Shown: in pieces, positions 1 to 64,000 of the stretch
Position numbering within the stretch: the first letter of the stretch is position 1
How the letters are laid out: each line of letters starts with the position of its first letter
Assembly (NCBI GenBank): GCA_021234155.1
Contig: JAJEKV010000008.1
Location: 8,396,445-8,460,444 of the forward strand
Origin: Isoetes taiwanensis
Taxonomy: Eukaryota > Streptophyta > Lycopodiopsida > Isoetales > Isoetaceae
Length of the DNA stretch: 64,000 nucleotides
Direction: 5' to 3'
Made by a program: the position numbers and the translations under genes
The notes under the pieces: model-generated
The model's input: only the letters and a program-made list of their open reading frames with translations
The model's database searches: none
Told to the model about the DNA's origin: nothing

Positions 1-499
1 CAGCACAGGTAAAATTCTTATCTGTCAAACTTTATGCAAGGGAATGAGATTACGATTTCCAGATTCCAATAAGTCACTGTATGGCGATGGCAAATAAGCT
101 TCTTTAAACTCTATTTGGTTTATTACATCCATCCCCTTCTTCTCAAATACAGGTTAATTTCCTAGGAAGTCATTCCAGCGATCTTTTGCCAAAGGTACTA
201 GTTTATCAAAGGTTCTTTCCAGTTTTTAAAATCTAGTATCTGGCCATGGCTGACTTGCCCCTTTTCTTGTCATTGCATAGGAGCCTTCCTCCTATACTAG
301 ATGTTTACCTCCTATACTAGATGTTTACTCCTTTGCTTTGCTTTGCTGTAGATGTTAGATATAAATTAGTTTTCTACATATTTCTGGAAATAAAATTATC
401 ATTGTTTATGAGTTTCGGAAATGGTTGGGGTTCAAATCCCCTTGCTCCCTATTCTTTTTTTGCTATTGAGGAAAACAGACACACTGAATACTACTATAC
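1..499. other. Intergenic DNA, no gene recognised
   Basis: AT-rich sequence with a short direct repeat (CTCCTATACTAGATGTTTAC twice near 290-330). No coding pattern, RNA gene or transposon end was recognised. Confidence 0.5.
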
Positions 500-742
500 A
501 TAAGAAACCATACACGGTCCTTAAAAGTTTTAGTCTTCTATACTTGAAATGCTTCAAACAACATACCATTACTTGTATGCATAAGAAACCATCCACGGTC
601 CTTAACAGTCTTATATTAAAAACTTGAAAATGCTTCAAACAACAGACCATTACTTGTATGCATAAGAAACCTTTCACGGTTCTTAACAGTCTTATATTTA
701 AAAACTTGAAATGCTTCAAACAGCATATCATTATTGGTTTAT
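500..742. repeat. Tandem repeat, 81-bp unit, three copies
   Basis: Units begin with ATAAGAAACC at 500, 581 and 662 and share the core CACGGTYCTTAA and TGAAATGCTTCAAACA. The spacing is exactly 81 bp. Frames open across it are repeat artefacts rather than genes. Confidence 0.85.
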
Positions 743-865
743 AAATGAGAACCATATAGCTAATGTAAAACAAAACCGTGCACATATAGAACAGCATATC
801 ATTATTGGTTTATAAATGAGAACCATATAGCTAATGTAAAACAAAACCGTGCACATATAGAACAG
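721..865. repeat. Tandem repeat, 71-bp unit, two copies
   Basis: CAGCATATCATTATTGG starts at 721 and again at 792, and the whole 71-bp unit is repeated essentially without change. It overlaps the end of the preceding 81-bp array, so one array appears to have grown out of the other. Confidence 0.9.
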
Positions 866-1257
866 ACACACATGTGCTTTACCATGACATTTCCATGACA
901 TTTAGCCATGCAGTATACTACAATAGCCAACCACATTATAAAATCACCCGAAATAAGCACTACATTAAACCACATCCACAACCATAATGTTATACCACAT
1001 GGACAAACCGTACACTTAAACACTATAAGTATACCACATTCATTTACCAATATGTAATACTACTTTGACAAACTCTACTAAAAGGCCATCTGCGATTACC
1101 ATGCCATACTAACAAACCTAACAAGAGAACCCATTAGTTTAGCCACGTATGGTTTTTAATGATATCAACCCACAAACACCCATTGGTTTTATAGAATGGT
1201 TTTTTAGTCATAACCAAGGAAAAAACCATGTAGTTTTTTAATTTTGGGTGCCTTGTG
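866..1257. other. Intergenic DNA up to the LTR-element block
   Basis: AT-rich sequence without recognisable coding or RNA features. It ends where the tRNA-primer site of the neighbouring LTR element begins. An LTR would be expected upstream of that site, but this sequence is not the LTR found elsewhere in the window. Confidence 0.5.
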
Positions 1258-2724
1258 ATTGGTATCAGAGCTCAGTTCCAGTCTTTACCAGCGGAGCTGT
1301 GGGTGATGGAAGGCGTTGGAAATTTAAGTGGCTAAGCAGCACAAGAGGTCCAAGAGGGGCAAATTGCAAATAGGTTAACCTCTTGTCTTGTATGAAATTG
1401 ATGTTTAGGGATTGTGATTAGAATCTTTAGATATTTCTTATTGCATCCTTATGGCTGAGGTTGGTGCCTCAAGGTTGAAAAGAGTTGGTGCTCTTGACCA
1501 AGAGATTGGAATGAGCGTATGCCAGGTCCAAGCGATTGGAATGAGCGGATACCATGTCCAAGAGATTGGAATGAGTTGGTGCTCATGTCCATGTGAATAG
1601 AATGCTTGTTATTCCTGATATTTGCGTGTCTTCCGTTGGTCTTTGGAGATTGCAAACCGGAATGGAGATTGATCAGAAGTTGGTGCTTCTGGTGGAGGTT
1701 AGTAAACATTTTGTTGAGATAAATTAAGTTGATATTCAATTTGTAGTTTTTTGAGACCTTCTCGAGGAAATAAGTTTATTCTTGAGAATGGAAGGGAAAA
1801 ATATCTTTCTTGTTCAAGTTGAATGATGATGTTTAACTTGACTGGGAATGCCATGACTGTTCAAGTGAGGGACGCCTACTTGATGGATCAGTATGGAGAT
1901 TTTTCTGTCCAAGCGCGGATCCTGCCTTGGAGGATCAGAAAAAGAACATTCCTAGGAGGACAAGATTGGTCCCAATAAGGGAAAGACTAACACGCTTTTC
2001 AGAAATTGATTGAAGATCAATTTTGAAAATGAATCTTTGATGGTTTCCTTTCAGGTTTAATGATGATCGAGGACGATCATTTTTTGAGAAGGGAAGGAAT
2101 TGATATGGTGCTCGGGGGAGTGGCCTTGCATGTAACAATATTTATTGATATGATCAAGTAAGAAAGTGATCCAGTATGTCTAAGCCTTGCTATTATCAAA
2201 GAGAAAGCTAAAAATAAACCTTGACCTTTATTTATAAGCAAAAAGGCAAAAAAAAAAGAAGGTATTACCTATAAATAGAAGGTCAACTTTGAGACGTGAT
2301 ATCTCCGCGACCACAACTCAGAAATCGGCGATACTAACCTTGTTGGAAGCCTTGAAGTCTAGTTTCCAGATTGGGCTTGGTTGTCTATAGAGTCCTTACG
2401 GTTTAAAAGTTATGCCCAGAAAGGTGCATAGGGGTCTAAGCTGACTGCACAACTAAATCTGCTTCTTTCTATGTTGATGATGTGCCTAGCCTTACCTTCT
2501 AGTATCTTCTCTTGTTCCTTGCTTGATCATATCATCAGAAGGAGTTCATGTAACACCAGTGGTTGGTGGCTGGAAAGAGTTTGTTCAGATATCTGATCTT
2601 GCGGGCGGCTTGACTTGGTGATATCTCTTCTAGTTGGCCGGTTGGGTGGTAAAACGAGTACTCTATGTTGTTTTACTTTCTAATAAGTTGATGAGTTTGC
2701 AGGAAGAACGGAGCATTCGTAACA
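1258..2724 (+). mobile_element. Non-autonomous LTR retroelement: primer site, internal region, 3' LTR
   Basis: Fossil LTR element without coding capacity. The primer site (TGGTATCAGAGC at 1259-1270) matches the 3' end of plant initiator tRNA-Met. The short internal region runs to a purine-rich tract (CGGGGGAG near 2113-2120), followed by a 594-bp LTR at 2131-2724 that starts TGTAACAATA and ends CGTAACA. An internal approximately 33-bp motif (CCAAGAGATTGGAATGAG) is repeated about three times near 1495-1575. Its size and lack of genes recall TRIM/LARD-type elements. It is incomplete here. Close similarity to the other copies suggests a recent origin. Confidence 0.8.
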
Positions 2725-2979
2725 AACCTGTCCCGGGGCACTGTGTCAAAAGCTTTTGTGAAATCCACGAAACAACAGTACAGGTTTTGTCGGCGATTCC
2801 TGCTATCCTCAATCAATGTGCACAGAGTGACGATATGATCAATGGTGGAATGCCTGGGCGAAAACCCACCTTTGTGTGAGGGCTCGCACATCCGCCTCCT
2901 CTGCCCCCATATTGTCGTCCATTTTGCTCAAGGATGCCCCATACGGTTTTGCAAAGAGAGAGCTGATCATAATAGTACG
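1258..2979. repeat. Left arm of a 1.7-kb inverted repeat
   Basis: This stretch is repeated in reverse complement at 5899-7615. The paired coordinates add up to about 8873-8878 along the whole arm, so only small indels separate the arms. The arm contains the internal region of a small LTR element, one LTR and the start of a LINE fragment. The arms look roughly 97-99 percent alike by eye, with about 2.9 kb between them. Confidence 0.9.
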
Positions 2980-4146
2980 ATAGTTGGCCGGGCATTGAGG
3001 GTCCCCTGCCATGTATATGGGCACAACTCTACTAGTGGTCCACTGTGGAGGGAAGCCTTCTTGCAATGCTTTGTTGAACAACGCCGTGAGAACAAGCACC
3101 AGTGGAGGCCCAGCCCATTTCAGAAGTTCCGCCTGCATACCATCTAAATCTGTTGCCTTCCCATTAGCCAGACGTTGTAGGCCCATGATGACATTCCCCT
3201 CTGTGATGACCAGAGCCATGCCTATCTGTGGAGAGGGATCGTGTCCGCCCCCAAGCGGTCGTAAAGTCAAGCAAGTACTATACCCATTGCTCCGAAATGA
3301 TGTTCCCCGTGGGTCAATGCGCCTTGCTCAAGACCCTTCTCCAAAATGTCTTGGGGTGCCAATCCAGGAGACCAAACATCTGTTGCTGATGCTCTGCGAG
3401 GTAGCTGGCTTTCTTGTTCTTGAGGAAGGAGCGGTATTGACTAATGGCCTGTGGGCGGGAGGTGGGATCAGTGACTTGCCGGAGTGTGCGCTTGAGCTCC
3501 CGACACTCATCATCGAACCACCTGTTGCGGGGGAAGGTGGTAGTGCCCGAGGTTCGCCGTGAGCGGCCTCTCCCAAAGCATCTCGGCCGGTCGAGGCGGG
3601 TAGTCGTGGCGGCCAGATTGCTTTGTTGAAGTGTGGGGAGTTGCAGCGGTCCTGCCAGGTCATGCTCAAGCAGCTGGACATAGGTTCCTGTATGGCGGTA
3701 GTCCAGGCGCAGTTGGGGCACCTGGGGTGTTGAGGCAGTAGATGCACGGGGAGCTTGCCAATGGAGATGCACGAACAGGGGCTGGTGGTCTGAGTCCACT
3801 TCCTGCGTCCGAAAGTCTGCTCCAATGGAAAAATGGGCAACCGTGTGCGGATCCGTTCCTCAACCAGCAGATAATCCACCACACTGGAGCCGCCGCCTTG
3901 GTTCTCCTGTCTACAAGTGCAACAGCTGGAAGATGGCCATTGTGCCAACCCATTACAAATAACCAGGTCAAAGATACTACCCAGCAACAACAACTGCCTG
4001 CCATAGCGCAAAATATGGTTGTCGTTTGACACCTTTGACCAAGCCACCTCTGCGGGGCTCAGCTGCAAGACGTCCTCTTCCAGGGGCTCAAATTTTGGGA
4101 CCTGCTCGTCTCTTGTGCGTGCATTAAAGTCGCCAAGCAATTTAAA
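2725..4146 (-). mobile_element. LINE fragment (APE endonuclease to reverse transcriptase), truncated
   Basis: Minus-strand remnant of an APE-type non-LTR retrotransposon. Reading from 4146 downward, it shows the endonuclease motifs GDFNAR, VVDYLL and SDHQPLF, then a linker with WFDDECRELKR. Reverse transcriptase motifs follow: NGKATDLDGMQAE, an ANYRTI block, and FVDFTKAFDTVPRDRF. The fragment lacks the endonuclease N-terminus and stops before the YxDD motif. Several frameshifts break it. It lies antisense between two LTRs of the small LTR element, and its 3' cut joins the LTR end directly at 2724/2725. Confidence 0.85.
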
Positions 4147-4852
4147 GTCAATTTTGAAAATGAATCTTTGATGGTTTCCTTTCAGGTTTAATGATGATCG
4201 AGGACGATCATGTTTTGAGAAGGGAAGGAATTGATATGGTGCTCGGGGGAGTGGCCTTGCATGTAACAATATTTATTGATATGATCAAGTAAGAAAGTCA
4301 TCCAGTATGTCTAAGCCTTGCTATTATCAAAGAGAGCTAAAAATAAACCTTGACCTTTATTTAGAAGCAAAAAGGCAAAAAAAAAAAAGTGTTACCTATA
4401 AATAGAAGGACAACTTTGAGACGTGATATCTCCGCGACCACAACTCAGAAATCGGCGATACTTACCTTGTTGGGAAGCTCTTGAAGTCTAGTTTCCAGAT
4501 TGGGCTTGTTGTCTATAGACTCCTTACGGTTTGAAGGTTATGACCAGAAAGGTGCATAGGGGTCTAAGCTGACTGCACAACTAAATCTGCTTCTTTCTAT
4601 GTTGATCATGTGCCTAGCCTTACCTTCTAGTATCTTCTCTTGTACCTCACTTGATAATATCATTAGAAGGAGTTCATGTAACACCAGTGGTTGGTGGCTG
4701 GAAAGAGTTTGTTCGTATACAGTCTTGCGGAGCAGCTTGACTTGGTGATATCTCTTCTAGTTGGTCCGGTTGGGTGGTAAAACGAGTACTCTATGTTGTT
4801 TTACTTTCTAATAAGTTGATGAGTTTGCGGGAAGAACGAGCATTAAGTAACA
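4147..4852 (+). mobile_element. Small LTR element: 3' internal piece and LTR
   Basis: Fossil. At 4147 the sequence returns from LINE to the internal region of the small LTR element (same as 2010-2130), passes the purine tract and enters an LTR at 4262-4852 of 591 bp. With the LTR at 2131-2724 this forms an LTR - antisense LINE - internal tail - LTR arrangement, which looks like one chimeric unit. Confidence 0.8.
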
Positions 4853-5898
4853 AACCCGTCGAGGCATCGCGTGTCAAAAGCTTTTTGCGAAATCCACGAA
4901 AACAACAAGATCAGGTCTTGTCGGCGATTCCTGCTATCCTCAATCAATGTGCGCAGAGTGACGATATGATCAATGGTGGAATGCCTGGGCCAAAAACCTG
5001 CCTGTGTGAGGGCTCGCACATCTGCCTCCTCTGCCCATATTGTCAGCCGCTGCTCAAGGATGCCAGCCAACAGTTTTGCAAAGAGAGAGTTGACCATAAG
5101 AGTACGATAGTTGGCCGGGCATTGAGGGTCCCCTGCCTTGTATATGGGCACAACTCTACTAGTGGTCCACTGTGGAGGGAAGCCTTCTTGCAATGCTTTG
5201 TTGAACAACGCCGTGAGAACAGGCACCAGTGGAGGCCCAGCCCATTTCAGAACTTCCGCCTGCATACCATCTAAATCTGTTGCCTTCCCATTAGCCAGAT
5301 GTTGTAGGCCCATGATGACATCCCCCTCTGTGATGACCAGAGCCATGCCTATCTGTGGAGGGACTGGTGTCCGCCCCGGCCGGTCGTAAAGGCTGTGCAA
5401 ATCTTGTACCCATTGCTCAGAGGGTGATGTTCCCGGTGGGTCATGCGGTCTTGCTCAAGATCCTTCTCGTAATGTCTTGGGGTGCCGATTCGAAGACCAA
5501 ACATCATTCTTGGCGATGCTCATGAGGTAGCTGGCTTTCTTGTTCTTGAGGAAGGAGCGGTATTGACTAATGGCCTATGGGCGGGAGGTGGGATCAGTGA
5601 CTTGCCGGAGTGTGCGCTTGAGCTCCCGACACTCATCATCGAACCACCTGTTGCGGGGGAAGGTGGTAGTGCCCGAGGTTCGCTGTGAGCGGCCTCTCCC
5701 AAAGCATCTCTCGGCCACCGCCGAGCGGCCAGTCGAGTCCCGGCATTCTTTGTTGAAGTGTGGGGAGTTGCAGCGGTCCTGCCAGGTCATGCTCAAGCAG
5801 CTGGGCATAGGTTCCTGTATGGCGGTAGTCCAGGTGCAGTTGGGGCACCTGGGGTGTTGAGGCAGTAGATGCACGGGGAGCTTGCCAATGGAGATGCA
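4853..5898 (-). mobile_element. LINE fragment, second copy
   Basis: Minus-strand LINE fragment of the same family as 2725-4146. It starts at the same LTR junction and contains the reverse transcriptase half (NGKATDLDGMQAE, GFWPRHSTIDHIV and KAFDT motifs) followed by part of the linker (RWFDDECRELKR). It is broken by frameshifts. It ends at 5898, where the orientation of LINE sequence flips abruptly at the start of the right palindrome arm. Confidence 0.8.
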
Positions 5899-6149
5899 CG
5901 TACTATTATGATCAGCTCTCTCTTTGCAAAACTGTTGGCTGGCATCCTTGAGCAGCGGCTGACAATATGGGCAGAGGAGGCAGATGTGCGAGCCCTCACA
6001 CAGGCAGGTTTTCGGCCCAGGCATTCCACCATTGATCATATCGTCACTCTGTGCACATTGATTGAGGATAGCAGGAATCGCCGACAAAACCTGTACTGTT
6101 GTTTCGTGGATTTCACAAAAGCTTTTGACACAGTGCCCCGGGACAGGTT
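5899..6149 (+). mobile_element. LINE fragment, plus-strand piece inside the palindrome arm
   Basis: Encodes the reverse-transcriptase stretch with SLFAKLLAGILEQRL, GFRPRHSTIDHIV and FVDFTKAFDTVPRDRF, in frame over the whole piece. It ends at the same LINE/LTR junction as the minus-strand copies, here at 6149/6150. Confidence 0.8.
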
Positions 6150-7615
6150 TGTTACGAATGCTCTGTTCTTCCTGCAAACTCATCAACTTATTAGAAAGTA
6201 AAACAACATAGAGTACTCGTTTTACCACCCAACCGGCCAACTAGAAGAGATATCACCAAGTCAAGCTGCTCCGCAAGACTGTATACGAACAAACTCTTTC
6301 CAGCCACCAACCACTGGTGTTACATGAACTCCTTCTAATGATATGATCAAGCAAGGAACAAGAGAAGATACTAGAAGGTAAGGCTAGGCACATCATCAAC
6401 ATAGAAAGAAGCAGATTTAGTTGTGCAGTCAGCTTAGACCCCTATGCACCTTTCTGGGCATAACTTTTAAACCGTAAGGACTCTATAGACAACCAAGCCC
6501 AATCTGGAAACTAGACTTCAAGGCTTCCAACAAGGTTAGTATCGCCGATTTCTGAGTTGTGGTCGCGGAGATATCACGTCTCAAAGTTGACCTTCTATTT
6601 ATAGGTAATACCTTCTTTTTTTTTTGCCTTTTTGCTTATAAATAAAGGTCAAGGTTTATTTTTAGCTTTCTCTTTGATAATAGCAAGGCTTAGACATACT
6701 GGATCACTTTCTTACTTGATCATATCAATAAATATTGTTACATGCAAGGCCACTCCCCCGAGCACCATATCAATTCCTTCCCTTCTCAAAACATGATCGT
6801 CCTCGATCATCATTAAACCTGAAAGGAAACCATCAAAGATTCATTTTCAAAATTGATCTTCAATCAATTTCTGAAAAGCGTGTTAGTCTTTCCCTTCTTG
6901 GGACCAATCTTGTCCTCCTAGGAATGTTCTTTTTCTGATCCTCCAAGGCAGGATCCGCGCTTGGACAGAAAAATCTCCATATTGATCCATCAAGTAGGCG
7001 TCCCTCACTTGAACAGTCATGGCATTCCCAGTCAAGTTAAACATCATCATTCAACTTGAACAAGAAAGATATTTTTCCCTTCCATTCTCAAGAATAAACT
7101 TATTTCCTCGAGAAGGTCTCAAAAAACTACAAATTGAATATCAACTTAATTTATCTCAACAAAATGTTTACTAACCTCCACCAGAAGCACCAACTTCTGA
7201 TCAATCTCCATTCCAGTTTGCAATCTCCAGCACCAACCAGAAGACCTGCAAATATCAGGAATAACAAGCATTCTATTCACATGGACATGAGCACCAACTC
7301 ATTCCAATCTCTTGGACATGGTATCCGCTCATTCCAATCGCTTGGACCTGGCATACGCTCATTCCAATCTCTTGGTCAAGAGCACCAACTCTTTTCAACC
7401 TTGAGGCACCAACCTCAGCCATAAGGATGCAATAAGAAATATCTAAAGATTCTAATCACAATCCCTAAACATCAATTTCATACAAGACAAGAGGTTAACC
7501 TATTTGCAATTTGCCCCTCTTGGACCTCTTGTGCTGCTTAGCCACTTAAATTTCCAACGCCTTCCATCACCCACAGCTCCGCTGGTAAAGACTGGAACTG
7601 AGCTCTGATACCAAT
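5899..7615. repeat. Right arm of the 1.7-kb inverted repeat
   Basis: Reverse complement of 1258-2979. From left to right it holds a plus-strand LINE reverse-transcriptase piece (5899-6149), a reversed LTR (6150-6742), the reversed internal region, and the primer site (7604-7615) of the small LTR element. Confidence 0.9.
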
Positions 7616-8062
7616 TGTTACGAATGCTCTGTTCTTCCTGCAAACTCATCAACTTATTAGAAAGTAAAACAATACCAACTAGAAGAGATATCACCAAGTC
7701 AAGCTACTCCGCAAGAATGTATACGAACAAACTCTTTCCAACCACCAACCACTGGTGTTACACGAACTCCTTCTAATGATATGATCAAGCAAGGAACAAG
7801 AGAAGATACTAGAAGGTAAAGCTAGGCACATCATCAACATAGAAAGAAGCAGATTTAGTTGTGCAGTTAGCTTAGACCCCTATGCACCTTTCTAGTCATA
7901 ACTTTCAAACCGTAAGGAGTCTATAGACAACCAAGCACAATCTGGAAACTAGACTTCAAGGACTTTCCAATAAGGTAAGTATTGCCAATTTCTGAGTTGT
8001 GGTCGCAGAGATATCACGTCTCAAAGTTGTCCTTCTATTTATATGTAACACCACCTTTTTTT
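6150..8062 (-). mobile_element. Small LTR element, most complete copy: LTR, primer site, internal region, purine tract, LTR
   Basis: Fossil on the minus strand. The 3' LTR lies at 6150-6742, the purine tract near 6752-6762, the internal region at 6743-7600, the tRNA-Met primer site at 7604-7615, and a partial 5' LTR at 7616 to about 8062. This copy shows the true order of parts: the LTR ends CGTAACA immediately before ATTGGTATCAGAGC. No gag or pol is present, so it is non-autonomous. Confidence 0.8.
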
Positions 8063-8483
8063 GAGGCAGTAGATGCACGGGGAGCTTGCCAATGGAGATG
8101 CACGAACAGGGGCTGGTGGTCTGAGTCCACTTTCTCGTCCCGAGTGTCTGTTCCAATGGAAAAATGGGCAACCAGGTGCAGATCCCATTCCTCAACCAGC
8201 AGATAATCCACCACACTGGAGCCGCCCCCTTGGTTCTCCTGTCTACAAGTGCAACAGCTGGAAGATGGCCATTGTGCTAACCCATTACAAATAACCAGGT
8301 CAAAGATACTACCCAGCAACAACAACTGCCTGCCATAGCGCGAAATATGGTTGTCGTCTGACACCTTTGACCAAGCCACCTCTACGGGGTTCAGCTGCAA
8401 GACGTCCTCTTCCAGGGGCTCAAATTTTGGGACCTGCTCGTCTCTTGTGCGTGCATTAAAGTCGCCAAGCAATTTAAAGTCAA
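8063..8483 (-). mobile_element. LINE fragment, endonuclease part
   Basis: Minus-strand piece equal to about 3730-4146. It encodes the C-terminal endonuclease motifs GDFNAR, VVDYLLVEE and DSDHQPLF. It joins LTR-element sequence on both sides and ends at 8483, at the same internal junction as the copy at 4146. Confidence 0.8.
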
Positions 8484-9183
8484 TTTTGAAAATGAATCTT
8501 TGATGGTTTCCTTTCAGGTTTAATGATGATCGAGGACGATCATGTTTTGAGAAGGAAAGGAATTGATATGGTGCTGGGGGAGTGGCCTTGCATGTAACAA
8601 TATTTATTGATATGATCAAGTAAGAAAGTCATCCAGTATGTCTAAGCCTTGCTATTATCAAAGAGAGAGCTAAAAATAAACCTTGACCTTTATTTAGAAG
8701 CAAAAAGGCAAAAAAAAAGGTGTTACCTATAAATAGAAGGACAAATTTGAGACGTGATATCTCCGTGACCACAACTCAGAAATCGGCGATACTTACCTTA
8801 TTGGAAAGCCCTTAAAGTCTAGTTTCCAGATTGGGCTTGGTTGTCTATAGACTCCTTACGGTTTCAAGGTTATGACCAGAAAGGTGCATAGTGGTCTAAG
8901 CTGACTGCACAACTAAATCTGCTTCTTTCTATGTTGATGATGTGCCTAGCCTTACCTTCTAGTATCTTCTCTTGTACCTCACTTGATCATATCATTAGAA
9001 GGAGTTCATGTAACACCAGTGGTTGGTGGCTGGAAAGAGTTTGTTCGTATACAGTCTTGCGGAGCAGCTTGACTTGGTGATATCTCTTCTAGTTGGCCGG
9101 TTGGGTGGTAAAACGAGTACTCTATGTTGTTTTACTTTCTAATAAGTTGATGAGTTTGCAGAAAGAACAGAGCATTCGTAACA
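8484..9183 (+). mobile_element. Small LTR element: 3' internal piece and LTR
   Basis: Fossil. Internal tail and purine tract at 8484-8592, then an LTR at 8593-9183 of 591 bp, starting TGTAACAATA and ending CGTAACA. It repeats the arrangement seen at 4147-4852. Confidence 0.8.
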
Positions 9184-9955
9184 AACCTGTCCTGGGGCAC
9201 TGTGTCAAAAGCTTTTGCGAAATCCACGAAACAACAGTACAGGTTTTGTCGGCGATTCCTGCTATCCTCAATCAATGTGCGCAGAGTGACGATATCATCA
9301 ATAGTGGAATGCCTGGGCCAAAAACCTGCCTGTGTGAGGGCTCGCACATCTGCCTCCTCTGCCCATATTGTCAGTCGCTGCTCAAGGATGCCAGCCAACA
9401 GTTTTGCAAAGAGAGAGTTGACCATAATAGTACGATAGTTGGCCGGGCATTGAGGGTCCCCTGCCTTGTATATGGGCACAACTCTACTAGTGGTCCACTG
9501 TGGAGGGAAGCCTTCTTGCAATGCTTTGTTGAACAACGCCGTGAGAACAGGCACCAGTGGAGGCCCAGCCCATTTCAGAACTTCCGCCTGCATACCATCT
9601 AAATCTGTTGCCTTCCCATTAGCCAGATGTTGTAGGCCCATGATGACATCCCCCTCTGTGATGACCAGAGCCATGCCTATCTGTGGAGGGACTGGTGTCC
9701 GGCCCCCGAGCGGGTCGTAAAGCTGTTGCAAGTACTGTACCCATTGCTCCGAGGTGATGTTCCCTGTGGGCTGTGCAGTCTTGCTCAAGATCCTTCTCCA
9801 GAATGTCTTGGGGTGCCGATCCAGAAGACCAAACATCTGTTGCTGATGCTCTGCGAGGTAGCTGGCTTTCTTGTTCTTGAGGAAGGAGCGGTATTGACTA
9901 ATGGCCTATGGGCGGGAGGTGGGATCAGTGACTTGCCGGAGTGTGCGCTCAAATC
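9184..9955 (-). mobile_element. LINE fragment, reverse transcriptase part
   Basis: Minus-strand LINE piece with the longest clean frame of the set (234 codons, 9132-9836, part of which reads into the LTR). It includes LSKTAQPTGNITSEQW, NGKATDLDGMQAE, KAGDPQCPANYR, RHSTIDDIVTL and FVDFAKAFDTVPQDRF. It ends near 9955, where unrelated gene sequence starts. The RT catalytic YxDD region is again absent. Confidence 0.8.
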
Positions 9956-9992
9956 TACATAACGAGTGTCCAAAAGATAAAGAATTAGTTAC

Positions 9993-11206
9993 CTGGTAAT
10001 AGGGTCAAACGGCACGACGTCAGCAGGTGTGAGGACCTCTGTCGGGTATGTCTTGAAGCTTTTAACCAGAGTTTGAACATGGTCATTTGATCGCATTCTG
10101 TGTGTCAAGTTTGCTGGTGCAGGTTCACAATCAAAAATAGAAATCTTTGTAAACCAATTAACCCCTAAGGGGTAAAACCTTTTGAACTGTTCAAGCTTCT
10201 GAGTGGTTTGCTCTGCCATCTTGCGTTCCTCTTCCGGATTGAACTTCAACTTGACTGGAATGACAGGTGCGTGGGGCCATGTCAATGCTAGTCTAGAGGA
10301 GGCATCCGTAACTGGGGGGGGGGTTTGAGAACTGCTGGGCTGCGGGCTATCGTCAGCAGGTGTCAGATTTCTAAGGTTAATTTTGAAAGGAGGGAGTTTT
10401 TTTGGAATAAATCCACCAGACATAGTGCTATCTGGGGCCTTCAATGCAAGAGGAAGAGTAGGGTTAATAATACCGGAGGGGTTTATCGTGGATTGTGGTT
10501 CTTCAACAACATTTTTTGGTGCTGACGTCTCTCCCAAAGTAGCAATAGGCTTCACACTCTTTTTCTTGGCCACGGCTCTTAGCCAATTGGTGTCCATCAC
10601 AGAGGGCATTTTCTCGTCCCGAACTGCTTTCAAAGCACAGCTCGGAGGCTTCTTGTCTGTAGACAAACCATTTCTGCATGCCGAGAACCCTACCAATATG
10701 TCTCTGTTTCCCTTTATTCCTGACAAAGAGAGAGATTCATAGGATGGCAACAACCAGCCATAACCCTTAGCTGATGTGGGGACGTTTTTCCCTGTGGCTG
10801 GCTTGTTCATTTTGCTGGCTGTCATCAAAGACGGATCATAATTGCGCCATTTCAAAATGTACTCCAGGAACTGCAATGCTTGTGTGTCCTCAATGCTGCA
10901 TATGATAGCATCTTGCACATTGTTCTTCGTGCCTTCCCACATTGCCACCACTATACCAACTTGTTCAACGTCCTCAGGTTTCTTTCCAGTCCGCAGGAAC
11001 AGGCACAGGTCCTTTCTGCGATCACCTTTAATGTGCGGTATGGCTTGTGCAATCTCAATACACCATTTCCTTTCATTGGAAGGGGTTATAACAGTTCTGA
11101 CAGTTTTTACCTGCATTCTTGCTCTTTTACCAGCATTTTAACTATTTTTTACCTGCAGATTTGCAGAATTGCTCCTACTCAAAGCTTCACGTAACAACAA
11201 TTTCAT
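9993..11206 (-). CDS. Unknown plant gene, 5' part only, two predicted exons
   Basis: Exon 2 (9993-11110) is open for about 372 codons, long for this AT-rich region, and begins after an acceptor (GAATGCAG). A short exon 1 (11153-11206) starting MKLLLREALS would join it in frame through a 42-nt intron, unusually short for a plant. Exon 2 holds a compact part (CIEIAQAIPHIKGDRRKDLC, QALQFLEYILKW), then a Pro/Ser/Lys-rich linker (QTPPPVTD over a run of G), then NWFTKISIFDC and NDHVQTLVKSFKTYP. The last patch faintly recalls ParB-like 'HVxxLvxSF' motifs, which is only an impression. The frame meets a possible donor (CCAG/GTAACT) 40 bp before the LINE fragment, so downstream exons were probably lost to the LTR/LINE block. 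The family is not recognised. Confidence 0.5.
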
Positions 11207-11270
11207 TATATTGTTAACACGAGGATGCATGCCTAACACAGCAGAATTGAAACTATAATGAAATTGTTGT
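11194..11270. repeat. 17-bp perfect inverted repeat
   Basis: ACAACAATTTCATTATA (11194-11210) pairs with its exact complement at 11254-11270 across a 43-bp loop. The same structure is present in the second segment copy near 25675-25752. Confidence 0.7.
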
Positions 11271-12649
11271 ATACAGGAACTGTACTGATACAAGAAGCAA
11301 CTTGAGGTGGGGTGGGGTGAGACGTTGATAGCCTTTATGTTCTAGGTCCTCATGCATTCAAGACGTTTATATCTTCTATCCTTTGTCACTATCTTAACTT
11401 TATAACTCTACAAGAAAGGGGGTTGATACATTATTGGCTTTGTTACAAATGAGTGCTTCATACCTAACAATTGGTATATACTGAATAAATAATGCCTTCA
11501 CGTGGTATGTTCAAGTCTGCATTTAAATGAGGGTCCATGCAATGTGCATGGTCAATTTCACACTAGGATTCTCTTATATCGTGTCGTCATGAATATATCG
11601 TAATTGAATGTCATAAGAAGACTGAGTCTTGTCGTTGCCGCCATAGGTACTGAGTTTTGCGAGCCTCTTCTTGGTCCATGTACAATTCATAAACAAAACA
11701 AAACAACACAAAACAAAACCCCACGTTCAAACCATTAATAAGCCCCGACACATAAAATGACCTAACAAGAACCATGAAAACGAAACGACAACAAGAAAAC
11801 ATGAAAACACATTCTCGGGCCACCGTAGGGCAACCCTCCGTGCGCAGCACCTTGTTTCTTATTGTTTTAAGTAGCTAGCTATGATACTCTTATAACTATG
11901 GTTAATTCATACCAATGGAAGAGCTATATTCCATGTCTTAGACATTTGCCAAAATATGCATACTGGCACTTTGTGCCTTTTTCATTAACAACTTTAGCAG
12001 CATCCGACTTAAAACTCCAGTTGCTAAAAGTGTTAATAAGTTGTGTGAAATTTGCCAAATGCCTCAACACTTTAACAAGGAAAGAACGACGGATTTATGT
12101 TTATATTCCTGTTTGTAGACGACATTTATGTTAGTGGTGAAAGTGCTCTAGGAATGAGGATATTGCTTGAATCAACCGTGTCATCATATACCACGTTCTC
12201 AAGGAATCTACCCACATGAATGAAAGACTCTTGGGTCAATTCTGACATTGTTAAAGTAACCCGCACGCACACCATATCAAGCTCCCTAAAGCATTGGCTA
12301 AAGGGAACTCATAACAACTTTAGCAATTGCTTACATTAATTGCTTATATGTGAATCAATTTGGTTATCCTTGTGAGATAGCACTATCCCCTTCGACATAT
12401 AGTTGTGCTAGATTTTGAATGAGCAAAAGTAGATTCCATTTTCAATAACCTAGCCTGGTTCATTGTTACATAAAAAATGTGCCATGTGGCATTAAGCAGC
12501 CTGTTTAAATAATTGCAATGGTGTCAATTATAATGTGAGGCTATTTTTTTGAGGTCGCATCAGTCCTTAAATGAAGGTAACTGGCTTATATATATTCTAT
12601 CACCAAAAATTTGTAGTATCTCCAATGTCTTAGATTTAAACATTTTCAA

Positions 12650-12669
12650 TAGATAGATAGATAGATAGA
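12650..12669. repeat. GATA microsatellite
   Basis: Five tandem GATA/ATAG units, conserved at the equivalent place in the second segment copy (near 27131-27151). Confidence 0.85.
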
Positions 12670-13193
12670 AATTTTAACGTTCCTCTTTAGGACACATTGA
12701 AACAATCTCTAAATGGCAGGACAATGTAAGACATATTCAATATCCATATAAATCATACACATTACCATCATCTGCAAATCCTCGCTCTAGCTAAATTCCG
12801 ATGGATAGTGCTATCTTAGCCATTCAAATTTAAATTAGTTAAATGCACGGGATGGCCTCCTCCCCTCATTCCTTAAAGAAAATTTAAAGTCATAACACCA
12901 GAATCTTGACGAGTAAAAAGCAATCTCCTAACCATTATCTAGATGCATGTACACCTGTACCACATACTATCAACGTTGAGTTATATGTGAAATCTGGGCT
13001 ATAAGCAAACAAATCTTTTGCATACGACCAACGAACAAATTAAACAAACATTTCTATACATCCTTGCCTATTACATGTAGCTAAAGCCCAAAGAACGAAT
13101 AACCAAACAATTATGACACAAGTTTTTGCCCTTTAGATATTCTCAAACTAAATCCATTATCTTTTATTAATTATGAACTTATGCCTATTAAAA

Positions 13194-13221
13194 GCCCAGC
13201 TATGCTGGGCACTTTTTCTAG
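13194..13221 (+). mobile_element. Helitron 3' terminus
   Basis: GCCCAGC-TAT-GCTGGGC forms a 7-bp hairpin, followed 7 bases later by CTAG (13218-13221) and then T. A GC hairpin just before a CTRR end that abuts T is the Helitron 3' signature. It lies about 100 bp upstream of the P450 exon, so it may have landed in a P450 intron. I could not place the 5' end, and no Rep/helicase frame was seen. Confidence 0.65.
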
Positions 13222-13317
13222 TGATACTATGTTGTTGAAATATATATTTTATCTAATTCCTAAACCCTTTTTTAACTTCATTCTCCTAATTTTTCTCCTT
13301 TTTTTGTGAAGGATATT

Positions 13318-13800
13318 ATAATGGAAGGCAAAGACCCAGGGGCTACGTCCTTGAATGGGCTCTTGTAGAGCTAATCACAAATCCACTGGTGATGGAAAAG
13401 GCCCAAAACGAATTAGATAACATACTGGGAAACAAAAGGTAAGTTGAAGAAGAAGACATAACCAATTTGGAGTATGTGCAGGCAATTGTGAAGAGAACAA
13501 TAAGACCATCCACCTTTAGCCTTTCTCCCTCATGCATGTGGCCCCGATAAGGATGGTAATGTGGGCAACTACCACATTCCCAAAGGCACCTATGTGTTGA
13601 CAAATATTTGGCAAATAGGCTGTGATCCTAAGGCTTGGGAAATTCCAAATATCTTTAATCCCGACAGGTTTATTGGCAATAAATAGATGTTAAAGGAAGG
13701 GACTTCTACATTATCCCCTTTGGTTCTGGTAGAAGAATATGTCCTTGCATGCCCTTTGGACTCTATATATTGCATATAATTCTAGCCCATTTGCTCCATA
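13318..13800 (+). pseudogene. Cytochrome P450 remnant, C-terminal exon (copy 1)
   Basis: Plus-strand remains of the haem-binding half of a microsomal plant P450 monooxygenase. In order: a degenerate I-helix (DIIMEGKDPGAT), then EWALVELITNPLVMEKAQNE and LDNILGNKR, VEEEDITNLEYVQAIV, a K-helix region where the ExxR glutamate is replaced, NYHIPKGTYVLTNIW-like sequence, FNPDRFIGN, and the haem loop PFGSGRRICPCM with the ligand cysteine kept. Several stops and frame changes interrupt it, and the N-terminal half is absent. The style matches plant A-type CYPs, but I do not assign a family. Confidence 0.85.
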
Positions 13801-14230
13801 CCTTCAACTAGTTACTGCTGGGGAACTAGACATGAGTGATGTATTTAGCACATCTGTCCACCTTAAACAACCCCTGCACGCCTTTGCTACCCCTCATTAC
13901 ATTTTCTTAGATTTTATCTATTGTTTAAATTTGGTTTTTCCGATCTAGAGGAAAATTTTTTAGATTTTTTTTTAAGTTAGTTTTCTAAGGTTATGGGGTT
14001 TTTTTTGCTAGCGGAAAATTTTCACGGTGTTCCAAAAATCGGGCCTTGCCCTTTACCACGAAATTCAATTATGGTGTCTCTTATCCATCCCTAATTTTTT
14101 GGCGGCAGGAGCATGACATGGAAGATCTGAGCTATGCTTTCGGCATGGAAGACACGGTTGGCATTACAATACAGGCCATTATAGCCCTAATTGTGATCGG
14201 CGTAGATGATTCTGACCTCTAGACATGACG

Positions 14231-16295
14231 CAATCTTGAGTGTGCATTTTAGCTTGCATGCTAATTTCATTTCCAGAAGCTGAAGAGAAAAAAATTTCTA
14301 GAGCACACAGAGCAATGGAGGCTAGAAATCTATGCGAGGCTCATCGAGTTGTGAGGAGAAGAAGAATCAAAGGAGCAGCAGAGGCAGAAAACTACCGATG
14401 GGGCGAGCTCATACAGCACACTGACCTAATGCTCAACGTTCTTTCTATGCTCCCAAGTTTACAAAGCGGCCCAATTCCGATTGGTCCGTTTGAGATGGAA
14501 CGCAGCGGCGCTCCACTCCCCATTTCGCATCTCTGGCTGTACCTAAATTCCCCGTAAAACCTCATGGTTCGTTTTCATTTCTCAGGCGGACTAGGCACTT
14601 GCCATGTTCTTTATAAGCTCCAACGCCGGGCCTTGTTGCTTTTTTTTCAAAATGCCAAAGAGAATTGACCCCGCAGCGGCCTAATCTTCGTGTCCCGGTG
14701 TTTGATCCACGCAAGGCATCCCTTATATCACGAATCGACATGCCTCCAAACAGGAGGATTGATGAAAGAGTCGAACTTTCTTGGTTTGAGAAAATGATTG
14801 AAATTCTGTCATAGTCACAGTTGGTCCCTCGCCCCGATCCCTTCTCGGGATCCCAAAACAACTTCAAAGCCTGGTTATGCGTTTTTAAGCATGGTGAGCG
14901 AGCTCATTCGGGTGTATAATTCACTTGGAAAATGTTGGAGGAAGGTTAAAGGTTATGGGTTCAAGTTGATGGACGTTAAGCCTTGCGCCTTGTGAGAGGA
15001 AATTGTGCTTACTTTCTTGCAAGGAGCCATGATTGGCTCCACATTCTGGTTTATAATGCCGACAATCGATGAAATTACTATGGAAGAAGGCTGGATTCCT
15101 ACTTGAATTTAACATGCGGGTGAGCTTTGTGGTGCGGCCTAATTTATTCTCATTGCAGGGGAAGCCGCCATGTGTGACGGATTCAAAAGGATGAAGAACC
15201 TAGCAAAGAAAGAAGAAGAAAGTGATTATAGTGATTATGATGATGATGATGGATATTATGACGATGAACCGGAGTATGAAAAAGGTGAAAAGACTCTACC
15301 TTGGTGATTTGGGAGAGGGAGTTTGAGGATAGTCTTTGGAGATTGGAAAGAGGTTGCCGGGATGCCTCGGAAATGTGGGCCGTAAATGTACTCAAATGTG
15401 GACCGTAAGTACTTCCCCGGATGAGAATTTGTGGCGCGGTGTAAACTTGGTGTTTTTGCAGCTTGAAAGGTGGAAGGTAATTGTCTCGCAACCTTGATAA
15501 TGGGGTCATTGGACTGTCTGCCTCCATTGCCCAAAAAGATTGGACAGAAGATGTATGAGGATGTCTTCGTGCTGGACCTAATATGAGCAGGTACTTATGA
15601 ATCTCTTTTTTTTTTTTTATAAATAATATGTTTGCAGCCTATTGGTGATGAGGTAGAGGATTCGTGAATTAGATTTTGTTGGTGCATTGGGCCTAGAAAT
15701 TCCATTTGGCGCATAGCTTCTTAGAGCTTGGTTTACACCTGTGATAAAATCAGTTCATGGACGTCGAATTTACAGATTATGGGGAATTCCAATGCCATGC
15801 TACTTTCCTAGCTAATTTTGTATTGTTTTTGCGTGGACTTTGCTGCTTGCATTTACTGTTCTAGTGAAATTCTGAGGCTATATTAGTCAAGCATATATCT
15901 TAGCAATCCACCAAATCAATGAAGTAAGTGTTCCAATGTGTACGTTCAATTCAGATTGTTTTTGGTCTTGTGAACATTCAGTACCTTGTTCTATGGTGTG
16001 GCACATGCTCAAAATAGAGAATGTGCTGAACAGCACATGCAGGAGAGTTTTGCAAAAAATCCAGCAGAATTTATGTCCGCAGTTGCAAGGATCGGAGCAG
16101 AAATAGAGGAATATACTGTATCGTTCCATTCTAGGTTTTTCCAGGCAAGATCACTCTGTTTTGATGCTATTTCATTCTTTGAAAGTGTGGAACTAAACTC
16201 GATTATTGTTTTCTCTGCCGATAAAGGGATTTTAGGTTCTTGCTTTGCTGGAATTTTTGGATAATAAGAACCTAGTTGTAGATTACCCTCGTTGT
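14231..16295. other. Unique DNA without a recognised gene
   Basis: Two weak open stretches occur. One is at 14274-14557 on the plus strand, basic then hydrophobic, preceded by a plausible acceptor (TTTCCAG). The other is a 45-codon acidic frame around 15171-15306 (repeats of SDYSDYDDDD). Neither matches a family I know and neither has clear gene structure. Confidence 0.4.
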
Positions 16296-17536
16296 TTATG
16301 CTGAGAAAGCAGAGTTACTAGAGCTCTGTAGCAGCGGCCTTCGGAGATGACAACTCGATATTTTGGCCCTTGGTAAATGACAAATGTGTTTTCCTTTATA
16401 TATTACGTCGAATACTGGAGGATTATCGTCTGATTTTTGGACATACTTTATTGCTTGGCATCCAGTCTCTTTCCTCGAATTTCTTAAATGATAATAGCTT
16501 CTGATACACATATATAAATATGAGGGCAACATAAGGTTTCCATGTCAACCTGAAGAATCCATAGAAATTCAGAAAATGGCATGAGATTTTTTTTACCTGG
16601 GATGTTTTGATCCAAATATGTCCTTTTGGATCATATTTTCTCCAACTATATCCATCTTCCAGATGAGACTCATTTTCTTGATCTGAGTTTGTCAGCCCCG
16701 AGGATGGCTTTCTGTAACAAGGAAAGCAAAGAATTATAACTTTGAAACAAACAATGCATGTTTATTGTGAAGATCTAGAAACTGAATGAGAGAGTTACAA
16801 AAGCAGAACTAACATTGTCTACAGACGATTTTCTCTACAAACTCAATAAGATAGTTACAAACACTAATTATGGACAACTGTGCATGCTAACCATGGCAGG
16901 GCTGATGAGATGAGATGTCAGGATGCAGAAAACATTACTACATAGCCATAGACATCGCTAAATAATAAATATCTTGAAGGCTACTGGCAAATAGGGGATC
17001 TGGATGTGCTTTATTAATATTGTAAATATGGGATCTGGATGTGCTTTATTAATATTGTAAATATTTCTAGATATGGCATGCTAGCAGAACAGAAGTCAGA
17101 CTGCAAAGGACCCTCAAATCTGGACATTACAGGTGAATAGTGTATTATTTAGAAACAAGGGACGTACTAAGTTGTTTTGCACTGTTCTTTCTTTACCTTT
17201 TCTTGGAGGGGCAGCATTCAGAAGCTTCCAGAGCATTTCTTTCTTCAACCGTAGTAGAGCCTTGGATATCCTCAGGGGAGGATTCCCCTTGAAGCTTCAT
17301 TCCATCTTTTTGGACATTATCCTCTTATCTGTTACTAGATCTTGTTCTTTACATACAGTGGCTTAGATCCTCTTAACAGAAATGGAATTGAAAAGGGCTA
17401 TTAACTTGTCGATGCTAGACACCATGGCGGCTGCAGCTCCAACAAAATGCTGCCTCATGGCCAGTGCATCTGCAGAATCTGGATCAAACAGGAAGCTAGC
17501 AGGCAATTCTCTCAGTTTCTCATCGAACTTCTTCAT
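16296..17536 (-). pseudogene. Group III WRKY transcription factor pseudogene, three exons
   Basis: WRKY proteins bind W-box DNA in stress-response promoters. Exon 1 (17197-17536) encodes an N-terminal helix-rich part (MKKFDEKLRELPASF). Exon 2 (16597-16711) begins after a strong acceptor, joins exon 1 in phase, and encodes LEDGYSWRKY. Exon 3 (16296-16500) encodes the zinc-finger part with SYYHLRNSRKETGCQ, KSDDNPPVFDVIYKGKH and ICH. The intron after the Pro-Arg codons sits at the place conserved in group III genes. An extra base follows WRKY, so the GQK that should follow is lost, although the shifted frame still reads QKDIFGSKHPR. The first zinc cysteine is also lost, and exon 1 has a stop. 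The gene is therefore dead, but not long dead. Confidence 0.88.
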
Positions 17537-18319
17537 TCATCCCTGCCTAATTTCTCTTCTCAAGTCCTCTTCATTCTTCACCATTTCATGTCCTTTCTGC
17601 ATGCTGGACCTTCAATTTCTACTGTATGTTTGACAACAGATGAATCTGCGGATGTGCGTAAGCAAGATAATTTGATAAGGTTTCAGATAAGGGAAACTAG
17701 GCCACGAAATGGCCTGCAAACTTCCATGTTTCCCGATGTCTGAATGTTACATGTTTTCCACCTTGTAGGGCCATTAGTAGGCGTGTTTATTTTAGATTCA
17801 TTGGGACTGTTTTGCCAATATGACTTGGCCTGCAACAAATACCAGGGGGTCCATCTGCTTTGCCATCAAGCCAGGGAGCCCAACAAACTTACCTGAAGGT
17901 ACAAATTTCTTTTAACAGTGTTCCTTCCTGTTGTCTAATTCATTGATGTTCTGTTCCAATCCGTCTTTCGGCTTTGCATACTTGATGGGACAAGGCAATT
18001 GCCAAGTATTTTTTCTTTAAGATAGGTTGCTAAGAGCAAAGGTAATGGGCATGTATTGGGTTTCCAAGACTGTCGTCCTTAAAATAAATAAAAGTTAGAT
18101 GTATTTAACCATTTATGCTATTTTGACCTCATCTAGTATGATATTTATTTGTGAGCTAGCATCTAGACAAAAACTGGTTTTCTCTAGTTTAGGCATACTA
18201 TCATTTCACCACAACGTAAAGTTTGGGTAAGCAATTTTGCCCCCACTGCGAATCCCATCCCGACACGTGGACTAAACCCGAATGCTACTGGTCTTCCTGC
18301 GCCAAATGTTTACTTGCAT
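17537..18319. other. Intergenic DNA between WRKY pseudogene and DNA transposon 1
   Basis: No coding region or repeat recognised. It probably includes the former promoter side of the WRKY gene. The last four bases (18320-18323, TCCG) form the left target duplication of transposon 1. Confidence 0.4.
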
Positions 18320-18323
18320 TCCG

Positions 18324-18350
18324 GGGTGTTTTTTTAATCGAGGTGTACAA
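18324..18350 (+). repeat. Left terminal inverted repeat of transposon 1
   Basis: 27 bp starting GGGTGTTTTTTTAAT and ending GAGGTGTACAA; it pairs with 25541-25567. A further shared block, AGCACGTCA, lies a few bases inside each end. Confidence 0.85.
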
Positions 18351-18655
18351 TTGAGCACGTCACATGATGTCGCGACATGGGGTGCTGATCGGGTGCTGAT
18401 TACCCTTCTACTGCCCTTCACGTGCCCTTCACCCAATTTCCCTCACCCGCCAAATTTTCACCCGCCATGGATCCGAGCTTCCGGAACGGTTGATCATCAA
18501 TTTCTTGCTGAGATGCGGTCGATTTGCTAGCCATGTCATCAATCCCGATTATGCTGGTGCTTGATTCCTTTTTCGAATTTGGAATTGGCGGCCTTATTTT
18601 CCTTTTTCTTGTTTCGAATTGCTTTCTGATTCTTTTCAGATGTTTTCAAACTCGG

Positions 18656-21600
18656 ATGGATTGGGAAGGCGCTTTTGTTTCTTCCATTTCAAAGCTTGGT
18701 TCTAGCTTTGATCCTAAAGATCTGCTATCCAGTTTGCACTATCTTCAAGAACAATCTCGGCCGGTTTAGCTTGTGTTCTCGCATAGCAGGAACAATTCAT
18801 TTTGACAGCCCCTCTGGCGATGATGCATTCGGAAGAAATTGTTGGAGAATATGAAGGAAACATTCATCTCCATGGCATGCAAGGTTTGCATGCCCAATTC
18901 ATTAATGTCTTATACTATTTTTCTAATGTGCTTGCTGTATTCTCACTTTTCAGATGCTTTTGAGGTTCATAGGACAGTGGATCCCACAGAAATACAGTTC
19001 AAAGGAAATGAACCTTATGACTTTAATTGGGCAGAAGATGATCTTCATTATTTTGGTGCTGATTATGCATATAATGTAGGTGCTTCAAAAGAAAATACAA
19101 ACACTCAATCCGTTACTGGTATGGAGTTCTTTTCTATTGTTTGCTTGAATTCATATTGAAGAAGAATAGACTTCATAATTTTCTTTTTATTTTTGCTTTG
19201 CCATTGTGCGTAATGTGAGCTTCAAGTCCAACATGAGCGGGTGCAAAGCACTCTTGAAACAAAGTTAGTTGGTTTTTTCTTGAGCGTCATGCTATCTCGG
19301 TGTAATATTCTAAATCGGTGTTACTTGTACATATCATGCGGATCAGCATACTTCTTGCAAAGAAGATTTAATGACATCTATAGGAATATCGGTGCACTTA
19401 AAAAAGAAAACAAAGAAAGAGCACGAAAAGAGGGCAAGGGAAGCTGATGCAGAATCTGAGAGTATCAAGTATCAAAAACCATTGTCAGAAATGACGAACC
19501 ATAATGGATTGACTAAAAGAAGAAAACAACAATTGTCTAAGAAGATTGCTAACTATGCTAATGAGGTATGTCATAGGAACTTCGAAAAAAGATAGGAAAA
19601 GAGGTGCTTCGGGGTCTTTGCTAAAAAGTACTTACCAGTGGGAAGTTTTAAAATTAAAGGAAGTAGCAACAATGACTCAGATAGTAGATAATTTGAGGAA
19701 TTCCTTGTCCAAACATAAGCTTGACAGATCCACAGATGTGCTTAGAGCAAGGAACTCTGCCATAGTGTTTGTTGTTGACAGTGGGACAAACTGCTTGGGA
19801 ACTTCCAAATGTTTGAACTTAAATAGAAGGTATGTGGCAACAGCAGTACGTAGGAGAGTAGCAGCTGAAATTGGAGATGGACCCTGGTCAATATTCAAGA
19901 GGAAAAGCAGGTTTGATAAGCTTAGTAGGAAGGAACAAGCAGTAGTTACAGATTTTTGGACAATTCACTCTCGAGTTTCACCATGCAAGAAGCATGTGAT
20001 AAAGATTTGGGAAGCCCCAGGTAAAAAGTACCTGCATCCTCTACATTTTTTGGAAGAAACTGAGGTGTGTGATTTGATTTGCTAGTTGCTTTGTTATTGC
20101 TTAAAAAGGTATTGATTGCATTTTTATTTTTTTTTTACATCAGTGTGCATTCTATGAAAGGTTTAGAAGGGAAAATCCAAAATTCGAGATCTCATTCTCA
20201 GCTTTCCATGCATTGAAGCCTCCATTTGTGAGGAAAGTGAAGGACAGGGAAACATGTTGTTGTGTGTACCACATGAGACTAGACTTGGTTAGACAAGCAC
20301 TGAACAAGATAAGGTTAGATGCAAAATCCATGGTGCTGAATGCACTTGTACATGTGTTGTATGTGGTCCTGGACCAACATGTCAAGCACGTGATATGACA
20401 TATAAATCTACAAGCGACATGTGGAGGTCATTGGTTTGTACTAAAGATATTGCAGATGAGTGGCATGACCATAAAATGCCTGCTATTGTCATGTCAGAAT
20501 TGTGGCCCATCAAATTTACCCGTGTGTCCAAAAAGAACTAAGCGGGGGTTTAAGGCACATGATTGACTTGGAAGACTTTTGATCTGATGAGTGTCTTTTA
20601 TGACTTTTTATGTTTGAAATGTTAATTGCTTACCTATTTTTCTTTTGCAGGTTTATGAATCATTAAATGAACCTGATGGCAAAGGTGGTTTCATAGTGAC
20701 ACCAAAACCTGTTGTGAAGCTTGTGTACAAGTCAACTTCAACAGCAGATGTTTTAACAAATGCCAAGCAAGTCTTGAAAGAGTTCATCCCCCATAACTAT
20801 GAGGCTAGGTGGCGGGGCTACCACGGTTTAGGCGGTGCTTAGCCACTTTTCCCAGAGACAACATAGTGTCGGTTATTGACTTTCTTTGAGAACTACACAT
20901 TCAAGATACAGCAGGAGATTCAAAGTTTACATTGGAGAAATGACCAATGCACCATATTGGTGCACATATCATACAGGCATGCTACTCCAGAAGAGGTTGT
21001 GGCTGAGGACGAGAAATTTGATTGTAGCACTGAAAGACATATTATCAAAGAGACACATTTTTATATTTCAGATGATAGAGAGCATGACACTTTGTTTGTG
21101 CAACATTGCCTTAAGAAGCATGCTGATCTACTAGCCAACAAAGGTTTTAAATATAACAATCATGTTATGTGGTCTGATGGATGTGCACGTCAATTCAAAG
21201 GTGCAAGAACTTTTTTCTTTCTTGGCAGATTTTATAAAAATATGGGAATTCCTATCCATTGGAACTATTTTGGTTCTTACCATGGAAAAGGTACATACCA
21301 GCTTAATGAATATTAGATATTCTTGTTTGAACAACACCAACTTATTGGGCATGTTTATTATGTAGGTGAGCATGATGGTGCTGGTGCTGTTCTAAAGAGA
21401 GCACTCACTCATGAGATGTTAAAAAGAAATTCTAAACCATTAAGAGACACTCATGATGTTGTTATGTTCTGTAGAAAACACTTCAAAGATTCTGAGAAAT
21501 GCAGGTACTGAAACTGTGTAATGGTGCTGACTTGGTGCTGATTTAGTGCTGTTCTTTCTAAAATAGCTTCTTGTTTTCTATTTTGACAGATATTTTTGGG

Positions 21601-22343
21601 AAATTGGAAAATATGAAGTTTGCAGAGATGAGATGTTTGATTGTGCAACACTTACAGGGTCAAGTAAGTTCCATAGCATCAGACCAGTGAATTGCAAGGA
21701 TCCCACCCAGGTTGCACATATGAATTATTCATGCTTTTGCCACTATCTACTGGCCGGGTAAATCTGATAAATGCATGAACAAAGACAGGGATAGGCACTT
21801 GGATTTTTTCAAATTAAGGCCAGTGTTGATGAAGAGGAACTTGTAGATGGGCCAATTGTATGAAGGGGATGCGAGAATGGAAATCGATATCATAGATGTT
21901 GGAGAGAACTTTGCAAAGGGTTGCTCCAAAGCAGATAACAAGGAGAAAGTGGATTTCTATATCTTGAGATGTCTGAAGTTAAACATGTAATTGAGAAGGC
22001 TTACAAAGATCCTTGGGGCCAAAAGTTTGGAAGGAGGGAGGTGGTTGTGGACCGTAAGTTTTATAAATATATAGAAACGAAAGCGTATGAACTTCTTAGG
22101 TTTGAACCAGTTGTAGTGTGTCTGACCATTTAGTAGTGGCATGTAATTTTGACATGAAAGACTTAGGTGGCAACATTTTTGAGTTGGAAACTGATGTGCA
22201 TGAACACATTCTTGAAAGTCTACAAACACAATCTACTGTCCTTGCTCAATGTGATGTTGCAAGCAACAGTAAGCCAGAACCAAAGAGCAAGCAACAGTTA
22301 GTTAGCAAGTCAGGAGGCAGAAAAGAGGAGGCAAAGCAGCAGT
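18656..22343 (+). pseudogene. DDE-like transposase gene of transposon 1, about nine exons, lightly broken
   Basis: Exons inferred from splice sites with consistent phase: 18656-18763, 18790-18883, 18954-19118, 19363-19565, 19639-20064, 20144-about 20540, 20651-21290, 21366-21504, 21590 onward. Domains in order: acidic N-terminus; basic helix (KKKTKKEHEKRAREAD); a block with FWTIHSRVSPCKKHV; FEISFSAFHALKPPFV; two Cys clusters (ECTCTCVVC, SCQNCG) likely to bind zinc; then an RNase-H-like core with VIDF, ENYTFK, SDDREHDTLFVQHC, WSDGCARQFKG, and HGKG followed across an intron by EHDGAGAVLKRA. Such D-containing motifs are typical of cut-and-paste transposases and of an uncharacterised protein family found in plants and animals. 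There are about three frameshifts (Cys region, before ENYTF) and a stop near 20840, so this copy is probably inactive. Confidence 0.75.
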
Positions 22344-22684
22344 AAGCCAGCACCAAGGAAGTCAGTGAAGTTAGTGAACAAGAAAAGACCAAAGAAGCAA
22401 GGACCAAAAAAGTCAGGGTGTGAAAAAAAGCAGGAGGCAAGCAGCTCATTGACCAAGCAGAAAACAGGAAGAAAACAAGGTGACATTGGAGAAAAAAAAC
22501 CTGCAAATAGCAAAAAACAAAACACCAGTAAATAACAGCAAGAAATACTATTCATTCATTCACATTGACTCACAATTCAATCACTCATAGAACTTAAACT
22601 TCATGAAACTTGAAAGCATGTAAATTTAAAAGCATGAAAACAGCAATGCAATTTTGATTATAAACTTGACAGTGAACAGGAAAT

Positions 22685-23062
22685 ATGAATAATTGTGAAC
22701 TTATTATCTTATTGCAACAATTCAAAGTAGAAACTTCTAAATTACAACAATTGAAATTAGAAACTCAAATTGCAATTGCAATTCAATACTCAAATTGCAA
22801 TTCAATACTCAAATGTGCAATTCAATACTCAAATTCAATACTCAATTCAATACTCAATACTCTTGAGTATTGAGTATTGAATTGAGTATTGAATTTGAGT
22901 ATTGAAATACCAGTTAATTCAATACTCTAATTGCAATTGCAATTCAATACTCAAATTTGCATACTCAAATTCAATACTCAATACTCAATACCAGTTAATT
23001 CAATACTCTAATTGCAATTGCAATTCAATACTCAAATTGCAAACTCAAAATTGCAAAAGTTT
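22685..23062. repeat. CAATACTCAA-rich repeat with a perfect 42-bp palindrome
   Basis: Irregular repeats of TTCAATACTCAA and its complement fill the gap between the two convergent genes of transposon 1. Positions 22821-22862 and 22865-22906 are perfect reverse complements separated by TT, so the DNA or its transcript can form a near-continuous hairpin. Confidence 0.9.
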
Positions 23063-23170
23063 AATATATTATCGAATACAAAAAAGGTTAGATACACAAA
23101 ATTTCTTCCATTACACGAGTTTTCTGGAGATTACTTTATTTTCAAAATTTCTAAGTTCATAAACAGCAGA

Positions 23171-25215
23171 TCATTTCTTTTCTTTCTTGACTCTCCTGGC
23201 CAAGTACCTCTCCACTGCATTTCCTTCTTCTTCTTCACCTATGTCATCTGACTCATTGGACACCTCACTAGCATGAACTGTAGCAGCAATGGCTGGACTG
23301 TCAAGCACAACCTTAGGCAATTGAACACTATCCAGTGCTTCCTGCAACACTGAAATTAAGGACAGTATTAATGCAATTGAAATGAATTCCTTAATTGAAA
23401 TTGCAAAACTTACATGCTGCTGATTTATCTTCTAGGTTGACATCAAGTTTTTTCCTGGAAGGGGGGTAGCACCTGCCAAGAAAGGAATTCTTTCAGATAA
23501 ATTCAGCATGCAAATACCATAGATGTAATAAGACATCCTTACCTTTTGAAGTACTATGCAATGGACTGCCATCTTCTGCCATAAAAGAACAAATAATCAG
23601 CAAAATGTGGAAGAGTTCAAATACAATTTTATCATTCCAATTAGATAACATACCTTCAGTATTCAAGCCCAGGAGTTCATCACGTAAGAACTTTGCATTC
23701 TCCTGGCCTGTGCTAAACTTGGGCAATTTTGTAATGTTGGGACTTTTTGACAGCTTATAATTCTCAGAATCTGCAATGCAAAACAACAGACAAGACATCA
23801 GTAAAAGCAAAAAAAACATAGAAACAGCACCTTTAAAGCACTTACAGTCAATGTCCTTAGCCTTCTTCAGAGCACTCCTTGTCATCCTCTTTCTCATTTT
23901 TCTTGCAGGTAATTCTGCTTCAGATTCAGATTCTGCAGAAGATTGCTCAACATTCTTCTTCCTTTTCATTATGTTGAATTCCTCAGATTTCTTCAGCAGG
24001 CTCTTCTTCAGCAGATTCTTCAACATTTTCTTCAGCAGCCTCTTCTTCAACATCAATAATATTCTTCTGTTCACTCACATGGCCGAGCTCGACCAGAAGT
24101 GAATGTGGCACAGATTCACCACAACCAGAAACAATACAATGCATGGACTCAAGCACAGCAGAAAAACAAAAAACATGAAATTTATGTGTGCACTTCAGCT
24201 CAATATGCATAGCATATTCATCACTGAAGGAAAAACCACATATCCCACAAGTGCTAGCAGAGCTAAAAGAAAAATTGTAAATACCCATTGTGATGTTAAT
24301 GGGGTTTACCTTCTTGTTCTGCAGTGAAGAAATCTGGGCTGCTCTTGCATGCCACAATTCCATGGCTTGCTCATATGATTTTACATCATTCTTTGTCATC
24401 TTGATCTGTTCTTTTATGTTCTTGAATCTGTCCTTTCCCATAGAAGAGAGTGTCTTGTCCAAAGAAGCCTACCAAAGACATCTTCCTCACACTTCATAAC
24501 AAATTGCAGTCCTTTGCATTTCTGGATCATCAGCAAATGTTAATGTCATGTCCATTCTAGTCTTCCTTTTTTCTTCTATGGCATCAGCCAAACTGTCGCA
24601 AGATGCCTTGGCTGTAGCCATGCTGCCCTCTAACCTAAGAGCATCATTTTCCAAATTGCAAAGCTTCCCTTCTGCTTCAAACTTCATTTCCTCCAATTTC
24701 TTAACCTGTGCAAGAACACTGTCGAAAGTATTCAGAGGTGTCCTTTTGGCCTTCTTCTTCAAGGAGTCCTGGTAGGCATCGGCAGCAAAGGAGGCCCAAT
24801 TGACTCTAAACTCCTTCTTCCGAGCCAATGCGTACCGTTGTATCTTTGCCAAGCAAATGCCCGAGCAAATTGAGTTCGCACCTCATTATTCGGCAACTTC
24901 TTTTGATAAACTTTCGCCACAAGATCCAATAATTCCTACTCAAAGCTGTGTTTAATCTCCTTCACATTGATCTTTCCGTTATGAAGCGGAACTTTCCATA
25001 CGGATAAGAAGTCGGATTCAGGGACTTCTTCTGCCTTGATCTGCTTCGGCTTTCTGCCAGAAGAGGGTAAACCCTGGAATTTTTCGAATTCAAATTCTGT
25101 TCTGGCAAATACCTACAACAAAGATCACATGAATTAGAAAAGGATAACAAAAATAGAAAGAAAAAAAAAACCAAACTTGCAGGCCGCAGCTCACCTTACG
25201 ACCTCCGGAATCCAT
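23171..25215 (-). pseudogene. Accessory gene of transposon 1: coiled-coil protein with RING-like finger
   Basis: Minus-strand gene converging on the transposase. Exon 1 (25195-25215) encodes MDSGGRK; the second exon starts at 25112. Parts in order: FLSVWKVPLHNGKINVK; FARAFAWQ then KKEFRVNWASFAADAYQ; a coiled coil with LAQVKKLEEMKFEAEGKL (24487-24852); KDRFKNIKEQIKM; a Cys/His cluster CGICGFSF, KCTHKFHVFC and CIVSGCGE (exon starting about 24264) spaced like a RING finger; acidic and basic tails; a last exon (23171-23346) ending RRVKKEKK. One in-frame stop and about two frameshifts are present. The FAW...KEFRVNW...SF block recurs in the equivalent gene of transposon 2. The protein may assist transposition or act on host ubiquitin pathways; both are guesses. 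Confidence 0.65.
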
Positions 25216-25540
25216 CGGCTTCGAGCAAGCAAGCAAGCAAGGAATCGATCAAGCAAAGAATCGGCTTCGAGCAAGCAAGGAGGCGGTTTGGAATTCGAAA
25301 TGTAAGGGAATTAAAAGTTTACGACCAGTTCGAATGATTATCTGCATGTTCGATCATTTCGCGCGCAGAAATCGAAGCTCTGCTACAGCCCTGCACCAGA
25401 CCGTACCTGACACTTCAGACTGGCCGTAGCAAAACTTCAATACGCCCGTCCTCGCACACTTCAAAACTTCAACACGCCCGTCTCGTAAGCGAACCAGCAC
25501 CAAAATATAGGTGCTGATGACGTGCTGAAATTTCGCGTTT

Positions 25541-25567
25541 TTGTACACCTCAATTAAAAAAACACCC
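25541..25567 (-). repeat. Right terminal inverted repeat of transposon 1
   Basis: Reverse complement of the left end, followed by the TCCG target duplication. The subterminal part (25500-25540) carries two GTGCTGA motifs facing outward, mirroring the left end. Confidence 0.85.
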
Positions 25568-27674
25568 TCCGGCAGTTCTGACAGTTTTTACCTGCATTCT
25601 TGCCCTTTTACCAGCATTTTAACTATTTTTTACCTGCAGATTTGCAGAATTGCTCCTACTCAAAGCTTCACGTAACAACAATTTCATTATATTGTTAACA
25701 CGAGGATGCATGCCTAACACAGCAGAATTGAAACTATAATGAAATTGTTGTATACAGGAACTGTACTGATACAAGAAGTAACTTGAGGTGGGGTGGGGTG
25801 AGACGTTGATAGCCTTTATGTTCTAAGTCCTCATGCATTCAAGACGTTTATATCTTCTATCCTTTGTCACTATCTTAACTTTATAACTCTACAAGAAAGG
25901 GGGTTGATACATTATTGGCTTTGTTACAAATGAGTGCTTCATACCTAACAATTGGTATATACTGAATAAATAATGCCTTCACGTGGTATGTTCAAGTCCG
26001 CATTTAAATGAGGGTCCATGCAATGTGCATGGTCAATTTCACACTAGGATTCTCTTATATCGTGTCGTCATGAATATATCGTAATTGAATGTCATAAGAA
26101 GACTGAGTCTTGTCGTTGCCGCCATAGGTACTGAGTTTTGCGAGCCTCTTCTTGGTCCATGTACAATTCATAAACAAAACAAAACAACACAAAACAAAAC
26201 CCCACGTTCAAACCATTAATAAGCCCCGACACATAAAATGACCTAACAAGAACCATGAAAACGAAACGACAACAAGAAAACATGAAAACACATTCTCGGG
26301 CCACCGTAGGGCAACCCTCCGTGCGCAGCACCTTGTTTCTTATTGTTTTAAGTAGCTAGCTATGATACTCTTATAACTATGGTTAATTCATACCAATGGA
26401 AGAGCTATATTCCATGTCTTAGACATTTGCCAAAATATGCATACTGGCACTTTGTGCCTTTTTCATTAACAACTTTAGCAACATCCGACTTAAAACTCAG
26501 GTTGCTAAAAGTGTTAATAAGTTGTGTGAAATTTGCCAAATGCCTCAACACTTTAACAAGGAAAGAACGACGGATTTATGTTTATATTCCTGTTTGTAGA
26601 CGACATTTATGTTAGTGGTGAAAGTGCTCTAGGAATGAGGATATTGCTTGAATCAACCGTGTCATCATATACCACGTTCTCAAGGAATCTACCCACATGA
26701 ATGAAAGACTCTTGGGTCAATTCTGACATTGTTAAAGTAACCCGCACGCACACCATATCAAGCTCCCTAAAGCATTGGCTAAAGGGAACTCATAACAACT
26801 TTAGCAATTGCTTACATTAATTGCTTATATGTGAATCAATTTGGTTATCCTTGTGAGATAGCACTATCCCCTTCGACATATAGTTGTGCTAGATTTTGAA
26901 TGAGCAAAAGTAGATTCCATTTTCAATAACCTAGCCTGGTTCATTGTTACATAAAAAATGTGCCATGTGGCATGAAGCAGTCTGTTTAAATAATTGCAAT
27001 GGTGCCAATTATAATGTGAGGCTATTTTTTTTGAGGTCGCATCAGTCCTTAAGTGAAGGTAACTGGCTTATGTATATTCTATCACCGACAATTTGTAGTA
27101 TCTCCAACATCTTAGATTTAAACATTTTCAATAGATAGATAGATAGATAGAAATTTTAACGTTCCTCTTTAGGACACATTGAAACAATCTCTAAATGGCA
27201 GGACAATGTAACACATATTCAATATCCATATAAATCATACACATTACCATCATCTGCAAATCCTCGCTCTAGCTAAATTCCGATGGATAGTGCTATCTTA
27301 GCCATTCAAATTTAAATTCGTTAAATGCACGGGGATGGCCTCCTCCCCTCATTCCTTAAAGAAAATTTAAAGTCATAACACCAGAATCTTGACGAGTAAA
27401 AAGCAATCTCCTAACCATTATCTAGATGCATGTACACCTGTACCACATACTATCAACGTTGAGTTATATGTGAAATCTGGGCCATAAGCAAACAAATCTT
27501 TTGCATACGACCAACGAACAAATTAAACAAACATTTCTATACATCCTTGCCTATTACATGTAGCTAAAGCCCAGCAACGAATAACCAAACAATTATGACA
27601 CAAGTTTTTGCCCTTTAGATATTCTCAAACTAAATCCATTATCTTTTATTAATTATGAACTTATGCCTATTAAA

Positions 27675-27703
27675 AGCCCAGCTATGCTGTGCACTTTTTC
27701 TAG
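27675..27703 (+). mobile_element. Helitron 3' terminus, duplicated copy
   Basis: Equivalent of 13194-13221. The hairpin now has one mismatched base (GCCCAGC against GCTGTGC), followed by CTAG (27700-27703) and T. Confidence 0.6.
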
Positions 27704-27798
27704 TGATACTATGTTGTTGAAATATATATTTTATCTAATTCCTAAACCCTTTTTTAACTTCATTCTCCTAATTTTTCTCCTTTTTTTGTGAAGGATAT

Positions 27799-28285
27799 TA
27801 TAATGGAAGGCAAAGACCCAGGGGCTACGTCCTTGAATGGGCTCTTGTAGAGCTAATCACAAATCCACTGGTGATGGAAAAGGCCCAAAACGAATTAGAT
27901 AACATACTGGGAAACAAAAGGTAAGTTGAAGAAGAAGACATAACCAATTTGGAGTATGTGCAGGCAATTGTGAAGAGAACAATAAGACCATCCACCTTTA
28001 GCCTTTCTCCCTCATGCATGTGGCCCCGATAAGGATGGTAATGTGGGCAACTACCACATTCCCAAAGGCACCTATGTGTTGACAAATATTTGGCAAATAG
28101 GCTGTGATCCTAAGGCTTGGGAAATTCCAAATATCTTTAATCCCGACAGGTTTATTGGCAATAAATAGATGTTAAAGGAAGGGACTTTTACATTATCCCC
28201 TTTGGTTCTGGTAGAAGAATATGTCCTTGCATGCCCTTTGGACTCTATATATTGCATATAATTCTAGCCCATTTGCTCCATACCT
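27799..28285 (+). pseudogene. Cytochrome P450 remnant (copy 2)
   Basis: Second copy of the C-terminal P450 exon, with the same I-helix, FNPDRFIG and PFGSGRRICPCM motifs and the same breaks as copy 1. The gene was therefore already dead when the segment was duplicated. Confidence 0.85.
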
Positions 28286-28710
28286 TCAACTAGTTACTGG
28301 GGAACTAGACATGAGTGATGTATTTAGCACATCTGTCCACCTTAAACAACCCCTGCACGCCTTTGCTACCCCTCATTACATTTTCTTAGATTTTATCTAT
28401 TGTTTAAATTTGGTTTTTCCGATCTAGAGGAAAAATTTTTAGATTTTTTTTTAAGTTAGTTTTCGAAGGTTATGGGGTTTTTTTTGCTAGCGGAAAATTT
28501 TCACGGTGTTCCAAAAATCGGGCCTTGCCCTTTACCACGAAATTCAATTATGGTGTCTCTTATCCATCCCTAATTTTTTGGCGGCAGGAGCATGACATGG
28601 AAGATCTGAGCTATGGTTTCGGCATGGAAGACACGGTTGGCATTACAATACAGGCCATTATTAGCCCTAATTGTGATCGGCATAGATGATTCTGACCTCT
28701 AGACATGACG

Positions 28711-31150
28711 GACCGTTTTGTGGTTATCTGAGTTCGGATTCTCTGAGGATTCTTTGAGGCCAGGTAAAAGAGCCATGTGCTTCTTTGAGTTCGTTTTGTG
28801 CTTCTTTGTGGCTGAACGGCTTCTTCGTTGCAGACGGCCATGTATGATTATAGTTTCAAATCACGCCAGCATCATTCGCCAGGTTCATTATAATTTGTTT
28901 TTTTTGCACTCCTGAATATCCCTTTGATTTTTCTTCTGTATTTTCATCTGCAGTCACTGATTCATCTCCTACTGCTCCGGGAAGAGTGAAATTACCACTC
29001 GACTTTGTGGATGAGGATGGATACATGTTTTGTTCCTTCAACGAATCTATACCTGGAACAACCTCTAATAGAAGGCATGCCAATATGAGCTTGCTCAGGA
29101 GAAAATATGATGAAGGGGAAGCTTGATGAAGCCGAGGTTTGCTAATGTTTTTTTGTGATTTTTATTCAATAAGATTGCGTAGGCTTCTTCATGCATCTGA
29201 GCTGGAAACTTCTTAACTTATATTATAATGTTGTGTAATGGACCGCACCCTAGATCTGACGGCCACAAATGACCCGACCAGATCTAACGGTCCAAAACAA
29301 AGCTCTTTTTTTAAACGTGATCTCATGGTCCCCTTTTTTTTTTCGTCCCCCTTTTTTTTCGTTGGCCATAGCAGCATGTCGACTCTCCAAACCTCGGAAA
29401 GCAAGGAGCTTTTGCAACCCCGGAAAGCAAGGGGCTTTTGCTTCCGGTAGCCACAGCGGCAACCAGACATTGTTTCTCAGTTGGTTTTCGTTTCTTGGTC
29501 TGATGCCTGAATTTTCTTACAGAAATCAATTAGGTATTCGAAGCAAGCACGACTATGGCGAGACTCTACTGAGACCAGACTCATAAGAGATCCACATTGC
29601 TGCCTTATGCTAAAAATCTTGAGGCTGGATGCCGCAGCCTTTAGAGCAAGATCAAGAAAGATTACAGGGAATGTCTTGATGCTTGGTTCGAGAGAAGCTT
29701 TTCAATTCATGGGATGCATCCATAATTTATTTTCAGATCTAAGATGCGGCCATGGGGAGTTATGTGATTTAAGTTCTTTTATGGAATCAGGTTTGTACAA
29801 ATTCATGATTATCTAGATTTCCAAGAACTTCCTCTACAAGCTATTCTATTGTCTGTTTGAATATTGCATTAGACTCCTTTGGTAGAACGTCTAATCTATT
29901 AGGGAAGTATATATTACGAAGGAGCCACTCTGCAAGTATATTTTTTCGAGGTAAATTGACTGCCAAGAACTTCTTCTTTCTATTGAGCTTTGATAATAAA
30001 GAAGGTAATGGATCAAAGAAAGAAGAGAAGGCAGAGCAGAAAGCAAAAAGAGATGGATGCTGGATTCCATGGCAACTTTCAAGGATGTATATATGCTCTT
30101 CAGCTTTTAGTAGAAAACCATGAAAGCTTTTGACTGCATCAAAGTTCACTCTGCAGAGACTACTTAAACCTCTATTTTGGTGTTACCTCATTTATGCAAT
30201 GTCCTTTGGTGTTCCAGAAGGCTGCAAATGGCTTGCCAATGGCAGATGGATGCAATTTGAGTTGCAAGGGGTGATCCTGTGGACTGGCCTGTGAACTTCC
30301 TATCCTAGAGAATTTGTTCATATTCTCAAGGATTTGGCTCTATGCAGGCCCATAACTATTGTAACCCAAGTGTAAAGAGTCCATGCCAAGGTTTTTCAAT
30401 TACATGCGGATTCCTGAAAATCTTGGTTTTGTAAACGACTTTATGCTAAGGTTTTTCAATTATCATGCACATTCTTGAAAATCTTGGTTTTCTTATGACG
30501 TTAAGGGACTTCAATCATTTGGTATAATGTCTTTCTTATATGCTGGGTATTGATATATTTAGGTTTGGAAGATATGAACATCTCTGATATACGAAGTATC
30601 TATTTATATTTATGAAGGAGCCAATCTGCAAGTATATTTTTTCGAGGTAAATTGACTGCCAAGAACTTCTTCTTTCTATTGAGCTCAACTATTCCCCTAA
30701 GGAAAATGGTGCTACTTACGTACGTGACTGTTTCATTGGCTATGTTTGGCATGATACTTACATACTGAGCCCCTTTACACCACAATCGCACAGTTGCAGA
30801 CAATAATTCATTCTTCTTCTAATTTCACATATCTCATGCAGGGATATGACTTGCTCATAGGTATGTTGGAGTTCATTACTGGAGGTGTATGCTAGAAACG
30901 AAATTATGCTTCCTAAGTCTGCATAATCTAAAGAGAATTTTACCAGAATAATCATCATATCTAGATTTAGTCATGTTTGGTCAAATTTTAGTTTTCCATT
31001 TGTTTCTTTGTGTATGCATATTTCAGTGAAAAACAAAGAAAATAGTTCCCCATGCATGTTTCTATGTGTATGCATGTTTCTTGCAGCAGGAACTGACTTT
31101 TGGCCAAACTAGCAGGCTCTCACGGGTAAATGAACAGACAAGCCATTGAA
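28711..31150. other. Low-content DNA with a 72-bp direct repeat
   Basis: Exon-like pieces occur on the plus strand near 28834-28880 and 28954-29128 (RVKLPLDFVDEDGYMF, bordered by CTGCAG/), but the gene is not recognised. Positions 29918-29989 and 30614-30685 are near-identical 72-bp direct repeats (GAAGGAGCCA..CTATTGAGCT). T/C-rich low-complexity sequence lies at 29330-29360. Nothing else is supported. Confidence 0.45.
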
Positions 31151-31154
31151 AGAG

Positions 31155-31760
31155 AAGTGAGTTTCAGAAATTCTTTCTCTTTCAAGAAACAATCTGAAAG
31201 GGCATATTCCATTTGAAGTTGGAATGTTGGATGCATTGTAACATCTGTATCTGTGGAGTAACCACCTTACGGACAGTATTCCAGCTACTCTATCTAACTG
31301 CTCCCAACTCCAAATTCTAGCTGTTGCAATGAATTCTTTGACAGGTCCAATCCCGGTATCATTATCTAATTGTGCGCAACTTCAATAGCTAACTCTAACT
31401 GGAAATTTGTTGAATGGTGAAATTCCATCCTCTGACCCAATGTTTTCTCCTCCAAGCCCTCCATTTTTCTAGGAACAACGTGACTGCATTGCAGAGACTG
31501 GAAATCCTATATTTATATAACAATCAGCTTATAGGCATGCTTCATGTTTCAGAGCTTAGCAATATAAAAAACAGGCTTGACTGTTCTATCTTAAACTTTA
31601 TGGAAAAATTCCCATCCTCATTTCAATGATTTGTCCAAAAACATTTGATAGGACAGATACCTTCCATTATTGGAGATTTGAAGAACTTAGATACCTTTTA
31701 CCTGTAGAGCAATGGTATTACAGGAAGCATTCCAACATGGAGGTTGCAACATCTGTTCTA
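31155..31760 (+). pseudogene. Leucine-rich-repeat receptor remnant
   Basis: Plus-strand relics of plant extracellular LRRs, which in intact genes form the ligand-sensing part of receptor-like kinases or proteins. Visible repeats include SLSRNNLKGHIPFEVGMLDA, LYLWSNHLTDSIPATLSNCS, AMNSLTGPIPVSLSNCAQLQ, TGNLLNGEIPSS, and later DLKNLDTFYL with NGITGSIP. This is the plant-specific LxGxIP type. Stops occur about once per repeat, and frames shift after the fourth repeat. No transmembrane or kinase part is visible nearby. Confidence 0.85.
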
Positions 31761-32970
31761 GCAGTCTTCTCAAGAGGACAGAGATACGAAGCTGCATAGC
31801 TGCTGCCAGAAAACAATGAGCATTGATAATTTTCTCCGTAACTCCCTGGTTCATTGAACAGGTCTACCCATTTGCTTTCGATCATTGAGGCAAGTCTGAA
31901 ACCGCGCCCATCTATTATCTTTCAAGGACTCTCTTCAAGCCATTGTTTTATTCTAGCTCAATCCAGTCATTTTCCTGCAGATTCGTGACGTCTTTCACAT
32001 CCTTGCTATTCTGTGACACGATTCGAGTTTCTCCTCTTTCATCATGGTCCTACCTTGGCTGGTTTGCAGATGTTAAAGAAGATGTGCGAAGAGCCTTAAC
32101 CTCATCTTTTGTATTACTTAGACTGCTATGCCCTGCTTCTTAGAATGTCATTAATGTATGTCTTTTAGATTTTGTGGACTAAGCATTCTATTTATTCCTC
32201 ATGTGTTCCATTATTTGATGAATGGTTATGTGATTTGTCTCTTAATAAGTACAACTTGCATTCTGGAAGTGCGTTTGCGTGCATACTTTGAACATGTTGC
32301 ATGATATGGGAATTTCGAATAAGAACAATGTTTTATTACATAATGTACTTTAACAGAAAGATCCCTTGGATTAAGAATAATCACAGGGGAGTTACTATGC
32401 TAGGCCCATATCTATGGTTTGTATTGAATATTTGTCCACTACTAAAGTTTGCACTTTCCTAACATAGCTTGAACTGCCATCATAAATATTAATATGCAAT
32501 CAAGAGTTGGTATTAGAAACAAAATATTGGCCTTAATGACAATTATCTTGGGACCCTAATTAGAAGCTCCATCTTTCAAGGAGCATTGATCCCAAGTTTG
32601 TACAATTATTTGTGTGAGGCATCTTTGTGCTTCATGCGACGAATGTCGAATGTAATTGAGAAAAGAAATATCAGCTTTTAAGCGGGCTTAGCTAGGGCTA
32701 GCAATTGGCACCATGAAGGAATGTACAAATGTAAAATTCAAACTTGACACCACTATTTGTGTATTTAGGAACAATCAAGAATTCACTTTGTAGACCACAT
32801 GTGGATGCTCATCGTAGGTGACAATACAATATGCACATATACCTAGAGCATTTGTATGAGCATTTATACAAACATATATCTAGATAAGCAAATAACTTAT
32901 GTGGAGGTTGTTCTGTGGATGTTGTGCAATGGAACATCACTATAATTATGTGACCCCATATCTTAAGGAA
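31761..32970. other. Intergenic DNA
   Basis: AT-rich, no recognised gene, repeat or transposon end. Confidence 0.4.
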
Positions 32971-32974
32971 TGTT

Positions 32975-33724
32975 TTGGTTACATAAACAATCATTAATGT
33001 TTCTCACGCTTCAACTGCCTTACTATAATCACATCCAAAACCGATTGCAAACTATTCTATTCTATTCTATTCTTTAAGAAAAATGCAAACCCTTACTGCG
33101 TTTTGAATACAAGAACTTGCTCAAACAATGACTAATGTTTTTCATGCTTAAGCGACCTTCGTACAATCACACATAAAGCCAAGATCGTTCCAATGTCCCT
33201 CCGCCCCATCCGACAGCCAAGATTAGTCCGTCTGTTCCTTTAACTTTGGTCGATGACTTGGATTGTTCCATGTGCCATGTTAGTATCTTCTCAAATGAAA
33301 TGGTGCGACGTCGAATAGTGTATCCAAACACGACTGCCTTATTTTGCCTGGATGCAACGGATGGGTGTTCACATGACCTTCTTAAGGTTTTTTAAAGCTC
33401 TCCAAAAAGCTTATAACCATTTCCATGACATAATTCTCCAAGAACAAAACCAACACCCTCTAAGAGTGACCTGGCTTCAAAATTTACAAAACTAATTTTT
33501 CTGTAAAAAAACGCATAACAAGAAACAATTGTGCGCGATTCGCCCAACACAAATATAATCAAATATTCATTAACACTAGCAACCTCCCATCAATCATAAT
33601 TTCAGTTCCGATCTACTGCATTTTGAACATAGGAAGCTGCTTAAACAACCACTAATGTTTTTCATCGTTGAACTGCCTTGGTATAATCACACAGAAAGCC
33701 CACCAACGGTGGGCAATTTTCTAG
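32975..33724 (+). mobile_element. Helitron 3' end with three subterminal repeats
   Basis: Hairpin GCCCACC-AAC-GGTGGGC (33698-33714), then AATTTT and CTAG (33721-33724) followed by T: a Helitron 3' end. Upstream, a motif of the type CTAATGTTTTTCAT..TGAACTGCC..TATAATCACAC occurs near 32993, 33131 and 33650, marking subterminal repeats. A short TATTC microsatellite lies at 33056-33075. The 5' end was not found and no Rep/helicase frame is present, so it is non-autonomous. Confidence 0.65.
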
Positions 33725-36164
33725 TTATAAGAAGATCATCGAGCTCTTCTAAAGAGAGAACATTGAGCCCAGCTTTGCATCTATTACAAGTGCTCATAGG
33801 CCATGCAGCAAGTGAATGCTGTATTTGTCCATGGTTGTAGTTCTATCCTTGAAGCAGATTGAATTAACCATTATTCATTTTCACTAAAATTGTTCTGATG
33901 GAAGATATGGCTTTGGCTTTGGTTCTGATGTTTTGAGTTGCTTAATAATAGTCATCTCATTGGATGAGGTAGATACATGTTAGATTTTTATTGCCACAAT
34001 GGTAATTTAATTGCTAGCATGGAAAACGAGCTTCCCTAGCGCAGAAGATGAGCTTTGGACATTCTAAAATCCATTGTTCTTGATGAGATTGCATGTATGC
34101 ATTATTTAACAGCCCGATGGACGCATCATTTTCATAGTACATGCCAGAAAGAAGCAGCAAGTTTTGGCATGCATGATGTGATTCTTAAATTGAGTGACTG
34201 ATTTTGCTTTTGGGCTCTTAAATCTCTCAAACTGCCATGAAATTGAAATGCTGGTGGCGTTACTTGCAAGTTTGTGCATGAACAAATGGATGAGAGAACA
34301 TGCATAATGAATGATTTCCAAGCATTTGAGCTTGCTGCAGGCTGGATCCAATGCAACAGATATGATAAAATGACTGGCCTTTTATCTTTGTCTTGCAGAA
34401 TCTAAATCATCTGATTGAGTGGGGATAATTCCATCTTAAAGATACGAAGGAGCTTTGTTTTTGGTATTAATGTTTGATATGAAGATTGTTATCCATCCTT
34501 AATGTTCTTATTTCTTACAGTTAGTAACTTAATAGGTAAATCCATAATTTAGACCCTTTTTAGCTATTAACTATTGTTATCGGACAATGCCCTTCCTGGC
34601 ACTGCATGCGCATCGACCCGGAACTAGCAGCTATATTATGCAGGTTTTGTATATGAATTTATGCAGTTTGTGCTTCTCATATTTACTTTAAAACTTGGCA
34701 TTTTTTATGCACTTTCCAAAGTCCGCTTATGCTTTGCATTTATTCTAACTATTTCTCTCTCATGCATAAAGAAGACCATTTGTCGTACAAAAAATGCAGA
34801 GTGCAGAATATAGACAGTTGATCTTGCTTTAGGTTTTTAGTTTCAATTTATTTTCTTTCTTTTGCTTTGCTTAGGATAAAAAAAGAAAAAGAAATTGTGT
34901 TCGTATTGTGACTAGATTCTATCTTTCCTTGGGAACTACTTTTTTATTTGTTGGCATTAGGTTCTTGCATCAATATACTAGAGTATTATCTAATTGTGTG
35001 GATGATGTGCCTGCCCCTTTCCAATAGCCGGTGACGGGGAAGAAACAAGCGAAGTCAAAACTCCGACTTCTAGAATGCTTATCTGGATAATGCAGCAGAG
35101 GTGCAATATGCTAAATATAACTGTAAGATCCCTTTTGCATTCAAGTTATGATGTTATATATATGAGCATATGGTCTGTTTGTATATCACCACTCTGCCTT
35201 TCAGTTCGGTTACAACTGACATTTGCAATAGCTTCCATGTGGGCCTACTATATCCACATTTAGTCTGTTCATATGTTTGTGTCCCATATTAAACACCTAC
35301 AATTTATCTTCCTAACTTTATGCATGTGTAATTTGCTTTGCAGAAAATTGAAGCCAACACGCCCTTTTATAAATGTTTTCGAGATGTCACCACATGCATG
35401 CGGATCCAACAAGTTTGATCTCTTTAATTCATCTTAAGTTTCACATCTTTATCTATAAGTAATATGCTCGGTTACAAGTTGTCGTGTTGCCACAAACTTT
35501 CATGTGAGTTTAATTTATTCACATTTCATTTGTGTGATTACGTCCTCCAACTTTAAACCATCTGTCAGGCCTGTTTGTATTATCTGTTCTATTTCCTTAA
35601 ATGGAAGTAACTGAAGCGAGGATTTATTTCCTCACAAATCCATGGCTGCTGGAATTCCATTTTTCATTATCTTGCAGTTATGACATCAAATCTCACTTTG
35701 TTTAAATGGGTAATTTTCAACTAGATGAGTTTCAAAATTTAATTATGCTTGAACAAAGGGACACATGCCATTTTACCCAATTTCTAAATTTTCCAGCCTC
35801 ACTCTTCTTTATTTGGGTAATGTGTGAAGAGTGGCCAGCCTTTTAAAGGTTTCCTTATCTGTGATGTTTTGGTATTTCCTCAGGTCCTTAATAATTGGTT
35901 GAGATATATGATGATGCAACTTTACATGACATGCAATTTTGTTTACATCTATTTCCTACTCTTTAAATTCTATTAGTCATCTTATACTCATTACATCATT
36001 AACTTATTTGAGGCAAGTCCCATTCTAGGTTGGGATTCTTTACTCTATAGCTTTTAGTTATTGTCTTGCTATGCATTTTCACAGGAAATTTCTCTCAAAT
36101 TACAGAAATTGAAGGTTGAGGCTGCTGGCTTTTCAAGTTCACATTTGCATAGCATGTAGATCTA
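33725..36164. other. Intergenic DNA up to the chromovirus
   Basis: No recognised coding region. Open frames here are short and lack family motifs. The last bases TCTA (36161-36164) recur just after the element's far end and may be its target duplication. Confidence 0.4.
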
Positions 36165-37774
36165 TGTGACGTCCCCTACTCCTTATACGATGCCCGCATC
36201 GTATTCGAAGGAGGAGCATTCCCCCTGGCAGCTGCCTGACAGGGGCCATCCACCTGACTCCACTCCCATGGGGCAGAGCCAGCAAGGGAAGAGTGGATGT
36301 GTCATTCATCCGTCTTCCATCGGATCGACCTATCTGCGGAAGCGTGAACAAACAAACGTGAGCACAACTACAATATACAAATACAATCGCCATAGAGACA
36401 GTAACATCACAGAGATAACAATACCTTCATAGCAACCATACAATGGGGAGATCCTACCCAGGGCTCGGACTCAAGGGGGATGACTGACGGCTAGGCCTCC
36501 AGAGTTCATTGCAGACAGAATTCATGGCAATGGATTTGGCTGGCATAGAACATGGCTTAGGGTAGTCCACTCCATCCGCCCCTCCCGGTGCACACTTTGC
36601 GAGTAGGTCTGAAAAAAGTGTTGGGACTTGGCCGTGGCTTCCGGGTGAATAGCCAGAGGGGCTACTACTGCTGGGTTGCATCTCCCCAACCCCGATGAGG
36701 TAGGAAGAGAGTTGCCTCTCCTCCAGAGGTATCCATGCTCATCGCAGGCGGCTAGAGGGCCACTGCCCTTATTCGACTTGAACTCACTGGAAGGTCATAT
36801 TCACCACCCCACGAGTGTCGAGCTCATGCCTTGCCCACACGCAGTGACAAGCCATTAAGCCTAGCCCGCAGAGACCCCGATAGGGCTTTACTACCCGGAG
36901 GGGTCAGTCCAGCGATGAGACAAGTTCCTCCTTATCCAACCGGCCTGGTCCCTTCACCCACAAACCGGTGGGCTCCTCGCAAGACGGGCGCGCAATTATG
37001 TGGGAACTAAGGTGCTATGCTAGGAGCATCTACTACACAAATTTTTAAGTCTCTACCCCCTTCCCACAACAAGGAGATCATAGAGTGGAATACATGCAAT
37101 ATCACGTAACGTAAATTGAGAATCATATCAATCTATCTACTTAACATCCAATGTTAGGTTCATTCGTTAGAGTCTCGGATCTAGGGATCTACAAGGCTGC
37201 CGAGAGATGATCTAACATACTAAACCAAAGATATTGCCACGCCCAAAAGACGGTTTTGCACAAATGTAACAACTAGATACCTGCTCCTTGGCTTGCTCCT
37301 GATCCTCGGAAGGCGTCCATGCTCCTGATCTTGCCGAAGACGACTGCTACTTAGCAACCTGTTGTGCAAATCCGACTTTTCGGAGCCTGGCAATGCGATT
37401 TCGAGTCTTACCTTGGCCGAATTGGCCCAGGAAAACCCTAAATGCGAGAGAGGAAAGGAAGCTCTAGAGAACCCTAATTGGCAAAATGGAAGAGAGCTAG
37501 GGTCTAGGGTTTTAGCCCTTATATAGACCCTATCTAAGTTAGGGCATCCACATGGGCAAATGGCTTTAAGCCATTTGGAAATGGATGAACAAGGAACCTT
37601 TTGTTGTGTATGTTTAATTACATACCCAACATCCAAGGTGGCCCCCTAGGTGCAACCTTTAGCTCCTAGGTGCAACGTTATCCTGCTCTCAAGTACATGT
37701 CACTTGTGACATGTACGTGTGACGTGGCAGTATAATATACGTATTGGGGGCGTATATTATGCTGGAACGTCACA
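36165..37774 (-). repeat. 3' LTR of the chromovirus
   Basis: 1.61-kb LTR starting TGTGACGTCC in plus orientation and ending GGAACGTCACA. It is nearly identical to 47964-49557. Both carry the same internal landmarks, including GCATCGTATTCGAAGGAGG near the start. Confidence 0.9.
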
Positions 37775-37790
37775 TTCTCCCCACCTTGAC
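37775..37790 (-). other. Polypurine tract of the chromovirus
   Basis: Minus-strand AAGGTGGGGAGAA directly precedes TGTGACGTTCC, the LTR start, as expected for the plus-strand DNA primer of LTR elements. Confidence 0.7.
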
Positions 37791-38613
37791 TTGATGCTGT
37801 CCTCAGCATCACGTGTCTCCCCACCTTGGGTACCTGCATATCCTGCACTTACAACAACTTATATATTCATATTATGTTAATCACCTCAGGTAATATTTAT
37901 AACTTACTGTAATTGTACTATGGTGAGAGGCTCTTCCGTCCTCTACTTCATAATTGACTATTAACAAAATTAACATTAATTATAGTTTTAAGGTTTTAAC
38001 TAAAAACTTTTGATCGCCTCCTCACAACACATTATGGCAAAACTATGCGTTGTGAGTTCTTGTAGCGCTACCCTCCTGCCGCTCGGTCCTTCTAATTGCC
38101 TGCAGGATGTACGCTACGTTAGTACATATTTAATTATTATTATAAGGGTTGGTTGTGAGGGAACCACCCATTAAATACAATTATATGGATGCAAGGCATA
38201 TCTCTCGGCATAGGAAGATTATGTTTCTCCCATCCTGGCCGAAGAGACAGCGCCCTATTATGCCTATATGCCGCTCATGCCTACACCTGTAGTTGCCTAG
38301 CGTGGGACTTGGGTCCTTCCCGTATATGGGGCGTGAGGGCCCCTCCCCCGTAGGCATTGACTAGAGGTGCTTTTCCTATCAATGCATACCTGAATGACCT
38401 CTTTTCTCTCGAGGTCGTCTACTTCCGTGGGACAGAAGTAGACTTCTAATCTACCTTTCCACTCAAACAAGCGGAAACGCGGTCATGCCTACATTGACAT
38501 TACACCACGCCCTAGAGAGCACCGTAGTGGTCTCATCATCGGTAACAACGCATGCAACCCATGCCTAGCATAGGCTGCATGCGTAGATTAGCCTTAGCTA
38601 CACATGCTTAAAT

Positions 38614-39000
38614 CTAAACCCAAATCGACATGCCTGAGCCGATTTCTTGGTTGCTGATGTCGACTACTTCGGTGACGAGCCGACCCTTGCATTGCTCCAT
38701 AAACTCGGGGTACTGTTTCTTAAGATCTGACTCAAGTACCCATGTAGCGTCTTCCACTGGTAAGTATTTCCACTTCACAAGGTATTGGAGGAATTTTGAC
38801 CTTCTTGTCTTCTTATAAGATCTATCAAGAAGGACTTCCGGGACGATTTCAATATGCTCGTCCGTCATTTCTAAAAACTCATTTGTCTCCAATACTTCCT
38901 CGGGGTTTGGGGTGTGCCTCTTTAGCAAACTTACGTGGAAAACTTTATGGATCTTAAGATGTGCTGGCAATTCCAACTTGTAGGATTGGTTACCTACTCT
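38614..39000 (-). other. Chromodomain at the integrase C-terminus
   Basis: The minus strand encodes the SH3-like integrase tail (HVSLLKRHTPNPEEV) followed by a chromodomain: PEVLLDRSYKKTRR, YLVKWKYLPVEDATWV and PEFMEQ. Known chromodomains of this shape bind methylated lysines on histone H3 tails and steer integration into silent chromatin. Part of a fossil element. Confidence 0.85.
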
Positions 39001-39009
39001 CTTCTCTTC

Positions 39010-39955
39010 TCCTCAAGGGTCCAGCCCATCTTGGAGCAAGCTTCTTGCAATTGCCGATGCGGAGCTTGGCCCGCTTGACTTTGATCTTCAACCACACTTT
39101 GTCTCCCACTTCAAATTCTCTTACCGCCCTATGCTTGTTTCCACGATGCTTTTCTCGGCCTTCTTCTTGCCGCAAGGAGATATCCTCTCACTTCCTCCAC
39201 TAAGTCTTGCATTTCCGAAAGCATCTCGGCTGGAGACTTCCACCTTGGACACGGGGTTGTGCCAAGTATCCGGGGTAAGACACATAATTCGTAATTAATC
39301 ATAAAAGGACTCATCTGCGATGATTCCCGCTTGGTGCCGTTGTAGGCAAATTCTACTAGGTGGATGAAATCATCCCACTTGGATTGCTTGTTCCATACAT
39401 AGCTTCTTAACATATCTTCGATGATCCCGTTTGTCCTCTCCGTCCCACCATCCGCTTGGGGGTGATATGCCGCGCTCATCGAAAAGCTTCGTCCCTGGAT
39501 GGTGGTGAATAGGTCCCCGCCAAAAGGCACTCATAAACTTGAGTCTCTATCCGAGATTATCTCCCTTGGCATGCCATGGAGCCTAAAAATCTCCTTAACA
39601 AATAGGTTGGTCGTGGTCTAATGTCAGATCTGTTGTCCTCCGCGGCACAAAGTGTGCCATCTTTGACAACTTATCTACTACCACCATCAAGGCATCTTTG
39701 CCCCTTTTTGCATTTTTGGGAGTCCTGTAATAAAATCCATACTTATCACCTCCCACTTAGCGTTTGGCACGGCAATGGTTCCAAGGCCCCGGATCCTGAG
39801 CTGTTCCGCCTTTGTCTCGGCCGGCATATCCGCACTCTCTAATATATCTTGCTATTTCCTTCTTCATGCCGGGCCAATAATAACTGCTTCTAATCTTGAA
39901 GTATGTCTTCATGAACCCCGTGATGCCCTCGCTATGGGACTATTGTGTGTATCAT
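39010..39955 (-). other. Integrase region of the chromovirus
   Basis: The minus strand shows the integrase core with FSMSAAYHPQADGGTERTNG, LRSYVWNKQSKWDDF and VEFAYNGTKRESSQMSPF, characteristic of Ty3/gypsy integrases. Fossil. Confidence 0.85.
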
Positions 39956-40735
39956 TCAAAATAAGCTTTCTAACTTATGAAGATTTTGGTACACACAATT
40001 TGTTTTTATAATATAGCAAGTTTCCTTCCTTCTTGTAGTGCTAACATCTCCCTTTCCTTGTCGGGTCCCCGCCTCTTTGGAAAGGCTCGCCCAAACTTCC
40101 TTGAAGTCGAGGTCCGTCGGCAATGTTTCCTCAATCTTCTTGCCAAACTCACTTACGAGTGTTGATATGGCGTTACAATGAATTCTGGTTGCCAATGGCT
40201 TCCTGGAAAGGGCATCCGCAACCACATTGAGCTTTCCTGGCTTATAACTTATCTCAAAGTCATATTCTTCCAAGAATTCCATCCATCTCCTTTGCCTCAA
40301 ATTGAGGAGCGGCTGCGTAAATATGTATTGGAGGCTTTGATGATCCGTGTCTAACTGGAATTTTCTTCCCAATAGATAATGCCTCCAAATTCTTAAAGCC
40401 CTTACTATAGCCAGGAGCTCCTGATCATGCGTTGGGTAGCGCTGTTCGGCGTCGTTCAACTTCTTGGAATCATAGGCCACTACTCTTTCCTCCTGCATGA
40501 GGACTGCGCCTGTTGCTATCCTGCTAGCATCTGTTGCTACAAGCTTATCTTTGGTCGGATCTGGCAAGATCAATACTGGCGCCGTCGTCAAAGCTTCCTT
40601 TAGTGTCTCAAATGCTTTCTGGGCCTTGTTTTGCCAATGGGCTGCCCAATCTTTTATCTTCCCACCTTTTGTGAGATCCGTTAATGGCGCTGCTACCTTG
40701 GCAAAATTCTTGACAAATCTTCTATAATAGCCTCT
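39956..40735 (-). other. RNase H region of the chromovirus
   Basis: Minus-strand motifs TDASRIATGAVLMQ, YDSKKLNDAEQRYPTHDQEL, FQLDTDHQSLQYIF and GKLNVVADALSRK are the Ty3/gypsy RNase H signature. It lies between reverse transcriptase and integrase, as in all Metaviridae. Fossil. Confidence 0.9.
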
Positions 40736-41530
40736 TTAGCCCTAGGAAGCTCCCCGACTTCATGCGTATTCTTTGGTGCCGGCCAGCCGATCACGCCTTC
40801 TATCTTCGCAGGTGCATTGGAAATGCCTTCCTGGCGTGATCACGCGCCCCAAGTACTCCACTCTTTCCGTTGCGAAGTGGCACTTTGATAACTTCGCAAA
40901 GAGTTGATGCCTTCTTAACTTTTCAAGCACCTTCCTCAAGTGTTGGGCGTGCTCCTCTACAGACTTGCTGTACACCAAGATATCGTCGAAGAAGACTATG
41001 ATGAAGGAATCTAGAAATTCGCGAAAGACGTCGTTCATTAACCTCATGAATGTTGCTGGTGCATTAGACAATCCAAAGGGCATAACTGTGGAACTCATAG
41101 TGCCCATATCTTGTCCCCAACGCCGCCTTATGAATGTCTTCCTCCTTGATCCTAATCACGGTGATATCCCGACCGAGATCTATTTTGGAGAAGATCTTTG
41201 CTCCCCGCAGAATCGATCCATTAAGTCATCCTGACCTAGGCAAGGCATACTTATTTTTGATGGTGTGCTTATTTAACCATGCGGTAATCAATGCACATCC
41301 TAAGGCTCCCATCCTTCTTCTTCACAAAGAGAATAGGGGCTCGACGGGGAGACACTAGGTCTTATGAACCCTAGGTCTAGCAATTCTTGCAATCGCTTTT
41401 TAACTCTCATCAACTCCTGGGTTGACATCCTATAAGGTGCCTTGCTTGTAGGCTTCGGCCCCTGTTCAAGTGCTATTTCACACTCGACTCCTCTATAGGG
41501 CGGAAGTCGCTTAATCTCATCAGGGAACAA
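40736..41530 (-). other. Reverse transcriptase region of the chromovirus
   Basis: The minus strand encodes [58 protein letters not shown] and IIVFFDDILVYSKS with the catalytic DD. This is clearly Ty3/gypsy. Fossil. Confidence 0.9.
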
Positions 41531-41699
41531 GTCGTGGAAATTCCTCGATCAACTTTGCTATTGGCCCGGGAAGCTTGCTAGATTCTTTGATCTCTTTATT
41601 TCTCTCCTGGCTCCTGATCTTGGAGCTCAAGCTTAAGGAGATAGGCCACCTGCTGCTTTCTTATGCACTTAAGCAATTTTTCACTACTCATGCATTGCA

Positions 41700-42010
41700 T
41701 GATTGGGGTTACTTCTTTACCGCGATTTCGATGACCTTGCCCTCTCGAGTTGTTAAGGTCACCTTACGCTTCCCACAATCGATGATTGCTCCCCGCCGTC
41801 CAAGATATTCCATTCCAATAATGAGATCATACTTGCCTATATTCATGACTTCCGCTCCCAATGCAACATTAACACCGCAAGTCTACATTGAAGTTTATTC
41901 TCTTCCCCGGCCAGATGCCTAATTGCTCCATTGGCTAACACCACCGGCCTCGGGCTTGGACTTTAACGGCTTTAACTTCAACATGCTTACCATCCTAGGG
42001 GATGCAAAAT
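41700..42010 (-). other. Protease/linker region of the chromovirus
   Basis: The minus strand reads KYDLIIGMEYLGRRGAIIDC and KVTLTTREGKV, the region just after the aspartic protease in gypsy polyproteins. The catalytic triad itself was not confidently seen. Fossil. Confidence 0.6.
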
Positions 42011-42199
42011 TATGACTTCTTCGAGTCTATCAATACTATAAAGGATTTCTCTTGGGCTTTTCCTGTCGTTGAGATCACCTTATAATCGACTTTCTTCGCA
42101 TTCCCTCTGTATCAATAGTCGCAAAGATGTGACACTCACCATGGATGTAATCCCGTGCTTCGTCGTCGTCAAGGTCCGATGGTGTGTCCCATCCCAGCT

Positions 42200-43280
42200 C
42201 CGCCAATGCCGCATTCATAATCGGGGGGCAATTGTTGGTCCTATGCCCCTGGCTGGAAGCATCTCAAAACACAACCGCTTCTCTATACATTCCTCGCTTC
42301 TTCTCCTTGGGAATGGATTGCGAAAATTGCCTCACCGCTTGGGAGTAGTTAGACTTGGCTCCTTGGTCCTTGAAGCTTACTGTTTCTTTTCACCTCGCTT
42401 GCCACCACTTGTGTTGCCTTGCTTCCCATAATTTGAGTTGTACTTTGCGTCTTGCTAGCTCTTGGGCTTGCCGCCCTTGGGCTATAGCCTCCCGTGCTCT
42501 TCCCTTATCCCGGAAATATTGCTGCCTTGATGCCTCGCTCTTGTGGACTGTTCCTTGCAAACTTATGGCCTTTGCTTACGCCTCGACCACGGACTTGGGT
42601 TTATTGCCCTTACGAGCTTGCGGATCTCATCGTTCAAGCCTTCAATATATCCTTCCACCGCATGCTTTTCACTCAGCTTTGGCACATAAAGCCTTAGTCT
42701 CATGAATTCCTCCGTGTATTTCTCGACTGATTTGTTGCCCTCATTGCGACCTATATAGAACTGCGCATCATGTTGCACTTATGTTCTCTTGGTACATAAT
42801 GATGTTTGAATGCCTTGGCGAACTTTTCGAATTTGCAATCGTCCTGCTTTCGCCCATGTGCTTTGGCATACCCCTTCCACCAAATCCTGGCTGCACCCTT
42901 GAGGTTTGCTGTTGCTACCCTGCCTTTGTCTTTATCTTTCATGCCATAGGCGTTGCCGTACTCACTCATCTCATCCAGCCACGCCTCTGCTTCCATTCCG
43001 GATCTGTTTCCCCTAAAACTGCTCCTAACTTCGGCTTTCCACACATTACTAAGGGCGGAGTCAACTTTCTTACGTAATCGGTCCATGATCCGTCCCTCGT
43101 CACGGTTTGGATCCCGCCGGCGACCTCGTGCCTCTTCTTCCTGCTCTTCTGATGCCGAGTCTGTATCCGAGCTGGAGTTCGAGGATCCCGAACTAGGAGA
43201 TCTTCTCCTTCTGCTTCTCTTCCTTCGTTGCCGCTGTTCGACCCGGTGGCGTTTCCTCCGCAAGGGGCACATTCTGTCCC
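42200..43280 (-). other. Gag region of the chromovirus
   Basis: The minus strand encodes a retrotransposon gag domain: EAEAWLDEMSEYGNAYGM, LKGAARIWWKGYAKAHG, FAKAFKHHYVPREHK, with EEFMRLRLYVPKLSEKHAVE further on and a possible CCHC knuckle near 42220-42260. A Glu/Arg/Ser-rich segment precedes it. Fossil. Confidence 0.8.
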
Positions 43281-43633
43281 CGTCCTCCTATTGCTGCTTT
43301 GCCCACCTGCTAGCAATGCCCTTATGTCGTGGATGTCGGATCTGATTTGGGATAGCTCCTCCTCCTAAGTGTTACCGCCCGGTGCGGGTGCAAATTCCTT
43401 GGTCGAAGCGCCTTGGCGGGTGCGCTTCTTGTTCTTTTACTTTGTGTTCATCAAGGTTTCTAGGTACTCTAGCTGCATGCACATTAGAGTACATTCTGAT
43501 CATTAGTTCGTGTTTTGTGTGTTACGTTGTTTTACTTGTTTATACAATTTGAGGGAGCAATTATATACAAAAAGAGATATATATTATATTCATATATATA
43601 TACTAAATCTTTTACATGCAATTTAATAAACTT

Positions 43634-44296
43634 TTACTCTTCAAACTTCTTGAGGTAGTCAGGGTGGTCCTCCAAAAATTTCTTCACTTGGGTCGTACCT
43701 AATGACCCTGTTAAGTTCCTGAGAATATTTGTTGCCGTCCCTCCTTGGAGTACTGCCTCCATGTCTGCAATTCTCCTATCCGATGTATACGCAGCTGTCA
43801 CTGCCAATCTGCCCTGCCGCCTATAAGGGATTGCAAAGTCGAAGATGGTCAATGCAATCGCTCTCTTGATCAGGACAACATGGTCGATGTTTGGAGGTAA
43901 TCGTGCATGGTGTCCAAACCCTGAGAGGGCGATAAGCATAAAGACCCCTTCTTCACCTCTTGGGCTAAATTGGCGGTGAATAACCGCTATTCTTCCGTCC
44001 GGCCCAAAGAAGAACGGCGGAGGTAGTATCGGCGCCTTATCATGCCCCCTCGTTTTCTTCGACGAGGAGGAAGTTGCCACCAGCCTTCCCGCGAAGTCAT
44101 CCACTGGTATCTCCTCTAGCTCTCTGAAGTCTTGGTGCACCAGCCTCCTTAGGTTGATACTGCCTCCATGCTGCTTCAGGATGGGTGTTGGCGAGCTCGG
44201 TAATAATGCTGATGTGGACTTGCCTTTGATGCCCATTTGTTCCTGAATTGCCATGAACTCCTCCTCCGAGGGCAATTCCCTTTCGGCCATCATCAC
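43634..44296 (-). CDS. Extra open frame of the chromovirus, 220 codons, unknown
   Basis: Open frame upstream of gag on the same strand, starting MMMAERELPSEEEFMAIQEQ. The middle part has HRQFSPRGEEGVFMLIALSG and the C-terminus reads FLEDHPDYLKKFEE. It has no match to families I know. It is probably an additional element protein or the remains of a longer frame with its upstream neighbour. No signal peptide or membrane span was seen. Confidence 0.45.
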   Translation of the reverse strand: MMMAERELPSEEEFMAIQEQMGIKGKSTSALLPSSPTPILKQHGGSINLRRLVHQDFRELEEIPVDDFAGRLVATSSSSKKTRGHDKAPILPPPFFFGPDGRIAVIHRQFSPRGEEGVFMLIALSGFGHHARLPPNIDHVVLIKRAIALTIFDFAIPYRRQGRLAVTAAYTSDRRIADMEAVLQGGTATNILRNLTGSLGTTQVKKFLEDHPDYLKKFEE

Positions 44297-44744
44297 GCCC
44301 GATGCCCGCGTAAGCTTCTATATCGATGATGTCTCACGGGTGAAGGTCCCGGCTTCTCTTATCCGATAGGGAAGTCCCGAAGCTCGATCGATGAAGTCGC
44401 CGAGATCCGCCTTGCCGCCGAGAAGGTGCAAAATCTCATCCACCCTAAGGCCTCTCGTCCGCGCATCGGAAGATTCTTGATGTCGTGAAGGGTTAGATAT
44501 GCCTCGCCGCTATGAACACCGGGCCAAGCTTGTAATGCCCCTGCCCGAAAGTGGTGGGGCTCTTCTTGTTGGTCGCAGTCCCTCTTGAAGTTTTGGATCT
44601 CTTGCTCCGCTTTGCAGCCTCTCTGTTCTAGATCCGTGTCTTCCGGGTCTGATTAAGTATTCATCCTCCTCCTCTTCTTCTTGCTCGGTACTCAAGTCGC
44701 ATCCGTTCCTCCTCTCTTTGCTGCCATGGCTATGGGTTCAACTT

Positions 44745-45257
44745 CTAAAGGTCGCTGACCGAGGGTTCCCCTATCCGGGTTTGACCCCTAAGAGATAGAA
44801 AGATGGCTACAAATGGCGTATAGGAGAAGTACCTCCTCCTATTGGACGAGATGGACATGTAGTTGGGAAGGCGGACCGCTTTATTCTCTAAGTACTTATC
44901 TACATTTGGGATATCTTGCAGGGCTGACTTGAGGGCAGTGTTAGGTGCAAAATACCCTACACAAGGTGGGAGTTCTACCAAAAAGGGTCCTATCTTGGCA
45001 TGGAACTCAGACATGATGTTCTGGTAGAAGGGAGTGGCATTGATGGTAGCCTCAATGTCAAGTTCTCTTCGGAAGACACTGAAGACGGCTTCGATGTCAG
45101 CCTCAGCCACATGAGCTGTGGCGCTGTACCATCGCTTGAATGAAGAAGTGGCCATGAGCACTGAGGAGCTGGGGATGACAGACAGATGCAGAAGCGCCCT
45201 AAGGATCAGGGAAATCGGCTTGGAGCAGAGAGCGAGGTTGGAAGGTGCAAATGACAC
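44745..45257 (-). CDS. Extra open frame of the chromovirus, 170 codons, unknown
   Basis: Open frame on the element's coding strand between the H3-like frame and the 220-codon frame. A likely internal start gives MATSSFKRWYSATAHVAEAD. Other landmarks are DIEAVFSVFRRELDIEAT and PNYMSISSNRRRYFSYTPF. I do not recognise it. It is not histone-like. Confidence 0.4.
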   Translation of the reverse strand: MSFAPSNLALCSKPISLILRALLHLSVIPSSSVLMATSSFKRWYSATAHVAEADIEAVFSVFRRELDIEATINATPFYQNIMSEFHAKIGPFLVELPPCVGYFAPNTALKSALQDIPNVDKYLENKAVRLPNYMSISSNRRRYFSYTPFVAIFLSLRGQTRIGEPSVSDL

Positions 45258-45436
45258 TTGGGTTCCCCTTTATAGGCAAAACCCTAATTCTGGGAAAATT
45301 CTAGGTTTACAATTCTCTGACTTTCTAGGGTCTAGAGGTATGATTTATAGGCTAACTGAGCTTGGAAATGCTCCTAAGGGTCCCTAAGCAATGATTTTGG
45401 TTCGTCTAAGGACAACTTGGATCAATTCGGACGAGA

Positions 45437-45918
45437 CCACTCACACAGTGCGCCAGGGTGGGATCGGTTTGCAAACCGAACTGGTTGGGGCGCACTCTGT
45501 GAGGGGTGGACTGCTGTTTAGGTCACTAATGATGCCAAACTAGAGAAGTAAAGACATAATCCTGGATATCTCATCGAGATAGATAGGATTGAGCCTTTAC
45601 TCGCCTTATTTGGGCAAGTTGTGGTGGAGTTTGGGGTTCGACCACTCACACAGTGCGCCAGGGTGGAATCGGATTCCAAACCAAATGGGTCTGGGCGCAC
45701 TCTGTGAGGGGTGGAACTCCATTTGACTCGGCGTTGGCCAATTTGGACAGATTAGGGGTCAATTCCTACTAACTAGGATGAGCTAGGTCGAATAGGATAC
45801 CTACTTTCTGCATTTAGGCAAGATTTGGCACCAAACCATGCTCAACCACTCACACAGTGCGCCAGGGTGGGATCGGTTTGCAAACCGAATGGGTTGGGGC
45901 GCACTCTGTGAGGGGTGG
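45437..45918. repeat. Three 73-bp fold-back repeats at 205-bp spacing
   Basis: Copies at 45437-45509, 45642-45714 and 45846-45918. Each starts CCACTCACACAGTGCGCC and ends GGCGCACTCTGTGAGGGGTGG or similar, so the ends pair as an imperfect 18-20-bp stem. In the first and third copies the centre holds TCGGTTTGCAAACCGA, itself a perfect palindrome. The starts are 205 and 204 bp apart. They lie just downstream of the H3-like frame on its coding strand. Part of the fossil element. Confidence 0.85.
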
Positions 45919-46057
45919 GATCAAAATGCCTGGTTTGTTCCAAACTTTGCTATTTCTAAATATAGAATTCGGCAATACATCCTATTTAAACTCGATTTGA
46001 CTTATTTATTTATCAAAATTATAGACTTATACAAAAGAAAAGGTCATTTACAATAGT

Positions 46058-47251
46058 TCAAGGGCCCTCCTTCTTAATAAACTGAGCTAGTCTAATATCT
46101 TTGGGCATACAAGTCACTCTCTTAGCGTGTTGAGCACACGCAACAGAGTCTTCGAAATAATGTACGATGTGCTGCTCCGACGCCTCCTGCAGTGCGAGCA
46201 ACATGTCGTCCGTGACCCGTTTGGATGGGTCGAACTCCTGCAAAATCTCCCTCGTTAGACGTGCAAAGGGGGCTCTGGGAATGAGGAAGCCATAGCTCTG
46301 CTGGAAGTGCTTGATTTTTTGGGCCACCCTCGCGAATTTCGAGTCCGCCGGTCTCTTCATTGGCTTCTTCGGAGGGGTTGGCTGTTCCGGTGGGGGCTTT
46401 AACGTGTTCTTCTTCGTTGGCCGACCTCCCTCAATGGTCTTCACTCTGTGTTCTTCATAGTATTTGGAGTATGCTTCGTGCATTTGCATGTACACAGTAT
46501 ACTCCTTTAGCTCCTTCCGGTACTTCAAGTCCCGCTTCAGCGCATAGGACTCCCTCTGCGGCCTTGGTTTCTTGGTGCTGTCGCTGGGGTGCTTCGGCGA
46601 CGGCCATTTAGGATAGGGCGGTGCATTGCCCACAGGGTCTTCATCCTCCGGTATTGGGTTTGGAGGGCCCGAAGTCTCTCCTTGTTCGTGTCCTCCCCCT
46701 CCCTCCTCCGGTTCGGAGTCGGACGAAGATGGGGGCTTCTCAGGATCCGGCTCCTGTATGGTCACTCCCGCGGCCGGTGTCTTCTTTTTCTTCGGTTTCT
46801 CCGCCGGCACTTCCGGGTCCTTACCTTTCTCCGCTCTCACCTTCTCCCGCTCCTCTTTGCGCTTCCTCCTTTCTTCCCTCCTCTGTTCCTTCTCCTCCCT
46901 CCTCTTTCTTCGCTCTTCCTTCTCCTTCCGACGCTCCGCCTTGGATTTCTTCGGCTCGCCTTCTTCTCTTTTCCTCTTCACCTTTTTCGGTTCCGGCTCT
47001 GGTTCCTCATCATCCCCGAAGATCTCCCTCTCCAGCTCTCTCCGCAGTTCCGCCGCCGCGTCCATCTCCCAGTCAAGGTTCTCCGATACCTGTTCCTGAT
47101 CTTCAGGGTTAGGGTTAGGTGGTTCTACAGGTGCCTCCTGTTCTTCGATGTGGGCTTGTCTGCGTCTGGCCTTCTGTCGGACGGCCCGCTCCTGGGCGCT
47201 GACATAACCGGGTGGCATAACCTTGCGTGCGGTCTGTTTCGTCCGTGCCAT
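46058..47251 (-). CDS. Histone H3-like protein encoded inside the chromovirus
   Basis: Uninterrupted 397-codon frame. Residues 1-10 (MARTKQTARK) equal the histone H3 tail including K4 and K9. Residues 312-397 align without gaps to H3 residues 50-135, with about 42 of 86 identical by hand count, including RAPFARL, REILQEF, ALQEASE, FEDSVACAQHAKRVT and MPKDIRLA. This covers all three histone-fold helices and stops at the normal H3 end. Between them lie about 300 residues rich in Glu, Lys, Arg and Pro, with long KEERRKRREEKEQRREERR-type charged helices and proline stretches. Loop 1 has canonical length, unlike many CENH3 proteins. Canonical H3 is only 135 residues after Met removal. The frame sits between primer site and gag on the element's coding strand, so it belongs to the element or was captured by it. 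Confidence 0.93.
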   Translation of the reverse strand: MARTKQTARKVMPPGYVSAQERAVRQKARRRQAHIEEQEAPVEPPNPNPEDQEQVSENLDWEMDAAAELRRELEREIFGDDEEPEPEPKKVKRKREEGEPKKSKAERRKEKEERRKRREEKEQRREERRKRKEEREKVRAEKGKDPEVPAEKPKKKKTPAAGVTIQEPDPEKPPSSSDSEPEEGGGGHEQGETSGPPNPIPEDEDPVGNAPPYPKWPSPKHPSDSTKKPRPQRESYALKRDLKYRKELKEYTVYMQMHEAYSKYYEEHRVKTIEGGRPTKKNTLKPPPEQPTPPKKPMKRPADSKFARVAQKIKHFQQSYGFLIPRAPFARLTREILQEFDPSKRVTDDMLLALQEASEQHIVHYFEDSVACAQHAKRVTCMPKDIRLAQFIKKEGP

Positions 47252-47467
47252 GTTTTTGTTTGTCGGGTTTCGAGCTTTGGCGCCTGAAGATCGTCTTCTT
47301 GGGCGAGCTGTTCTCCGGGAAAGGTGGGGATAAAATGGAAACCCTAATTTTCTATTTATAGGGAGGTGGAATTTAGGGTTGGGACCTGCAATTCATATGG
47401 GGAAAAACAAACTAGGGCATTAGCGAAGGTACGAGGCATTCATCTGGGTTCACCATACTCCAAAACA

Positions 47468-47752
47468 CCCACCACTGTGCGCCTGGGCCAGATTGGATTA
47501 CCAACCGAAAGAGTCTGGGCGCACTCTGTGAGGGGTCGACTGTTTTTGGGGCTATTTTACAATTTACAGGGAGTTTCTTAGTGTTATAACATACAACCCT
47601 ATCTAGAACTAAGGAAATAAGCCAAACTACACCATTAGTTTACTTAATTTGAACATCTAACTAGGTCAACGGAGGTCAACCACTCACACAGTGCGCCTGG
47701 GTGGAATCGGTTTGCGAACCGAATGGTGCTGGGCGCACTCCGTGAGGAGTGG
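47468..47752. repeat. Two further 73-bp fold-back repeats upstream of the H3-like frame
   Basis: Copies at about 47468-47539 and 47680-47752, same fold-back family as 45437-45918, with a start spacing of about 212 bp. The stem ends GTGCGCC and GGCGCACT are kept; the centres have diverged. Together with the downstream set, they bracket the H3-like frame on both sides. Confidence 0.8.
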
Positions 47753-47948
47753 CCTATTTTTGGCAATTTAGGTTGGGAAAGATGCTACACTTCACTAGCA
47801 ACCTATTATGGAGCTAAAATCTACCCATAAATTGGAAATTTTCCCAATTGTTCGAAGCTCTTGCTTGGGTGGCTATACCCCAAGACTCGAATCTACTGTT
47901 AGTCCTAAGGGGAAAAATGGCCAGTGCTCGATCTTGGATGCCAAGATC

Positions 47949-47963
47949 ATGCTCTGATACCAC
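47949..47963 (-). other. Primer binding site of the chromovirus
   Basis: The plus strand reads ATGCTCTGATACCAC next to the LTR; the minus strand therefore reads GTGGTATCAGAGCAT, complementary to the 3' end of initiator tRNA-Met. It fixes the element's orientation. Confidence 0.85.
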
Positions 47964-49557
47964 TGTGACGTCCCCTACTCCTTATACGATGCCCGCATCG
48001 TATTCGAAGGAGGAGCATTCCCCCTGGCAGCTGCCTGACAGGGGCCATCCACCTGACTCCACTCCCATGGGGCAGAGCCAGCAAGGGAAGAGTGGATGTG
48101 TCATTCATCCGTCTTCCATCGGATCGACCTATCTGCGGAAGCGTGAACAAACAAACGTGAGCACAACTACAATATACAAATACAATCACCATAGAGACAG
48201 TAACATCACAGAGATAACAATACCTTCATAGCAACCATACAATGGGGAGATCCTACCCAGGGCTCGGACTCAAGGGGGATGACTGACGGCTAGGCCTCCA
48301 GAGTTCATTGCAGACAGAATTCATGGCAATGGATTTGGCTGGCATAGAACATGGCTTAGGGTAGTCCACTCCATCCGCCCCTCCCGTGCACACTTTGCAG
48401 AGTAGGCTGAAAAGTGTTGGGACTTGGCCGTAGCCTGCCGGGTGAATAGCCAGAGGGGCTACTACTGCTGGGTTGCATCTCCCCAACCCCGATGAGGCAG
48501 GAAGAGAGTTGCCTCTCCTCCAGAGGTATCCATGCTCATCGCAGGCGGCTAGAGGGCCACTGCCCTTATTCGACTTGAACTCACTGGAAGGTCATATTCA
48601 CCACCCCACGAGTGTCGAGCTCATGCCTTGCCCACACGCAGTGACAAGCCATTAAGCCTAGCCCGCAGAGACCCCCGATAGGCTTTACTACCAGAGGGGT
48701 CAGTCCGCGATGAGACAAGTTCCTCCTTATCAACCGGCCTGGTCCCTTCACCCACAGCCAGGTGGGCTCCTGCGCACGGGCCGCAATTATGTGGGAACTA
48801 AGGTGCTATGCTAGGAGCATCTACTACACAGCCTTTAAGTCTCTACCCCCCTTCCCACAACAAGGAGATCATAGAGTGGAATACATGCAATATCACAGAA
48901 CAGAAATTGAGAATCATATCAATCTATCTACTTAACATCCAATGTTAGGTTCATTCGTTAGAGTCTCAGATCTAGGGATCTACAAGGCTGCCAGAGATGA
49001 TCTAACATACTAAACCAGCATATTGCCACGCCCAAAGACGGTTTTGCACAACAGAACAACTAGATACCTGCTCCTTGGCTTGCTCCTGATCCTCGAAAGG
49101 CGTCCATGCTCCTGATCTTGCCGAAGACGACTGCTACTTAGCAACCTGTTGTGCAAATCCGACTTTTCGGAGCCTGGCAATGCGATTTCGAGTCTTACCT
49201 TGGCCGAATTGGCCCAGGAAAACCCTAAATGCGAGAGAGGAAAGGAAGCTCTAGAGAACCCTAATTGGCAAAATGGAAGAGAGCTAGGGTCTAGGGTTTT
49301 AGCCCTTATATAGACCCTATCTAAGTTAGGGCATCCACATGGGCAAATGGCTTTAAGCCATTTGGAAATGGATGAACAAGGAACCTTTTGTTGTGTATGT
49401 TTAATTACATACCCAACATCCAAGGTGGCCCCCTAGGTGCAACCTTTAGCTCCTAGGTGCAACGTTATCCTGCTCTCAAGTACATGTCACTTGTGACATG
49501 TACGTGTGACGTGGCAGTATAATATACGTATTGGGGGCGTATATTATGCTGGAACGT
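47964..49557 (-). repeat. 5' LTR of the chromovirus
   Basis: 1.59-kb LTR matching 36165-37774. Its inner end touches the tRNA primer site. TCTA follows the outer end and also precedes the other LTR, a possible 4-bp target duplication, though the terminal bases here are not fully canonical. Confidence 0.9.
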
Positions 49558-49560
49558 CTA

Positions 49561-49963
49561 CAAAGAGTCTACATATGTAGAGTCTACAAAGGTTGAACGG
49601 GAGAGCAGCCTTTTAAGTTTTCTTATTTTTCTATATCTAATCAGCACTGAATGGTCAATGCATTTGTAGCAGTTGTAAACCAACCATAAATCTCAAACTT
49701 TTTTCACACACGAGTGCTTAAGAAACTTACATAGAGTTGGTAATGTTTTTATTAATTATATAATTCACTATCTAAAATGTCATATTGATGCAAGCGTACC
49801 TTTAGTCCCATGCAACAATAAACCTAATGTTGTATGGCAAACAGTAAACCTAATATGATGTTTGAAATATTCTCTACTCTGTGCCAAATCAAGGGCCATT
49901 AAATATTTGGCCAGTAAAACGCCCACCACTTCCAATGGTGCAAATGCTGCACATAGTTAGAAG

Positions 49964-49995
<32 letters not shown>

Positions 49996-52084
49996 CAAGG
50001 TCAAGCCATGCCCCTGCTGGCATGCATTGCAGATGGCAACGCACCCGGAGCCGGAGCCATGAGATTCAGCGAAGAAATTGTAGGCCTTCACCATGCTCTG
50101 GCTCCACACCCACAGCAAATCCATATCCGGCTGCACATAGTTAGAAGAAGGAAAAAAAACAAGAACGTGAAGGCATCCAGTCTCTGCCCCAATCCGCCTA
50201 CTTCGGTAAATCTGAGCAGACCGTATTCTCTATGCACTGCCCAAGCAGATCCGCATTCTCTATGCCCCTCTATGCCGCCTCTTCAAAACCGGATTCTCCT
50301 AACAAAACACAAATGAATCGACCTCAAGCAGAATCGGCCTAAATCAGCAAGCCTCAAGCAGCCGTCTCCTCCTCTGCGCCCCTTCTCATCCCGCCCCTTC
50401 TCATCCTCCTCTGCGCCTCAAGCCCGGACCTCTCCAGAGACATTAGTCCCTGACCTCTCCACCCGATCTCCAAAGCCAGAAGCCAAAATTTCTTTCTAAA
50501 TTCACACCATCACACCATGAAATTTCTTTGGCATATACGCCAATAAGCAGCTCAAACTGCTGCAAAAATACCCTCAAAATACGATTTGCAATACAATACA
50601 GCCGCCAAATCTAGGCCCAACCATGCCAGAGATACCCTCCCCAAATACCAAACGAAATAATAGAACATACTAATATTTCTAATATTTCATGGCAACAATA
50701 GACCTATTAATAAACCCAATGTTTCATGGCAATAACAAACTTAATTATGAACCTCATATTACGCATGTTACATAAAGTCTCGAAATAACTCCCAAATAAC
50801 TCCCGTTTATTGGCATTTGGTGGCATTTGATAACAAATTATCCCATTGCACATGTTAATAATAGAATAGAATATGATTTTATCGTCCACGGAGACATGGG
50901 TTGGTACCTTTCTATTTTCCAAACAATTTACTTGAAAAGCTTTATAGGTTTTGCTCCTTCATGGCTTTGGGGTTTATCAGATCTATAATAGCATCATCTC
51001 AAAAGTCCTCGCCGTGGTCTACGTTATGCAAGCAACAACGTAACCAATCTAGATAATAGATGGTCTACATGAACAAGACTTGCTTACCCCTGTTATGTCA
51101 TTTCAAGAGAGCACGTTAAGATGCAAAATGTATCTACAACAAAGAGCCAAAGAGCCAAGCTTGAGCCTAAATACACCACTAATATGGAAAGTTGCTGTCA
51201 GATTCATTAATTTGAAGCTTGACAATGTTTTATAGATATAACTATGTGCAGAGAGATAAAGCATTCATCAAGCATAGGTAGTCTACAGATGACATGTAAG
51301 GGGCAATTTAGGTTGTCTGTTCAATTCATAAGTTGACCGCTCTTCAATTCCTTATTTTGGCATCGCTTATTAGCCCGATGCATCTTAATTGTAAGATCAA
51401 GCTCAAAATTATTTTAGGCAAGATACTTATACAACTGACAACTCCACTATCACTTTGGCCATGCTTATATCTAAGCATTTTGGTTTGATAACCATATAAT
51501 ACTATATAATCTATTGAATATGAACATAGTTTGATGGTAATTTAATAGTAATTGTTATTATCATATAATATTAGACCATATTGGACTCAAATGTTCTCCA
51601 TGTTGGGCATCTACAAGGCGAAATATGGAACTTGCATTGCAATACTTAATTAATTATCAATGCAATTCAGACCAGACCTATGCACTCATTACCTCATTGT
51701 ATGTGAATGAAACAAGTGTAATATGCTATTAAACGAATGAAGACTTCACATAATCTCCTATTTAGATTGACATCACCTACAAATGCAAGGGATTAAGTTC
51801 AATTCCTTAAATAGAACCATATTTATGCCCGGCAACGCCGGGCACCCGTTACTAGTATATCTTTATTTTTGAATATATGATGATGGCTATAGAAATTTGC
51901 TAGTCCTTGTTACATTTGTTATTTGTTTCGTATATATGATATCATAATAAGAAATGCACATATGATACTTTGTAAAAATAACAAGCTTTGTTTGTTGCAC
52001 ATGGGTATTGAAGGATATATTGAAATGTTTTCACCAATTATCGGCAGAAAGATTGTTTTAGCATAGCAAAAAAATTTAAAACTC
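49561..52084. other. AT-rich intergenic DNA, likely Helitron interior
   Basis: Contains a 26-base A run near 49970-49995. A short duplicated motif (GCACATAGTTAGAAGA near 49951 and 50134) flanks a 180-bp GC-richer piece that reads MPLLACIADGNAPGAGAM, not recognised. No host gene is visible. The stretch leads to the Helitron end at 51855. Confidence 0.4.
51827..51855 (+). mobile_element. Helitron 3' terminus
   Basis: GCCCGGC-AAC-GCCGGGC hairpin (51827-51843), then ACCCGTTA and CTAG (51852-51855) followed by T. This is the classic plant Helitron ending. The chromovirus may lie inside this Helitron, but I could not locate its 5' TC end. Confidence 0.75.
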
Positions 52085-52372
52085 TTATATTTTGGGGTTT
52101 GAGATGCTTACTCCTGTCTGTCTACAACATTCTAAAAGACAATTTCAATGCTTTCTATTTTGGGCTTCAGGTGCTTATTCATGTGTGTCTACAATATTAT
52201 AGAAGATACTTTGAAAAGTTTCTATCTTGGACTTGAGGTGCTTATTCTTGAGTATCTACAACATTCTAGAAGACAGTTTCAAACCATTCTATTTTGGGCT
52301 TGAGGTGTATCTACAACAATCTAGAAACCACTTTGATAACTTTCTATGTTGGACTTAAGGTGCTTACTAATG
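52085..52372. repeat. Tandem repeat, 56-70-bp unit, about four copies
   Basis: Repeats of TTGGRCTTGAGGTGCTTA followed by TCTACAACATTCTAGAAGAC begin near 52092, 52162, 52228, 52293 and 52349 (last partial), with moderate divergence between units. Confidence 0.75.
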
Positions 52373-52707
52373 CTAGTGTTGGCGTCAGCATGTAACATTA
52401 GTGTTCTGCCACCACCACCAGTGCTCAAGAGATGCATGCCTACACAATCCACATCAGAAAATGTGGAGCAGATAAACATGTCTACACAAACTATGGACGA
52501 GGAATTATTGCACCTTAGACATGTAGAGACTCCCAGCTTTGAGATGGATTTATTGTTGGATGATAGTTAACAAACATAGGCCCTCAACCTCTATATTGTG
52601 GTATTGCAGAGAAGAGTGACTGCCCTGCTATAGATAAGGCCACATACTAAACCCAATCTAGATGAAATAACAATTAAGGGTGAAAGCATGTTGTAGTGGA
52701 ACACCCT
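52373..52707. other. Short unrecognised open stretch and left flank of transposon 2
   Basis: A plus-strand frame of about 65 codons ending SFEMDLLLDDS at 52570 looks exon-like but matches nothing I know. The flank just outside transposon 2 reads ACACCCT, so with the element start it forms ACACCC-T-GGGTGT. Confidence 0.4.
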
Positions 52708-53005
52708 GGGTGTCCCCCCTGTCCCCCCTAAAAATGTGGTGGGAGATATCAAATTTGTGGTGCGATTTTAAATGTTTGTTTGGCGCCTAGTGCATGTATT
52801 GCCCGGATTCAATCATTTCTTGAACTGCAACAACCCAATTCCTACGCCACCCGTCCCATTCCAATTTCCTACGCCACCCGTCCCATTCCAATCTCCACCG
52901 AACCGATTTCTAAACCCACGACCTACCCGCGCCTTTCCTGAAGCACACGGCTATGGCGCTTAATCCGGTTCATACCTTCAATCATTTAATTTGGAAGCAA
53001 ATCTG

Positions 53006-56000
53006 CCTAAAATCTCAAACCGGAGCACAGGTAAGAGAAAGAGAACTCCAGAACAAGAACGGGATCATAAAAGATGCCAAAGGAAAAGACAAAGGGAAGC
53101 TAAAGAAGAATTAGCAAAAATTGCATCAGCAGAGGGAGGATCCACCAGAACGGCCTCTACTAGGCGTCGGATGGTATTAAAATTGTTATCTTCATTTCAT
53201 AGCACCACTAAAGGCTTGTCTAACAAATGATAAGAAAGAGGTTTTACTAGATTATCCGCAGGATGACACAATGGACAGCGATTTTGGCTAAGAGCTGAAA
53301 GATTTGCAAGCCAAGAGCATTGTGGTCAGCAACCCCTCGTGGCTTCCATTCAACTTGTGAAGAAGTCTAACAGCAATGACAGTTTAGCAGCCAAGAGTAG
53401 TTGCCTTGCTATGGCCGTAAGAGAGGAAGCTTAATACCGAAAGTGCTAATCCCGCCGGTGCTCTGGGTTTTGGTAAACCTATTTGGGTGTTCATCCTAGG
53501 AATCTTACCAAAGCAAAATTGAAGAGGGAAGAGATAGATTGCAAAGGGGGAAATGGGTTTTGTACAAAAGAGTTAGAAGAGCGGATGCAATTCCCAATTA
53601 CGTCATAGAACTTGTGCAGCAATTTTGGACCGAAAAACAAGAGGGTCTCTCAAATGCAAAGGATGTTAAGTTCGTAAGATTGGAACGAAATGTAAGAGAG
53701 GATCATGCCACTCACTATCCGGAAGAATCACGTTTATTTCATTTCTTCATCTTCACCACATTTTTTATTGTTAATGTGGTATGTGGTATGTGGTTAGTGA
53801 TTGCTTGTGATATGTGGTTGTTGTGGTGAGGCACGTGGTGTGAAATAAATGCTGTCAATATATGCTTTGTGGTGCCTAGTGTGGTGAATAACATGGTGTA
53901 AAAAATACATCTTTGTAATATATGCTATGTGGTGCCTAGTGTGGTGAATAACATGGTGTAAAATAAATGCTGTAATATATGCTATGTGGTCCCTAGTGTG
54001 GTGAATAACATGGTGTGGTGCCTAGTGTGGTGTCTAGTGTGGTGCCTAGTGTGGTGCCGGTGTGGTGCCTAGTGTGGTGAAAAATATGGTGTAAAATGAA
54101 TGTTTGTAATATATTCTATGTGGTGCCTAGTGTGGTGAATAACGAGGTGTAAGATGAATGTCCATAATATATGCTATGTGGTGCCTAGTGTGGTGAAAAA
54201 ATATGGTGTACAATAAATTATGTAATATATGCGTTGTGGTGCCTAGTGTGGTGAATAAGGAGGTGTAAGATGAATGTCCTGTAATATATGCTATGTGGTG
54301 CCTAGTGTGGTGGAAAATGTAGTGTGCAATAAATATGTTGATCACCTTGTTATCTTCCTTGCGCTTTGCAATTGTTCAGAAAATTCAAGACGGAACATCC
54401 TAGTGTTATGATCAAACAGAGGATGTTTGAAAAGCCGAAAACCATGGTTTGTTGTAAAATTAAAGGACTTCAATAGTTGCTTTGCCAGATATACCATGTT
54501 AGAATGCAGATGCTAATAGATGGCTTCAATAGTATGAGAACTAAGCACCCAAAAAAGTGCAGCTGCACTTGTCGACTTTGCGTGTTTATATATGGTGAAT
54601 GCATGCCCCCGAATACAAAATAAGTAGCACAAGAAGTCCGTGGGTGGAATTTTATGTGAGAAAACTAGCTTCCAACCTTACCATAAGAGGGAATGCATTC
54701 GGGTGAGTGTAAAGAGTGTGGGATTAAGAAGTTCCCTATCCGCCCACATGAACAATCTAGTGATAGTGGCATGGTGAAGTGGGAATACCTAGACTATGAA
54801 AAAAAACCGTATTCGTGAGATGGCAGCAAGAAGTCTAAGCTCGCTCACCAACACAATGAAACCGCAAGTCTTCCATCGGTGAACAAAATGTTGGAGAAGC
54901 TTCCAAATTTTCCTTTACACAACTTCGGATATAAGTGGCAAAGTGTGCCAGCCCGATAAAGAACTCCTTGATAACTTGCCCGAGATGCTTACCTATCCGT
55001 GGTTGACTTCGCAGAGAATTATACTTTTAAGGAGCGTAATGAAGTTCAATCCATGCGCCGGGTCAACAACCGTGATAACTATATTTGTTCAAATAACCTA
55101 TCGCTTGATCCACGCATGACACCATTGAGAAGGAAACACACTACTATGTGCCGGATGATAGGGAACATGACACACTTTTTGTTCAACATTGTTTTATGAA
55201 ACATTTTGAGTACTTAAAGCGAAAGGCAATGTCCCCAAACAAAGACTATTTTCGATGGTGCCGCATCACAATTCAAAGCAAACCCGATCATTTTATTTTG
55301 TTGGAAGGTACGGTTGTGATACAGAGGTCAACATGATGTGGAACTTCTTTGGATCAAACCATGGAAAAGGTGAACATGATGGGAAGGCAGCAGAATTGAA
55401 AAGATGGATAATGAGGTCTACAAAATTAAACATCCCGACATTAAACTAGATAATGCCCATGATGTGGTGAAAATTGCGCAGAGAAACAATTTCAATGTGG
55501 TACATCCGAAAGTGGACTGAAAATGGAAGAAAAGTTCTGAGATACTTCGGGAAATAAAACCCGAGGATATCAACAGGAAAAAGGCTTGGGGTGCGAGACA
55601 ATTCCGAAACCCGTGCAAATTCATTCAAATCCATGGATTCAAGATAAAGAAATCCAACACGCCTACATACCGTAAAGCTATCATGTTTTTGCAAAGAATT
55701 GTTTGGATGGAAAATTGGACATGTGTGAGAACTAATTGTATGTAGATGAATGGGACCTTGTAGTCGTTGAACCATCCTCCAATGTTCATGCAGATGTGGA
55801 AGAGACCCGCAAGTCTACCGTGCCACTATACTCAACCTTGGCAAATGTACTTGCGAAGCACTTAGAGAAGGAGACAAACTTTGCGCTTTTGCCGCCCTAA
55901 AGGGAACGAGGAGGATTCTGTATTTTGGATGTTGCTATGCACCAAGCCAAAATTTGAAGTTGAAAATGATTTCAAGCAGAACGGAAACTTGTTTATGAGA

Positions 56001-56252
56001 GGTGAAACCGTTGTGGAGGGCATTTACTATAGAAAGAAGCCTCGGTCAAAGGTGATGTATGAGTTGTTGACAAACGAGCCAAAGTCACTTGTATTCTCTA
56101 CTCAAATTTGTGCTATTCGAGTTCCCATGCAGCCAGATCAAGAAAGGTGCTCGAATCTGTTTTGCTAGAGACCAGGCGATGAGGAAAAGATTCTAGAAAA
56201 CTTGCCCGAGGTTTTATCTGATGAAGATAGCATGTCTGATGAAGAATAGCTG
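53006..56252 (+). pseudogene. DDE-like transposase remnant of transposon 2
   Basis: Same domain order as the transposase of transposon 1: basic helix (KRKRTPEQERDHKRCQRKRQ); a block with KWVLYKRVRR and FWTEKQEGLSNAKDV; KFKTEHPSVMIKQRMF; Cys clusters KCSCTCRLC and ECKECG; then VVDFAENYTFKERNEVQSM, PDDREHDTLFVQHCF, FDGAASQFKANP, and MMWNFFGSNHGKGEHDG. The C-terminal domain reads KQNGNLFMRGETVVEGIYY. DDREHDTLFVQHC is identical to transposon 1. Frameshifts separate the DFAENYTF, DDREHD, FDGAASQ and HGKG parts, and there are several stops, so it is more decayed than copy 1. Confidence 0.75.
53828..54335. repeat. GTGGTG minisatellite in a transposase intron of transposon 2
   Basis: About eight to ten copies of an approximately 60-bp unit built on GTGGTGCCTAGTGTGGTGAA and GGTGTAAAATAAATG, with some units shortened to 15-25 bp near 54015-54065. 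It sits where transposon 1 has an intron of only 79 bp (20065-20143). Confidence 0.9.
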
Positions 56253-56449
56253 AACACATTCTTACAGGTTAGGAAATGATTCAGAAATTTTGAATATGTT
56301 GTTGTGTCTTGCCTTGTTTGGGAATAATATAAGAAACTCAATTCCATGCTCAATTGTATTTTGATGTCCCTTGTTTCAATGTAATATGTTTGCTTCTGAT
56401 GTAATATGTAATTGTATTTTGATGTCCCTGATGTAACATGCCCCAGGTT

Positions 56450-56530
56450 CACCACATGTTTCACCACATGTGTTTCACCACATGTGGTGACACATGTGTT
56501 TCACTACATGTTTCACCACGTGTTTCACTT
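56450..56530. repeat. TTCACCACATG repeat cluster
   Basis: Several direct copies of TTTCACCACATG plus the palindromic core CACCACATGTGGTG, between the transposase and the next frame of transposon 2. A similar cluster (TTTCACCACAG) lies at 58630-58700. Confidence 0.75.
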
Positions 56531-56884
56531 TCTGTCTCTTCTCCCGACACAGATAGATCCTTCTGAACAGCTTTTCTACTGAAATGCTTTCCTTTTCCTT
56601 AAATTCTCTCGGTCCCATCAATTCCTCTCATCATCCTTTGGCTGACAGCCGTACCCGAAAATCATTATGGGATGGCGAAAATTAATGACCTCGGGCAACC
56701 CAAAAGGCCCGAGATGCCATTCTTCTTGCTCCCCGACCGAAGTTTCTGATTTATTACAGCAGTTCGGGGCGAGGGCAGTTTGTTAAAGGTCCTTGGGAAG
56801 CAGTTTATAGTTTATAGTTTACAGTTTACAGCTGGGTGGGAAGCAGTTTACAGTTTACAGCTTACAGCAGCTACTACAGCAGAC

Positions 56885-57520
56885 ATGGCCAACTTCACCT
56901 CTTGGATGCTACAAAACGATGGAGTGCCGGAATGGGACAATGTGACCAGAGAAGAAGAGCCCATAATACCTAGGCGTGCTGTCCCGATTTTCAGCCATGC
57001 AGAATGGATGGACATGCTCAGGCAACAGAAATTACTCTATTCACCGGATGAGAATATGACCACAGAAATGCTGAAAACTCTCACCAGGAGGTTGAATTGT
57101 ACACCACAGCTCCCAGACCTCTCAACTTACTTTGCCTCCACTGAAATTTTTACACACCAGCATCTTTGGCCCGTTCCTCATACTATTGACCAGGATCTGC
57201 AAAGGTTGAGACCTTTTCTGCTTAATGGCTACCAAGCCTTTATGCTAGATAGGTTCCTCTTTTGTTATGATAGGTTGTTTACAGAGGACCAATTCCTTCA
57301 CTTCAGGGATATGTACTATCATCACAAGGCCTTGCAGGATGGATATGGAGAAGCTGCTATTCTGTTTGGTAACACTCCACCATTATGGTTTTTTGCTTTC
57401 CCTCCAGAATGGGAGCAAATAGGCTGGGAAGCTGACCCGGTGGCCACTGATCTGGTGATCATAGAAGATGACGAGGAGGAGCTGGACCCAGATCTCTTTT
57501 TGATAGACCCACAGGAATGA
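56885..57520 (+). CDS. Intact 211-residue protein of unknown function inside transposon 2
   Basis: The single frame is open from an earlier ATG at 56780; I prefer ATG 56885 (MANFTSWMLQNDGVPEWDNV), because the upstream part is translated TTTACAGTTTACAG repeat. Landmarks are PRRAVPIFSHAEWMDMLRQQ, LPDLSTYFASTEIFTHQHLW, QAFMLDRFLFCYDRLFTEDQ and an acidic tail DDEEELDPDLFLIDPQE. Polyadenylation-like AATATAAAT follows the stop. It is aromatic-rich and without a signal peptide. Transposon 1 has no counterpart, so it may be cargo or an element gene lost from the other copy. No family recognised. Confidence 0.6.
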   Translation: MANFTSWMLQNDGVPEWDNVTREEEPIIPRRAVPIFSHAEWMDMLRQQKLLYSPDENMTTEMLKTLTRRLNCTPQLPDLSTYFASTEIFTHQHLWPVPHTIDQDLQRLRPFLLNGYQAFMLDRFLFCYDRLFTEDQFLHFRDMYYHHKALQDGYGEAAILFGNTPPLWFFAFPPEWEQIGWEADPVATDLVIIEDDEEELDPDLFLIDPQE

Positions 57521-57599
57521 AAACAAGTGTATATAATCTGAAATGTAACCTTATGTAATCATTTTATATGTTTAATATAAATCTTCACTCTTCAATCTT

Positions 57600-58100
57600 T
57601 TACCGCTTAATTGACAGGTGAAAGTGACACACGTAAAAATTACATTAAGGATGAACGGAATGGGACAGAGAAACACATGATGAAACCCACTACCGAAATC
57701 TGTCACATCAAATGCAAGTTCAATCATTCAAAAGTCGGTCAGGCAGAAAGATTGAGGGAAACCCTAAATCTAGTTTTGCATGCGCACATTGGCTTATCCC
57801 GATCCAGCTATGGCGGCTAAGAAAACGTAAGGAGAACACGGGCACAAACAATTTCGCCAGGTTCAAATGCAATGCGATCCGTAAGACCTATACCGGAGCA
57901 AATAAACCAGAACGAGGGCGATATTAGAGGAGCCGAGGACCCATGAATTCGAGGTATTCTAGGCTTAAAACATAGGTTAATTCCCGATGGGCTTAAAGAA
58001 TTAGAAGCCAAGGCGCGTGATAGGCGGTTGCCTTTCTTATTACTAATGATGTTGTTTTACACGATGCGCCGAGACTTAACTTACTTAATGCAAGAAATGT
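57600..58100 (+). other. Possible upstream exons of the following frame
   Basis: Plus-strand open pieces around 57614-57820 and 57910-58080 (GLKHRLIPDGLKELEAKARD, RRDLTYLMQEM) may be exons of the gene that continues at 58125, but frames do not join simply. Not recognised. Confidence 0.3.
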
Positions 58101-58124
58101 AGCAGCGTGGTTCTCGGGGTGGCG

Positions 58125-58523
58125 ATGATTCTCGAGGATGAGTTCGCAGCTCTCCCATGCTTGACCGAAGAGGATATGTTCATCGAACTAAAGCAGGAAA
58201 TGATCCATGCTTCAGCCATTAAAAAAGTGCTCAACAGGCCAGCTGCATGGAGACACAACAACCTGAGACAATACTTTGTGAATCTATATCATAAGTGGGA
58301 GCAGAAACGAGAAGCTCATGTTTTAGCGTTGCTGGATTTCACCAACTATTCAGCAGAAAAACTTGATGAAATCTTGGACATACTTGGAAGAAGAAGAGTT
58401 ACAGATCTCACAATGCAGGATCTGATTGAGGCCCAAGAATCAGATGTCATCATTAACCTCTTCAAAACAGCTATTATTATATCTCTAATGCATTTTGATA
58501 ATACTAGAAGCTCAGGGTTATAG
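58125..58523 (+). CDS. 132-residue helical protein of unknown function inside transposon 2
   Basis: Intact frame from MILEDEFAALPCLTEEDMFI to HFDNTRSSGL. It is mostly alpha-helical in appearance (KQEMIHASAIKKVL, HNNLRQYFVNLYHKWEQKRE, AEKLDEILDILGRRRVTDLT). It follows the 211-residue frame on the same strand and may share a transcript. A CACCACAG repeat cluster begins about 100 bp after the stop. No family recognised. Confidence 0.5.
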   Translation: MILEDEFAALPCLTEEDMFIELKQEMIHASAIKKVLNRPAAWRHNNLRQYFVNLYHKWEQKREAHVLALLDFTNYSAEKLDEILDILGRRRVTDLTMQDLIEAQESDVIINLFKTAIIISLMHFDNTRSSGL

Positions 58524-59819
58524 TTTTCCCTGATTTTTCTACATACTTCATTTCATAAGAAGTATGAACTATTCTACCGGGTGTGGTAGATTTCCATATG
58601 TATTTTTCTCCCTTTGAAATATAAAAACAACGTTTGCATCACCACAGCTTCACCACAGATTTCACCACATTTTTCACCACAGCTTTCACCACAGATTTCA
58701 TCATAATCAGCCAGGGGCATTGACCATTTTTTGACCCGGTCAGAAAATGGAATGGCTCTCAGATTCCTGATAGTATCTTGACTGATTTTGGTGACAGCAA
58801 TATATGGATCCCAAATTAGGTCCCCGAATTGATATGAGGCCAAAATTCATTGAGCTCGCTTTGTGCAAAGATTCTTGCAAGGCCACTAACTTTTGCTTCG
58901 TGGAATTCTCGTGTTTTTTTTTTCGGTTTCTTTTGAACTCTATTTCTTTTTGAACCCGAGCCACCCATCTCATATTTTCCTATTTGCTGAGCTGGTTACC
59001 ATATTTTTTGTTAGTGTGCGGATCATAGATTCTCACCCTTCAAATTCCTTGTTTGCATTTTATAATTAATGACAAAAAGTTCAGCTAACTGAAAGAACAC
59101 GTTGGAAACTCGAGAACAAGCTAAAGCAAAACAAGTTCTATTGCAAAACAAGGACTATTGCAAAACAAGTTCTGTCATTAATGAAAAGCCTTTACAAAGA
59201 ATAGTCACAAGGACTATTGCCAAAAAAATTGAAACCAGGGATTACAATACAAATCTAAACTAATCAGACGGGGGCCATCTTGAGCTCTATATGGAGGTCG
59301 CCCTCGCAGTGCATACATCTTCATTTCAAGGAGTCACTCCTCGTCATCATAACCCGCATGCACCCACTCGAGCACCCGCAATGAAGCGACAGCTTGATGA
59401 TCCATGATGAGCTTCTCCACCTCGGTGGAGTGAACTTGGCCACCATCAGAATCGGGCCTCCTCTCGGTGGAGGAAGACCTGGATCCTCCTTGAGGAAGCC
59501 ACGGATTCCCGACCGTCTTTGGCTGAAGGAGCGAGGCACAATGGCCGGGATAGTGTTCCCGCGAGTGTAGTCTTGAACTTGGCCATGGCGGAAGTGAAGG
59601 AGATGGACTAATGGGGAAGGAGTGAAGGAGATGGCGGAATAGACGATGGGGACGGAATGAAGCAGCAGGCGGCAGTTTTTGGGAATAAAGGGATGCAAAT
59701 CGTAGGGCATCCATACGATTTTGGGAATGAGGCGTAAGAGGAAAGGGACGCTTGCATGCATGCCACCTAGGCTCCAACATGCCACAAAGAAGGGGTCAAG
59801 CATGCCACATAGACCGAAA

Positions 59820-60462
59820 GCATGCCACCTAGGCTCCAACATGCCAAGGTGGCTCAAACATGCCACCTAGGCTCCAACATGCCACGTAAGCCCCAACATG
59901 CCACCCATGATTCACCACATGATTCACCACATGATTCACCAAATGCACCACATGATCCACCACATGCACCATTTGCATCACCAAACATGTTGGTCAATGG
60001 AAGTCAAACATGTAACAAAGGTCATGTAAAGGCTCAAGCATGCCAAGGTGGCTCAAATATGCCACCTAGGCTCCAACATGCCAAGGTGGCTCAAACATGC
60101 CACCTAGGCTCCAACATGCCACGTAAGCTCTAACATGCCACCTATGATTCACCACATGATTCACCAAATGCACCACATGATTCACCACATGCACCATTTG
60201 CATCACCAAACATGTTGGTCAATGAAAGTCAAACATGTAACAAAGGTCATGTAAAGGCTCAAGCATGCCAAGGTGGCTCAAATATGCCACCTAGGCTCAA
60301 ACATGCCAAGGTGGCTCAAACATGCCACCTAGGCTCCAACATGCCACGTAAGCTCCAAAGCATGCCACCTATGATTCACCACATGATTCACCACATGATT
60401 CACCAAATGCACCACATGATTCACCACATGCACCATTTGCATCACCACATCTATCACGACAT
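59820..60462. repeat. Compound satellite, about 230-bp unit, three copies
   Basis: Each unit combines CATGCCACCTAGGCTCCAA and CATGCCAAGGTGGCTCAAA with a run of GATTCACCACAT and ends with GGTCAATGGAAGTCAAACAT. AAGGTGGCTCAAAC occurs at 59846, 60083 and 60308. Frames open through it are repeat artefacts. Confidence 0.85.
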
Positions 60463-61106
60463 GTAACACCACATTGTCATGAATCTTTGAATACATCAAT
60501 TTCTTCTGGAGATTTGAACTCCACCAAAGTGTTGCTCTGGTCAGCCAGAAAAGTCTATTGTATACAATAGTATACAACAATGTACATTAGAGTGTCAATG
60601 AAAGAATAGGTTACAAGAATAACCTCTTTGGTTACAATAATACAAACATGTGATTACAAGTAAAGATCTATTGATCTGTCAACCTCAGCTTCATTACTAC
60701 AAAGAATCGTGCTTCACAACATCAATCATCATTCTCGCGTGTCCAACAAACAAAACTAGAAATTGGTACACCCTCGCAACAAACATATCAGGCCTCACAT
60801 TGGATGAGTAATACCTTCAAATTTACTTAACTCACCTTTGCATTGGGATAGTATGTCCAAGTCTCGCATTCATCAAGCAGCCACAACATGCTTTACAAAG
60901 ACACATATAGCAAGACACATATATGCTTCCGAATGTCTTGGAGGTGTCTTTTGCTTGGAATTCTGCTCTTGCTTTTTCTCTGAGACACTTCCAAATGCAA
61001 AAATTTTAACAGATTCGGTAACTATATGGGTCAAATTAAAAGAAGACAGCACAAAAGGTTGGAAGTTACCTTGTGACTTACATTCACCAAACGATTTGTT
61101 CGGATC

Positions 61107-61524
61107 ATAACCCCGATGCATCCGGCGATTTGGCGATTGGTGGTGGAGCATGACTTAATGCATCCGGGCCGGCGATTGTTGTCCAGCTTGGAGCACCCAT
61201 CGGAGCTTGACTTGATGCACCTACTGATTTGTTGACATCTACTGATTTGTCCGACTTCCTGTAACCTGATGCATCTTCTGATTTGCCCGAGTTTCTATCT
61301 GTGTTTAATGCTTTCGAAGGGGTGTGAGTGTCTTGTCCTCCTAGCTGACCACATTGTACCTCTATATCTACAAAGTAGGGATGAAGAAGTAAGCTACATA
61401 TCCCAATTGCATCAAACAAGACTTGGTTACCTTTGAGGGTAGAAAATAATTCCCTTTTTGGTGTGTTGTATGGACTCACAAAGTCATTGCCACCAGTATG
61501 AACAGTTAGACCTGAATTAGTAAA
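61107..61524 (-). other. Two exon-like pieces downstream of the accessory gene in transposon 2
   Basis: Minus-strand pieces with splice-like borders: about 61431-61524 (VPFTNSGLTVHTGGNDF, after TTTGCAG, before /GTAACC) and about 61107-61363 (after TTTGTAG; DIEVQCGQLGGQDTHTPSK). They may be the distal part of the accessory gene, whose predicted protein otherwise stops at 62189. Confidence 0.4.
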
Positions 61525-61585
61525 CGGCACCATGCTCTGCAAACCTGGAAAGCTCCAGACTTTTTTACTCTCTTTACGATGTTCC

Positions 61586-61962
61586 TGTTTATATATATCT
61601 AAAGTGCCCCCTAAAATGAGCGAGCGATCTCATCCCAGGGGGCACTTTAGATACAATAAACAGGACAAGCAAAAGAGACTAAGCCAGCCAGGATGGAAGA
61701 GACTAAGCCAGGATGAAAGATTGCTAACTTGTTTTATGTCGGGCTTACTCCCTTTTCGAGTTTCCTGCTTGATGTATCTAATTCGCCACCTGAGTGAGCG
61801 ATGTCATCCTAGGGGGCAAATTAGATACATCAAACAGAAAACGAAGGAGACTAAGCCATGCTTACTCTCTTTTCGAGTTTCCTGCTTGATGTATCTAATT
61901 CGCCACCTAAAATGAGTGAGCGACCTCATCCTAGGGGGCAAATTAGACACATCAAACAGGAC
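61586..61962. repeat. Three fold-back repeats in tandem
   Basis: Each copy has a stem such as GATGTATCTAATTCGCC paired with GGCAAATTAGATACATC around a conserved loop (GAGYGATSTCATCC). Copies lie near 61597-61655, 61772-61841 and 61888-61957. The first uses CTAAAGTGCCCCCT/AGGGGGCACTTTAG. Longer flanks (TTTCGAGTTTCCTGCTT / AACAGGACAAACGAAAG) also pair imperfectly. They look like short MITE-type or hairpin-forming repeats. Confidence 0.85.
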
Positions 61963-62188
61963 AAACGAAAGAGACTAAGCCAGGGTGAAAGATTAGGAAG
62001 TCCACTAATCCTAATTGGCATCCGGCCCCTTACATCGGGCCCTTAGCATGTAAACTAAGCTACCTATAAGTGCTCACCGTAAGTGCCTCGGTAGCTTGAA
62101 GTTGCTTTTGATCCTCCCTACTCACACCTAAGGCTTGTACCCATGTTTGTAAAAATTCATGACAAAGAATTCTCAATGCAACAGTTGA

Positions 62189-63732
62189 TTACAAATCCTG
62201 CAAAGAGAACGCAAATTTGTCAATGAGAAATACAATTATACTAAGCACTTCAGGAATTTTGTTATGAAGTACCTCAAGAGGCTGAGCAGACTTACACTGA
62301 ATCACTTCTGATCTTGCCTTACACTGAATCACTTCTGATCTTGTAGAGTTGATCCATTCTCCCAGTGTCCTGTTGAATTCAACTGGAAAGTAATCCAAGG
62401 TTAGTACCACATGACACAACAAAGCACCACTTTACACACCACAAATTCCATCATGACAAACTTTGCACCACAAATGGCGTCATATTCACCACATGTGGTG
62501 TGGCATGTGGCACCAGGGTGGCGTCATATTCACCACATGTGGTGTGGCATGTGGCACCAAACTGGTGCCACATGACACACCACCTATGGCACCACAATGC
62601 ACCCAAGGCACCACATATGGCAATCCATTACTTCGCACCACAAATGGCGTCAAAGACACCACATGTGGTGCAAAATGTGGATCCATAGTGGTGCCACATT
62701 AGACACCACATGTGGCACCACAATGCAAAGAAGGCACCACATCCGGCAGGCATCCACCACACCATATGTGGCAGATAGCGTGGTGCAATATTTAGCGCAG
62801 CTAGCTTGGCACCACATATGGCAGACAATCCACCATTCACAAGTATCACCATATCTAACATCACATATGACACTAAGTATAGAAACATATGGAAGCCAAT
62901 TCACTATTCAGATAAGGTACCACGTTTGGTACTATATGTGACACTACATATGCTACAAACTACATTATTAACATATAATTGGCACCATATGACTGTCCTG
63001 TAACACATTTGGAGCTACATACTACTGTGAACTGAAATTATCCACCACAACTCGAAACTAGCAGCACAAATTTCCTACACATAACTTACAACACACCCAA
63101 ATGAAGAAGTAAGTGGTGTACCTGATTGTTCAAGCTTGCTAGACCTTGCTGGAAAATAACAGTTCCAATATTAAATTGCATCATATGGTGGTTCCGAAGA
63201 AAGAGGGTTGAAAAGTACCTATTTTTTCGATTGATTTTCCCCGAGATTCTTCTTACAGCTTGAGGAGGCTTGAATTGTGGCCTAGTCATTTCAAGAGAGG
63301 AAGCATCATCTGTGGCAGGTTGCTCTGCTTCCTCACTATTTGAAATGCTTGCATGCTTCCTCTTACGTTGGGACGGAGAGTCTTCAGACCCTTTTTCTCT
63401 TAACTGTTGCCAGAAACTCAACCAGTTTATTTCTTTTCCTTTTGTGTGAAGGTAATACGCAACAGCCATAGTCTGTGAGGCCATGCCTCCCCAGGCACAC
63501 TTCCTGCTCAGATTCTTCAACCTGCATGATGAAACAAAACAATATTCTAAACAACAGAGAATCATGGGCATCCCCGAATCTAGAATGCAACCCACCTGTA
63601 AGTGGATTTTCCTAATACTTTCGGTCCCCAAACAGACTCGATTTCTTCTTGTGTGGCGTAATGCTTTTCTTGCCTGTACATTTCCTTGTAGGTGTATCCC
63701 GTGGCATTCAAGTCCGGTATGATCAGAGCCAT
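62189..63732 (-). CDS. Accessory gene of transposon 2, five exons, about 193 residues
   Basis: Exons 63596-63732, 63219-63521, 63122-63144, 62273-62382 and 62189-62197 join with consistent phase and good splice sites, giving an unbroken frame. It starts MALIIPDLNATGYTYKEM, then EEIESVWGPKVLGKSTYR, SRKCAWGG, HTKGKEINWLSFWQQLREK, a basic Ser-rich region (SQRKRKHASISNSEEAEQ), VRRISGKINRKNR and EFNRTLGEWINSTRSE. The CAW...KGKEINWLSFWQQ block corresponds to FAW...RKKEFRVNWASFAAD in transposon 1. Exon 4 holds a 24-bp tandem duplication (RSEVIQCKA, RSEVIQCKS). The stop in the last exon may be premature, since the frame stays open afterwards and exon-like pieces follow. Function unknown. Confidence 0.6.
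62460..62830. repeat. CACCACATGTGGTG-type repeats in an intron of the accessory gene
   Basis: A 44-bp unit (start TGGCGTCATATTCACCACAT) is repeated at 62475 and 62519. CACCACATGTGGTG, a perfect 14-bp palindrome, and variants such as GGCACCACATATGGC recur about every 30-50 bp through the intron. Confidence 0.8.
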
Positions 63733-64000
63733 TTCGTGATCGATCTTCTTGCCAGAAATCAGAAATGGTCTTGGCGGATTAAGGGAACGTGATCAGAGTT
63801 TTTGAGGGAAAATGAAAATTCAGAATCAGAAATGGTCTTGCCGGATTAAGTGAGCGTGATCAGAGTTTTTGAGGGAAAATGATCGTGTACGTTGCTGAAT
63901 AAGCCTGAATAAGACTGAAAGGACAAAATTTTGAATAAGTAATCATGTGCATTTTTGAAAAAATAACTCCCTCTCCCACTACAAATTCGGTAGTTCCCAC

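Follow-up and report, generated by a model that had tools for sequence, protein, structure and literature searches.

The closest precedent for the gene reported here appears to be H3L, carried by a hAT DNA transposon of the fungus Pyrenophora tritici-repentis, as described in the accessible parts of PMC3538342. Both there and here a divergent, multi-copy H3-like gene has insertions in its tail, adjoins an ORF without assigned function and fully matches neither H3 nor CenH3. However, the fungal element has terminal inverted repeats and 26 closely similar copies that may, in its authors' view, have drifted, whereas the present genes reside in plant LTR retrotransposons, form two families (A and B), have diverged deeply under purifying selection and in some copies encode methionine or isoleucine at residue 9. 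Histones on selfish DNA are also known from viruses. The available portion of PMC9145170 covers bracovirus H4, xenomavirus and phycodnavirus H3 and nudivirus Orf1, several of them with an extended N-terminal part and probably acting on host chromatin. Most of the viral histone singlets in that account show 73-89% identity in the fold, and their carriers are DNA viruses, whereas family A is about half identical, keeps the end of the tail exactly and is borne by a retrotransposon. Extra genes are likewise known from plant elements. VANDAL transposons resemble the present element in combining an extra gene with noncoding repeats, and VANC, their sequence-specific anti-silencing protein, binds tandem repeats located in noncoding parts of transposons (PMC10398659, in part). 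Our comparison with VANC is one of layout. An orchid Ty3/gypsy lineage encodes its own RNA demethylase, according to the accessible text of PMC12786077. The original prediction held that no LTR element with such a gene had been described. This stands for the literature searched (without preprints and most subscription journals), in which we found no LTR retrotransposon described as carrying a histone gene, with the qualification that an H3-like gene is known from the fungal DNA transposon (PMC3538342, in part). Mobile-element-borne H3 is already known; apparently new here are its presence in retrotransposons, the two families, the selection and the natural residue-9 methionine and isoleucine.

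We analysed a window of 64,000 nucleotides from Isoetes taiwanensis (contig JAJEKV010000008.1). Its minus strand carries an element with the layout of a Ty3/gypsy chromovirus, in which 5′ LTR, primer-binding site, H3L, ORF2 pieces, gag, protease, reverse transcriptase, RNase H, integrase, chromodomain and 3′ LTR follow one another (Table 1). The primer-binding site is presumably of the initiator-Met tRNA type, and a purine-rich tract lies immediately upstream of the 3′ LTR on the minus strand. The LTRs are identical at 1570 of 1589 ungapped positions; the 19 mismatches and the 20 small gaps fall mainly in the central part. These differences look like assembly or polishing error, which may also account for the broken pol frames. 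In the window copy the frame of gag is broken as well as that of pol. The outermost bases differ between the two LTRs, leaving the outer ends uncertain by at least one base, and with ends so placed no 5-mer matching as a target-site duplication was seen by eye beside them. The integrase core gave no Pfam match. The chromodomain aligns best to yeast Chd1; as a reader of the H3L tail it is a weak candidate, with one of three cage aromatics present in a by-eye comparison with HP1.

Table 1. Features of the H3L-bearing element, in coordinates of the window.
Feature	Position	Strand	Remarks
5′ LTR	47964..49558	-	limits from LTR-LTR alignment
Primer-binding site TGGTATCAGAGC	47951..47962	-	one base beyond LTR
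74-nt palindromic repeat, copy 1	47679..47752	.	upstream of H3L
74-nt palindromic repeat, copy 2	47465..47538	.	upstream of H3L; weakest, fold z -1.9
TATA-box-like CTATAAATAG	47352..47361	-	about 110 nt upstream of H3L ATG
H3L (family A)	46058..47251	-	H3-like gene, 397 codons
H3L codons 1-10, MARTKQTARK	47222..47251	-	exact H3 N-terminal tail
H3L codons 11-295	46367..47221	-	charged middle; acidic blocks alternate with K/R/E-rich ones
H3L codons 296-397	46061..46366	-	αN helix and H3 histone fold
74-nt palindromic repeat, copy 3	45845..45918	.	between H3L and ORF2
74-nt palindromic repeat, copy 4	45641..45714	.	between H3L and ORF2
74-nt palindromic repeat, copy 5	45436..45509	.	between H3L and ORF2
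ORF2, first piece	44745..45155	-	136 codons; no Pfam match
ORF2, second piece	43634..44296	-	no Pfam match; 50-residue segment common to family B ORF2
gag, two overlapping frames	42566..43287	-	Retrotrans_gag / Ty3_capsid; one piece just over Pfam cut-off, one just under
Protease piece	41712..41882	-	RVP_2
Reverse transcriptase pieces	40763..41548	-	RVT_1 in second piece; frame broken
RNase H	39959..40735	-	RT_RNaseH
Integrase pieces	39132..39939	-	Integrase_H2C2; core motif by eye
Integrase C-terminal chromodomain	38617..39012	-	Chromo, 6.4e-11
3′ LTR	36165..37771	-	LTR-LTR alignment

H3L is followed by an AATAAA after its stop and flanked by the 74-nt repeats, of which four fold much more stably than shuffled sequences (z -4.9 to -6.7) and the fifth (z -1.9) not significantly so. 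In the compared flanks of two divergent copies (L031 and L034) the repeat keeps its arms and has an altered inner part. A second extra gene, ORF2, lies between H3L and gag and has no assigned function; no relatives of its second piece were found in a protein search of 737 candidates, and a single-sequence structure model of that piece (pLDDT 35) was uninformative. Terminal inverted repeats around H3L, as in the fungal hAT, were not found at 42600-48100, where LTRs enclose the gene instead. A survey of that interval returned 12 inverted pairs, and we rejected a nested DNA transposon, as only one pair lies outside the two extra genes, and it spans 20 nt at 80% identity with one arm in the LTR. 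Scans of the window for Rfam families and tRNA genes gave no hits. Elsewhere in the window, 3300-9900 contains several repeated LINE-like fragments with endonuclease- and reverse-transcriptase-like motifs by eye, and 9989-11116 (minus strand) a 375-codon open frame without a Pfam match.

The frame had been proposed as an unbroken one of 397 codons starting MARTKQTARK, and it is so, on the minus strand. Canonical H3 is a 135-residue protein whose tail is joined directly to the fold. H3L departs from it in having 397 residues and in its layout, in which collinear pieces of H3, tail and fold, lie on either side of a charged middle of ~285 residues. Valine replaces serine at residue 10 (H3 numbering). 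The last 86 residues, said to align gaplessly with H3 50-135 at about half identity, do so with 42/86 identical (reference, a provisional Arabidopsis H3.1 sequence), against a maximum of 16 in 1000 shuffles. That the fold scores as a histone is borne out by PF00125 (80.5 bits vs the curated cut-off of 26.4, E 1.5e-22), by solved H3 chains, which match at ~2e-21, and by an AlphaFold model (pLDDT 67) that places four helices (αN, α1, α2 and α3) as in H3 and whose closest solved structures are nucleosomal H3. Moreover, the residues retained from H3 are concentrated at invariant H3 columns (21/29 vs 18/50, p 0.0024). The family A fold keeps D106, C110, H113, R116, D123, L126 and I130, which we take to be dimer residues, and R83, K115 and T118, presumably DNA residues; R63 and R129 are lost. 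Chaperone-site residues 86-90 of host H3 are replaced, and therefore entry of the family A product into nucleosomes is doubtful.

Two further readings of this region were set aside. A single α-helix for the K/R/E stretch goes unsupported beyond composition, being equalled by 213/2000 and 338/2000 shuffles, and antisense ORFs at 46589-47287 are mirror images of the K/R/E-rich stretch rather than genes. A protein search with the region yielded no long H3-like relatives at E ≤ 1e-3 among 30 candidates, while a search with the fold alone returned 21 H3-like proteins among 22 candidates. No relatives were found in two scans of viral contigs.

A six-frame search of the 1.66 Gb host genome, in which 104 candidates were scored, gave at least 114 match rows for the family A frame, the window copy included. 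We compared 30 of these loci, again including the window copy and allowing 1-2 mismatches in motifs. They are largely alike in layout, so that other copies of the element do have the frame, and at the corresponding position: the primer-binding site was found in 23/30, the LTR end in 24/30, repeats upstream in 29/30 and downstream in 29/30, the first piece of ORF2 in 28/30 and a TATA-like box in 25/30, exactly at -110 in 20/30. Reverse transcriptase, RNase H and integrase lie at the expected distance in two of four downstream zones (L036, L037); reverse transcriptase was not found in the other two (L038, L039). Many copies contain stops, and the fold is broken or garbled in several (L008, L014, L015, L017, L018, L023, L024 and L026). 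Host H3 occupies 15 places at 96-98% identity to plant H3 (98% to the same Arabidopsis H3.1 reference), compared with about half in the H3L fold, which disposes of a host H3 gene inserted nearby. Taken together, these results support the predicted chromovirus-borne H3-like protein with a charged insert between tail and fold, the insert measuring ~285 residues and the gene lying between the LTR with primer-binding site and gag.

The proposed comparison of synonymous and non-synonymous change between copies points to purifying selection. Among 11 stop-free copies (at least 385 codons; L008 is included despite a frame-shifted fold patch), pooled pN/pS was 0.18 over 55 pairs, with 0.12 in the fold, 0.21 in the middle and 0.00 in tail codons 1-10, where there was no amino-acid change at a mean dS of 0.38. 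Between the window copy and eight divergent ones, fold pN was 0.06-0.19 at pS of 0.64-0.91, the latter near saturation, and five divergent copies with methionine or isoleucine at residue 9 gave mutual fold pN/pS of 0.15-0.25 (10 pairs). In neutral simulations to 48% fold identity, a mean of 12 stops arose in 397 codons and 0/500 runs remained stop-free, a result that by itself leaves room for earlier divergence in a host gene that was captured afterwards. Given the low pN/pS, the simulations and the retained residues at invariant H3 columns, the sequences show that purifying selection between copies maintains the protein encoded by the family A frame. Since the frame is copied along with the element, we infer that H3L serves the element.

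Family A retains the H3 tail as far as residue 8 or 9, and residue 9 varies between copies. We collected 56 family A N-termini (from 23 of the 30 compared loci, five divergent full frames and 28 short stretches), 50 rows being tallied by script and six by eye. Lysine 4 is present in all 56. Residue 9 is lysine in 36, a count that includes L019, assigned by position only in a frame-shifted tail, isoleucine in 13, methionine in six and threonine in one. All 20 copies lacking K9 are at most 69% identical to the window frame, as are three with lysine, and a stop falls within the first 40 residues in 4/19 of the methionine or isoleucine copies. Three different codons specify the isoleucine, which thus persisted through silent change. 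The residue-9 changes may stem from very few events. The K9M copy L034 lies within the lineage of the window element: its 705 upstream bases are 68% identical to the LTR-end/leader region of the window, the repeats are present, and it matches the window element in ORF2 pieces (71% and 52%), gag (72%), protease (78%) and, farther off, reverse transcriptase pieces (44-49%). The K9I copy L031 has the repeats and ORF2 (81%), but over the next 8.5 kb neither reverse transcriptase nor other pol was found. Neither copy has a recognisable primer-binding site next to it. The window copy itself has lysine at residue 9 and so is without the methionine of an H3K9M-type trap. For isoleucine, an effect at residue 9 is assumed by extension from the K-to-I change at K27. 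H3K9M blocks H3K9 methylation dominantly and traps Clr4, and a G9a structure is available; the accessible part of the same paper makes no mention of K9I (PMC5030085). The methionine of such histones is matched in 6/56 family A copies; theirs is a single change introduced into full-length H3, whereas the methionine and isoleucine here are natural, element-borne and combined with a long middle region (PMC5030085, in part).

A search of the host genome with plant H3 gave at least 150 rows, made up of the 15 host H3 places and at least 135 matches at 71-86%. Among the matches listed in that range, most begin at H3 residue 10-36 and ~50, by eye, lie in open frames of at least 400 codons. From ten copies (L078-L087, of which L084 and L086 are partial; e.g. 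G000:C1064:511677) we defined family B, with ~410 residues, a start MAITK or MANTK, an unrelated N-terminal region of ~310 residues and then the αN helix and a near-host fold of H3. In eight open copies pN/pS was 0.03 in the fold and 0.17 in the N-terminal region. One copy traced over ~12 kb reads H3L-B, ORF2, gag, protease-RT-RNase H and integrase-chromodomain, and is 80% identical to the window element in RNase H (182 residues) and 74% in the chromodomain. Reverse transcriptase, integrase or chromodomain follow at the expected distance in 4/5 other copies, reverse transcriptase not being found in one of five downstream zones (L094). Moreover, the ORF2s of A and B have a common 50-residue segment (18/50 identical, E 1e-6). 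Elements related to that of the window, as judged by the RNase H, chromodomain, ORF2 and downstream pol matches, therefore have an H3 gene at the same position. In four family B loci no core of the 74-nt repeat was found.

Family B falls among H3s, and its position beside host H3 is weakly supported (UFBoot 70). In the fold tree family A joins plant CENH3 (UFBoot 98; 86-97 in four subsets and 93 with more copies), and it matches 10 CENH3-only vs 4 H3-only residues, in both cases with provisional CENH3 reference sequences. We consider this grouping weak because the CENH3 references are provisional and because human CENP-A and yeast Cse4 do not group with plant CENH3 in these trees. An H3 origin of family A was not rejected by the AU test (p 0.27 in both runs), nor was a common origin of A and B (0.24). 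Family A scores higher pairwise to H3 than to CENH3, has no CENH3 loop-1 insertion, loop 1 being of H3 length, and its ARTKQTARK tail is that of H3.

Silencing of plant transposons runs largely through H3K9 methylation. We hypothesise, with a probability of roughly 0.45, that a Ty3/gypsy chromovirus lineage encodes an H3 variant whose product counters this silencing. H3L would be expressed from its own promoter, inferred from the TATA-like box and the palindromic repeats. The family A product would act as a competitor or trap for H3K9 methyltransferases by offering them an ARTKQTAR tail with lysine, methionine or isoleucine at residue 9, while that of family B, which has no K9 trap, would enter nucleosomes as an H3 without a methylatable tail. 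Wherever either product is made or deposited, H3K9 methylation would fall, a form of anti-silencing. The original prediction had offered two roles, entry into nucleosomes or action as a decoy for H3-modifying and H3-reading proteins; the methionine or isoleucine in 19/56 copies speaks for the decoy idea. As the window copy and most of the tails have K9, the majority of copies would be substrates or competitors rather than K-to-M traps. A narrower version, which we advance tentatively, is that a plant retrotransposon lineage evolved natural K9M and K9I histones, the tail acting as a competitor in general, as a K-to-M or K-to-I trap in one branch, and being swapped for another on the H3 of related elements.

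The fold could instead serve as a chromatin tether, pairing with host H4, or host proteins could read the tail, guiding the integration complex or the element's RNA or protein, to centromeres if family A derives from CENH3. Such a role would fit the retained putative dimer and DNA residues and the placement of family A with plant CENH3; yet the CENH3 trees are weak and the AU test leaves an H3 origin, the loop-1 insertion is lacking, R63 and R129 are gone, and H3L is a separate frame distant from an integrase that already has a chromodomain. Although chromoviruses do target chromatin by way of the integrase (PMC12786077, in part), we think tethering rather unlikely. Replacement of H3 on the element or host, altering nucleosome stability or readout with H3K9 methyltransferases unaffected, would suit the near-host fold of family B and its pN/pS of 0.03, as well as the Q and D that family A has at the K56 and K79 positions. 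This reading is unlikely too, as the chaperone site of family A is not conserved and the selection on the tail would be left unexplained. H3L might also have a packaging role and coat or compact the RNA or cDNA of the element, inside virus-like particles or in the pre-integration complex; viral histones may do the same for some DNA viruses. The protein is basic (charge about +11, pI 9.3) and giant-virus histones have been discussed as packaging proteins (PMC9145170, in part), but no second histone was seen in the window frames scanned with Pfam or, for the remainder, by eye, and packaging explains neither the kept ARTKQ tail nor the residue-9 methionine and isoleucine nor the near-host fold of family B; we hold it to be quite improbable. 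Retrotransposons do transduce host genes (PMC7264820, in part) and many copies contain stops, as would be expected of an H3 gene acquired by chance and carried without function. Such a passenger is already disfavoured, and we regard it as highly improbable, by the pN/pS values of 0.18, 0.12 and 0.03 and by neutral simulations that never stayed stop-free.

If the anti-silencing reading is true, these elements carry their own conserved H3, in some copies with a mark-blocking change at residue 9, which would amount to a direct attack on the silencing machinery. They would then provide a natural counterpart of K-to-M histones, and an arms race open to ordinary enzyme and expression assays. Moreover, the finding bears on the origin of histone variants.
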